From a virus, in the IMG/VR virus record IMGVR_UViG_3300044632_000621, positions 1-33,786 of that record: DNA of 33,786 nucleotides. The stretch is one strand, 5' to 3'. The notes beneath the pieces were generated by a model. It saw only the letters and a program-made list of their open reading frames with translations, was not told the DNA's origin and searched no databases. Positions 1-33,786 of this stretch are shown piece by piece. Within the stretch, counting starts at the first letter, position 1. Every line of letters begins with the position of its first letter. A program made the translations under genes and the position numbers.

Positions 1-150
1 GGCACGCTCACCGTCCCGTCCGTCCTCGCGACCTTCACCGCGTACATCAGCAATGTCTCCTTCGAGGCAAGCGTGGATCAGCAGGTCACGACCACCTACA
101 CGCTTCGTCTCACGGGCGCGATCACGATGACCACCTCGACCTCTGTCTGA
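1..150 (+). CDS. tail tube-like protein, C-terminal fragment
   Basis: The first 49 codons of the window are open in frame 1 and end at a TGA at 148-150; the start lies outside the window. The tail of the protein contains a VTTTYTLRLTGAI stretch. The next gene ends with a very similar segment (VSLTLTYRLTDGI), so the two look like tandem relatives. The position just before the tail chaperone and tape measure is where siphoviruses carry the major tail (tube) protein, and the Thr/Ser-rich beta-strand pattern fits that fold. Function is inferred from position and similarity to its neighbour, not from a diagnostic motif. Confidence 0.6.
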   Translation, partial: GTLTVPSVLATFTAYISNVSFEASVDQQVTTTYTLRLTGAITMTTSTSV

Positions 151-162
151 TCGGAGGATCGA

Positions 163-708
163 GTGGCTGCTCCAGGCGCAGGCGCGTTTGCATCATTGGG
201 CTCGCGCTTCGTCGCGGGGTCGAACAGCCCCGCAACGACATCGACGCGCGTCTATAGCGTCCCGACCATCGAGGCGACATCGATCTCCTTCGGAGGCATC
301 GGTGCTGCAGAGATCGATGTGACGATGTTGAGTAGCCAGTGGAAGGCGTTCGTCCTTGGCACCGTTGACATCGGGACGATGGAGGTCGCTGGTTTCGTCG
401 CGAACTCGACCGCTATCCCACTTCCATCGAGCGGGTCGGCAACGCCTCTCGCCATGTCTGTGGTCTTCGGCAAGGACACGCCGAAGAGCGGAGGTGACGA
501 GAACGGTGCTATCAGAGTCGATGTGTGGGCGTACCTTGTCGGAGTCGCAGTTGAGGCAGCGGTCGATTCGGCTGTGTCTCTGACTCTGACCTACCGACTT
601 ACGGACGGCATCTCGATCTACGCGCGCAACGCAGGCGACACCGCTTGGGTTCGCATCCGCGAGATCGGGAGAACCTTCGATGATACGATTCCGCAGGTCG
701 GGGAGTGA
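163..708 (+). CDS. putative tail tube / tail structural protein
   Basis: 181 residues. The GTG start at 163 is preceded by a good ribosome binding site (GGAGG at 153-157), 12 bases after the previous stop. The protein is rich in Ser, Thr, Ala, Gly and Val with alternating hydrophobic residues, as in beta-sandwich tail-tube proteins. Residues about 125-145 (VEAAVDSAVSLTLTYRLTDG) echo the C-terminus of the upstream protein, which suggests a duplicated gene. Alternatives are a tail terminator or a decorated tube subunit. No enzyme motif is visible. The location immediately upstream of the frameshifted tail chaperone supports a tail role. Confidence 0.6.
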   Translation: MAAPGAGAFASLGSRFVAGSNSPATTSTRVYSVPTIEATSISFGGIGAAEIDVTMLSSQWKAFVLGTVDIGTMEVAGFVANSTAIPLPSSGSATPLAMSVVFGKDTPKSGGDENGAIRVDVWAYLVGVAVEAAVDSAVSLTLTYRLTDGISIYARNAGDTAWVRIREIGRTFDDTIPQVGE

Positions 709-723
709 CTCAGCAGTCGTGGA

Positions 724-752
724 TTGACTGCGACAGGTCGCGGCAGTAGGCT
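724..752 (+). promoter_or_regulatory. sigma70-like promoter giving a leaderless tail-chaperone transcript
   Basis: TTGACT at 724-729 and TAGGCT at 747-752 are separated by 17 bases, a near-consensus sigma70-type promoter. The predicted transcription start, 7 bases after the -10 box, coincides with the ATG at 759. There is no Shine-Dalgarno sequence in between, so the message would be leaderless. The same TAnnnT-N6-8-start layout recurs at other genes in this window. Confidence 0.65.
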
Positions 753-758
753 TGTGCA

Positions 759-1118
759 ATGCACACCGACAAGCAGACCATCCTTGCTCTCAAGTCTCGC
801 CTCAAGGTCGAAGCCGTCGAGATCGATGGGCTCGAAGCGCCGATCTTCGTGCGTGGGCTGAACGGTCGCGAGCGCGACGGGTTCGAGAATGCGTGCTTCC
901 AGCAGCGCGGCAAGCAGCGCGTGATGACCACGGAGAACATCCGCGCGAAACTCCTCGTCCGTGCGATCTGCGACGATCAGGGCGCGCGACTGTTCACCGA
1001 TGCGGACGAGAACGATCTTGGCACGATCCCTGCGGACATCCTCGACCGTCTCTTCACGGTCGCGCAGAAGTTGAGTGGTCTCGCCGCTGGCGACATCGAG
1101 GAGATGACGGGAAACTGA
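759..1118 (+). CDS. tail assembly chaperone, short form (G-like)
   Basis: 119 residues, starting at ATG 759 without a Shine-Dalgarno sequence. It has the size, acidic helical character and position (directly before the tape measure, overlapping a second frame) of the G-type tail assembly chaperone of siphoviruses. These proteins coat the tape measure protein during tail assembly and are absent from the virion. The stop codon (1116-1118) directly follows a canonical slippery heptamer, so this is the non-shifted product and a fraction of ribosomes should continue into the longer G-T form. Confidence 0.8.
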   Translation: MHTDKQTILALKSRLKVEAVEIDGLEAPIFVRGLNGRERDGFENACFQQRGKQRVMTTENIRAKLLVRAICDDQGARLFTDADENDLGTIPADILDRLFTVAQKLSGLAAGDIEEMTGN

Positions 1119-1450
1119 AGAGGGGCGGGACGCGGCGCTTCCTGCTGCGACTCGCCCTTGCGATGCATTGCACGGTCGATGAACTCCTCGACCGCGTGTC
1201 CTCGCGTGAACTGTCGGAGTGGCAAGCCTTCGATGCGTGCGAGCCCATCGGAGGGTTCAGACTCGACTACAACATCGCGATGCTGTGCGCGCTGTTCGCC
1301 AACGCGAACAGAAAGAAGAACACCCAGCCGTTCAAGACCATCGACTTCATGCCGTTCCTGCCCGACAATGATCCCACGGGCGAGGACAAGGCTCTCGCCA
1401 TGTTCCAAGCAATGGCGGCGCAGGCTTCCGCAAAGCCGAAGGGCTCCTGA
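759..1450 (+). CDS. tail assembly chaperone, frameshifted long form (G-T-like)
   Basis: Joins 759-1115 with 1115-1450 by a -1 programmed frameshift, giving about 230 residues (119 from the first frame plus 111). The second frame has no start of its own near the junction. It encodes the typical T domain: a FLLRLALAMHCTVDELLDR helix, then a SSRELSEWQAFDA motif (residues about 146-160), then a segment resembling T-type chaperones of many siphoviruses. In lambda, gpGT recruits the tail tube protein to the chaperone-coated tape measure. The frame ends in TGATG, overlapping the tape measure start by one base. Confidence 0.85.
1109..1115 (+). promoter_or_regulatory. -1 ribosomal frameshift slippery site GGGAAAC
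   Basis: G GGA AAC fits the X XXY YYZ rule. The zero frame reads GGA AAC then TGA; after a one-base slip back the tRNAs re-pair with GGG AAA and reading continues CTG AAG. Placing the heptamer immediately before the zero-frame stop, at the exact boundary of the two chaperone domains, is the classical arrangement for the G/G-T switch. Confidence 0.88.
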
Positions 1451-4400
1451 TGGCAACAGTCGGCAACCTGTTCGTGAATGTGGGTGCATCGACTGCGGGC
1501 TTGCAGCGCGGGATGTCTGCTGCAAAGAAGCAGGTCGATGACTTCGCGAAGAAGGCGCAAGGCACGCTCGGGAATCTAGGACAAGTCATTCCCGACATGG
1601 GAGGAGTCACGGGCTACCTCTCGTCTGCCATCGACAAGTTCGGCGCGCTCAAGGACATGGCGGGCGTGTTCACCGAAGGAGTCAAGCAGGCGAAGAGGGC
1701 GCAAGAGGAACTGACCAAAGCCATCGAAGCGAGCAAGGCTGCAGAGGCTGCGCTTGCGTCCGCGAAGGGATCGCGGCGCAACATCGGCATGGCACGCGCC
1801 GAACTTGCGAAGCAGGGCATCAACCCGAACAAGGCTGCCCAAGCCTTGTCAATCGTTGACACCTCGCCACTTCGCGACAAGGTCGCAAAGAGTGCGCAGG
1901 CAGCAGCAGCAGCAGAGAAGTCGCTGACCGATGCGCAGGCTGCGGGTGCTGCGTTGACTGCATCGAAGCACGCGGAACATCTCGCCGCGATGCGCGACAA
2001 GGTCACGAAGGCGAGCGAGAAACTCACGACCGCAGAGAACGCCTTGAAGGCTGCGCAGTATCGAGCAACGATCTCGAAGGGCGGTCGCGATCCATGGACG
2101 GGTCGCTTTGTTGCAGCGCAGAGCGCAGCGAAGCAGGCGAAGGCAGAGCGCGACCTTGCCCGCGCAGGCGAAGGCGTTGCCGCAGCGATGCAGAGCAGGC
2201 TGTCTGCGCAGAACGCACTCAATGCAGCGCAGGCTGCGGGTCCCGTGCTTCAAGGTCAGCAGGCGATCCTCGCTGCGACGAACGCACTCACCGAAGCAAA
2301 GAAGAAGCAGGCAGAGGCAGAGCGCGCACTTGGCGCAGCACGGGCAAGCAATCAAGCGAAGGAGAAGACGCGCGCCTCACTTTCGGCTCGCGGTATCGAC
2401 ACGACGAACCTCGGCAAGTCGCTACGCCTCGATGACCTGTCGAAGTATCAGAAGGCAGTTGAGTCTGCGAAGGCATCGGTCGCGGACAAGCAGGCGGCTG
2501 TGTCGAAGTTGAGCGGAGGCTTCCGCGCTTTCGGTCTTGTCGGTAAGGGCGCGATGCTTGCGGTCGGCGCGGCTGCGGTCGCTGCGGTCGCTGCGGTCGG
2601 TGGATTGCTCGCTGTGACGAAAGGCGCTGCGAAGCGCATGGATGCACTCAAGGACGAGGCTGCTGCGACAGGCATGACCGTCGAAGGTCTTCAGAGGCTG
2701 AAGAACACCTACCTTGAACTCGGAGTCGCTGAAGGTGTCGCCACGATGGCATCGCAGCGACTTGCGATCTCGCTTGAGGAAGCAGTGCGCGGAGGCGAAG
2801 ACGCGCGCGAGAAGTTCGCGCGACTCGGCATCGACTACAAGCAGATCGCCGCGATGTCTCCCGATGAGGCTCTTGCTGCGACCATCGGCAAGTTGAGAGA
2901 GTTGGGTTCGAGTCGCGCGCGCGTCGCTGCACTTCGCGACTTGTTCGGCAGGCAGGGCATGGGCATGGCTGCTGCGGTCAATGCAACGAACGAGGAACTG
3001 GCTGTTGCGCAGGAGCGCGCCGCGAAGTTGGTCATCCCGTCAGCGATGGTGCATGACCTCGCAGAGACGAACGACTCAATCGAGGCGATGGGCAAGGCAT
3101 TCGAGAATGTCTTCACCATGCTGGGCTCGACCTTCTCGCCTGTCCTGCGCGACTTGTCGGATCAGTTGTTCGAGATGATGACCGCAGACACCGATGCGCT
3201 GCTCGGAGGGTTGCAGGCCATCGCTCTTGTGTGCGCGGTCATCTACGATGTGGTCGCGCTCATCGTGAATGCGATCCGACTTGTGTGGAACCTCGTGCAA
3301 GCCGTCGCGGGGATTGTCGTGTCCGCGCTGTCTGCAGCGTTCGGCGCAGTGCTGAAGGTCGTGCAGGCAGTCGTGTACGGTGTTGAATGGCTCGCAGGCA
3401 GCGGCAACGCGGTCAGCGAATCCATCGGCAACGCAGCAGCGGTCGCCTTCGGCACGGCAGAAGAGGCTGCGAAGGCTGCTGGGTCGGACGCGATGGAAGG
3501 CTTCCAAGCAGCCATCGATGCGGTCAACCCGAACGCAACGACCGCAGTCATCTCGCAGATCGGCAAGTCGTGGGAGAAGACATCGGAGGCGATGGGCAAC
3601 CCCGTCGAACTCGATGTTGCCTTGAACGAACGCGCGAGGAAGGACATCGAGCGCACGCTGCAGGGACTGCGCGACGATGCAAGCAAACTCGAACTCGGCG
3701 ACGAGGCAAGCGTGCTTGCAGGCTTGCAGGGCATGGGCGCGACCGAAGCGCAAGTCGATGAGGCTCGCGCGCTGCAGGACAAGATCAAGCAACTCAACAT
3801 CGCGAAGTCGATCAGCGAGGAGACTGTCCGCGTGCAGGAGGACATCGCGAAGGCGACGATGACTGCAGCGGAGTACGCCTACAGGAAGGCTCGGGCTGAT
3901 GGCGCAACGGACGAGCAGGCGCGCACCCTCGCATCCATGCAGGAGCAACTCGCAACGCTTGAGAAGCAGAAGCAGCAGATCGAGGCGAACAGCAGCACGC
4001 TTTCGGAGATGCGCGCGAAGGTCGATGAGATCGGTCGCAGCGAAGGCGAGATCGTCGCAATGAAGTTGCGGCAGAACAATGCGACCGAAGATCAGATCGC
4101 AGAAGCGATGCGACTGCAGTCGATACTCGACAAGGCGAAGATCGATGAGTCGGTCGCGAAGCACTTCGCTGACCTCAACGACAAGTTGCGGGAAGTGCAA
4201 GGCAGCGAGGCGTCGCTGCTTGAGAATCAACTTCGCAACATGGGGCTGGTCGGCGATGCCCTCGCAGATGCGGTCGCGAAGTCGCTCGACATTCAGAAGC
4301 AGATCGCTGCTGCAGAGAAGGCGGCTGCTGATCGCAAGGAAGTCGAGGACACGCTCGCAAGCCTCACGGAGAAGTTCAAGGACATCGGGCTCGATGAGGT

Positions 4401-4830
4401 CGGCAAGTTGACCCGCAGGCTCACGGAGGCGGGCGCGTCGAAGGAAGAGATCGCGAAGGCTGCATCGATGCAGAAGGCAATCGACGCGGCGGGCGGCGAT
4501 GGCAAGGACGCGGCTGCTGGCGTTACCGACAGTGTCAGCACAGCCATCGGCAGCATCGCGCTTGCGGGCACGGTGATCGATGACCGCGCATGGCAGGACG
4601 ATCTCCTCGCGGAGTCCATGACGCAAGCGGAACTGCTTGCGCAGATCGCAGCGAACACCGCGCAGGTCCCGACCGATGGTGCGCAGGTCGGCGCGTCTCT
4701 CGCAACGGTTCCCGCCGTGCGAGGCATTGACCGAAGCGAGACTGACCTTGCCGCGTTGCTTCAGCAGTCGCTCACTGAACTCAAGTCGATCAACAGCAAC
4801 ACGAAGGCTTTCAGCGAGGTGCTGTCGTGA
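1450..4830 (+). CDS. tape measure protein
   Basis: 1126 residues, by far the longest gene here, starting at an ATG that overlaps the chaperone stop. It is the internal ruler of the tail and usually helps DNA entry at the cell envelope. Long Ala/Lys/Glu/Gln-rich coiled coils fill residues about 60-350 and 690-1050. Two hydrophobic blocks, about 365-395 (Ala/Val/Gly-rich) and 583-645, look membrane-inserting, as in many tape measures. The C-terminus continues directly into the next gene by a GTGA overlap. If tail length scales at about 1.5 angstrom per residue, the tail would be near 170 nm. Confidence 0.93.
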   Translation: MATVGNLFVNVGASTAGLQRGMSAAKKQVDDFAKKAQGTLGNLGQVIPDMGGVTGYLSSAIDKFGALKDMAGVFTEGVKQAKRAQEELTKAIEASKAAEAALASAKGSRRNIGMARAELAKQGINPNKAAQALSIVDTSPLRDKVAKSAQAAAAAEKSLTDAQAAGAALTASKHAEHLAAMRDKVTKASEKLTTAENALKAAQYRATISKGGRDPWTGRFVAAQSAAKQAKAERDLARAGEGVAAAMQSRLSAQNALNAAQAAGPVLQGQQAILAATNALTEAKKKQAEAERALGAARASNQAKEKTRASLSARGIDTTNLGKSLRLDDLSKYQKAVESAKASVADKQAAVSKLSGGFRAFGLVGKGAMLAVGAAAVAAVAAVGGLLAVTKGAAKRMDALKDEAAATGMTVEGLQRLKNTYLELGVAEGVATMASQRLAISLEEAVRGGEDAREKFARLGIDYKQIAAMSPDEALAATIGKLRELGSSRARVAALRDLFGRQGMGMAAAVNATNEELAVAQERAAKLVIPSAMVHDLAETNDSIEAMGKAFENVFTMLGSTFSPVLRDLSDQLFEMMTADTDALLGGLQAIALVCAVIYDVVALIVNAIRLVWNLVQAVAGIVVSALSAAFGAVLKVVQAVVYGVEWLAGSGNAVSESIGNAAAVAFGTAEEAAKAAGSDAMEGFQAAIDAVNPNATTAVISQIGKSWEKTSEAMGNPVELDVALNERARKDIERTLQGLRDDASKLELGDEASVLAGLQGMGATEAQVDEARALQDKIKQLNIAKSISEETVRVQEDIAKATMTAAEYAYRKARADGATDEQARTLASMQEQLATLEKQKQQIEANSSTLSEMRAKVDEIGRSEGEIVAMKLRQNNATEDQIAEAMRLQSILDKAKIDESVAKHFADLNDKLREVQGSEASLLENQLRNMGLVGDALADAVAKSLDIQKQIAAAEKAAADRKEVEDTLASLTEKFKDIGLDEVGKLTRRLTEAGASKEEIAKAASMQKAIDAAGGDGKDAAAGVTDSVSTAIGSIALAGTVIDDRAWQDDLLAESMTQAELLAQIAANTAQVPTDGAQVGASLATVPAVRGIDRSETDLAALLQQSLTELKSINSNTKAFSEVLS
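1848..1860 (+). promoter_or_regulatory. GTCAA-N3-TTGAC palindrome inside the tape measure gene
   Basis: GTCAATCGTTGAC, followed by ACCTCG. It matches the site at 16462-16480 at all but one base over 19 positions, although here it lies inside coding DNA. It is one of five copies of the GTCAA-N3-TTGAC palindrome in the window. A dispersed binding site is one explanation; encoding of a Val-Asp pair by GTTGAC is a partial chance explanation. Confidence 0.35.
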
Positions 4831-5597
4831 CCATCACTCTCAAGGATGTTGCCACAAGCGCAACGCACAGCAACGACAACTCCTCTCTGACCCTTGAGTA
4901 TCTGCTCATCGATGATGCGGGAGCGACCATCACGAAGACGCAGGCATTCGCCGCGCTGCCTGCGCTCGGCTCGACCATCACTCAGGAAAGCGAGACGCTG
5001 TCTGTTCAAAGCAGGTCGGTCGAAGCGGTGCAGGATTCGGCGGGCAAACTTTGGCGCGGTACGGTCGCGTATCAGGCGAACAGCAGCACCACCTCGTTCG
5101 TCGCGCTCGACATGAACTCATCGCTGACTGTTGTCGATGTGTGGCGCGTGGGCGCGACCGCGCCTGGCAATCTCAACGCGCCCAGCGAGTCAGACATCGG
5201 CGGCACTGCAGTTGACTCGCGCGGCACGCCTATCGGCATTCCCATTGCTGTGCAGGAACTGACCGTGACGAACTACAGGTCGGACAACAACAGCGCGAAC
5301 ATCATCCTCGCGCTAGGAAAGCGCAACAGCGCAACATGGCTCGGCGCGCCCGCGGGATATGTCTTGTTCACAGGCGCGACCGCGAGGCGCATCGGACCAT
5401 CGAAGTATGAGGTGCAGTACAAGTTCGTCTATGACTCGCTCGCGCACCTGCGTCAGGTGTGCGGCAAGGACGCGGACGGCGATGCGTTCCTCGGCACAGC
5501 CAACGCCGATGGTCATGCGAATGCGTCGAAGGTGTACTGGAGACAGCCCTTCCCGACCTCATATGCGTTCGGGACTATGGGGATCGTGGTCGCATGA
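4827..5597 (+). CDS. phage tail protein of unknown specific role
   Basis: 256 residues. GTG at 4827 overlaps the tape measure stop (GTGA), so it is probably translationally coupled. Directly downstream of the tape measure is where distal-tail and baseplate hub proteins sit. The sequence is rich in Ser, Thr, Asn and Gly with many short beta-strands. Toward the end, an ATWLGAPAGYVLFTGATARR stretch leads into a VQYKFVYDSLAHLRQV motif (residues about 170-215). I recognise no enzymatic motif. A distal-tail-like role is inferred from position only. Confidence 0.6.
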   Translation: MTITLKDVATSATHSNDNSSLTLEYLLIDDAGATITKTQAFAALPALGSTITQESETLSVQSRSVEAVQDSAGKLWRGTVAYQANSSTTSFVALDMNSSLTVVDVWRVGATAPGNLNAPSESDIGGTAVDSRGTPIGIPIAVQELTVTNYRSDNNSANIILALGKRNSATWLGAPAGYVLFTGATARRIGPSKYEVQYKFVYDSLAHLRQVCGKDADGDAFLGTANADGHANASKVYWRQPFPTSYAFGTMGIVVA

Positions 5598-6226
5598 TTA
5601 AGCGAACGATCACCACAGGTCTAGGCGCGCTCACGCCGTCTGCTTGGCAGGACATCGTGTCCGCAGTCGATGTCGCTGTGGGACCGCAGGACGAGACTGC
5701 GGGCGCGGGCGGTCGGTCGGTCGGTCAGCCGCGCATCATCAGAGCGAAGATCACGACAGCACAGCAGGTCAGCGGCATCGCGAGATGGCAGTACGATTGG
5801 ACGCAGGTTCGGCGCACGAACGGCGCGACCACATTCGCAGCGGTCGCCAACGGGATGACCAGCGCGAGCAACGGTGGCAAGAAGGCACTCAATATGCTCG
5901 AGGCTGGCAACACTGCGAGCCTCGCCTATGGGTTCGCGGTCACGGGCGGTACAGCCTTGACCAATCATGCAGGCTTCTCGATGATGCGCGTGCCTGCCGA
6001 TGCCGTGGTGGACATCCTGATCTTCCGCGACACGGCTGGCGCGACATCATTCGAGTTCAGTGCGCCGAATCCGATTGATGGCGTGTGCGACTCATCGGGG
6101 CTGACTCCCGAAGAGCAGTACAACTTCGGCTCCTACACAGACCCAAGCGGCTCTGATGACTTCGGCACATTCGTCGCGCCGATTGGTCAGGCAGACTTCG
6201 GAGAATACGATGCCCCTGCAAGTTAG
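5594..6226 (+). CDS. putative tail / tip protein with short FGxY repeats
   Basis: 210 residues from ATG 5594, which overlaps the preceding stop (ATGA). An upstream in-frame ATG is less likely because it lies well inside the previous gene. The body is beta-rich with no known motif. The last 35 residues are acidic and contain three short related units: YNFGSYTDP, DDFGTFVAP and ADFGEYDAP. Such repeats resemble peptide-binding or decoration tails, but no function can be assigned. Its place between the hub-like protein and the fibre suggests a tail-tip structural part. Confidence 0.6.
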   Translation: MIKRTITTGLGALTPSAWQDIVSAVDVAVGPQDETAGAGGRSVGQPRIIRAKITTAQQVSGIARWQYDWTQVRRTNGATTFAAVANGMTSASNGGKKALNMLEAGNTASLAYGFAVTGGTALTNHAGFSMMRVPADAVVDILIFRDTAGATSFEFSAPNPIDGVCDSSGLTPEEQYNFGSYTDPSGSDDFGTFVAPIGQADFGEYDAPAS

Positions 6227-6896
6227 ACGCGGACTCGCCGCAGACCGAACCTTCATCGCAGCAGCAGGAGAGCCTCTGCTCGATACCGACACCAACACGG
6301 TGTACTTTGGTGATGGAAGCACCACGGGTGGCATCATCGCGAAGGCTGCGCCGACAGGCTCGGCTGGCGGCGACCTCAACGGCAACTACCCGAACCCCGT
6401 CTGCCACAAGTTGCATGGTCACAATGTGCAGAGCGGGAATCCCGATGATGGGGATGTGCTGCAATGGGAGACGGCGAACTCGCGATGGACGCACAAGTAC
6501 CTCGCGCTTACGACCGCGAGCAGTTTCCTGTCCGCTGATGTCACGATGACCAATGCGGACACATGGTACGACGGTCCTTCGATCAGCCTTGCTGCGGGAA
6601 CATGGGTCGTGGACACGACCGTCACCTTGGTCAAGGGCAACCTGTCAGGCACCAACAGCGTTGCAGTTCGCATCGGGACGGGAACCACGCACTATGTCTC
6701 AAGCGAGCAGGCGTGGAACACGCGCGCGCTCGCAGTGGTTTCGTTTGCGTGCAGCGGAATCATCACGCTTGCAAGCACGACCACGATCAAGGTGCAGGCG
6801 ACTTCGCAGTACGCGGGAGGCGCGATCAAGGCTGCGACCGTCTACAGCGCAAGCGGAAACACCGCGAGCAACATCAACGCCGTGAGGATCGCATGA
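6210..6896 (+). CDS. tail fibre / receptor-binding protein with MPLQVRRG N-terminus
   Basis: 228 residues from ATG 6210, with GGAG upstream and 17 bases of overlap with the previous gene. The N-terminus MPLQVRRG, then a GEPLLDTDTNTVYFGDGST motif (residues about 24-42), is the known phage-attachment module of many tail fibres and phage hyaluronidases. In those proteins it joins the fibre to the tail. It is followed by a GDLNGNYPNP collagen-like spacer element common in fibres, and then about 150 residues of beta-rich sequence that likely bind the cell surface. The family of this head domain was not recognised. Confidence 0.78.
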   Translation: MPLQVRRGLAADRTFIAAAGEPLLDTDTNTVYFGDGSTTGGIIAKAAPTGSAGGDLNGNYPNPVCHKLHGHNVQSGNPDDGDVLQWETANSRWTHKYLALTTASSFLSADVTMTNADTWYDGPSISLAAGTWVVDTTVTLVKGNLSGTNSVAVRIGTGTTHYVSSEQAWNTRALAVVSFACSGIITLASTTTIKVQATSQYAGGAIKAATVYSASGNTASNINAVRIA

Positions 6897-7162
6897 CCGA
6901 CGAATCAAAGCGCAACTCGCAGTTGATTGCATCGTGGGCGCAGTTCGTCGCGATCTGCGTGGGCATCGGAACCATCCTGCTGTACATCGGCAGGAAGGAT
7001 CAGCAGTTGGCGAGCACGACCGAACAGGTCAAGGAACTCAGCAGCATCGTGTCTGATCTCGCGAAGTCGCAGATCAGCCTAACCATGAAGGATCAGCAGA
7101 CGGAGGACAGGTTGCGTGACCTTGCCGCCCGTCTTGATCGACTAGAAAGGACTCGACCGTGA
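6893..7162 (+). CDS. small membrane protein with coiled coil (possible inner-membrane spanin or holin partner)
   Basis: 89 residues from ATG 6893, overlapping the fibre stop. One membrane segment spans residues about 11-31 (IASWAQFVAICVGIGTILLY), followed by a heptad-rich coiled coil to the end. A short cytoplasmic N-terminus, one membrane helix and an external coiled coil is the layout of inner-membrane spanins. It is also seen in XhlA-like proteins, although XhlA itself has its membrane segment at the other end. The next gene is holin-like, which supports a lysis cluster. Confidence 0.6.
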   Translation: MTDESKRNSQLIASWAQFVAICVGIGTILLYIGRKDQQLASTTEQVKELSSIVSDLAKSQISLTMKDQQTEDRLRDLAARLDRLERTRP

Positions 7163-7377
7163 CTGAATACATCCCGTCTTGGCGCACCACACTCGCAGGC
7201 ATCGGCGCGATCCTCGTTGCCGTTGGCACGGCTGTGAGTGCCATGTTCGACAACGATCCCGCGACCATGCCCGAATGGGGCGCGGTCGTTGCCGCGTGCA
7301 TCGCGGGCTTCGGTCTGATCTTCGCGCGCGACAACAAGGTGAGCAGCGAGAAGGCTGGAGCGAAGCCCAGTGCTTGA
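7159..7377 (+). CDS. holin-like small membrane protein
   Basis: 72 residues from GTG 7159, overlapping the preceding stop (GTGA). Two hydrophobic segments, residues about 9-29 (TTLAGIGAILVAVGTAVSAM) and 39-55 (EWGAVVAACIAGFGLIFA), are joined by a short loop (FDNDPATMP). The C-terminus is short, charged and lysine-containing. Two-span small proteins of this shape next to tail-fibre genes are commonly class II holins. No recognisable endolysin is present nearby, so the assignment rests on topology and location. Confidence 0.6.
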   Translation: MTEYIPSWRTTLAGIGAILVAVGTAVSAMFDNDPATMPEWGAVVAACIAGFGLIFARDNKVSSEKAGAKPSA

Positions 7378-7768
7378 GTCGGCGATAGTCGTGCTGGTCT
7401 TCGTGTCGGTGTTCCTGCTTGGGATGCTCTGCAACTCGATCATGGAGCTGCTTCGATGCTTGACAAGGTCATCGTGCAAGTCGCCCTCGCACTCTTCCAG
7501 TACATCGAGCGGAGAATCGCTGCGGGTAAACTTGCGGTTGATGCTGACGCTGATCCTGCTCGCCTTCGGCGTGCTGGTGCTCGTATTCGCGAGTGGGTGC
7601 GGAAGCAGGACAGTCTTCATCCCCGAAGAGAGTCCGATCAGGATCGGACCTGACACGCGCAGTCGCGTCTACACGCTGCAGCAAGGGCAGTGGGTTCTCT
7701 CGGACAACCGCGTGACGATTCCCGAAGGCTGGTACGCCGTGCCGCCGTCCTATGTGAAAGACGAATGA
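7370..7768 (+). CDS. lipoprotein-like protein, possible outer-membrane spanin
   Basis: 132 residues if GTG 7370 is used, overlapping the holin-like gene by 8 bases. The first 28 residues form a membrane helix. Residues 29-57 are low-complexity Ser/Arg sequence that looks like the shadow of another frame. From Met58 (ATG 7541) there is a clean lipoprotein signal, LILLAFGVLVLVFASGC, then about 55 residues ending IPEGWYAVPPSYVKDE, a type common among phage lysis lipoproteins. The internal start at 7541 (75 residues) is therefore a serious alternative, though no clear ribosome binding site precedes it. Gene limits are uncertain. Confidence 0.6.
   Translation: MLESAIVVLVFVSVFLLGMLCNSIMELLRCLTRSSCKSPSHSSSTSSGESLRVNLRLMLTLILLAFGVLVLVFASGCGSRTVFIPEESPIRIGPDTRSRVYTLQQGQWVLSDNRVTIPEGWYAVPPSYVKDE
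7456..7653 (+). CDS. nested small helical protein in a second frame
   Basis: 65 residues from ATG 7456, with GGAG at 7445-7448 as a plausible ribosome binding site. Codon choice over its first 20 codons (AAG, GTC, ATC, CAG, TAC, GAG) matches neighbouring genes better than the overlapping frame does. The protein is helical and basic with a DADPARLRRAGARIREWVRK region. It overlaps the lipoprotein frame, so two genes may share these bases much as Rz and Rz1 do in lambda. I do not recognise the family. Confidence 0.45.
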   Translation: MLDKVIVQVALALFQYIERRIAAGKLAVDADADPARLRRAGARIREWVRKQDSLHPRRESDQDRT

Positions 7769-10275
7769 CCGCCACCGCGATCATGTCCGACTGCTGCTGT
7801 GCGGGAGGCGAGGTGTACATCGCCTTCCCGTGCTGGGAGAACAGGACTGTGGTGTTCGAGATCAACACCACCACGCCGTTCACTCGCACCTTCATCGCGA
7901 ACGGAGCGAGCGCGAACAGCAACAACCCTCCTGCGGGAACACTTGCGCGACTCGTCCTCATCGGTGCGGGCGGCGCAGGCAACGGGCTCGATGCGGGCGG
8001 TGGGGGCGCGTATGTCGAGACGCAGGTCGCGCTCGCATCGACCACTATGACATTCAGGACGGGGCACGGCGGCGCGGTCACCAATGTGGGCGCGACCGTG
8101 TTCGGCGGCGGCGCGCAGGGCGCGTCCAACACAAGGTACGGAGGAGGCGCGTCTGCGTTCGCACTCAATGCATCGAGCAACTTCATCGCGGCAGGCGGCG
8201 GCGCAGCAGCGTCTGCGAACTACACAGAGCAGACATCGCAGACATCGCGCGGAGGTGATGGCGGCATCGGCTCCTCGCTGCGACCTTCGACCGATGTCAG
8301 CACGGCGGGCGGCTCGACAACGACTGCAGGAGGCAGCGGCGGCGTTACTGGAGGCGGGGCGGGCGTGCTCGGCACGCTGCCCGCAGCGGGCGCAGGAGGC
8401 GCAGGCGTAGCGACCTCGAGTGGTCAGGGCGGTGGCGGTGGAGGTGGAGGTGGTCGCGCTTCGGGAGGCGGTGGAGGAAACCAAACGCAGAAGGGCATCA
8501 CCCGTGGAGGCGCGGGCACGGGAGGCTCGTCGCTCAATGGGAACCCATCGCTGTCTCATTCGGGCAAGAACGGATACGCGCAGGCGAGCCCCTTCACGAA
8601 CCTGACCACCACGCGAGGCATCGGAGATGGCGGGCTTGCAGCAGGCGGTGCTGGTCGCGCCGCGCTTGCATGGCGCGCGTGCTCGTCCTGCCCATGCCCA
8701 GAGATGCCTACAGGCATTCCTCCTGCGCTTCATGTCTGCATCACGCAGGCGCAGTTCAACGCGATGAAGGCTGCAGCGGGAGCCGATCCATGCGCGAACG
8801 CATCCCCGCCTAGTCCCTACATCGGGTTCACCTATCAGGGATGGCCGTTCTACATCTCCGCGAACCCAACGCCCATCGCATCGCGTCCATGCGACAGGCT
8901 CGCGGCAAGCAGCGACATCGGCGGGGCGAAGTGGGTTCGGTCGAGCAACTACTGCTGCCAGTTGTGGAGACTGCCTCGATGGACAGGCACAAGCCCGCTA
9001 TGCACTCCCGACTGTGCAGGTCAGCAAGGCTGTCCTGACTTCATCTATCTCTGCGACGAGTACAGGCGCACGCTCGGGCTGCCTCCTTGTCCCGATGCAC
9101 TCGGCGGCAATCAATGCTACTTCGTGCAGTACAACGGCTGCGACTACAAGTTCACGGGCGATCAGGTCGATGGCGACTGCCTCACGCCTGCTCCATCGCC
9201 ACTCAATGTCGGCACGGGCTACGAGATCGGAGACTGCACGACAGGCAAGGTGGGCAACACATGGACAGTCGGACCCAATGTGTTCACGGGCGGCTTCCAG
9301 TGCGGGTCGAGTTACAGCCTCAAGTGGGACGCAACGGGATACCAGTGGTGCGACTCGCTGGTCACTGCGTGCCGCATTGATGTCGGCAGTTGGGGCTGGC
9401 AGTTCAAGATGGACTGCCTCGTCGTGGGCACGGGTGAGGACTCTTGCTATTCGGGTCTGCCTCCGTGTGCGTGCGGCGCTCCGTGGGACAGCAACACCTG
9501 TTCGGTCGCTGGAGTCAATCGACCTGCGCGCAAGCGTGAGGCGCTGTGCAACACGACTGCAGATCCGAATGTGTGCAGCGATGCCTGCTCATGCCCAGGC
9601 TGGCTTGGCACCGCACAGTCAACATGGCTGAACGGAACGCCTGATGGAAGCGAACTCCCATATGTGCCTGCGCTGACTATCACGCGCAACTGCCCGCACC
9701 CGACATCGACCACATGGCTGTCCGTCGATGAGGCGCAAGGATCAGTCACCATCGATGGATGCACCTTCGTCGGCAATGGCACGGCGGCTGACTTCGCGCA
9801 ACGCATCAACGAAGTGCTGGGTGACCGACTCACTGCCGTTGGGTCGCAGGCGTACTGGATCGGTCCTCGATGGAGAGGTTCGCTTCCGTACCCACAGGAC
9901 TACGAGTGCAACGGTGGATGGATGGGCGGCACGGCGGCTAGCAATGGAGATCGATGTCAGGTCGTGTCGAATACCTCGACCGTTGGCGTGATCGCCTGCC
10001 AGTACCTTTCGGTGTGGTTCCTCCGCGCCGATGTCAGCGTGAGTGCGCTGACCGTCTTCTCGCAGCAGTTGGGTGCCTGCACTTGCAGCGGTTCGCCAGC
10101 CTGCACGGCGGCGGCGACATACGAGTCGGTGTATCAGGTCGAGCGCCCTGACCAGCCGATCCTGTTCCCATCGTTTGGTCCGATGACACTCGCGGCGGGC
10201 TTCCCCGCGTTCATGACTTGCTGCCAGCCCGACCCGTATGCGTGGACTCCTCCATCGTCTCTGGTCATCACATGA
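7765..10275 (+). CDS. large adhesin: polyglycine domain followed by cysteine-rich domain
   Basis: 836 residues from ATG 7765, which overlaps the previous stop (ATGA). Residues about 63-300 are extremely glycine-rich (GGGG, GGAG and GGGGGGG runs between short hydrophobic segments). This resembles the polyglycine sandwich of T4-like tip adhesins and similar receptor-binding proteins. Residues about 300-836 hold most of roughly 43 cysteines, many as CC, CxC or CxxC, with abundant Trp and Tyr. So many cysteines are odd for a protein assembled in the cytoplasm and suggest disulphides after release, or metal binding. Being last in the tail cluster fits a host-recognition role. No enzymatic motif was seen. 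Confidence 0.72.
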   Translation: MTATAIMSDCCCAGGEVYIAFPCWENRTVVFEINTTTPFTRTFIANGASANSNNPPAGTLARLVLIGAGGAGNGLDAGGGGAYVETQVALASTTMTFRTGHGGAVTNVGATVFGGGAQGASNTRYGGGASAFALNASSNFIAAGGGAAASANYTEQTSQTSRGGDGGIGSSLRPSTDVSTAGGSTTTAGGSGGVTGGGAGVLGTLPAAGAGGAGVATSSGQGGGGGGGGGRASGGGGGNQTQKGITRGGAGTGGSSLNGNPSLSHSGKNGYAQASPFTNLTTTRGIGDGGLAAGGAGRAALAWRACSSCPCPEMPTGIPPALHVCITQAQFNAMKAAAGADPCANASPPSPYIGFTYQGWPFYISANPTPIASRPCDRLAASSDIGGAKWVRSSNYCCQLWRLPRWTGTSPLCTPDCAGQQGCPDFIYLCDEYRRTLGLPPCPDALGGNQCYFVQYNGCDYKFTGDQVDGDCLTPAPSPLNVGTGYEIGDCTTGKVGNTWTVGPNVFTGGFQCGSSYSLKWDATGYQWCDSLVTACRIDVGSWGWQFKMDCLVVGTGEDSCYSGLPPCACGAPWDSNTCSVAGVNRPARKREALCNTTADPNVCSDACSCPGWLGTAQSTWLNGTPDGSELPYVPALTITRNCPHPTSTTWLSVDEAQGSVTIDGCTFVGNGTAADFAQRINEVLGDRLTAVGSQAYWIGPRWRGSLPYPQDYECNGGWMGGTAASNGDRCQVVSNTSTVGVIACQYLSVWFLRADVSVSALTVFSQQLGACTCSGSPACTAAATYESVYQVERPDQPILFPSFGPMTLAAGFPAFMTCCQPDPYAWTPPSSLVIT

Positions 10276-10682
10276 AGACCATCCCACTCACCATCGGCGG
10301 CAAGACAGTCGAATGCGCCGACTGCGTGTCGTGGACTCTCGATGGTGACCGTGCGGTGTGCGCGCTTGGCATCGAGCCGATGGACTGCAAGGCTTGCGAG
10401 CGTGGCGTGCCTCGTCAACGCTTGACACCCAAGCCCGTGCCTTCGCTGACTGCGCGCGCTGTGTCGTGGGCGAAGGCAGAGGCGAGTGGCATCCTGTCGA
10501 GCATCAGCGAGGAACAGATCGAGTCGCGCCTTGCAGCCTGCCTCGCGTGCGAACATCGCGAACGAAGCGAGGCAGACCCCGTGGGCTTCTGCACTCGATG
10601 CGGCTGCGGTCGGTCGCCTGCTGCTGCCCTGACTCGCAAGGCGCGCCTGCCTGCTGCGACCTGCCCCGCAAACCGTTGGTGA
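10272..10682 (+). CDS. small cysteine-rich (zinc ribbon-like) phage protein
   Basis: 136 residues from ATG 10272, overlapping the adhesin stop (ATGA). An N-terminal CADCVSW and a CKACERG motif are followed by a C-terminal block CLACEHRE, CTRCGCG and TCPANRW. The last block (CxxC, CxxCGC, lysine/arginine stretch, CPxxxW) is a recurrent phage tail-region module, probably metal-binding. Function is unknown. It is the last gene before a long gene-free stretch, so it likely ends the late tail transcript, although no clear intrinsic terminator follows it. Confidence 0.65.
   Translation: MKTIPLTIGGKTVECADCVSWTLDGDRAVCALGIEPMDCKACERGVPRQRLTPKPVPSLTARAVSWAKAEASGILSSISEEQIESRLAACLACEHRERSEADPVGFCTRCGCGRSPAAALTRKARLPAATCPANRW
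10414..10426 (+). promoter_or_regulatory. GTCAA-N3-TTGAC palindrome in a coding region
   Basis: GTCAACGCTTGAC is the exact reverse complement of the words at 16462-16474 and 18141-18153, and is followed by ACC as at 16475. It lies inside the Cys-rich protein gene, about 310 bases before the promoter at 10731. It may be a dispersed regulator-binding site; no direct proof. Confidence 0.35.
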
Positions 10683-10730
10683 TCGACCTGCCTCGCAGGA
10701 TCGCCTGATAACACGGGCAGAAAGTCACCT

Positions 10731-10758
10731 TTGCATTCCCTTCCGTTGGGGGTATACT
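10731..10758 (+). promoter_or_regulatory. strong sigma70-like promoter for the middle region
   Basis: TTGCAT at 10731-10736 and TATACT at 10753-10758 with 16 bases between them. It is the best -10 box in the window and lies in a gene-free stretch. Transcription would begin near 10765 and run through about 580 non-coding bases before the first gene at 11345, so it makes either a long leader or a separate RNA. Confidence 0.65.
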
Positions 10759-10764
10759 TTCGGA

Positions 10765-11247
10765 GTCGAAAGCGGGGACGCATCCGACATCCTTGACAAG
10801 TCGATCTCGACAGGAACGCGCGACCCAAAGTGGTCGGAGCCCCCGAAGAGGGTGCGAAGCGAAGCGGTGAGGGTTCAAGCCCTGCGACCCGCAACGGCGC
10901 GACTGATGGAGTGCCTGATACCGAAAGGTTCAAGTCAGGACACAGAGTCAGCCCTGAAGAGATCGACGGAGCAAACAAAGACACGGCAGCGAGCGCAAGG
11001 CTCGACCCGCACAGCACAGCACCACGGAGCGCAAGCGACGAAGTGGATGCGGCAGGACGAGGATCGAGCAGCGCGCGAAGCACGGATCAAGCGACGCGAA
11101 GTCAACGCGAGGCACAGACCTCAGCCCGAGCGAACAGCGACGAAGGCAAGCGACGACCAGCAACGCGAACACCCAATGGGTGCCGAGCCAAGTCTTTCAT
11201 AGTCAGAAGCAGCGCGTGTCAGCAAGGCACGCAGCCCCGAGTGAGAT
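10765..11247 (+). ncRNA. candidate structured non-coding RNA or long leader
   Basis: No credible gene lies between 10683 and 11344. The part after the promoter is strikingly poor in T on the + strand (purine- and C-rich, roughly 10920-11200). Visible hairpins are CGACC/GGTCG (10821-10836), GCCCCC/GGGTGC with one mismatch and a GAAGA loop (10839-10855), AGGG/CCCT (10870-10883), CCTGA/TCAGG enclosing CC-GAAA-GG (10914-10939), and CGAGC/GCTCG (10990-11004). GGTTCAAGTCA at 10927-10937 recurs in the other gene-free region at 18506. Long open frames here encode Arg/Ser/Ala-rich sequence unlike proteins. Whether it is a discrete RNA or the leader of 11345 is undecided. Confidence 0.5.
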
Positions 11248-11339
11248 CACCATGCATGAGATGGTGAGCGCGCTGCTCTCAAGGATGTCGGATGCATCCC
11301 TTCGATGCATTCACCCACAAGCGGCACAGCCGCAAGGAG
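11248..11339 (+). promoter_or_regulatory. divergent copy of the intergenic three-hairpin element
   Basis: Three hairpins precede the gene at 11345: CACCAT/ATGGTG (11248-11266), ATGCATC/GATGCAT with loop CCTTC (11292-11310), and GCGGC-ACA-GCCGC (11321-11333). The last is directly followed by AAGGAG (11334-11339). The third hairpin and the ribosome binding site match the other copies exactly, but the first two hairpins differ in sequence and lack the GGAA loop. Confidence 0.6.
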
Positions 11340-11344
11340 TCAGC

Positions 11345-11863
11345 ATGAGCAACAAGATCAAGTCAGTCGTTCTCCCCATCGCGGTCACGGGCAAGGGCAA
11401 GTCGAAGACCATCAACCCGTTCAAGCAGGCGCAGCGCATCGCGAAGTACAAGTCACTCTTCGCGCCGATCCTCAGCGCAGCAGTCGCCCGATGCAACAAT
11501 CGCACTGCCCCGAAGCAGATGGTGCAGGCGATCAGCAACGCGGCTGACCTCGCGGTTCGACTTGCAGAGGAATGCGATGAGGCATCGCTCCTCACCTTCG
11601 ACATGGCCCACGGGCTGGTGCACAATCAGAAGGCGACGGACGCTGCCTACTCGTTCAGCGATCAGTTCACCGATGCCTGTGAGTTGCTGTGGGAGTTGGA
11701 GCAGTCCCTTCGCGAGCTCGCGGTCGATGTCAATCGAGGCGACAGCGGCTTCAGTCAGGCAAAGGACGAACTCGATGATGCCTTCCGCGTGCTCGCCTCC
11801 TTCGTGAAGACGATGGACAAGGCTGAAAGGAAGGGTCGCCTGATCCGCAAGCACCTCGCCTGA
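11345..11863 (+). CDS. hypothetical helical phage protein
   Basis: 172 residues from ATG 11345, chosen because AAGGAG sits five bases upstream; an earlier in-frame ATG lies in the structured leader. The N-terminus is basic (KGKGKSKTINPFKQAQRIAK); the rest is predicted mostly helical with an acidic centre and a basic end (KAERKGRLIRKHLA). No family recognised. It is the first protein downstream of the 10731 promoter, and such first genes are often abundant early products in phages, but that is only inference. Confidence 0.65.
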   Translation: MSNKIKSVVLPIAVTGKGKSKTINPFKQAQRIAKYKSLFAPILSAAVARCNNRTAPKQMVQAISNAADLAVRLAEECDEASLLTFDMAHGLVHNQKATDAAYSFSDQFTDACELLWELEQSLRELAVDVNRGDSGFSQAKDELDDAFRVLASFVKTMDKAERKGRLIRKHLA

Positions 11864-11879
11864 TCGAGAACACCACACT

Positions 11880-11969
11880 GCATCGCATGGCGGGAACGCC
11901 ATGCAATGCCTTTGCCTCCCGCACCGCGCGGGAGGTTGTCATTCACGAAGCGGCAGCAGCCGCAAGGAG
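11880..11969 (+). repeat. intergenic three-hairpin element, copy 1
   Basis: H1 is a 13-position stem, 11880-11892 with 11897-11909, closed by a GGAA tetraloop and with one C-A mismatch. H2 is CCTCCCGC/GCGGGAGG with loop ACCGC (11915-11935), followed by TTGTCAT. H3 is GCGGC-AGCA-GCCGC (11950-11963), immediately followed by AAGGAG, the ribosome binding site of the gene at 11976. Stem bases differ between copies while pairing is kept. Confidence 0.75.
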
Positions 11970-11975
11970 TCAGCA

Positions 11976-12464
11976 ATGTCACTCAACTGGAACATCGGCA
12001 GCATCAAGAACATGGACACCGTGTGCTTCAAGACCGACGAGGACGGCAGCAAGAAGTTGCTGGGTCGCACCGAAGGGCTGATCTGGGCGACGATGATGGT
12101 GGGCATCAATGGCATCACGGAGAAGAACGCGGAGAAGTTCTACGCGCGCCTCAGCCTGTTCGAGCATCTCAACGGCGCGCTCCGCAAGCAGTGGATCGAC
12201 GGCGAGGACGAGCCTCGCGAGATCTACTACACCACGGAGGATGTGCGCCTTCACATCGGCTTGGGCACGAACGCGACCAACGAGACGGACGCGGCGTGGC
12301 TCAAGCGCGTGACCTCGCAGCACCTCGAGGCATCGGCGCGGTGCTACCGCAACGACCTCATCCGCAGCATCGAGGAAGAGAACGAGCCGTGGATCGCGGA
12401 CGCAGACGAGAAGTTCGCGCGGGACAACGACCTCCCGACCGAGCCTCGCGCAGAGAACGACTGA
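11976..12464 (+). CDS. conserved-looking hypothetical phage protein
   Basis: 162 residues from ATG 11976, with AAGGAG (11964-11969) as ribosome binding site. Begins MSLNWNIGSIKN. Contains a WATMMVGINGITEKNAEKFY segment (residues about 37-56), a YYTTEDVRLHIGL stretch, and an acidic C-terminus. The compact, Trp-containing sequence looks like a folded cytoplasmic protein, not a shadow. No family or catalytic motif recognised. It is flanked on both sides by copies of the three-hairpin element. Confidence 0.7.
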   Translation: MSLNWNIGSIKNMDTVCFKTDEDGSKKLLGRTEGLIWATMMVGINGITEKNAEKFYARLSLFEHLNGALRKQWIDGEDEPREIYYTTEDVRLHIGLGTNATNETDAAWLKRVTSQHLEASARCYRNDLIRSIEEENEPWIADADEKFARDNDLPTEPRAEND

Positions 12465-12477
12465 CAGCACCCACATC

Positions 12478-12568
12478 GCATCGCGCGGCGGGAACGCCGC
12501 ACGATGCCTTCACCGCCATGCACTGTCGCATGGCGGTTGTCATTCACGACGCGGCACAGCCGCAGGAG
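12478..12568 (+). repeat. intergenic three-hairpin element, copy 2
   Basis: H1: 12478-12490 with 12495-12507, GGAA loop, one C-A mismatch. H2: CCGCCATGC/GCATGGCGG with loop ACTGTC (12513-12536), then TTGTCAT. H3: GCGGC-ACA-GCCGC (12551-12563), then AGGAG. The H2 stem sequence is entirely different from copy 1 yet still forms a perfect 9-pair stem. The next start codon is at 12579. Confidence 0.75.
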
Positions 12569-12578
12569 TCAGCAAGTC

Positions 12579-13463
12579 ATGGAAGCAGCAACCATCAAGG
12601 CTCTCATCGTCAAGGCGAACATCGTCGAGGACCGCATCATCCTCATCGCGGGCACGCTCGACCGCCTGTCCAACCTCATCGCGAATCCCGACAGCAAGAC
12701 GCTCGGCGCGATCATCCAGTACATCAAGGACGCGGAGCAGGACGCGACCATCCTGCGCGATGCGTGGGAGCAGTACCGCAACGCCGTCGAGGAGGAGCAG
12801 CGCGAGAACGGATGCCTTGAGACGAACATCGACACGCTCGCACTCAAGATCGTTGACCAGTTCGAGTCGCGCCTTGCAGAGGTGGTCGGATCGCAGCGGT
12901 CGTTCCAGCGCGCGGTGGCTGGCGAACTCGATGAGGATCGCATCGCTGAGATCATCGGGAGCAACATCGACTCGTCCGACATCGCGAACCACATCGAGAT
13001 CAGTGCTTCGGACATCGCGAGCGAACTCGACCTGCGCGACATCGTGAGCGAACTCGACATGGATGACCTTGCGGGTCGCATCGACTGTTCGGACATCGCC
13101 CAGTACATCCCCGCGAAGGATGTCGCGGAACACCTCGACTACAAGGCTGACGAACTCGCATCGAAGGTCGATCTCAGCGATGTCGCAAGCGAACTCGACT
13201 ACGAGGAGTTGGCGAACATCGTGCGGCAGCGCCTCGACATCACGCCCACCGATGTCGCCCGTGCGATGCTCAAGGAGGACTTCGATGAGATCGCGCAGGT
13301 CGCGAGCGAGGACGCTGCGTTGCGCAAGCACCTTGAGGACTGCATGACTCGCATCATCAAGCCCAGCGACATCCTCACGCCCGACCGCGTGCAGGAGATT
13401 GGGAACGCGATCACGACTGCGGTGCTGCATCGCATTGGTGATCTCGCGAAGTGCGAGGCTTGA
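12579..13463 (+). CDS. hypothetical protein with tandem 9-residue repeats
   Basis: 294 residues from ATG 12579, with AGGAG 11 bases upstream. The first 110 residues are helical. Residues about 133-215 consist of about nine units of nine residues with the pattern xDIAxxLDx, for example SDIANHIEI, SDIASELDL, RDIVSELDM, SDIAQYIPA, KDVAEHLDY and SDVASELDY. The regular spacing of Ile/Val/Leu suggests a solenoid or long amphipathic assembly. The C-terminus (about 216-294) is helical. No known family recognised. Three-hairpin elements lie on both sides. Confidence 0.7.
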   Translation: MEAATIKALIVKANIVEDRIILIAGTLDRLSNLIANPDSKTLGAIIQYIKDAEQDATILRDAWEQYRNAVEEEQRENGCLETNIDTLALKIVDQFESRLAEVVGSQRSFQRAVAGELDEDRIAEIIGSNIDSSDIANHIEISASDIASELDLRDIVSELDMDDLAGRIDCSDIAQYIPAKDVAEHLDYKADELASKVDLSDVASELDYEELANIVRQRLDITPTDVARAMLKEDFDEIAQVASEDAALRKHLEDCMTRIIKPSDILTPDRVQEIGNAITTAVLHRIGDLAKCEA

Positions 13464-13479
13464 CCCAACCCCACATCGC

Positions 13480-13566
13480 ATCGCACGGCGGGAACGCCGC
13501 GCGATGTCTTCACCTCCTGCGCGTTGCGGGAGGTTGTCATTGAAGCGGCGCACGCCGCAAGGAGTC
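13480..13566 (+). repeat. intergenic three-hairpin element, copy 3
   Basis: H1: 13480-13491 with 13496-13507, GGAA loop, one A-C mismatch. H2: CCTCCTGC/GCGGGAGG with a T-G wobble and loop GCGTT (13514-13534), then TTGTCAT. H3: GCGGC-GCAC-GCCGC (13546-13559), then AAGGAG, serving the gene at 13571. Confidence 0.75.
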
Positions 13567-13570
13567 AGAC

Positions 13571-13879
13571 ATGAGTGACGGATACAACGGATGGTCGAAT
13601 CGCGCGACATGGAACCTCGCACTGTGGCTTCAGCAGGACTGGGACTACGAACTGGTCGAGTGGGCGCGCAACGAGAAGATCGCCACGGGCAGCGACCTTC
13701 GCGAGGCGATGGAGGAGACGATCCGCGAACTCAAGTTGCGGTCCTACTACCTTGAGCCGCAGCACGGGTGCGACATCGCGCAGTTCTTCACTCCCGATGG
13801 CGAGCGGTTCGATGAGGCTGACTGGGACGAGGTGTTCGAGGCGCTCATCGCAACGCACCGCAAGGAGGTGCAGTCGTGA
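13571..13879 (+). CDS. YNGWSN-type small phage protein
   Basis: 102 residues from ATG 13571, ribosome binding site AAGGAG at 13560-13565. The N-terminal motif YNGWSNRATWNLALWL (residues 5-20) marks a small protein family widespread in phages and plasmids (YNGWTNxETW...LW proteins, sometimes compared with anti-restriction proteins). The family's molecular role is not settled to my knowledge. It ends in a GTGA overlap with the next gene, so the two are probably translated together. Confidence 0.75.
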   Translation: MSDGYNGWSNRATWNLALWLQQDWDYELVEWARNEKIATGSDLREAMEETIRELKLRSYYLEPQHGCDIAQFFTPDGERFDEADWDEVFEALIATHRKEVQS

Positions 13880-14400
13880 GGATCATCGGATACGCCTATC
13901 AGGCATCGCACTGCTGCCCGAACTGCACGCGCGAGGCGGCGGCGCGTGGCGCGCTGACTCGCAAGCCTCCGCTGCGCCTCGACACGGACGAGCACGGCAT
14001 CGCCTTCGACCTCGTTGACTTCGAGGGCAACCCTGTTACGCCGATCTTCAGCACGGACGAGCACCCGCCCGAAGGGATCGACTGCGAAGAGTGCGGGGAT
14101 GTGATCGCAGACGAAGGCGACACGCCTCGCCGTTGGCTGAAGGAGGCAGACAGTGAAGGCGAGCGCGACCACTCGATGTGCCTCGCGCTCTATGTCTACC
14201 TGTCCAACAACCATCGCGGGCAGCGCAGCCCTGAGTACGAGTGCCTGTGTCGCATCCTGACCATGTACAGGCCTTCCCCGCTGCAGTCGCTCAACGAGGA
14301 CGAGGCATTCGAGGAGGACATGGAGGCGCAGGAGGCGCATGACAAGTTCAAGCGCGCGGAGTGGTGCGTGCGTGATGCGACAGATGCACTGGGAGTCTGA
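13876..14400 (+). CDS. hypothetical protein with paired Cys motifs
   Basis: 174 residues from GTG 13876, overlapping the previous stop. Cys pairs CCPNC (residues about 13-17) and CEECG (about 75-79), separated by about 60 residues, could bind zinc. Between them is a GIAFDLVDFEGNPVTPIFST segment. The C-terminus is acidic and helical (EAFEEDMEAQEAHDKFKRAE). This two-ended Cys layout is common in small phage proteins of unknown role. No catalytic motif seen. Confidence 0.65.
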   Translation: MRIIGYAYQASHCCPNCTREAAARGALTRKPPLRLDTDEHGIAFDLVDFEGNPVTPIFSTDEHPPEGIDCEECGDVIADEGDTPRRWLKEADSEGERDHSMCLALYVYLSNNHRGQRSPEYECLCRILTMYRPSPLQSLNEDEAFEEDMEAQEAHDKFKRAEWCVRDATDALGV

Positions 14401-14409
14401 ACTACGAGG

Positions 14410-14494
14410 CACGCGCGGCGGGAACGCCGCGCGTGTCGTTTGCCTCGCGCATCGTGCGCGGGGCTGTCACACGCGGCGATGCCGCAGAGAGGAG
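14410..14494 (+). repeat. intergenic three-hairpin element, copy 4
   Basis: H1: a perfect 11-pair stem, 14410-14420 with 14425-14435, GGAA loop. H2: GCCTCGCGC/GCGCGGGGC with one T-G wobble and loop ATCGT (14442-14464), then TGTCAC. H3: GCGGC-GAT-GCCGC (14473-14485), followed by AGAGAGGAG, the ribosome binding site of the gene at 14499. Confidence 0.75.
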
Positions 14495-14498
14495 CAGC

Positions 14499-14849
14499 AT
14501 GATGCTGCCATGCAAGGCACTGGTCGCAGCCATTCGTGGGCTGCGGTCGATCATTCGTGACCGCAAGCGGTCGAAGTTGTTTGGGGAGCGTTGCGAGCGG
14601 GGAAGCGAACTCCGCGAGCGAGTCAAGGTCTACGGCGAGATCGATGCGATGTGGGGAGTCCTCCTTGAGGGCGGGTCGGTCGCGCACTACGCCTACGAGT
14701 TGGGATGGGAGCCGCCCATCGCCTCGATGTCGAGCGAGGAACTGAATCGGCTCGCGTCCGCGTGGCTCGATCAGCGATGGCAGAAGATCGAGGAGGCGCG
14801 CGAGGCAGACGCACAGAACACGCACTGGAGGAAGACCGATGGAGAGTGA
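14499..14849 (+). CDS. hypothetical phage protein
   Basis: 116 residues from ATG 14499, with GAGAGGAG upstream; ATG 14502 is an equally possible start. The N-terminal third is strongly basic (IRGLRSIIRDRKRSKLFGER). The middle carries a YGEIDAMWGVLLEGGSVAHY segment and a YELGWEPP motif. The end is acidic. Mostly helical; no family recognised. Its end overlaps the next gene by 11 bases, so the pair is probably coupled. Confidence 0.6.
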   Translation: MMLPCKALVAAIRGLRSIIRDRKRSKLFGERCERGSELRERVKVYGEIDAMWGVLLEGGSVAHYAYELGWEPPIASMSSEELNRLASAWLDQRWQKIEEAREADAQNTHWRKTDGE

Positions 14850-15369
14850 GGACCCCATGCGCGAGTTGGTTCGCGCGATGTTGCGTGAGCAGTTCGCGGA
14901 GTACTGCGCCAAGGATCCCCGCGCATTCCTGCTGCGCGACAAGTTCGAGCGCGACCTTGAGATGCTGGTCGATAAGAGCCTCGCCTCGCACGCGAGCAGC
15001 AGTCCGAGCAGGCACGATGTGCATGAGTCGGCTGCGCGCTTCGAGGCGATCCTTGACGCGCGCGGTCGTCGCAATGCATTGATCGGCATGGGCGAGATGT
15101 GCGTCCGTGTGTCGCGTGCATGGCGCGGATCGTTCGCGGGTGTCGAGCCCGTGGGCGAGATCCTCATCGGCGCGCCCGCAGATGCGACCGAGCATGATGT
15201 CCTCATCGGACTCGCGCTCGCGATGCAGCGCGTGGTCCTTGACTCAAGCCCGATCCCGCGGTTCGGTCGTGTGGTGTTCGAGTTCAGAGGTCGCACCGTG
15301 CAGTACGGCGGCGACCCGCTGACCGATGAGGTCGCGTGCGACCTCGCGGTCGACCTGTTGGGCAAGTGA
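14839..15369 (+). CDS. hypothetical phage protein
   Basis: 176 residues from ATG 14839, with GGAGGA about seven bases upstream inside the previous gene. The first 60 residues are charged and helical (RELVRAMLREQFAEYCAK); the second half alternates strands and helices (VGEILIGAPADATEHDVLIG, FGRVVFEFRGRTVQYGGDP). No known motif. Flanked downstream by another three-hairpin element. Codon use matches the neighbours, so it is very likely a real gene even though its role is unknown. Confidence 0.65.
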   Translation: MESEDPMRELVRAMLREQFAEYCAKDPRAFLLRDKFERDLEMLVDKSLASHASSSPSRHDVHESAARFEAILDARGRRNALIGMGEMCVRVSRAWRGSFAGVEPVGEILIGAPADATEHDVLIGLALAMQRVVLDSSPIPRFGRVVFEFRGRTVQYGGDPLTDEVACDLAVDLLGK

Positions 15370-15371
15370 TC

Positions 15372-15456
15372 GAGGCGCGCGGCGGGAACGCCGTGCGCCT
15401 CATTCGTCGCTGCGCGCGTTGCGCGGCGACTGTCATACGCGGCACAGCCGCAAAGG
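15372..15456 (+). repeat. intergenic three-hairpin element, copy 5
   Basis: H1: 13-pair stem, 15372-15384 with 15389-15401, GGAA loop, one G-T wobble. H2: GTCGCTGCGC/GCGCGGCGAC with one wobble and loop GCGTT (15406-15430), then TGTCAT. H3: GCGGC-ACA-GCCGC (15439-15451), then AAAGGAG for the gene at 15466. Confidence 0.75.
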
Positions 15457-15465
15457 AGAAGAGGC

Positions 15466-16362
15466 ATGGCCTCATTCAGCGTGGGAGGCAGCACCCTTAT
15501 GCTGCACGCAGGAGCGAACGCCTGCGACATCGCGACCGTTCGCGCCGTTCGCACGCCCGAAGCGACTGCATCGTTCTGTCCGATCCCGCACGCAAGGCTC
15601 ATCGATGAGTGCATCGCAGCACTCGACTGCTACGGCTTCAATGTCGTTGCAGAGGCGCACGCGCTGATGGGCGACAGCGGAGAGAGGTACTTCGGGATGC
15701 TCGAACTCGAAGAGCGCGTGCCTCGTTACATGAGCGAGCGCGGTCGCTTCGTGCTTGGGCTTCGCAACAGCAGCGACAAGTCGATCCAAGCAAGCGGGCT
15801 CCTCGGCAAGAAGTTGTTCGTGTGCGACAACATGGCATGGAGCGGGCAAGGCATCACCTTCCAGTTCGCGCGCAAGCACACGACCCATGCGCTGCGCGAC
15901 CTTCCGCACCTCGTCCACAACCGCATCCGCGAACTGCCCAATGCCATCGTGAAGCGCGAGGCGTTCGATGAGCGCATGAGGCTCTTCGACTTCAAGCGCA
16001 CGGAGGAGGAGCACAACCTTCCCTCGCGGATGCTGCTCAATGACTTCATGCTTCGCGCGGTGCATCGTGGCGCGATCACGGCGACGATGCTCCCGCGAGT
16101 CATCGAGGAGTTCAATCGCGAGGATGGTCCCAGCGGCGGCGCGAAGACCGAAGGCTCCGCGTGGCAGCGCCCGACCTTGTGGCGACTGATGCAGGCGGTG
16201 ACCGAAGTCGACAAGGTGCGCCCATCGCCCATGACTGTCGTGAAGCGGCACGCGGTCTTCAGCAACCTCGCGTCCGACCTGCTCGGCGCGTATGAGCGCA
16301 AGTGGGGGCTGCCCGCAGAGGACGCGAGTGACTACTACGCGCCCAGCATCACTCGCAACTGA
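15466..16362 (+). CDS. DUF932-like phage protein
   Basis: 298 residues from ATG 15466, with AAAGGAG (15452-15458) upstream. The central motifs FVLGLRNSSDKSIQASGLLG (residues about 91-110) and LFVCDNMAWSGQGITF (about 113-128) are the hallmark of the DUF932 family, found in phages and plasmids next to recombination and replication genes. The biochemical role of the family is unknown. The sequence is full length and intact. A 15-pair hairpin follows the stop codon. Confidence 0.78.
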   Translation: MASFSVGGSTLMLHAGANACDIATVRAVRTPEATASFCPIPHARLIDECIAALDCYGFNVVAEAHALMGDSGERYFGMLELEERVPRYMSERGRFVLGLRNSSDKSIQASGLLGKKLFVCDNMAWSGQGITFQFARKHTTHALRDLPHLVHNRIRELPNAIVKREAFDERMRLFDFKRTEEEHNLPSRMLLNDFMLRAVHRGAITATMLPRVIEEFNREDGPSGGAKTEGSAWQRPTLWRLMQAVTEVDKVRPSPMTVVKRHAVFSNLASDLLGAYERKWGLPAEDASDYYAPSITRN

Positions 16363-16365
16363 AAC

Positions 16366-16411
16366 GGCGCGGCACGATGCAGGGGTGCTTGCATCGTGCC
16401 GCGCCTGTCAC
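16366..16411 (+). other. long hairpin after the DUF932-like gene, followed by TGTCAC
   Basis: GGCGCGGCACGATGC (16366-16380) pairs perfectly with 16391-16405 around a 10-base loop; TGTCAC follows (16406-16411), then GAAAGGAATCAGC. This mirrors H2 plus the TGTCA box and the GGAGTCAGC leader of the three-hairpin elements, but H1 and H3 are missing. No T-run follows, so it is not a standard intrinsic terminator. Confidence 0.6.
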
Positions 16412-16448
16412 GAAAGGAATCAGCGCGAGGATCGTAACCTCGACCCGC

Positions 16449-16500
16449 GAGGTGTCAATGCGTCAAGCGTTGACACCTCGCGGTGTCAGTCATTGACACC
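16449..16500 (+). promoter_or_regulatory. operator cluster upstream of the HTH gene
   Basis: GCGAGGTGTCAA (16448-16459) is inverted as TTGACACCTCGC (16470-16481) with a short spacer. Within it lies the palindrome GTCAAGCGTTGAC (16462-16474). A second inverted pair, GGTGTCA and TGACACC, spans 16482-16500. Four GGTGTCA half-sites in about 50 bases, just ahead of a DNA-binding protein gene, suggest an operator for autoregulation. Confidence 0.65.
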
Positions 16501-16522
16501 AACGAGGGACTGCCTGCACGGG

Positions 16523-16528
16523 TAGTAT
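16523..16528 (+). promoter_or_regulatory. -10-like box TAGTAT before a leaderless HTH gene
   Basis: TAGTAT lies 7 bases before ATG 16536, with no Shine-Dalgarno sequence between. A TTGACA occurs at 16493-16498, but the 24-base gap is too long for a normal sigma70 pair, so use of this box would need an activator or another sigma factor. Confidence 0.45.
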
Positions 16529-16535
16529 TCGCAGC

Positions 16536-16727
16536 ATGAAGTACCTCACCACACAACAAGTCGCCGATCTCCTGCGCGTGTCACCACGGCGCGTCAGGCA
16601 GATGGCGGATGACCGAAACATCAGCGGCGTGCGGTTCGGCAAGGTCCTTGCGTGGGACCTCCGCGACCTCGCGCGATTCGAGCGGCGACCTGCTGGTCGC
16701 CCGCGCAAGAGAGGAGTCAGCAAGTGA
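16536..16727 (+). CDS. small helix-turn-helix DNA-binding protein (excisionase / HTH_17-like)
   Basis: 63 residues from ATG 16536. The N-terminus, LTTQQVADLLRVSPRRVRQM (residues 4-23), is a clear helix-turn-helix of the HTH_17 / excisionase type, followed by a wing-like VRFGKVLAWDLRDLARF and a basic C-terminus (RRPAGRPRKRG). It probably binds DNA as a regulator. The palindrome cluster directly upstream is a natural target for autoregulation, and the similar palindrome at 28427 could be a second. An excisionase role is unlikely because no integrase is visible. GTGA overlap with the next gene. Confidence 0.78.
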   Translation: MKYLTTQQVADLLRVSPRRVRQMADDRNISGVRFGKVLAWDLRDLARFERRPAGRPRKRGVSK

Positions 16728-17644
16728 TAACTGGCAAGCAGGAGACAGATCGACAGAAGGGCATCGGATCGTCCGATGTCCCGACCATCCTCGGACTCAA
16801 CCCGTGGGCGACCAACTACGACCTTTGGCTTCTCAAGACGGGCAAGGTCGCGCCCGTCGAAGAGAACAGCGCGATGCACCTCGGCACGATGCTTGAGGAG
16901 CCCGTCCTGCGCCTTGCGGCTGATCGGCTTGGTCAGCGCGTGGTGCGACCGTCCTCGACCTTCGTCGGGTGTCACCCGTACTGCCGCGCGAACATCGACG
17001 GCATGGTCGGGATCGCAAAGCGCGGGTCGCCCATCGTCGAGGCGAAGACCACGGGCAAGGGCGATGAGTGGGGCGAGGATGGCAGCGACGAGGTGCCTGA
17101 GCGCGTGCGGGCGCAGGTCATGTTTCAGATGGCGTGCAGCAGCAGCGATGTCGCCCATGTGGCTGCACTCATCGGCGACTTCGGTCTGCGGTTCAAGATG
17201 TACCGCGTGAACTGGGACTCTGACTATGGGGCATACATCATGGAGCGCGTGCAGGCGTTCTGGGAGCGCAATGTCCTTGAGGACAAGCCGCCGATGTCCC
17301 TCCCGTCTGCCGATGCGGTCAAGCGCATGATCCGCAACGAGAGCGAGACGGTCATCGGCAGCGACCTCTTCATTCGCGAGCAGGCGGCGAAGCGCGTCCT
17401 CGCGGATGCGGAGGCGCAGTACGAGGAGGCGCGCGCGGCGTTGCACGCGGCGCTTGGGCAATGCAGGAAGGGCGCGAGCCCGTGCGGAGCATTCAGCATC
17501 TCTGCCTCGACGGTCGAGACGGAGCGGTTCGACACGAAGCAATGGTGTGCGGACAACCCCGACGCGGCGCAGTTGTACCGCGTGCAGTCATCGCACCAGC
17601 GCATCACGGTGCGCGCAAAGAGCGCGAAGAAGGAGTCAGCATGA
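16724..17644 (+). CDS. YqaJ-type viral recombinase / exonuclease
   Basis: 306 residues from GTG 16724, preceded by GAGGAGTCAGCA. The N-terminus has GIGSSDVPTILGLNPWATNY (residues about 13-32), typical of the lambda-exonuclease / YqaJ nuclease family. Acidic metal-binding residues follow in NIDGMVG (about 89-95) and VEAKTTGKG (about 105-113), and a VMFQMAC helix comes next. These enzymes chew 5' strands from double-stranded ends so that an annealing protein can pair them. The next gene is an ERF annealing protein, so the two form a phage recombination pair. Confidence 0.85.
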   Translation: MITGKQETDRQKGIGSSDVPTILGLNPWATNYDLWLLKTGKVAPVEENSAMHLGTMLEEPVLRLAADRLGQRVVRPSSTFVGCHPYCRANIDGMVGIAKRGSPIVEAKTTGKGDEWGEDGSDEVPERVRAQVMFQMACSSSDVAHVAALIGDFGLRFKMYRVNWDSDYGAYIMERVQAFWERNVLEDKPPMSLPSADAVKRMIRNESETVIGSDLFIREQAAKRVLADAEAQYEEARAALHAALGQCRKGASPCGAFSISASTVETERFDTKQWCADNPDAAQLYRVQSSHQRITVRAKSAKKESA

Positions 17645-18297
17645 GCAAGCAGGAGAAGCAGGAGAGCATGATCCCGCACGGCGGGATCGCGGCTGCGCTC
17701 GTCAAGGCGCAGAGTTCCATCGCAGGCGTGTCGAAGGACTCGACCGTTGACTTCGGTCGCAAGTACAACTACACAAGTGCGGAGGAGATGATCCGCGAGT
17801 CGCGCAAGGCGTTGCACGCGGCGGGGCTCGCGCTCGTCCGCAGTGCGTGGCGACTTCGTGTGGTCGAGAGTACGCCTGTCATCGAGTGCGACTACATCCT
17901 CACGCACACGGGCGGCGAGACGATGTCGTTCTGCGACCTCCCGTGGCCTGTGATCGAGGGCGACAAGCGTCCCATCGACAAGGCGGTCGCGGGCGCACTC
18001 ACGACGAGCCTCGCCTACTTCCTGCGCGACCTCCTCCTCATCCCGAAGAGCGACGAGGCAGAGATGGACAAGCGGGACGATGAGTCGCACAAGGCAGGCA
18101 CGCTTGGCGTGCGCGGGGCGGTCGCCTTGCGCAAGCGGCTGTCAAGCGTTGACGCAACGCAGGAGACAATCGTGCAGGCGATGGGCGCGAAGGGCGTGAC
18201 CGTCCCCGAGGACATGGCGCAATGGAGCGCGACGCTCCTCCCGCGCATCGACAAGTGGATCGAGATGAGGCAGCAGACGCTGCAGTCGGCAGAGTGA
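17641..18297 (+). CDS. ERF-family single-strand annealing protein
   Basis: 218 residues from ATG 17641, with GAAGGAGTCAGC upstream and an overlap with the exonuclease stop. Motifs KYNYTSAEEMIRESRKALHA (residues about 41-60) and DKAVAGALTTSLAYFLRDLL (about 114-133) are characteristic of the ERF superfamily, which anneals complementary single strands in phage recombination. The C-terminal 70 residues are helical and probably regulatory. The gene carries a GTCAA-N3-TTGAC palindrome at 18141-18153. Confidence 0.86.
   Translation: MSKQEKQESMIPHGGIAAALVKAQSSIAGVSKDSTVDFGRKYNYTSAEEMIRESRKALHAAGLALVRSAWRLRVVESTPVIECDYILTHTGGETMSFCDLPWPVIEGDKRPIDKAVAGALTTSLAYFLRDLLLIPKSDEAEMDKRDDESHKAGTLGVRGAVALRKRLSSVDATQETIVQAMGAKGVTVPEDMAQWSATLLPRIDKWIEMRQQTLQSAE
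18141..18153 (+). promoter_or_regulatory. GTCAA-N3-TTGAC palindrome in the ERF gene
   Basis: GTCAAGCGTTGAC, identical to the operator-region copy at 16462-16474, but located in coding DNA. Part of the dispersed palindrome set. Confidence 0.35.
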
Positions 18298-18300
18298 CCC

Positions 18301-18330
18301 GTACCGCACGGCGGGAACGCCGTGCGGTGC
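18301..18330 (+). repeat. intergenic element, copy 6 (H1 only)
   Basis: A 13-position stem, 18301-18313 with 18318-18330, GGAA loop and one T-G wobble; the core is CCGCACGGCG paired with CGCCGTGCGG. Recognisable H2, TGTCA box and H3 are absent. Downstream is CGCCC/GGGCG (18345-18361) and then a structured gene-free stretch. Confidence 0.7.
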
Positions 18331-18378
18331 CTTACATCCCATCGCCCGTGGCAAGGGCGCGACCTCTCAGGAGGATGC

Positions 18379-18614
18379 CATGCGCAGCGGGCACGCATCG
18401 TGCAGCCCGAAGACCAGTTGAAGTCGCAGAGCCTTGCCCTACTCTGCGCCGTGCAATGCACGCGCTCGCCCGTGACCGTAGCGGCTGCAAGGTCTGCAGC
18501 GGAATGGTTCAAGTCACGGCAAGCGATACGCGGCGAAGACGCATCGCGAGGCTCCACGCACCGTCCGTGGGGCTTCGCTCCTCACAGCAAAGACGGTCGA
18601 AGGAATCAGGACGC
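18379..18614 (+). ncRNA. candidate structured non-coding RNA
   Basis: No credible gene fills 18298-18614. Clear hairpins are GCAGAG/CTCTGC (18426-18447), CGTGC-AAT-GCACG (18450-18462), GCTGCA/TGCAGC with a 5-base loop (18484-18500), and a 13-pair stem, 18546-18558 with 18566-18578, around a 7-base loop. GGTTCAAGTCA at 18506-18516 also occurs at 10927-10937 in the other gene-free region. AAGGA before ATG 18615 provides a ribosome binding site. It could be a small RNA or a regulatory leader of the ParB-like gene. Confidence 0.45.
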
Positions 18615-19439
18615 ATGGCAAAGAAGAACGCACAGGACGCGAAGCACAAGAGAATCCCCATCGCGCAGATCACGCTGGACAAGGAACTGCAGCCGAGGCA
18701 GAGCCTGACGCAGGAGGCGGTGCAGGAGTACGCCGAAGCGATGACCGAAGGCGCGCAGTTGCCTCCGTGCATCGTGGTGCACGATGGCAAGACCTACTGG
18801 TGTTGCGATGGCTTCCACCGCATCGCAGCAGCGAAGTCAATCGGCGCGAAGGAGATCGAGTGCGAGGTGCGCGCAGGCACGCGAGAGGACGCGATGTGGC
18901 TCGCAGCAGCCGCGAACCTCAAGCACGGCGTGAGGCGCACCAACATCGACAAGCGCAGGGCGGTCGCGATGGCAATCGTGGTCAAGCCCAGCGCGAGCCT
19001 TCGCGAGATCGCAGAGCATTGCGCGGTCACGCATGAGATGGTTCGCACGGTCAAGTCGCAACTCGACGCGGTGAAGGAGGTCGAGGAGTCTGCGCAGCAG
19101 GCAGTCAACGATGCAGTCGAGGACGAGGTCGTTGAGCAAGGCGACGAGGTCGGAGGCGGCATGGTCGCTGCTGAGGCGGCAATCGATGGCGCGATGGACG
19201 CGGTGCAGGCGTGCGTGCGCAAGGTCGAGGCGCTCCTTGAGACGAAGCACGCCGTCTTCGTCAACGGGCAGTCGGTCATCAACGACCTGCGCAACGCGAA
19301 GTCAGCACTCAAGCAGGCGATGCCGCACGAACGCTGCCCCGTGTGCGGCGGCGAGGGATGCGACACCTGTCGGGGCAGTGGGTGGGTGAGCAAGAAGCAG
19401 TGGGACCTGATCCCGAAGACGCAGCGAGGAGGCAAGTGA
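18615..19439 (+). CDS. ParB-like protein with C-terminal Cys (DnaJ-type) finger
   Basis: 274 residues from ATG 18615. Residues about 10-110 form a ParB/sulfiredoxin-type domain: IPIAQITLDKELQPRQSLTQ, then CDGFHRIAAAKSIGAKEIEC with the GxHR-type motif. A predicted helix-turn-helix follows (SLREIAEHCAVTHEMVRTVK, about 130-149). The last 40 residues contain CPVCGGEGCDTCRGSGW, resembling one DnaJ-type zinc repeat. Its DNA target is unknown; it may act in partition, replication or regulation. The stop overlaps the helicase start (TGATG). Confidence 0.78.
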   Translation: MAKKNAQDAKHKRIPIAQITLDKELQPRQSLTQEAVQEYAEAMTEGAQLPPCIVVHDGKTYWCCDGFHRIAAAKSIGAKEIECEVRAGTREDAMWLAAAANLKHGVRRTNIDKRRAVAMAIVVKPSASLREIAEHCAVTHEMVRTVKSQLDAVKEVEESAQQAVNDAVEDEVVEQGDEVGGGMVAAEAAIDGAMDAVQACVRKVEALLETKHAVFVNGQSVINDLRNAKSALKQAMPHERCPVCGGEGCDTCRGSGWVSKKQWDLIPKTQRGGK

Positions 19440-21133
19440 TGTCGGCAGGAATCAGCAGCAGCGGGGCGGCTCCTTCGGGAGCCGCCCTTTCACTTCGACC
19501 GTACCAGCATGAGGCAGTGCAGTGTGCCTTCGATGCACTTCGCGACAAGCGCAGCGCGCTTGTGGTGATGGCGACAGGGCTGGGCAAGACGGTCGTGTTC
19601 AGCGAGATCATCCGAAGGGCGCAGGCAAGCGGGCGCACATGGAGGACGCTTGTCCTTGCGCATCGCGAGGAGCTCATCCATCAGGCTGCGAAGACCATCG
19701 AGCGCACCGCGCGCTGCGATGTCGAGATCGAGATGGGCGACCTTCGCGCGACCGACACGCTCACGCGCCGCGCGCCCGTGATCGTGTCGAGCGTGCAGAC
19801 GCAAGTCGCAGGACGCGGCGACTACAAGAGGATGCATCGATTCAAACCCGAGCAGTTCGGGCTGGTCATTGTCGATGAGGCGCACCACGCGACCTCCGAC
19901 TCCTACAAGACGATCCTGTCCTACTACAGGCAGAACCCGTCCTGTCGAGTCATCGGGTTCACCGCAACGCCCGACCGCAGCGACGAGCAGGCACTGGGCG
20001 AGGTGTTCGATTCGTGTCCGTTCGAGTACGGGATCAGGGACGGCATTGCGGACGGGTGGCTTGTCCCGATCAAGCAGCGCGTGGTTCATGTCGGCGCGCT
20101 TGACTTCAGCGCGTGCCGAACGACTGCAGGCGACCTCAACGGGTCAGACCTCGATGCGGTCATGCAGTACGAGGAGACGCTGCACGGCATGGTCTACCCG
20201 ACCATCGAGATCGCAGGCGACCGCCGCTGCATCGTGTTCGCTGCATCGGTCGCGCACGCGCATCGAGTCGCGGAGATCATCAATCGGCACAAGGCAGGCA
20301 GTGCCGTTGCGGTCGATGCATCGACGCCGCGCGACGAACGGCGCAGCCTGTTCGCGGGCTTCGCGGAAGGTCGCTACCAGTTCCTCGTCAATGTCGGCGT
20401 AGCGACCGAAGGCTGGGACGATGCAGCACTTGACGGGCGAGGCGTTCAACTCGTCGCGATGATGCGCCCGACGAAGTCGCGCGCGTTGTACTGTCAGATG
20501 GTCGGGCGCGGCACGCGCCCGCTGCCTCGAACCGTCGATGGCATCGAAGGTGCAGAGGATCGTCTCGCGGCAATCGCAGCGAGCGCAAAGCCTCATGTGA
20601 CCGTCCTCGACTACTGCGGCAACGCGGGGCGGCACAAGTTGATCCACGCCGTCGATGCGCTCGCGGGTCGCGAGTCACAGGCTGCGGAGCGCGCAGAGGC
20701 TTCGGTGCGTGCGCGTGCGGAGGACGAGGAGATCGATGTCCTCGCCGCGCTGACGCATGAGGAAGTGGCGATCAGGCTTGAGAACGAGGCGAGGCAGCGC
20801 AAGGGGCTTGTGGTTCGCGCGCAGTTCGCGACTCAAGACATCGATCCCTTCAGCCTCATCGAACTCACGCCCGACAGGCAGGCGGCATGGGAGAAGGGCA
20901 TTCCCGCGAGCGACAAGCAACTCGAATGTCTCCGCAGGCTTCGCGTTGCGATCCCCGACCTCCTGACTCGCGGCGAGGCAAAGCGTCTCATCGATGCTGC
21001 GATCTCGACCCCGACCCCGAAGCAGCAGGCGATGCTGATCCGTCACGGGTTCGACCCGAGCGACTACGACCGCAAGAGCGCGAGTCGCATCATCGATGCG
21101 ATCATCAGTCGCGACAACGGGAGGAACCGATGA
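19439..21133 (+). CDS. superfamily 2 DNA helicase
   Basis: 564 residues from ATG 19439, with GAGGAGG upstream. SF2 motifs: LRPYQHEAV (residues 19-27), Walker A ATGLGKT (45-51), DEAH (about 145-148), motif III TATPDRSDEQ (about 177-186), an SF2 second half with NVGVATEGWDDA, and motif VI QMVGRGTRP (about 353-361). It likely unwinds DNA for replication or recombination, alongside the primase two genes later. The C-terminal 130 residues resemble no catalytic domain I know. Unusually, the first codons contain a strong hairpin (see 19464-19487). Confidence 0.86.
   Translation: MSAGISSSGAAPSGAALSLRPYQHEAVQCAFDALRDKRSALVVMATGLGKTVVFSEIIRRAQASGRTWRTLVLAHREELIHQAAKTIERTARCDVEIEMGDLRATDTLTRRAPVIVSSVQTQVAGRGDYKRMHRFKPEQFGLVIVDEAHHATSDSYKTILSYYRQNPSCRVIGFTATPDRSDEQALGEVFDSCPFEYGIRDGIADGWLVPIKQRVVHVGALDFSACRTTAGDLNGSDLDAVMQYEETLHGMVYPTIEIAGDRRCIVFAASVAHAHRVAEIINRHKAGSAVAVDASTPRDERRSLFAGFAEGRYQFLVNVGVATEGWDDAALDGRGVQLVAMMRPTKSRALYCQMVGRGTRPLPRTVDGIEGAEDRLAAIAASAKPHVTVLDYCGNAGRHKLIHAVDALAGRESQAAERAEASVRARAEDEEIDVLAALTHEEVAIRLENEARQRKGLVVRAQFATQDIDPFSLIELTPDRQAAWEKGIPASDKQLECLRRLRVAIPDLLTRGEAKRLIDAAISTPTPKQQAMLIRHGFDPSDYDRKSASRIIDAIISRDNGRNR
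19464..19490 (+). terminator. terminator-like hairpin inside the start of the helicase gene
   Basis: GGGCGGCTCC (19464-19473) pairs perfectly with 19478-19487 around a very stable TTCG tetraloop, followed by TTT and C. It looks like an intrinsic terminator with a weak T-run but lies in codons 9-17 of the helicase. It may attenuate transcription or slow ribosomes at the gene start. Confidence 0.45.
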
Positions 21134-21354
21134 GCGACAACATCAAGGGGCGCATCGCCTTCGTGCGCGTGCGGATCATGTCGCACCTGTCCGAAGTGGT
21201 CGAAGGCAGCGTGCGGGATGAGTGGGTGTGCCAGCCCGTCACGAAGGGAGGCAGGGACATCGAAGGCGCGTCCTGCCCGTGGGTGCCTCGCGAGGCATTG
21301 CTGACCGTCGAGGAGATCAAGGCGGCGATCTCGCCGCAGAAGGGCAAGGCATGA
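21130..21354 (+). CDS. hypothetical small protein
   Basis: 74 residues from ATG 21130, overlapping the helicase stop (ATGA), with GGGAGGAA upstream. Sequence features are a KGRIAFVRVRIMSHLSEVVE start and a WVPREALLTVEEIKAAI segment near the end. No motif recognised. The tight overlaps on both sides place it firmly inside the replication operon. Confidence 0.6.
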   Translation: MSDNIKGRIAFVRVRIMSHLSEVVEGSVRDEWVCQPVTKGGRDIEGASCPWVPREALLTVEEIKAAISPQKGKA

Positions 21355-21554
21355 GGAAGGAAAGCAAGACGGTGCGTGTTGATGCGCAGACGCACCTCGA
21401 CATGATGAGGCTCGCGCATCGCATGAAGGTGACCAGCGGGAGGCACTACAGCCTCGTGGATGTCGTGCGGGCGGGTCTGACCGCGCTCGCAGTTCAGCAA
21501 GCACGAAAGGAGAGACGCGATGGCGTTCCAGTTGATCGACAGGGCGACAGGTGA
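21351..21554 (+). CDS. small ribbon-helix-helix-like protein
   Basis: 67 residues from ATG 21351, overlapping the previous stop. The pattern SKTVRVDAQTHLDMMRLAHR (a strand, then a helix), then YSLVDVVRAGLTALAVQQAR, resembles a ribbon-helix-helix DNA-binding domain of the CopG/Arc type. It may regulate transcription, or be a lone antitoxin-like protein; no toxin partner is seen beside it. It overlaps the primase gene by 35 bases in another frame. Confidence 0.55.
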   Translation: MRKESKTVRVDAQTHLDMMRLAHRMKVTSGRHYSLVDVVRAGLTALAVQQARKERRDGVPVDRQGDR

Positions 21555-22377
21555 GTTGGTGTTCGACGGGCAGCGGGTGTCCTCCCGACTGCCTTGTCCT
21601 GTGTGCAGTCACCTGCACAGCAAGCAGTCATGGTGTCTGGTCGATCCGATCAGGCAGCGGGCGATCTGCCCGCGCGTCGAGAGCCGATACAGGATCGGTG
21701 ACGCGGGATGGATGCACGGGCTTGGCGAGGTGACGGCGAACAGCCTCGCGCAAGTCAGGCAGCCCGAGCGCGAGGTCGCAGACTTCAGCACGGCGTGGCT
21801 GTCCGCGAGGCAGGCAATCGAGGCGGTCGACATCGAGCGACTCGCGAAGCGCCTGTGCCTGCCCGAAGCCTTCGTGTCGACCGTCCCGTGCGGTCTGCAT
21901 CGCAACTGCTGGGCGTTCCCCATGCGCATCCCATGCGAGTCGGAGGTTCCCGATTGGGTCGTCTGCGGGCTGAAGTTGCGCAACGAGACGGGCAAGTTCT
22001 GCGCGAAGGGTTCCCGCATCGGGCTCATCGTCCCGCACGACTTCGACCGAAAGGGAGACACACTCGTCGTGACCGAAGGGGAAAGCGACCTCATGGTCGC
22101 GGCGGGATGGGGACTCAATGCAGTCGCCCGCGCAGGATGCGAGCAGAGCGTGCAGCAGATCGCCCTGCTCGCTCGCGGGCGCAGGCTTGTCATCGTGTCC
22201 GACAAGGACGAGGCGGGGCGGCGGGGTGCCGCTCGGCTCGCGTCCGTGTGCAAGGCGCGCGCGAAGTGGGTTACCATCATGGAGCCCCCATGCAAGGACC
22301 TTCGCGAATGGCACGCGCAAGGCGCGACCTCTGCTGACTTCAACTGGCGGCTGCGCTGTTTGCCTCGCCCAGCCTGA
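21520..22377 (+). CDS. TOPRIM DNA primase
   Basis: 285 residues from ATG 21520, with AAAGGAGAGA upstream. An N-terminal zinc site is suggested by C26, C29, C39 and C50 (LPCPVCSHLHS, WCLVD, ICPR). The TOPRIM domain is clear: VVTEGESDLMVAAGWGLNAV (catalytic Glu about 185) and IVSDKDEAGRRGAARLA (Asp about 228 and 230). This matches small phage primases that make RNA primers on lagging-strand DNA. It ends the transcription unit; an intrinsic terminator begins 31 bases after the stop. Confidence 0.8.
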   Translation: MAFQLIDRATGELVFDGQRVSSRLPCPVCSHLHSKQSWCLVDPIRQRAICPRVESRYRIGDAGWMHGLGEVTANSLAQVRQPEREVADFSTAWLSARQAIEAVDIERLAKRLCLPEAFVSTVPCGLHRNCWAFPMRIPCESEVPDWVVCGLKLRNETGKFCAKGSRIGLIVPHDFDRKGDTLVVTEGESDLMVAAGWGLNAVARAGCEQSVQQIALLARGRRLVIVSDKDEAGRRGAARLASVCKARAKWVTIMEPPCKDLREWHAQGATSADFNWRLRCLPRPA

Positions 22378-22407
22378 CCTCATACACTGTCTTCATCTTT
22401 TCCCCCG

Positions 22408-22451
22408 CGCCCGCCGCGTCATCGTGACGCGGCGGGCGTTTTTTTGTTTTT
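22408..22451 (+). terminator. strong intrinsic terminator
   Basis: A perfect 14-pair GC-rich stem, 22408-22421 with 22425-22438, and a 3-base loop are followed by seven Ts, one G and five more Ts. It is by far the clearest terminator in the window and separates the replication block from the DNA-modification operon. Confidence 0.93.
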
Positions 22452-22456
22452 GCGTC

Positions 22457-22462
22457 TAGGCT
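22457..22462 (+). promoter_or_regulatory. -10 box TAGGCT for the DNA-modification operon (leaderless)
   Basis: TAGGCT, identical to the box at 747-752, is six bases before GTG 22469, exactly the same spacing. There is no Shine-Dalgarno sequence. The -35 region falls in the terminator arm and is weak (GGGCGT). A fresh promoter is needed here because of the terminator just upstream. Confidence 0.55.
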
Positions 22463-22468
22463 ACGCGC

Positions 22469-22678
22469 GTGGACAAGCAGCCCTGCATCGAATGCGAAGC
22501 AAAGCGAAAGGCGTGCGAGGAGCGCGCCAATCGATGGCTCGCGTCCAATGCGTTCTGCGATGAGCAACTCCGCTTCCTGCTGAACTACATCGACTACCAC
22601 CGTGACAGATCGGAGAAGCGCGAATGGATCGAGCGAATGAGAGCGAAGGTGCAATGGATCATCGACAACATCGAGTGA
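22469..22678 (+). CDS. hypothetical small protein, first gene of the modification operon
   Basis: 69 residues from GTG 22469, leaderless by the promoter position. Contains PCIECEAKRKACEERANRW near the start (CxxC plus one more Cys) and is otherwise charged and helical. No family recognised. It is translationally linked to the RusA-like gene through a GTGA overlap. Confidence 0.55.
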   Translation: MDKQPCIECEAKRKACEERANRWLASNAFCDEQLRFLLNYIDYHRDRSEKREWIERMRAKVQWIIDNIE

Positions 22679-23085
22679 TCGTCATGGGCAAGCCCATCGC
22701 GCAGCCGCGCCCGCGCTTCAGTATGCGAGGAGGCTTCGCTCGCGCATTCGTGCCGAAGGATCATGCGGTGCACTCGTACCGCAACGCGATCATCGCTGAA
22801 GTCAAGCGGCTGCGGCTCCCATGCGTCGAAGGACCTGTGAGGCTTGAGGTCGTGTTCTCATTCGCAACGCAGAAGAAGTCGCAGCACGGCACCTATCGCA
22901 TTGCGCGCCCCGACCTAGACAACCTTGAGAAGGCAGTCATGGACGCGCTCACCGATGCGGGAGCATGGCGCGATGACTCGCAGGTCGCCTTCAAGTGCAG
23001 CACCAAAGTGCATGGTCGGATCGATGCGACCAGCATCCTCATCAAGCCGATGGAGTTCGACACTGATGCCGTGGAGACCGAATAG
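22675..23085 (+). CDS. rusA: RusA-family Holliday junction resolvase
   Basis: 136 residues if GTG 22675 is used (overlaps the previous stop); ATG 22684, three codons later, is the alternative. Motifs GKPIAQPRPRF (residues about 5-15) and RPDLDNLEKAVMDALTDAGA, then WRDDSQV, carry the conserved acidic residues of RusA, which cuts four-way junctions made in recombination and replication. Full length for the family. It overlaps the HNH gene by 20 bases. Confidence 0.85.
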   Translation: MIVMGKPIAQPRPRFSMRGGFARAFVPKDHAVHSYRNAIIAEVKRLRLPCVEGPVRLEVVFSFATQKKSQHGTYRIARPDLDNLEKAVMDALTDAGAWRDDSQVAFKCSTKVHGRIDATSILIKPMEFDTDAVETE

Positions 23086-23725
23086 CGTTGGCGACAAGCG
23101 CAAGTCGAGGTACGGTCACGACTGGCAGAAGCAGCGCGCCGCGACCTTGAGGGCTGAACCGCTCTGCAGGCTATGCCTGTCGGTCGGTCGCACGGTCGCG
23201 GCTGTGGTCGTGGATCACATCAAGCCTCTCGAGGACGGCGGCACGAACGAGCAGTCGAACTTGCAGGCGCTGTGCAAGCGTTGCCATGACTCGATCAAGA
23301 CTCCTGCCGATGTGAGGCTTCGGCGTGCAGCAGACCGAACCATCGTGTGCGTGCGTTGCGTGTCCTTCGATGAAACCATCTCCTTCGGGTTCGATGTTCG
23401 GGCGTTGAGGCGCACGCTCGCAGCAGAGTTCGGATTCGCCCATGCCCACGCCATCGCCCATGCGGCTGCGTTCGGTGCAGTCGAGGGAGCAGCGCGAGGC
23501 GACCTGCCTCCCGTGCGACTGCTCATCCTTACCGACGATGCGGAGCAGGCGAGGCTGCTTGCAGCGAGGCATGGGTGCAGCCTGACCGTCGAAGGCATTG
23601 GGCAGATACCGCGCGTGGGTGATCGGTCAGCGGCTGAAGTCGAGTGGTTGGCGAAACGCTACGGGGTTGAGTACAGTTTGAGGCATGGACAGTCCTTGCA
23701 AGGACAGCAGCCTTCGAGTGCGTGA
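23066..23725 (+). CDS. HNH endonuclease with an extra C-terminal domain
   Basis: 219 residues from ATG 23066, inside the end of rusA. The N-terminal 85 residues are a full HNH nuclease: C34xxC37, VVDHIKPLEDGG (D50-H51), SNLQALC70KRCH74. Phage HNH proteins often nick DNA or help packaging. The remaining 130 residues are not usual for small HNH proteins; they include an RLLILTDDAEQARLLAARHG strand-helix unit resembling a Rossmann-like fold. Possible roles are DNA modification or self-restriction. The next gene starts within its last 41 bases. Confidence 0.75.
   Translation: MPWRPNSVGDKRKSRYGHDWQKQRAATLRAEPLCRLCLSVGRTVAAVVVDHIKPLEDGGTNEQSNLQALCKRCHDSIKTPADVRLRRAADRTIVCVRCVSFDETISFGFDVRALRRTLAAEFGFAHAHAIAHAAAFGAVEGAARGDLPPVRLLILTDDAEQARLLAARHGCSLTVEGIGQIPRVGDRSAAEVEWLAKRYGVEYSLRHGQSLQGQQPSSA
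23648..23677 (+). promoter_or_regulatory. possible internal leaderless promoter before the first DpdA-like gene
   Basis: TTGGCG (23648-23653), 18 bases, then TACAGT (23672-23677), seven bases before ATG 23685. There is no Shine-Dalgarno sequence. It could allow separate expression of the deazaguanine genes. Confidence 0.45.
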
Positions 23726-24488
23726 CATCGCGCCGACTGTGTACCTTGCGCACCTTGCAGGCTCGACTGCCCAGTCGAGTCTCGAAAGGCTTGGGACGGT
23801 CGATGCGCCGCCACTCCTGATCTCGTATGCCTACGCGAAGGAGTGGGAGCGCGTGCGCGCGCAGACCCCTTGCAGGGAGTGGGTCCTCGACAGTGGAGCA
23901 TTCACTGCGCGGAGCATGGGTATCACCATACGCCTTGAGGAGTTCATCGACTACGCGCTGCAGCGCATGGCTGATGATCCGCGACTCACCGAAGTCTTCG
24001 CACTCGATGTGATCGGCGACCACAAGGCGACGATGCGCAACACCGAAGCGATGTGGGCGCGGGGCATCAAGGCGATCCCATGCTTTCACGAAGGCAGCCC
24101 GTGGGCAGCCCTGCGCGACATGATGCGGTTCCCGAAGATCGCGCTGGGTGGCGTCGCGCGTGCATCGACAGCCCGCAAGGACGAGTTCGCGGCGCAGGTG
24201 TTTGCCCGCGCATGGCCGAAGCAGATACACGGGTTTGGGTACGGCGCACAGCGGCTCGTCCTCAAGTATCCTTGGCACAGCGTCGATGCGAGTTCATGGA
24301 ACAACGGCATTCGATATGCGCAATGGTGGTCGATGGCAGCGCGCGGGAGCCTCAAAGGAGGTCGCTTCGCGCGCGTCAAGAACGCAGGCAGTCTGTTGCA
24401 CGGTGAGATCGAGCACTTCGCGCGCGTAGAGCGCGCTGCAAGAAGCAAGTGGAGGAGCATATGGCAGAGCGGCGCGTTGTCGTGTTGA
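23685..24488 (+). CDS. DpdA-like 7-deazaguanine DNA transglycosylase, paralogue 1
   Basis: 267 residues from ATG 23685. It carries diverged TGT (tRNA-guanine transglycosylase) landmarks in order: VLDSGAFTA (compare TDSGGFQ, the catalytic Asp), FALDVIGD (compare the substrate-binding LDE region), IPCFHEG, KIALGGVAR, IHGFGYG (compare MGVG), and SVDASSW (compare the nucleophile Asp region). DpdA enzymes of phages and bacterial dpd islands use this fold to swap guanine in DNA for preQ0 or derivatives. Context with queC, queD, queE and folE makes this strong. It overlaps queC by 28 bases. Confidence 0.8.
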   Translation: MDSPCKDSSLRVRDIAPTVYLAHLAGSTAQSSLERLGTVDAPPLLISYAYAKEWERVRAQTPCREWVLDSGAFTARSMGITIRLEEFIDYALQRMADDPRLTEVFALDVIGDHKATMRNTEAMWARGIKAIPCFHEGSPWAALRDMMRFPKIALGGVARASTARKDEFAAQVFARAWPKQIHGFGYGAQRLVLKYPWHSVDASSWNNGIRYAQWWSMAARGSLKGGRFARVKNAGSLLHGEIEHFARVERAARSKWRSIWQSGALSC

Positions 24489-25132
24489 TGTCGGGAGGTC
24501 TAGACTCGTCCGTGCTTGCGTCCGTGCTTGAGGCATCGGGCTACGAGGTCAACGGTCTGTCCATCGACTATGGGCAAAGGCATCGGCGCGAACTCGAATG
24601 CGCAGTCGCGTACTGCAGGGCTGGCGCGATCCCGCATAAGGTGGTCACGCTCGAGGGCTTCGCTAGCCTCATCCCGACGAGTTCGCAGACGAACCGCGAA
24701 GTCGCAGTTCCTCACGGGCACTACGCCCATGACTCGATGAAGTCGACAGTCGTGCCGAATCGAAACATGGTCATGCTGTCCATCGCAGCAGCCCATGCCA
24801 TTGCGATCAAGGCAGACGCAATCGCAATCGCTGCGCACGCAGGCGACCACACGATCTACCCTGACTGCCGGCGGGAGTTCCTCAATGCCTTCGTGGACGC
24901 GGTGCGCGAAGGCAACTGGGATGCAGAGGAGTTCAGTCTGTTCGCGCCGTTCGTTGATGTGGACAAGGCAGGCATCGTGACGATGGGGCAAGAGGTCAAT
25001 GCCCCGATGCACCTGACCTACTCATGCTACGAGGGGCGGGCAAGGCATTGCGGGCGATGCGGCACTTGTGTCGAGAGGCGTGAGGCGTTTCAGCAGGCAG
25101 GCATTACCGACCCAACGGAGTACGAAGCATGA
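24461..25132 (+). CDS. queC: QueC, 7-cyano-7-deazaguanine (preQ0) synthase
   Basis: 223 residues from ATG 24461, chosen for the GGAGGAG just upstream; a GTG 12 bases earlier is less likely. The ATP pyrophosphatase loop SGGLDSS lies at residues 11-17 and the zinc site Cys188, Cys197, Cys200, Cys203 near the end, all as in QueC. The enzyme turns CDG, ammonia and ATP into preQ0, the precursor of queuosine, archaeosine and deazaguanine-modified DNA. It appears complete. ATGA overlap with the ParB-like gene. Confidence 0.94.
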   Translation: MAERRVVVLMSGGLDSSVLASVLEASGYEVNGLSIDYGQRHRRELECAVAYCRAGAIPHKVVTLEGFASLIPTSSQTNREVAVPHGHYAHDSMKSTVVPNRNMVMLSIAAAHAIAIKADAIAIAAHAGDHTIYPDCRREFLNAFVDAVREGNWDAEEFSLFAPFVDVDKAGIVTMGQEVNAPMHLTYSCYEGRARHCGRCGTCVERREAFQQAGITDPTEYEA

Positions 25133-25689
25133 AAGTCGAGAAGGTCAAGATCGAGTCGCTGGTCGAGGACGCGGCGAACGCGCGCGCGCACCCCGAGAAG
25201 AACATCGGAGTCATCGCAGAGTCGCTGCGACAGTTCGGGCAGCAGAAGCCCATCGTCGTTGGCGAGGGGGATGTCGTGCTTGCGGGCAATGGACTCCTCG
25301 CCGCAGCAAAGCGCATTGGCATGACTCATGTCGAGATCGTGCGCACCAAACTCAAAGGCAGCGAGGCGCGGGCGTTCGCGCTTGCCGACAATCGCAGCGG
25401 CGAACTGTCCGAATGGGATTGGGAGTCGCTTGCGCGCGAACTTGAGTCGCTGCAGGCTGCGGGCTTCGACATCGCGACCATCGGGTGGGAGTCGCATGAG
25501 GCTGAACTGGTCATGGCAGCGGAGTTCACCGCGCAGCCCGTGACCGAAGACGCGCCCGAAGCCCGAAGCGGGAGGCTGGTCATCGCGTTCTCGCCCGAGC
25601 AAAGCGAGGAGGTTCGTTCGCACATCGAGCGCATGAACCGCAAGGACGCAGCGACTGCAGTGCTCGACGCACTTCGGGCTTGGGAATGA
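25129..25689 (+). CDS. ParB-like protein within the deazaguanine operon
   Basis: 186 residues from ATG 25129, overlapping the queC stop. Residues 1-95 are a ParB/sulfiredoxin-type domain: VEKVKIESLVEDAANARAHP, then VVLAGNGLLAAAKRIGMTHV, then FALADNR. The remaining 90 residues have no clear domain. Bacterial dpd islands include a ParB-like partner, DpdB, that works with DpdA to insert preQ0 into DNA. Being placed between queC and a DpdA paralogue makes a DpdB-like helper role plausible, but that is inference. The other ParB-like gene (18615) has a different C-terminus. Confidence 0.72.
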   Translation: MKVEKVKIESLVEDAANARAHPEKNIGVIAESLRQFGQQKPIVVGEGDVVLAGNGLLAAAKRIGMTHVEIVRTKLKGSEARAFALADNRSGELSEWDWESLARELESLQAAGFDIATIGWESHEAELVMAAEFTAQPVTEDAPEARSGRLVIAFSPEQSEEVRSHIERMNRKDAATAVLDALRAWE

Positions 25690-26453
25690 CCTGCCTCTAC
25701 TTCGCCACCCCGCTCGCGAATCCCGCCATCGAGTGCTTCAAGAGGCACGCGCATGAGCCGTGCAACATCCTCACCTCGTTCGCCTTCAAGGACAAGGTGG
25801 ACACCTACATCGATGCGCTCCCGCGTGCGCGGCTGATGCTCGATAGCGGTGCCTACACGGCATGGTCGTGCGGGCAGACCGTGGACATCAATGCACTCAT
25901 CGAGTACGCGCGCCACCCGCGATGGTCAGAGGTAGTTGCGCTCGATGTCATCGGGGATGCAGACGCAAGCGTGCGCAATGCGATCACGATGAAGGAGGCG
26001 GGGCTCGATGTCATGCCCGTCTTCCACATAGGCGACCCCATCGAGCACCTGCTGTTCTACAAGTCGAACTTCTCAAAGGTCGGGCTGTCTTGCAGGTTCG
26101 GTGAGCCGCTGCATGAGTCGCTCGCCTTCATCAGGAAGTGCTTCGCAGTTGCATGGCCGTACCGCTTTCATTCGTTCGGGTGGGTCAGCGAGAAGGTGCT
26201 TCGCAAGTTCCCTTTCGACAGTGCGGACGCAAGCACATGGGTCAATCCTCATCGCTTCGGTGCGGTCAAGCCCTGCGGCGACTCGATGAGCGGAGGCATG
26301 AGGGGGCAGAGTTTCAAACTCAAGCGCGAGAGGTCGGGTAACATCGACCTCTGGATGGTGGTTGAGAGATACAAGACGCTCGAAAGGAGCCTTGAGCAGC
26401 AATGGAGACGCGAACTGAAGACGGTGCGCCCCGCTACCTCGGCAAGCAAGTGA
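25686..26453 (+). CDS. DpdA-like 7-deazaguanine DNA transglycosylase, paralogue 2
   Basis: 255 residues from ATG 25686, overlapping the ParB-like stop. It has the same ordered motifs as the gene at 23685 but with much sequence change between: MLDSGAYTA, VALDVIGDADA, MPVFHIGDP, KVGLSCRFGE, YRFHSFGWVS and SADASTW. Both Asp-bearing motifs are kept, so it is probably active. Two such genes in one operon could act on different DNA motifs, use different bases (preQ0 versus preQ1), or form a heterodimer. A tRNA target cannot be excluded. Confidence 0.78.
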   Translation: MTCLYFATPLANPAIECFKRHAHEPCNILTSFAFKDKVDTYIDALPRARLMLDSGAYTAWSCGQTVDINALIEYARHPRWSEVVALDVIGDADASVRNAITMKEAGLDVMPVFHIGDPIEHLLFYKSNFSKVGLSCRFGEPLHESLAFIRKCFAVAWPYRFHSFGWVSEKVLRKFPFDSADASTWVNPHRFGAVKPCGDSMSGGMRGQSFKLKRERSGNIDLWMVVERYKTLERSLEQQWRRELKTVRPATSASK

Positions 26454-26803
26454 GGGGAGTCGCGGATGCGCTCGACACCATCGAATGGACGAAGCAGACG
26501 CGATGCACTCACACGCTCGACTGCACGGAGTTCACCAGCCTGTGTCCTGTGACGGGACAGCCCGACTTCGGGCGCATCGAGATCGTGTACTCGCCTGTCG
26601 CGCACATCGTTGAGACGAAGTCGCTCAAGTTGTGGCTGCGCAAGTGGCGCGAGCGCGGCGCATTCAACGAGGTCATCGTTGAGGAGGTCGCGGACGAGTT
26701 CTTCGCAGCAGTCAAGCCTGCGTGGGTTCGAGTCACGGGACGGTTCAACCATCGCGGCGGCATCGCAGTCAGCGCAGTCACGATGCGAGGCGAGTCATGC
26801 TGA
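26402..26803 (+). CDS. queF: QueF-like preQ0 reductase (atypical)
   Basis: 133 residues from ATG 26402, starting inside the previous gene. Core motif EFTSLCPVTGQPDF with Cys48 and Asp55 at the spacing of the catalytic Cys/Asp of short QueF enzymes, then the nucleotide-site motif ETKSLKLWLRKWR (from residue 71). QueF reduces preQ0 to preQ1 with NADPH. One oddity: where QueF usually reads F-H-E, this protein has FNE (about 88-90), so a normally conserved His is Asn. It may be a variant reductase or an amidating QueF-like enzyme. Confidence 0.85.
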   Translation: METRTEDGAPRYLGKQVRGVADALDTIEWTKQTRCTHTLDCTEFTSLCPVTGQPDFGRIEIVYSPVAHIVETKSLKLWLRKWRERGAFNEVIVEEVADEFFAAVKPAWVRVTGRFNHRGGIAVSAVTMRGESC

Positions 26804-27207
26804 TCGAGCGGCGTTACCGCTTCTACGCGGCGCACCGCAATGTCGGGCTAGGCGGGAAGTGCTCGCGACTGCACGGGCATCGATACGGCATCGCGGTCGT
26901 GCTGAAGGTCGAGCGAGGTCCTCACGGCGTGGGCATCAAGTTCGAGGACATCGATGCGAAACTCGCGCCTGTCTTCGAGTCGTTCGACCATCGCGCGCTG
27001 CTGCACGACAAGGACGAACTCGCACACAAAGGCATCGAGGGCGCGATTGTGTTCCCGTTCGAGCCCAGTACGGAGCGACTCGCGGCATACCTCTTGCAGT
27101 TGTGCCGCTTCGCGATCCCCGAAGTCGTGTCCTTGTCCGTCACGGAGACGGACAGCGCGACCGTGACCGCAGCAGAGGAGGACATCATCCCATGGCTTAC
27201 ACAGTGA
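26797..27207 (+). CDS. queD: QueD, 6-carboxytetrahydropterin synthase
   Basis: 136 residues from ATG 26797, overlapping queF by 7 bases. Zinc ligands His13 (FYAAHR), His26 and His28 (LHGHRYG), catalytic Cys22 (four residues before His26 as in E. coli QueD) and His65 (SFDHRALLHD) are all present. The enzyme converts dihydroneopterin triphosphate, the FolE product, into CPH4. Length is normal. The start of queE lies within its last 16 bases. Confidence 0.92.
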   Translation: MLIERRYRFYAAHRNVGLGGKCSRLHGHRYGIAVVLKVERGPHGVGIKFEDIDAKLAPVFESFDHRALLHDKDELAHKGIEGAIVFPFEPSTERLAAYLLQLCRFAIPEVVSLSVTETDSATVTAAEEDIIPWLTQ

Positions 27208-27842
27208 ACGAAGTGTTCTACTCGCCGCAAGGCGAAGGGATGCGCGCGGGTCAGATGTCCGTGTTCGTGCGCTTCACAGGCTGCAACCTCAAGTGCAGCA
27301 AGGAGGCGGGCGAGAAGAGCATCGGCGGCTTCGACTGCGACACGGAGTTCGCATCAGGTCGCCGCATGACCGCAGAGGACATCCTCGCCGCGTGCTTCGA
27401 TGCGATGAAGAGCGGCGGGCTTCGCAGCGACTACAAGCCCTGCGCCGATCATCGCCCGTGGATCGTCCTCACGGGCGGCGAGCCTGCGCTGCAGGTCGAT
27501 GCCGAACTGCTCGAGGTGCTGCACGGAGCAGGCTTCTTGTGTGCCATCGAAACCAATGGCAGCATCGACCTCGCAGACTTGCGCCTTGATTGGATCACCG
27601 TGAGCCCGAAGGTCGCGGAGCATTGCGTGAGGCAACTCAAGGCAGACGAGGTGAAGTATGTCCGTGGGCATGGGCAGGCAATCCCAAAGCCCGCGTGCAA
27701 GGCAAGGCATCAACTCATCAGCCCAGCCTTCGATGGGCTTGCACTCGACCGCCGCGCATTCGATTGGTGCCTGCGGCTCATCAAGGAGAATCCCGAATGG
27801 CGCATGAGCGTCCAGATGCACAAGGCATGGATGGTTCGATGA
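27192..27842 (+). CDS. queE: QueE, radical SAM 7-carboxy-7-deazaguanine synthase
   Basis: 216 residues from ATG 27192. It begins TVNEVFYSPQGEGMRAGQMS, the usual QueE start, then the cluster motif Cys31-x3-Cys35-x13-Cys49-DTEF. Most QueE proteins have Cx3Cx2C, so about 11 residues are inserted before the last Cys; similar loops are known in some QueE branches. GGEP for SAM binding follows (LTGGEPALQ), then IETNGS. The enzyme rearranges CPH4 to CDG. Overlaps folE by ATGA. Confidence 0.92.
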   Translation: MAYTVNEVFYSPQGEGMRAGQMSVFVRFTGCNLKCSKEAGEKSIGGFDCDTEFASGRRMTAEDILAACFDAMKSGGLRSDYKPCADHRPWIVLTGGEPALQVDAELLEVLHGAGFLCAIETNGSIDLADLRLDWITVSPKVAEHCVRQLKADEVKYVRGHGQAIPKPACKARHQLISPAFDGLALDRRAFDWCLRLIKENPEWRMSVQMHKAWMVR

Positions 27843-28399
27843 CTCGCGAACGCGCAGAGCAGGCAGTGCGCGACCTCCTCGTCTACATGGGCGAGGACAT
27901 CACGCGCGAAGGGCTGCGAGACACGCCCGCGCGCGTTGCACGCGCGATGCGTGAGATGAGCAGCGGGCTGCAAGTCGATGCGAGGTCATGCCTCGGCACG
28001 GTCTTCAAGGAGCCTTGCGATCAGATGATCCTCGTGCGAGGCGTGCGGTTCGTGTCCATGTGCGAACACCACCTCCTCCCATTCGTGGGCGAGGCAACGG
28101 TCGCCTACTTCGCGCGCGACCGCATCGTCGGTCTGTCGAAGATCCCACGCATGATCGACGCGCTCTCACGCCGACCACAGGTGCAAGAGCGACTCACGCA
28201 ACAGATCGCGCGCACCTTGTCCGATGCCATCGATGCGAAGGGCGTGGGCGTGCTGCTGCGCGCATCGCACTCATGCATGGGATGCAGAGGCGCAAGGCAG
28301 CCCGATGCGGACATGGTCACCTCATGCCTCCTCGGAGTCATGCGTGACGAGGAGGCTCGCGCAGAGTTCATCGCGCTGGCTGGGCTGCGGTCGCCTTGA
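27839..28399 (+). CDS. folE: FolE, GTP cyclohydrolase I
   Basis: 186 residues from ATG 27839; ATG 27827, four codons earlier in the same frame, is also possible. Motifs: SMCEHHLLPFVG with Cys75 and His78 (zinc), IVGLSKIPRMIDALSRRPQV, QERLTQQIA, and SHSCMGCRGAR with Cys146 (third zinc ligand). It makes dihydroneopterin triphosphate from GTP, the first step of the preQ0 route. It completes a phage-encoded path from GTP, and is the last gene before a 127-base gap. Confidence 0.93.
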   Translation: MTRERAEQAVRDLLVYMGEDITREGLRDTPARVARAMREMSSGLQVDARSCLGTVFKEPCDQMILVRGVRFVSMCEHHLLPFVGEATVAYFARDRIVGLSKIPRMIDALSRRPQVQERLTQQIARTLSDAIDAKGVGVLLRASHSCMGCRGARQPDADMVTSCLLGVMRDEEARAEFIALAGLRSP

Positions 28400-28425
28400 C
28401 GAGGTCGGCGGGAGGGGGAAAGGGG

Positions 28426-28440
28426 TGTCAAAGTTTGACA
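28426..28440 (+). promoter_or_regulatory. perfect palindrome TGTCAAAGTTTGACA in the folE-terminase gap
   Basis: TGTCAAA-G-TTTGACA contains GTCAA-N3-TTGAC and, with the preceding GG, the GGTGTCAA half-site found upstream of the HTH gene. It lies about 87 bases before the terminase start, so it is a likely operator for late-gene control. Confidence 0.6.
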
Positions 28441-28512
28441 GCAGTTGTTCCTGATCCTGAGGCGGTCCCTCGCGCGCGCGTTCACGGGATAGAGGGAAAC
28501 GCGGGAAACTGG

Positions 28513-28518
28513 TAGAGT
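28513..28518 (+). promoter_or_regulatory. -10-like box TAGAGT before the small terminase gene
   Basis: TAGAGT followed by GCC, eight bases before ATG 28527, with no Shine-Dalgarno sequence. The same word TAGAGTGCC precedes the protease gene at 32254. No -35 box is clear, suggesting an activator or phage-modified polymerase. Confidence 0.45.
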
Positions 28519-28526
28519 GCCCCTCG

Positions 28527-29003
28527 ATGGCAGGTCCTCCTCCCAAACCAACCGCCCAACTTCGACTCGCAGGGTCTTGGCGGGCTCGTAAACGGGCTAC
28601 AGAACCGTCTGTGGCGGTCGGCGTGCCTGCCCCTCCCGAATGGCTGCCTGACGATGCGAAGGCGGCATACGAGGATCTAGCCCGCCTACTCGAACCGATG
28701 CGAGTGGTGTCGCCCGTCGATGCCGTCTCGCTGGCGCAACTCGCGGAGTACCTTGCACGGTGGAAGAAGGCGACTGCCGCACTTGCGAAGTACGGCGAGG
28801 TCATCCCGACCCGCGACGATGCGGGCAAGGTGATCGGGTTCAGACGGTCGCCGTATGTCGCCATGCAGATCGAGTACGGTCTGATGCTGCGGCGACTCAT
28901 GTCGGAGTTCGGTCTGACCCCTTCGGCAAGAGCAAGGCTGAGTAACGACGATGCCCAAGCCCAAACGGAAGCCCTCTTCTCGCGCAAGTACAAAGCGGGA
29001 TGA
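28527..29003 (+). CDS. terminase small subunit (P27-like)
   Basis: 158 residues from ATG 28527. The N-terminus MAGPPPKPTAQLRLAGSWRA, then PAPPEWLPDDAKAAYEDLAR and SPVDAVSLAQLAEYLARWKK, is the usual layout of P27-family small terminases, which recognise phage DNA and present it to the large subunit. Length is right. It overlaps the large terminase gene by 53 bases. Confidence 0.85.
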   Translation: MAGPPPKPTAQLRLAGSWRARKRATEPSVAVGVPAPPEWLPDDAKAAYEDLARLLEPMRVVSPVDAVSLAQLAEYLARWKKATAALAKYGEVIPTRDDAGKVIGFRRSPYVAMQIEYGLMLRRLMSEFGLTPSARARLSNDDAQAQTEALFSRKYKAG

Positions 29004-30603
29004 GTGGTCGGCTCGCGCCTTCAACCTCCTGCCTAGATACGATGCGATGGCGACCGCAGGCTCGACCGTGTGGTGCGCTGACTCTGCGCGGCACGCCATC
29101 GAGTTCATCGAGCGCCTGTGCCGATACACCGAAGGCGCATGGGCAGGCAAGCCGTTCGTGTTGCTGCCTTGGCAGCGCGCACTCGTAGGCAACCTGTACG
29201 GGTGGAAGCGTCCCGATGGGACGAGGCGGTACAGGCAGGCGCACATCCTCATCCCGCGCAAGGCAGGCAAGACCGAACTCGCGGCTGCGCTCGCGCTGTA
29301 TCACTTGCTCGCCGACGATGAGCCCACGCCCGAAGTCGTGGGCATCGCCCGCGACCGCTCGCAAGCGAAACTGTGTCTCACTCGCGCATCGCGCATGGCA
29401 CTTGCAGAGCCACTCATCGCGCAGCGCACCGAGCAGTATCAAGGCAGACTGGTCGCCCCGCAGTCCTACGGCGTGTACAAGGTCCTGTCTGCCGATGCGC
29501 CTTCAGCCCACGGCCTTCATGTGAGTGCGGCAATCGCGGACGAGGTTCACGCGATGGAGAACCGTCGCGAACTGTGGGAGGCAGTGATGACCGCGATGGG
29601 CGCGCGTCAGCAGCCGCTCATGGTGTCGATCACGACTGCGGGCGTGCTTCGCGAGTCGCTGGAGCATGACCTGTTCACCTATGGGCAGCGAGTGTGCGAG
29701 CAGACGATCTCGAATCCATCCTTCCTCCCATGCCTTCACTACGCCGATGCAGAGGCACCGTGGGACAAGGAAGAGACATGGCGACAGGCGAACCCGTCGC
29801 TGGGCTACACCACGAAGGTCGAGTGGTACGAGCAGGAGGCGAAGCGCGCGCACGATCAACCGTCCTACGAGTCGCCATTCCGTACCTACTACCTCTGTCA
29901 GCACATCACGGCTGCGGAGCGTTGGATCAGGATGAGCGAATGGGAAGGCTGCATGGAGGAGATCGACCTCGACAGGCTGCGAGGTCTGCCGTGCTACATG
30001 GGCATCGACCTCGCGCAGACAACCGACCTCTCATGCGTGTCGGTCGTGTGGGTCGATGGAGACAGGCTCATCGTTCGCTGCTGGTCGTTCGCGCCTGAAG
30101 TGGGCGCGCAGATTCGCGCGAGGCGCGATGGCGTGCCTTACCTCGAATGGTCGCGCAGAGGTTGGCTGACCATCACTGGCGGAGATACGACCGACTACTC
30201 GTACATCCTCAAGCAGATCGATGAGCTCGCGCAGAGGTTCCGTCCGCGCATCATCGGGTATGACCCATACAACGCGCAGAACCTCGCGCATGAACTTGAG
30301 TCGAAGGGTCTGAATGTCGTGCGTGTCCCGCAGTCGTTCCTCAACCTCTCAACGCCTACGAGGATGTGGGAGCGTGCGATCAGTGGGAAGAAGTTGAGTC
30401 ACGACGGCAACCCCGTGCTATCGTGGGCGATGTCCAACACGGTCATCGAGCGCGATGCAAGCGAGAACCCTCGCCCGTCAAAGCGCAGATCGGTTGAACG
30501 CATCGACCCCGTGGTGGCTTCGATCATCGCGGTCGCTGCAAGCCTTCACGATGAAAGGCAGGCCGCGAGCGTGTACGAGGAGCGTGGACTGATATGGCTC
30601 TGA
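28951..30603 (+). CDS. terminase large subunit
   Basis: 550 residues from ATG 28951. Walker A PRKAGKT at residues 102-108, Walker B AAIADEVHA near 193-201, a coupling SITTAG region (about 226-231), then the nuclease domain with GIDLAQTTDLSC (Asp353) and IGYDPYNAQN. This is the ATP-driven motor that packages DNA and cuts it. The HK97-like relatives often make cohesive ends, but cos or pac use cannot be told here. Overlaps the portal by 10 bases. Confidence 0.93.
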   Translation: MPKPKRKPSSRASTKRDEWSARAFNLLPRYDAMATAGSTVWCADSARHAIEFIERLCRYTEGAWAGKPFVLLPWQRALVGNLYGWKRPDGTRRYRQAHILIPRKAGKTELAAALALYHLLADDEPTPEVVGIARDRSQAKLCLTRASRMALAEPLIAQRTEQYQGRLVAPQSYGVYKVLSADAPSAHGLHVSAAIADEVHAMENRRELWEAVMTAMGARQQPLMVSITTAGVLRESLEHDLFTYGQRVCEQTISNPSFLPCLHYADAEAPWDKEETWRQANPSLGYTTKVEWYEQEAKRAHDQPSYESPFRTYYLCQHITAAERWIRMSEWEGCMEEIDLDRLRGLPCYMGIDLAQTTDLSCVSVVWVDGDRLIVRCWSFAPEVGAQIRARRDGVPYLEWSRRGWLTITGGDTTDYSYILKQIDELAQRFRPRIIGYDPYNAQNLAHELESKGLNVVRVPQSFLNLSTPTRMWERAISGKKLSHDGNPVLSWAMSNTVIERDASENPRPSKRRSVERIDPVVASIIAVAASLHDERQAASVYEERGLIWL

Positions 30604-32219
30604 CTGACCTCATCCTCCGTGCGTTCAAGTCGACGCAGCCCGCTGGTCAGCCGCCCTCGAGCGGTGTGCAGGTCTACACGGGCACGGTGTCGGACACGGG
30701 TCAGCACATCACGCCTCTCGCTGCGCTGTCGTGCATCACGGTCAATGCGTGCGTGCAGGCAATCGCGACCGAACTCGCGAAGTTGCCTTGGAGTGTGTTC
30801 GCAGAGAACGACAGCGGTCGAACTCTGCTGAAGGCGCATCCCGTGCATCGAGTGCTTCGCCATGAGGCGAACCCAGAGATGTCCGCGCTGACATGGCGCG
30901 AGTTGATGCTGACCAGCGCGTGCCTCACGGGCAACGGCTTCTCCTACATCGAGCGCGGGTCTGACGGTCGACCCACGGGGCTGTACTTCCTGCGTCCCGA
31001 CTGCATGAATGTCACCAAACTCCCGACAGGCGAGGTGGTGTACATCTACAGCGGAGGAACCGACGAGCGTGGGCGGGCTGTGTTCTCGTCCTTCGACATC
31101 TTCCACCTGATGTGGTTGTCTCCCGATGGGCTGCTTGGGTACTCGCCCATCTCGATGGCGCGGCAGGCAATCGGTCTTTCCCTCGCAGCCGAAGCCTTCG
31201 GTGCCTCGTACTGGCGCAACGCATCGCGACCTAGCGGCATCCTCTCGACGGAGAACCAACTCTCGCCCGAAGCAATCCAGCGAATGCGCGAGTCATGGGA
31301 GGCAAGGATGCGAGGCGTGCAGAGCGCGGGCGCCATTGCCGTGCTTGAGAACGGGCTGAAGTACCAGCAGATCAGTCTGTCGCCGCAGGACTCGCAATGG
31401 CTTGAGGGGCGTGCCTTTCAGCGCGAGGAGATCTGCGCGATGTATCGAGTGCCGCCGAGCGTGATCGGCGTAGGAGACAAGCAGTCGTATGCAAGCGCGG
31501 AGCAGGCAAACCGCGAGTGGGTCACGAACTGCCTCTCCTCATGGGCTGCACGACTTGAGTCTGAAGCGCAGCGCAAACTCATCAGGCGCGACGAGCAAGT
31601 CATCACGGAGATCAGTTTCGACACGATGCTCCGTGCTGACCTGATGACCCGCTACCGCGCCTACTCGATTGCAAGGCAGTTCGGTTTCATGTCGGTCAAC
31701 GAGATTCGCGCGGACATGAACCGCCCGAGCCTTGGCGAAGAAGGCGACATCTACCTCCAGCCATCGAACATGGTGCCGACCAGCAACGCCTTCGGAGGCG
31801 AGAACCTCGCGCCCGATCAAGGCAGCAAGGTTCCGTTCACCGATCCCGATGCCGTGCCTGACGAGAAGCGCGAGCAGGCGGTTGAGGACATCGACCTCAA
31901 GCCGACCGATGCAATGGCGCGCAACGCGCAACGCGGTCTAGACCTTCGCAAGGAGTTCAAGCGCGGCGGCACGCCTGTCGGTGTTGCACGGGCGCGGGAC
32001 ATCGCGAACAAGGCAACGCTGTCGCCCGACACGGTCGGGCGCATGGTGTCCTACTTCGCTCGGCACGAAGTCGACAAGAAGGGCAAGGGCTTCAACAGCG
32101 GAGAGGACGGATACCCGTCCGCAGGACTCATCGCATGGCTGCTGTGGGGAGGCGACAGCGGCAAGTCATGGGCGAATGCGAAGTGGGAGCAGATCAAGCG
32201 CGCCCGTGGTGAGGGATGA
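30594..32219 (+). CDS. portal protein with extra C-terminal domain
   Basis: 541 residues from ATG 30594. The first 430 residues match HK97-family portals in order: ITVNACVQAIATELAKLPW, a LTWRELMLTSACLTGNGFSY segment, and MYRVPPSVIGVGDKQSYASA. The portal is the ring through which DNA enters the head. Residues about 440-541 form a separate region, with RGGTPVGVARARDIANKATL then a YPSAGLIAWLLWGGDSGKSW segment. That module is commonly attached to other phage head proteins, so this is a fusion. Confidence 0.9.
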   Translation: MALTDLILRAFKSTQPAGQPPSSGVQVYTGTVSDTGQHITPLAALSCITVNACVQAIATELAKLPWSVFAENDSGRTLLKAHPVHRVLRHEANPEMSALTWRELMLTSACLTGNGFSYIERGSDGRPTGLYFLRPDCMNVTKLPTGEVVYIYSGGTDERGRAVFSSFDIFHLMWLSPDGLLGYSPISMARQAIGLSLAAEAFGASYWRNASRPSGILSTENQLSPEAIQRMRESWEARMRGVQSAGAIAVLENGLKYQQISLSPQDSQWLEGRAFQREEICAMYRVPPSVIGVGDKQSYASAEQANREWVTNCLSSWAARLESEAQRKLIRRDEQVITEISFDTMLRADLMTRYRAYSIARQFGFMSVNEIRADMNRPSLGEEGDIYLQPSNMVPTSNAFGGENLAPDQGSKVPFTDPDAVPDEKREQAVEDIDLKPTDAMARNAQRGLDLRKEFKRGGTPVGVARARDIANKATLSPDTVGRMVSYFARHEVDKKGKGFNSGEDGYPSAGLIAWLLWGGDSGKSWANAKWEQIKRARGEG

Positions 32220-32241
32220 TGCAATGCAGTTCGCCCGCCGA

Positions 32242-32247
32242 TAGAGT
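32242..32247 (+). promoter_or_regulatory. -10-like box TAGAGT before the protease gene
   Basis: TAGAGT followed by GCC, six bases before ATG 32254, lying in the 34-base gap after the portal. No Shine-Dalgarno sequence. Same 9-base word as upstream of the small terminase. Confidence 0.45.
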
Positions 32248-32253
32248 GCCTGC

Positions 32254-32814
32254 ATGATCGAGACACGCACAGCCCCACTCACGCTCTCAATCGAGACGCG
32301 CGGCGAAGGTCTACCCGATGCGCTCGTCGGATACGCTGCGACCTTCGACCAGCCGTATCCCGTCGATATCGTGCAGGAGACAATCGACCGCAGGGCGTTC
32401 ACTCGCACGCTGGTCGAGCAGCCTGATGTGTTCGCACTCATCGGTCACGACATGAGTCGAGTCATCGCACGCACGAAGAACGGGACTCTGCGCCTTTCGA
32501 CCGATGAGCGAGGGCTGCGCGTCGAGATCACTCCTGTTGACACGCAGGAGAGCCGCGATGCGTTCACTCTCGTCCGAAGCGGCACCATCGACTCGATGTC
32601 CTTCGGGTTCCGCGTTGCGGATCAGAAGTACGAGAACAGGAACGGTGAAGTGCATCGGCGCATCCTCGATGTCGATCTCTTCGAGGTGTCGCTGGTCGCC
32701 TTCCCCGCGAACCCGTCCGCAACCTTGAGTATGCGCGACCGCGAACTCGCGGCTGCAGCCCGACTCTCCTTCATCCCGCTTCTCCCGCCGCCGCCTCTCG
32801 CGGTCCTTGCATGA
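32254..32814 (+). CDS. HK97-type prohead protease
   Basis: 186 residues from ATG 32254. Typical S78-family features: ALVGYAATFDQPYPV, FALIGHDMSRVIAR with the catalytic His, then TIDSMSFGFRV with the catalytic Ser, and a DVDLFEVSLVAFPANPSA end. It trims scaffold or capsid N-termini during head maturation. Length is short but normal for this family. It sits directly before the capsid gene. Confidence 0.9.
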   Translation: MIETRTAPLTLSIETRGEGLPDALVGYAATFDQPYPVDIVQETIDRRAFTRTLVEQPDVFALIGHDMSRVIARTKNGTLRLSTDERGLRVEITPVDTQESRDAFTLVRSGTIDSMSFGFRVADQKYENRNGEVHRRILDVDLFEVSLVAFPANPSATLSMRDRELAAAARLSFIPLLPPPPLAVLA

Positions 32815-32824
32815 GGACAATCGA

Positions 32825-33763
32825 ATGCCGCTGAATACCGACTCACTCCCATCAGGAACTACAGACGGCACCACATGGACGGGCAAGGTCGCAGAGACCT
32901 TCAGCAAGGCTGTCTACGGAAAGATGCACGACCACTACCTTCTGTCGAAGGTGTCGCGCGTTCCCGCAGCAAGCGCGTTCAACTTGCGATCCATCACGAC
33001 CTACAGCCCAGCAGCCGTTGGTGCCGAAGGCGCGACGGTCGCCGAGACGGACATGAAGGTCGATCTCTCAAACAAGGACCTCTCGACCTTCCGCGCGCTG
33101 CAGAAGATCTCGCTTGAGTTGATTGGAGACAGCGACGCGCTCGAGGTCGTGGCGAAGGCGCTTGCAGACGAAGTCCTTGAGGCGATCTCCATCGCGTGCA
33201 TCGACGCTGTCGAGGCGGCGTCCTTCGACACGGCTTCGGGCACATACCGCGACAATGTTGCCACGGGCGGCATCACCAACGGCGTTCCGACACAGCAGGC
33301 GCTCCTGTCGCTTGCCTACGGGTCATCAGGTGCGCTCAACGGGCTTGCGGCGGGCAGTCGGTTCACGCAGGAGCAGCGCAAGCGGGTCATCATGCTGATG
33401 AGTGGCGACACGGTCAGCGAGTGGCTGCGCACCACAGTCACGGGAAACCTCGCCTCGCTCTTCGATAGCGATGAGGGCATGGTGTCCTTCGCAGGCATTC
33501 CCGTCTGCACCTGCAAGGGGCTGCTCGCGAATGCCGCAACGGATGTCGGGCAACTCCATGTCGTGTGCGTCGATCCCACGCAGATCATTCTCGCGGAGCA
33601 GCCGCTGGTGGTGTCCGTTGACACCGAAAGCCTCATGCAGAACAATCAGGTGCTGGTGTCAGCATCGATGCGCGCAGCCGCGTTCTTGACGAGCCGCCTG
33701 CACGCAACTGGTCTGACTCTTCGCACGATGACTGGCGGCTCCGTCAGCATCGTTGAGGATTGA
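32825..33763 (+). CDS. major capsid protein (HK97 fold)
   Basis: 312 residues from ATG 32825, with GAGGA eight bases upstream; a TTG six codons earlier is less likely. HK97-like features: the N-arm to E-loop region with SKVSRVPAASAFNLRSITTY and TVAETDMKVDLSNKDLSTFR, then the LQKISLELIGDSDALEVVA helix, a central VIMLMSGDTVSEWLRTTVTG segment, and FAGIPVCTCKGLL in the A-domain. The position after the protease is the standard order. There is no long scaffold-like N-terminal domain, so scaffolding may be separate or absent. Confidence 0.9.
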   Translation: MPLNTDSLPSGTTDGTTWTGKVAETFSKAVYGKMHDHYLLSKVSRVPAASAFNLRSITTYSPAAVGAEGATVAETDMKVDLSNKDLSTFRALQKISLELIGDSDALEVVAKALADEVLEAISIACIDAVEAASFDTASGTYRDNVATGGITNGVPTQQALLSLAYGSSGALNGLAAGSRFTQEQRKRVIMLMSGDTVSEWLRTTVTGNLASLFDSDEGMVSFAGIPVCTCKGLLANAATDVGQLHVVCVDPTQIILAEQPLVVSVDTESLMQNNQVLVSASMRAAAFLTSRLHATGLTLRTMTGGSVSIVED

Positions 33764-33786
33764 TCGGGCATCAAGTACGAACGCAA

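Follow-up and report, generated by a model that had tools for sequence, protein, structure and literature searches.

Phage DpdA proteins are known by the hundreds, and the base that they place in DNA is poorly predicted from gene content alone. Deletion of dpdA in phage CAjan was found to abolish DNA modification, and mass spectrometry revealed dPreQ0 in the DNA of phage Rosebush and dPreQ1, with no detectable dPreQ0, in that of Streptococcus phage Dp-1 (PMC6884629). Bacterial Dpd systems combine a TGT-like DpdA with a ParB-like DpdB (PMC12839542). Operons in which FolE-QueDEC-QueF accompany a single DpdA, often together with a ParB-type gene, are already known (Dp-1, Mufasa8, Rinkes). A preliminary description of the locus analysed here had predicted preQ1, alone or with preQ0, as the DNA base; since such operons are known and Dp-1 DNA carries dPreQ1 (PMC6884629), the preQ1 part of that prediction is not novel, and it can be sharpened into a prediction of two enzymes and two bases. 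What is new here is a second DpdA, which gives a pair of transglycosylases with different predicted base-recognition loops. A literature search, mostly outside subscription papers, found no description of two DpdA in one phage.

The locus lies in a stretch of 33,786 nucleotides (the window; positions 1 to 33,786 of the viral record IMGVR_UViG_3300044632_000621) from a tailed phage. Eight genes, dpdA-A, queC, a ParB-like gene, dpdA-B, queF, queD, queE and folE, form a mostly overlapping chain on the + strand (23685-28399), placed just 5' of the terminase genes, in which neighbours overlap by 4 to 52 bases each. The features are as follows.

22407-22439, + strand: terminator-like hairpin with a T tail (15 pairs, 12 of them G-C; tail TTTTTTGTTT), upstream of the gene chain
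22624-23085, + strand: RusA-like Holliday-junction resolvase (Pfam RusA, 1.2e-19; PHROG 140), a neighbour outside the modification pathway
23066-23725, + strand: HNH endonuclease (Pfam HNH, 3.3e-11, residues 34-76) whose C-terminal part is unassigned, a neighbour
23685-24488, + strand: DpdA-A, predicted DNA-guanine transglycosylase (PHROG 887, 1.5e-32; loop KIALGGVARA, GG-type)
24461-25132, + strand: QueC, 7-cyano-7-deazaguanine (preQ0) synthase (Pfam QueC, 9.2e-62; TIGR00364 above cut-off)
25129-25689, + strand: ParB-like protein (PHROG 620, 1.2e-36; Pfam ParB_N below cut-off)
25686-26453, + strand: DpdA-B, predicted DNA-guanine transglycosylase (PHROG 887, 2.3e-29; loop KVGLSCRFGE)
26402-26803, + strand: QueF, unimodular preQ0 reductase (preQ1 synthase) (Pfam, 4e-23; TIGR03139, 108 bits, cut-off 86.9)
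26797-27207, + strand: QueD, 6-carboxytetrahydropterin synthase (Pfam PTPS, 2.5e-20)
27192-27842, + strand: QueE, radical-SAM 7-carboxy-7-deazaguanine synthase (TIGR04508, 1.4e-42, below the curated cut-off; PHROG 2076, 7e-31)
27839-28399, + strand: FolE, GTP cyclohydrolase I (Pfam, 5.6e-66; TIGR00063 above cut-off)
28527-29003, + strand: terminase small subunit, directly 3' of the operon, given for context (PHROG 83, 1.1e-33)
28951-30603, + strand: terminase large subunit, given for context (PHROG 9, 1.3e-144)

All of the genes named in the preliminary description were thus recovered with strong family matches, the E-values of the operon genes being far beyond chance, and its central claim, a GTP-to-preQ1 route with two DNA transglycosylases in one phage, is supported by the protein families and by TGT folds. 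The extent it gave to the operon, 22469-28399, held for 23685-28399; the first 1.2 kb (22469-23725) contains a 69-aa ORF, the RusA-like resolvase and the HNH gene, none of which is a modification gene. It had also regarded the chain as a transcription unit of its own, beginning after the strongest terminator. Among T-tailed hairpins, the one at 22407-22439 did rank best, but the isolation of the chain is not established: terminator-like matches in 14000-33786 are about as frequent as chance predicts (10 against an expected 9.7), and the interval from folE to the terminase genes contains none, which leaves a separate unit only half supported. QueE carries a CX3CX13C cluster motif with the same spacing as in other loci. 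Neither an amidotransferase nor a Gat-QueC fusion nor ArcS was recognised at the locus, and PADLOC returned no Dpd family match for six operon proteins, the remaining ORFs being compared with PHROGs only.

Both DpdA proteins were modelled with AF2 (pLDDT 79.7 for DpdA-A and 83.3 for DpdA-B), and both models adopted the TGT-type TIM-barrel fold. The preliminary description had proposed a check of whether the two would group with non-TGT folds; they matched solved tRNA-guanine transglycosylases (TGTs) instead, with best Z scores of 17.2 and 16.6, respectively, and all 50 matches listed belonged to the TGT superfamily (Z 16-17, 227-252 residues aligned). Foldseek alone returned generic TIM barrels for DpdA-B, from which a second structure aligner set the TGTs apart. 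The catalytic residues, which are invariant across phage DpdA, are all kept in DpdA-A (D69, D108, H182, D201) and in DpdA-B (D53, D87, H162, D181). Models and residues together support the assignment of both proteins as catalytically intact, predicted DNA-guanine transglycosylases. The two share 32% identity. DpdA-A belongs to a clade (support 97/94) whose GG-type DpdA are encoded in ParB-DpdA-QueC-D-E-FolE operons, and QueF was absent from 47 of 50 whole records, mostly of this clade; QueF was adjacent in every locus seen that encodes a relative of DpdA-B with the SCRFGE loop. Scans of IMG/VR with either protein singly found no relatives, whereas alignment-based scans did. A recent, within-lineage duplication was considered and rejected, the two proteins lying in separate clades.

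The predicted base-recognition loop reads GGVARA in DpdA-A and SCRFGE in DpdA-B, a difference that the preliminary description had missed, as it had the DpdB-type fit of the ParB-like gene. A sequence alignment with PDB 7ui4, which is weak, and what is known of TGTs hint that this loop might contact the 7-substituent of the base; when sequence profiles were compared with bacterial TGTs, coverage was confined to the DSGAF region, and the loop could not be placed. Among about 150 phage DpdA clusters (at 60%) with known QueF status, 64 S-loop clusters occurred with QueF and 8 without, compared with 15 and 67, respectively, for the G loop. When only clusters found through DpdA were counted, the numbers were 52 and 8 for S, and 5 and 67 for G. 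QueF was found in none of the 50 GG-type records tested, after FolE cross-hits of at most 30 bits had been set aside. These weak PF14489 matches (14-30 bits) were rejected as QueF, and the one in phage 9g lies inside an annotated GTP cyclohydrolase gene. Under phylogenetic control, the link was not significant (median p 0.125): 12 loop changes were reconstructed and 6 independent pairs were available on supported branches, of which 4.2 ran in the same direction and 0 in the opposite one. Evidence that the loop residue tracks QueF beyond kinship is only suggestive. The exceptions comprise 20-odd viral contigs that form a GG clade (FGGI loops) and have QueF, the phages Rinkes and Knocker (GG with QueF) as well as loci L365 and L367, and S-type records of 106-110 kb that lack QueF. 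In favour of a link between loop and base stand locus L106, whose DpdA is nested in the SCRFGE clade (100/96) yet has a GG loop, and whose QueF has lost the NADPH motif, and the phages with measured bases: the DpdA of Dp-1 has an S-type loop, and that of Ares, a phage of the same genus as Rosebush, a GG loop.

The active site that defines QueF (Cys55, Asp62 and Glu97 in B. subtilis numbering; PMC5372742) is matched in the window QueF by C48, D55 and E90. Its motif ETKSLKLW fits E(S/L)K(S/A)hK(L/Y)(Y/F/W) with one conservative deviation, a T for S/L that is common to its relatives. Ahead of the substrate-binding Glu, the window protein has Asn in place of the His of bacterial QueF; phage QueF proteins with otherwise intact motifs have H, M, N, C or Y at this position. 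The archaeosine synthase QueF-L, although homologous to QueF, lacks the NADPH-binding QueF motif, which the window protein possesses. The gene for the ParB-type protein adjoins and overlaps dpdA-B, the neighbourhood that marks a DpdB, and ParB genes lie beside phage DpdA in many loci. The protein scored 18.4 bits against Pfam ParB_N (cut-off 26.3), and its position suggests a DpdB-type partner of the transglycosylases.

The reading that best accommodates these observations, and to which we give an even chance, is a hypermodification operon in which DpdA-A serves preQ0 and DpdA-B serves preQ1, with a ParB-like helper. FolE, QueD, QueE and QueC would convert GTP to preQ0, part of which QueF would reduce with NADPH to preQ1. 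DpdA-A, whose gene overlaps queC, would exchange guanine in phage DNA for preQ0, and DpdA-B, whose gene overlaps queF, would exchange it for preQ1, so that dPreQ0 and dPreQ1 would occur together, probably each at sites of its own. The ParB-like protein may act like DpdB, the ParB-superfamily partner of DpdA in bacterial Dpd systems, on whose ATPase activity base insertion depends, and the modified guanines would shield the genome from host restriction enzymes. The wider proposal, that the Gly/Ser loop residue is a preQ0/preQ1 specificity code across phage DpdA and that this phage writes both bases via two dedicated transglycosylases, is put forward tentatively, at somewhat below an even chance.

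The main rival, which we consider rather unlikely, is that both enzymes insert one base, either preQ1 or preQ0 that is reduced later, at different motifs or strands, the second enzyme widening the range of protected sites. In phage CAjan, a single base is reportedly found at two motifs. DpdA pairs of one loop type are frequently met where QueF is absent (Megan and loci L105, with three copies, L111/L112, L124, L127, L128, L327, L359 and L366), and since paired DpdA without QueF are common, at about a dozen distinct loci, a pair needs no second base. However, the pairs of the window and of viral contig L375 mix two loop types, each coupled to another biosynthetic gene, and the DpdA-A clade is almost always without QueF. 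It is more doubtful that QueF works on DNA, turning preQ0 inserted by DpdA into dPreQ1 or, as a QueF-L-like amidinotransferase, into dG+. QueF-L acts on preQ0-tRNA (PMC5485725), whether phage QueF uses free or DNA-bound preQ0 was left open (PMC6884629), and the Asn before the substrate-binding Glu would suit such a change; against this, the NADPH motif is intact, TIGR03139 is matched above cut-off, and Dp-1, which has a phage QueF, gave dPreQ1 and no dG+ (PMC6884629).

That the two DpdA combine into a heterodimer, one subunit being catalytic and the other structural as in eukaryotic QTRT1/QTRT2, or that one of them is a decaying copy, appears improbable. TGTs function as dimers (quoted in PMC6884629), and the two proteins are 32% identical, but both keep every invariant catalytic residue and an open frame, and close relatives of each work alone. 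That the operon merely raises queuosine precursors for host tRNA, leaving phage DNA unmodified, is very improbable: preQ1 is the bacterial queuosine precursor, yet the operon encodes two phage-type DpdA, of a family that places such bases in phage DNA.

The mixed pair, its recurrence in L375 and the association of loop with QueF offer a direct test of what sets the base choice of DpdA. If the two-base reading is correct, the DNA of this phage would bear a second protective letter beside the first, the DpdA loop could be used to predict which base many phage genomes contain, and DpdA pairs could serve to install two different bases in DNA, among them preQ1 with its reactive aminomethyl group.

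Compared with described systems, the window shares with the bacterial Dpd systems (dpdA-K; PMC12839542) a TGT-like DpdA accompanied by a ParB-like protein, there DpdB, but it has a phage biosynthetic operon, and no dpdC or restriction genes were recognised in it, by PADLOC for six operon proteins and by PHROGs for the other ORFs. In Dp-1 (HQ268735), a single operon likewise encodes QueF, QueC, QueD, QueE and FolE along with an S-loop DpdA, but this is the only DpdA, and the operon has no ParB-like gene. Arthrobacter phage Mufasa8 (MN586027) has DpdA, ParB-like, QueF, QueC, QueD, QueE and FolE genes consecutively and an S-type loop, but again a single DpdA, and Cys at the His/Asn position of QueF. 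In the Mycobacterium phages Rinkes and Knocker, ParB-like, QueF, DpdA, QueCDE and FolE genes lie immediately 5' of the terminase, as in the window, whereas their single DpdA has a GG-type loop. The window resembles Microbacterium phage Megan (MN586020) in its two adjoining DpdA with QueCDE and FolE, 5' of the terminase, but Megan lacks QueF and has GG-type loops in both DpdA. The same mixed pair occurs in L375 (IMGVR_UViG_3300035698_015719), in which an SCRFGE DpdA adjoins QueF and a GGVARM DpdA adjoins QueC, together with ParB, QueD, QueE and FolE; it differs in gene order, and its GG DpdA comes from another sub-clade. A scan for further relatives of this GG DpdA found only L375 itself and one other contig. 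Among loci with at least two DpdA, only the window and L375 have a mixed S/G pair, and both have QueF.

The operon very probably makes preQ0 and preQ1 and places at least one of them into the DNA of the tailed phage from which the window (a 33.8 kb virus record) derives. The window starts with genes for the major tail protein, tail chaperone, and tape measure, followed in its middle by recombination and replication genes and then by the modification operon; terminase, portal, protease, and head genes extend downstream to its end. The operon genes, all eight with strong family matches and head-to-tail overlaps, run in the order dpdA-A, queC, ParB-like, dpdA-B, queF, queD, queE, folE. Positions of these and neighboring features:

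22407-22439, T-tailed hairpin
23066-23725, HNH endonuclease gene
23685-28399, plus strand, eight modification genes
23685-24488, DpdA-A
25686-26453, DpdA-B
27192-27842, QueE

The preliminary description had set the operon at 22469-28399, as its own transcription unit behind the strongest terminator. The modification genes do lie in this range, but its initial 1.2 kb holds a small ORF, RusA, and the HNH gene, whose C-terminal ~130 residues matched none of the families searched. The hairpin exists, but such hairpins occur at chance frequency and none lies between folE and the terminase genes.

Both DpdA-like proteins are predicted transglycosylases, and neither grouped with non-TGT folds, the outcome that would have refuted the preliminary description. 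TGT-superfamily enzymes made up 50 of the 50 matches listed for each AlphaFold model (some of them TGTs in complex with preQ0 or preQ1), and both proteins keep the residues invariant across phage DpdA. The models of DpdA-A and DpdA-B (pLDDT 79.7 and 83.3; pTM 0.81 each) matched solved TGTs with Z of 17.2 and 16.6, respectively. The two proteins, each with a match to PHROG 887 (phage DpdA), share 32% identity across 219 residues. The nearest solved relative by sequence, with a weak E-value, is the bacterial DNA-guanine transglycosylase 7ui4, whose GGMVP stretch aligns with KIALGGVARA in DpdA-A and KVGLSCRFGE in DpdA-B. In TGTs, the GG(L/V)(A/S)VGE segment touches the 7-substituent of the base, and we infer that the DpdA loop is its equivalent.

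Relatives of DpdA-A (identity up to 50%) come nearly all from ParB-DpdA-QueC-QueD-QueE-FolE operons, with QueF absent in 47 of the 50 whole records searched, whereas the SCRFGE-loop relatives of DpdA-B adjoin QueF at all loci seen. Among 60% clusters with known QueF status, which are not independent events, a Ser at the first loop position occurred 64 times with and 8 without QueF, and a Gly 15 with and 67 without (52 and 8, and 5 and 67, when only DpdA-found clusters were counted). Twelve loop changes in the tree gave six supported independent pairs, in which QueF followed the loop in 4.2, opposed it in 0, and was unchanged in 1.8 (median p 0.125). The association is strong as a pattern and suggestive as an evolutionary test, and its exceptions are real. 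An SCRFGE-type DpdA also accompanies QueF, QueE, and FolE on a genome-collection contig of an uncultured delta proteobacterium (L319), a possible hint to the hosts of this clade.

In a tree of 42 proteins, DpdA-A fell in a supported clade (97/94) apart from DpdA-B, ruling out recent tandem duplication as the origin of the pair. A second mixed pair was found in the viral contig L375 (IMGVR_UViG_3300035698_015719), although in a different order: ParB, DpdA-SCRFGE, QueF, DpdA-GGVARM, QueC, QueD, QueE, FolE. In both, queF is adjoined by the Ser-type dpdA and queC by the Gly-type. The two Ser-type proteins are sisters (95/76), and the Gly-type protein of L375 belongs to a sub-clade (100/100) that does not include DpdA-A. 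At another locus, L106, the DpdA has a GG loop although it is nested within the SCRFGE clade, and the adjacent QueF homologue (L106:791-1390) keeps the Cys and Asp and has lost the NADPH motif, the pattern predicted if loop type tracks which base the phage has available. Either this homologue is decaying, or it may be a phage archaeosine synthase of the QueF-L type.

The window QueF scores above the curated TIGR03139 cut-off and keeps the QueF-defining Cys55, Asp62, Glu97, and NADPH motif (PMC5372742), with Thr replacing Ser within the motif. The position before the substrate-binding Glu is His in bacterial QueF, Asn in the window QueF and its nearest relatives, and variable (H, M, N, C) among phage proteins. 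QueE has a radical-SAM cysteine spacing of CX3CX13C, unusual compared with CX3CX2C and common to 18 further fetched loci; spacings of 3-8, 3-9, 20-3, and 16-3 occur in other contigs.

There is about an even chance that the labor is divided by base, such that DpdA-A would write preQ0, and DpdA-B preQ1, into phage DNA. The main rival, in which both enzymes write one base at two motifs, is rather unlikely but keeps some weight because same-type DpdA pairs without QueF are common. Sets of two or three DpdA occur in phage Megan and in roughly a dozen separate contigs; in nearly all of them, QueF is absent and the loops share a single type. Locus L105 (9911-13353), in a 97 kb virus record, has three DpdA genes and no true QueF. 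In a QueF-carrying virus, a 2453-residue open frame (L231:11568-18926, minus strand) includes an additional DpdA domain of the Ser type and resembles a polyvalent protein that has acquired such a module for transglycosylation. Arthrobacter phage Sonali gp81 (L008:2999-3616) is annotated as DpdA-like besides gp87; a DpdA profile search matched gp87 and not gp81.

A ParB-like gene adjoins DpdA in many phages and at DpdA-A-type loci. DpdA of bacterial Dpd systems is served by DpdB, a ParB-superfamily ATPase (PMC12839542), and ORF1 of phage CRB2 is a proposed dpdB homologue (PMC6392294); on the most economical reading, the operon ParB-like protein is a putative DpdB-type helper. Well away from the operon, the replication region holds a second ParB-like gene (18222-19439, 405 aa).

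Phages Dp-1, Mufasa8, Rinkes, and Knocker, as well as many viral contigs, carry versions of this operon with one DpdA rather than two. The QueF of Dp-1 is unimodular, like that of the window, and Dp-1 DNA contains dPreQ1 and lacks dG+ (PMC6884629). Megan resembles the window in having multiple DpdA, but their loops are of one type; the novelty here is the pairing of two DpdA loop types in one operon with QueF.
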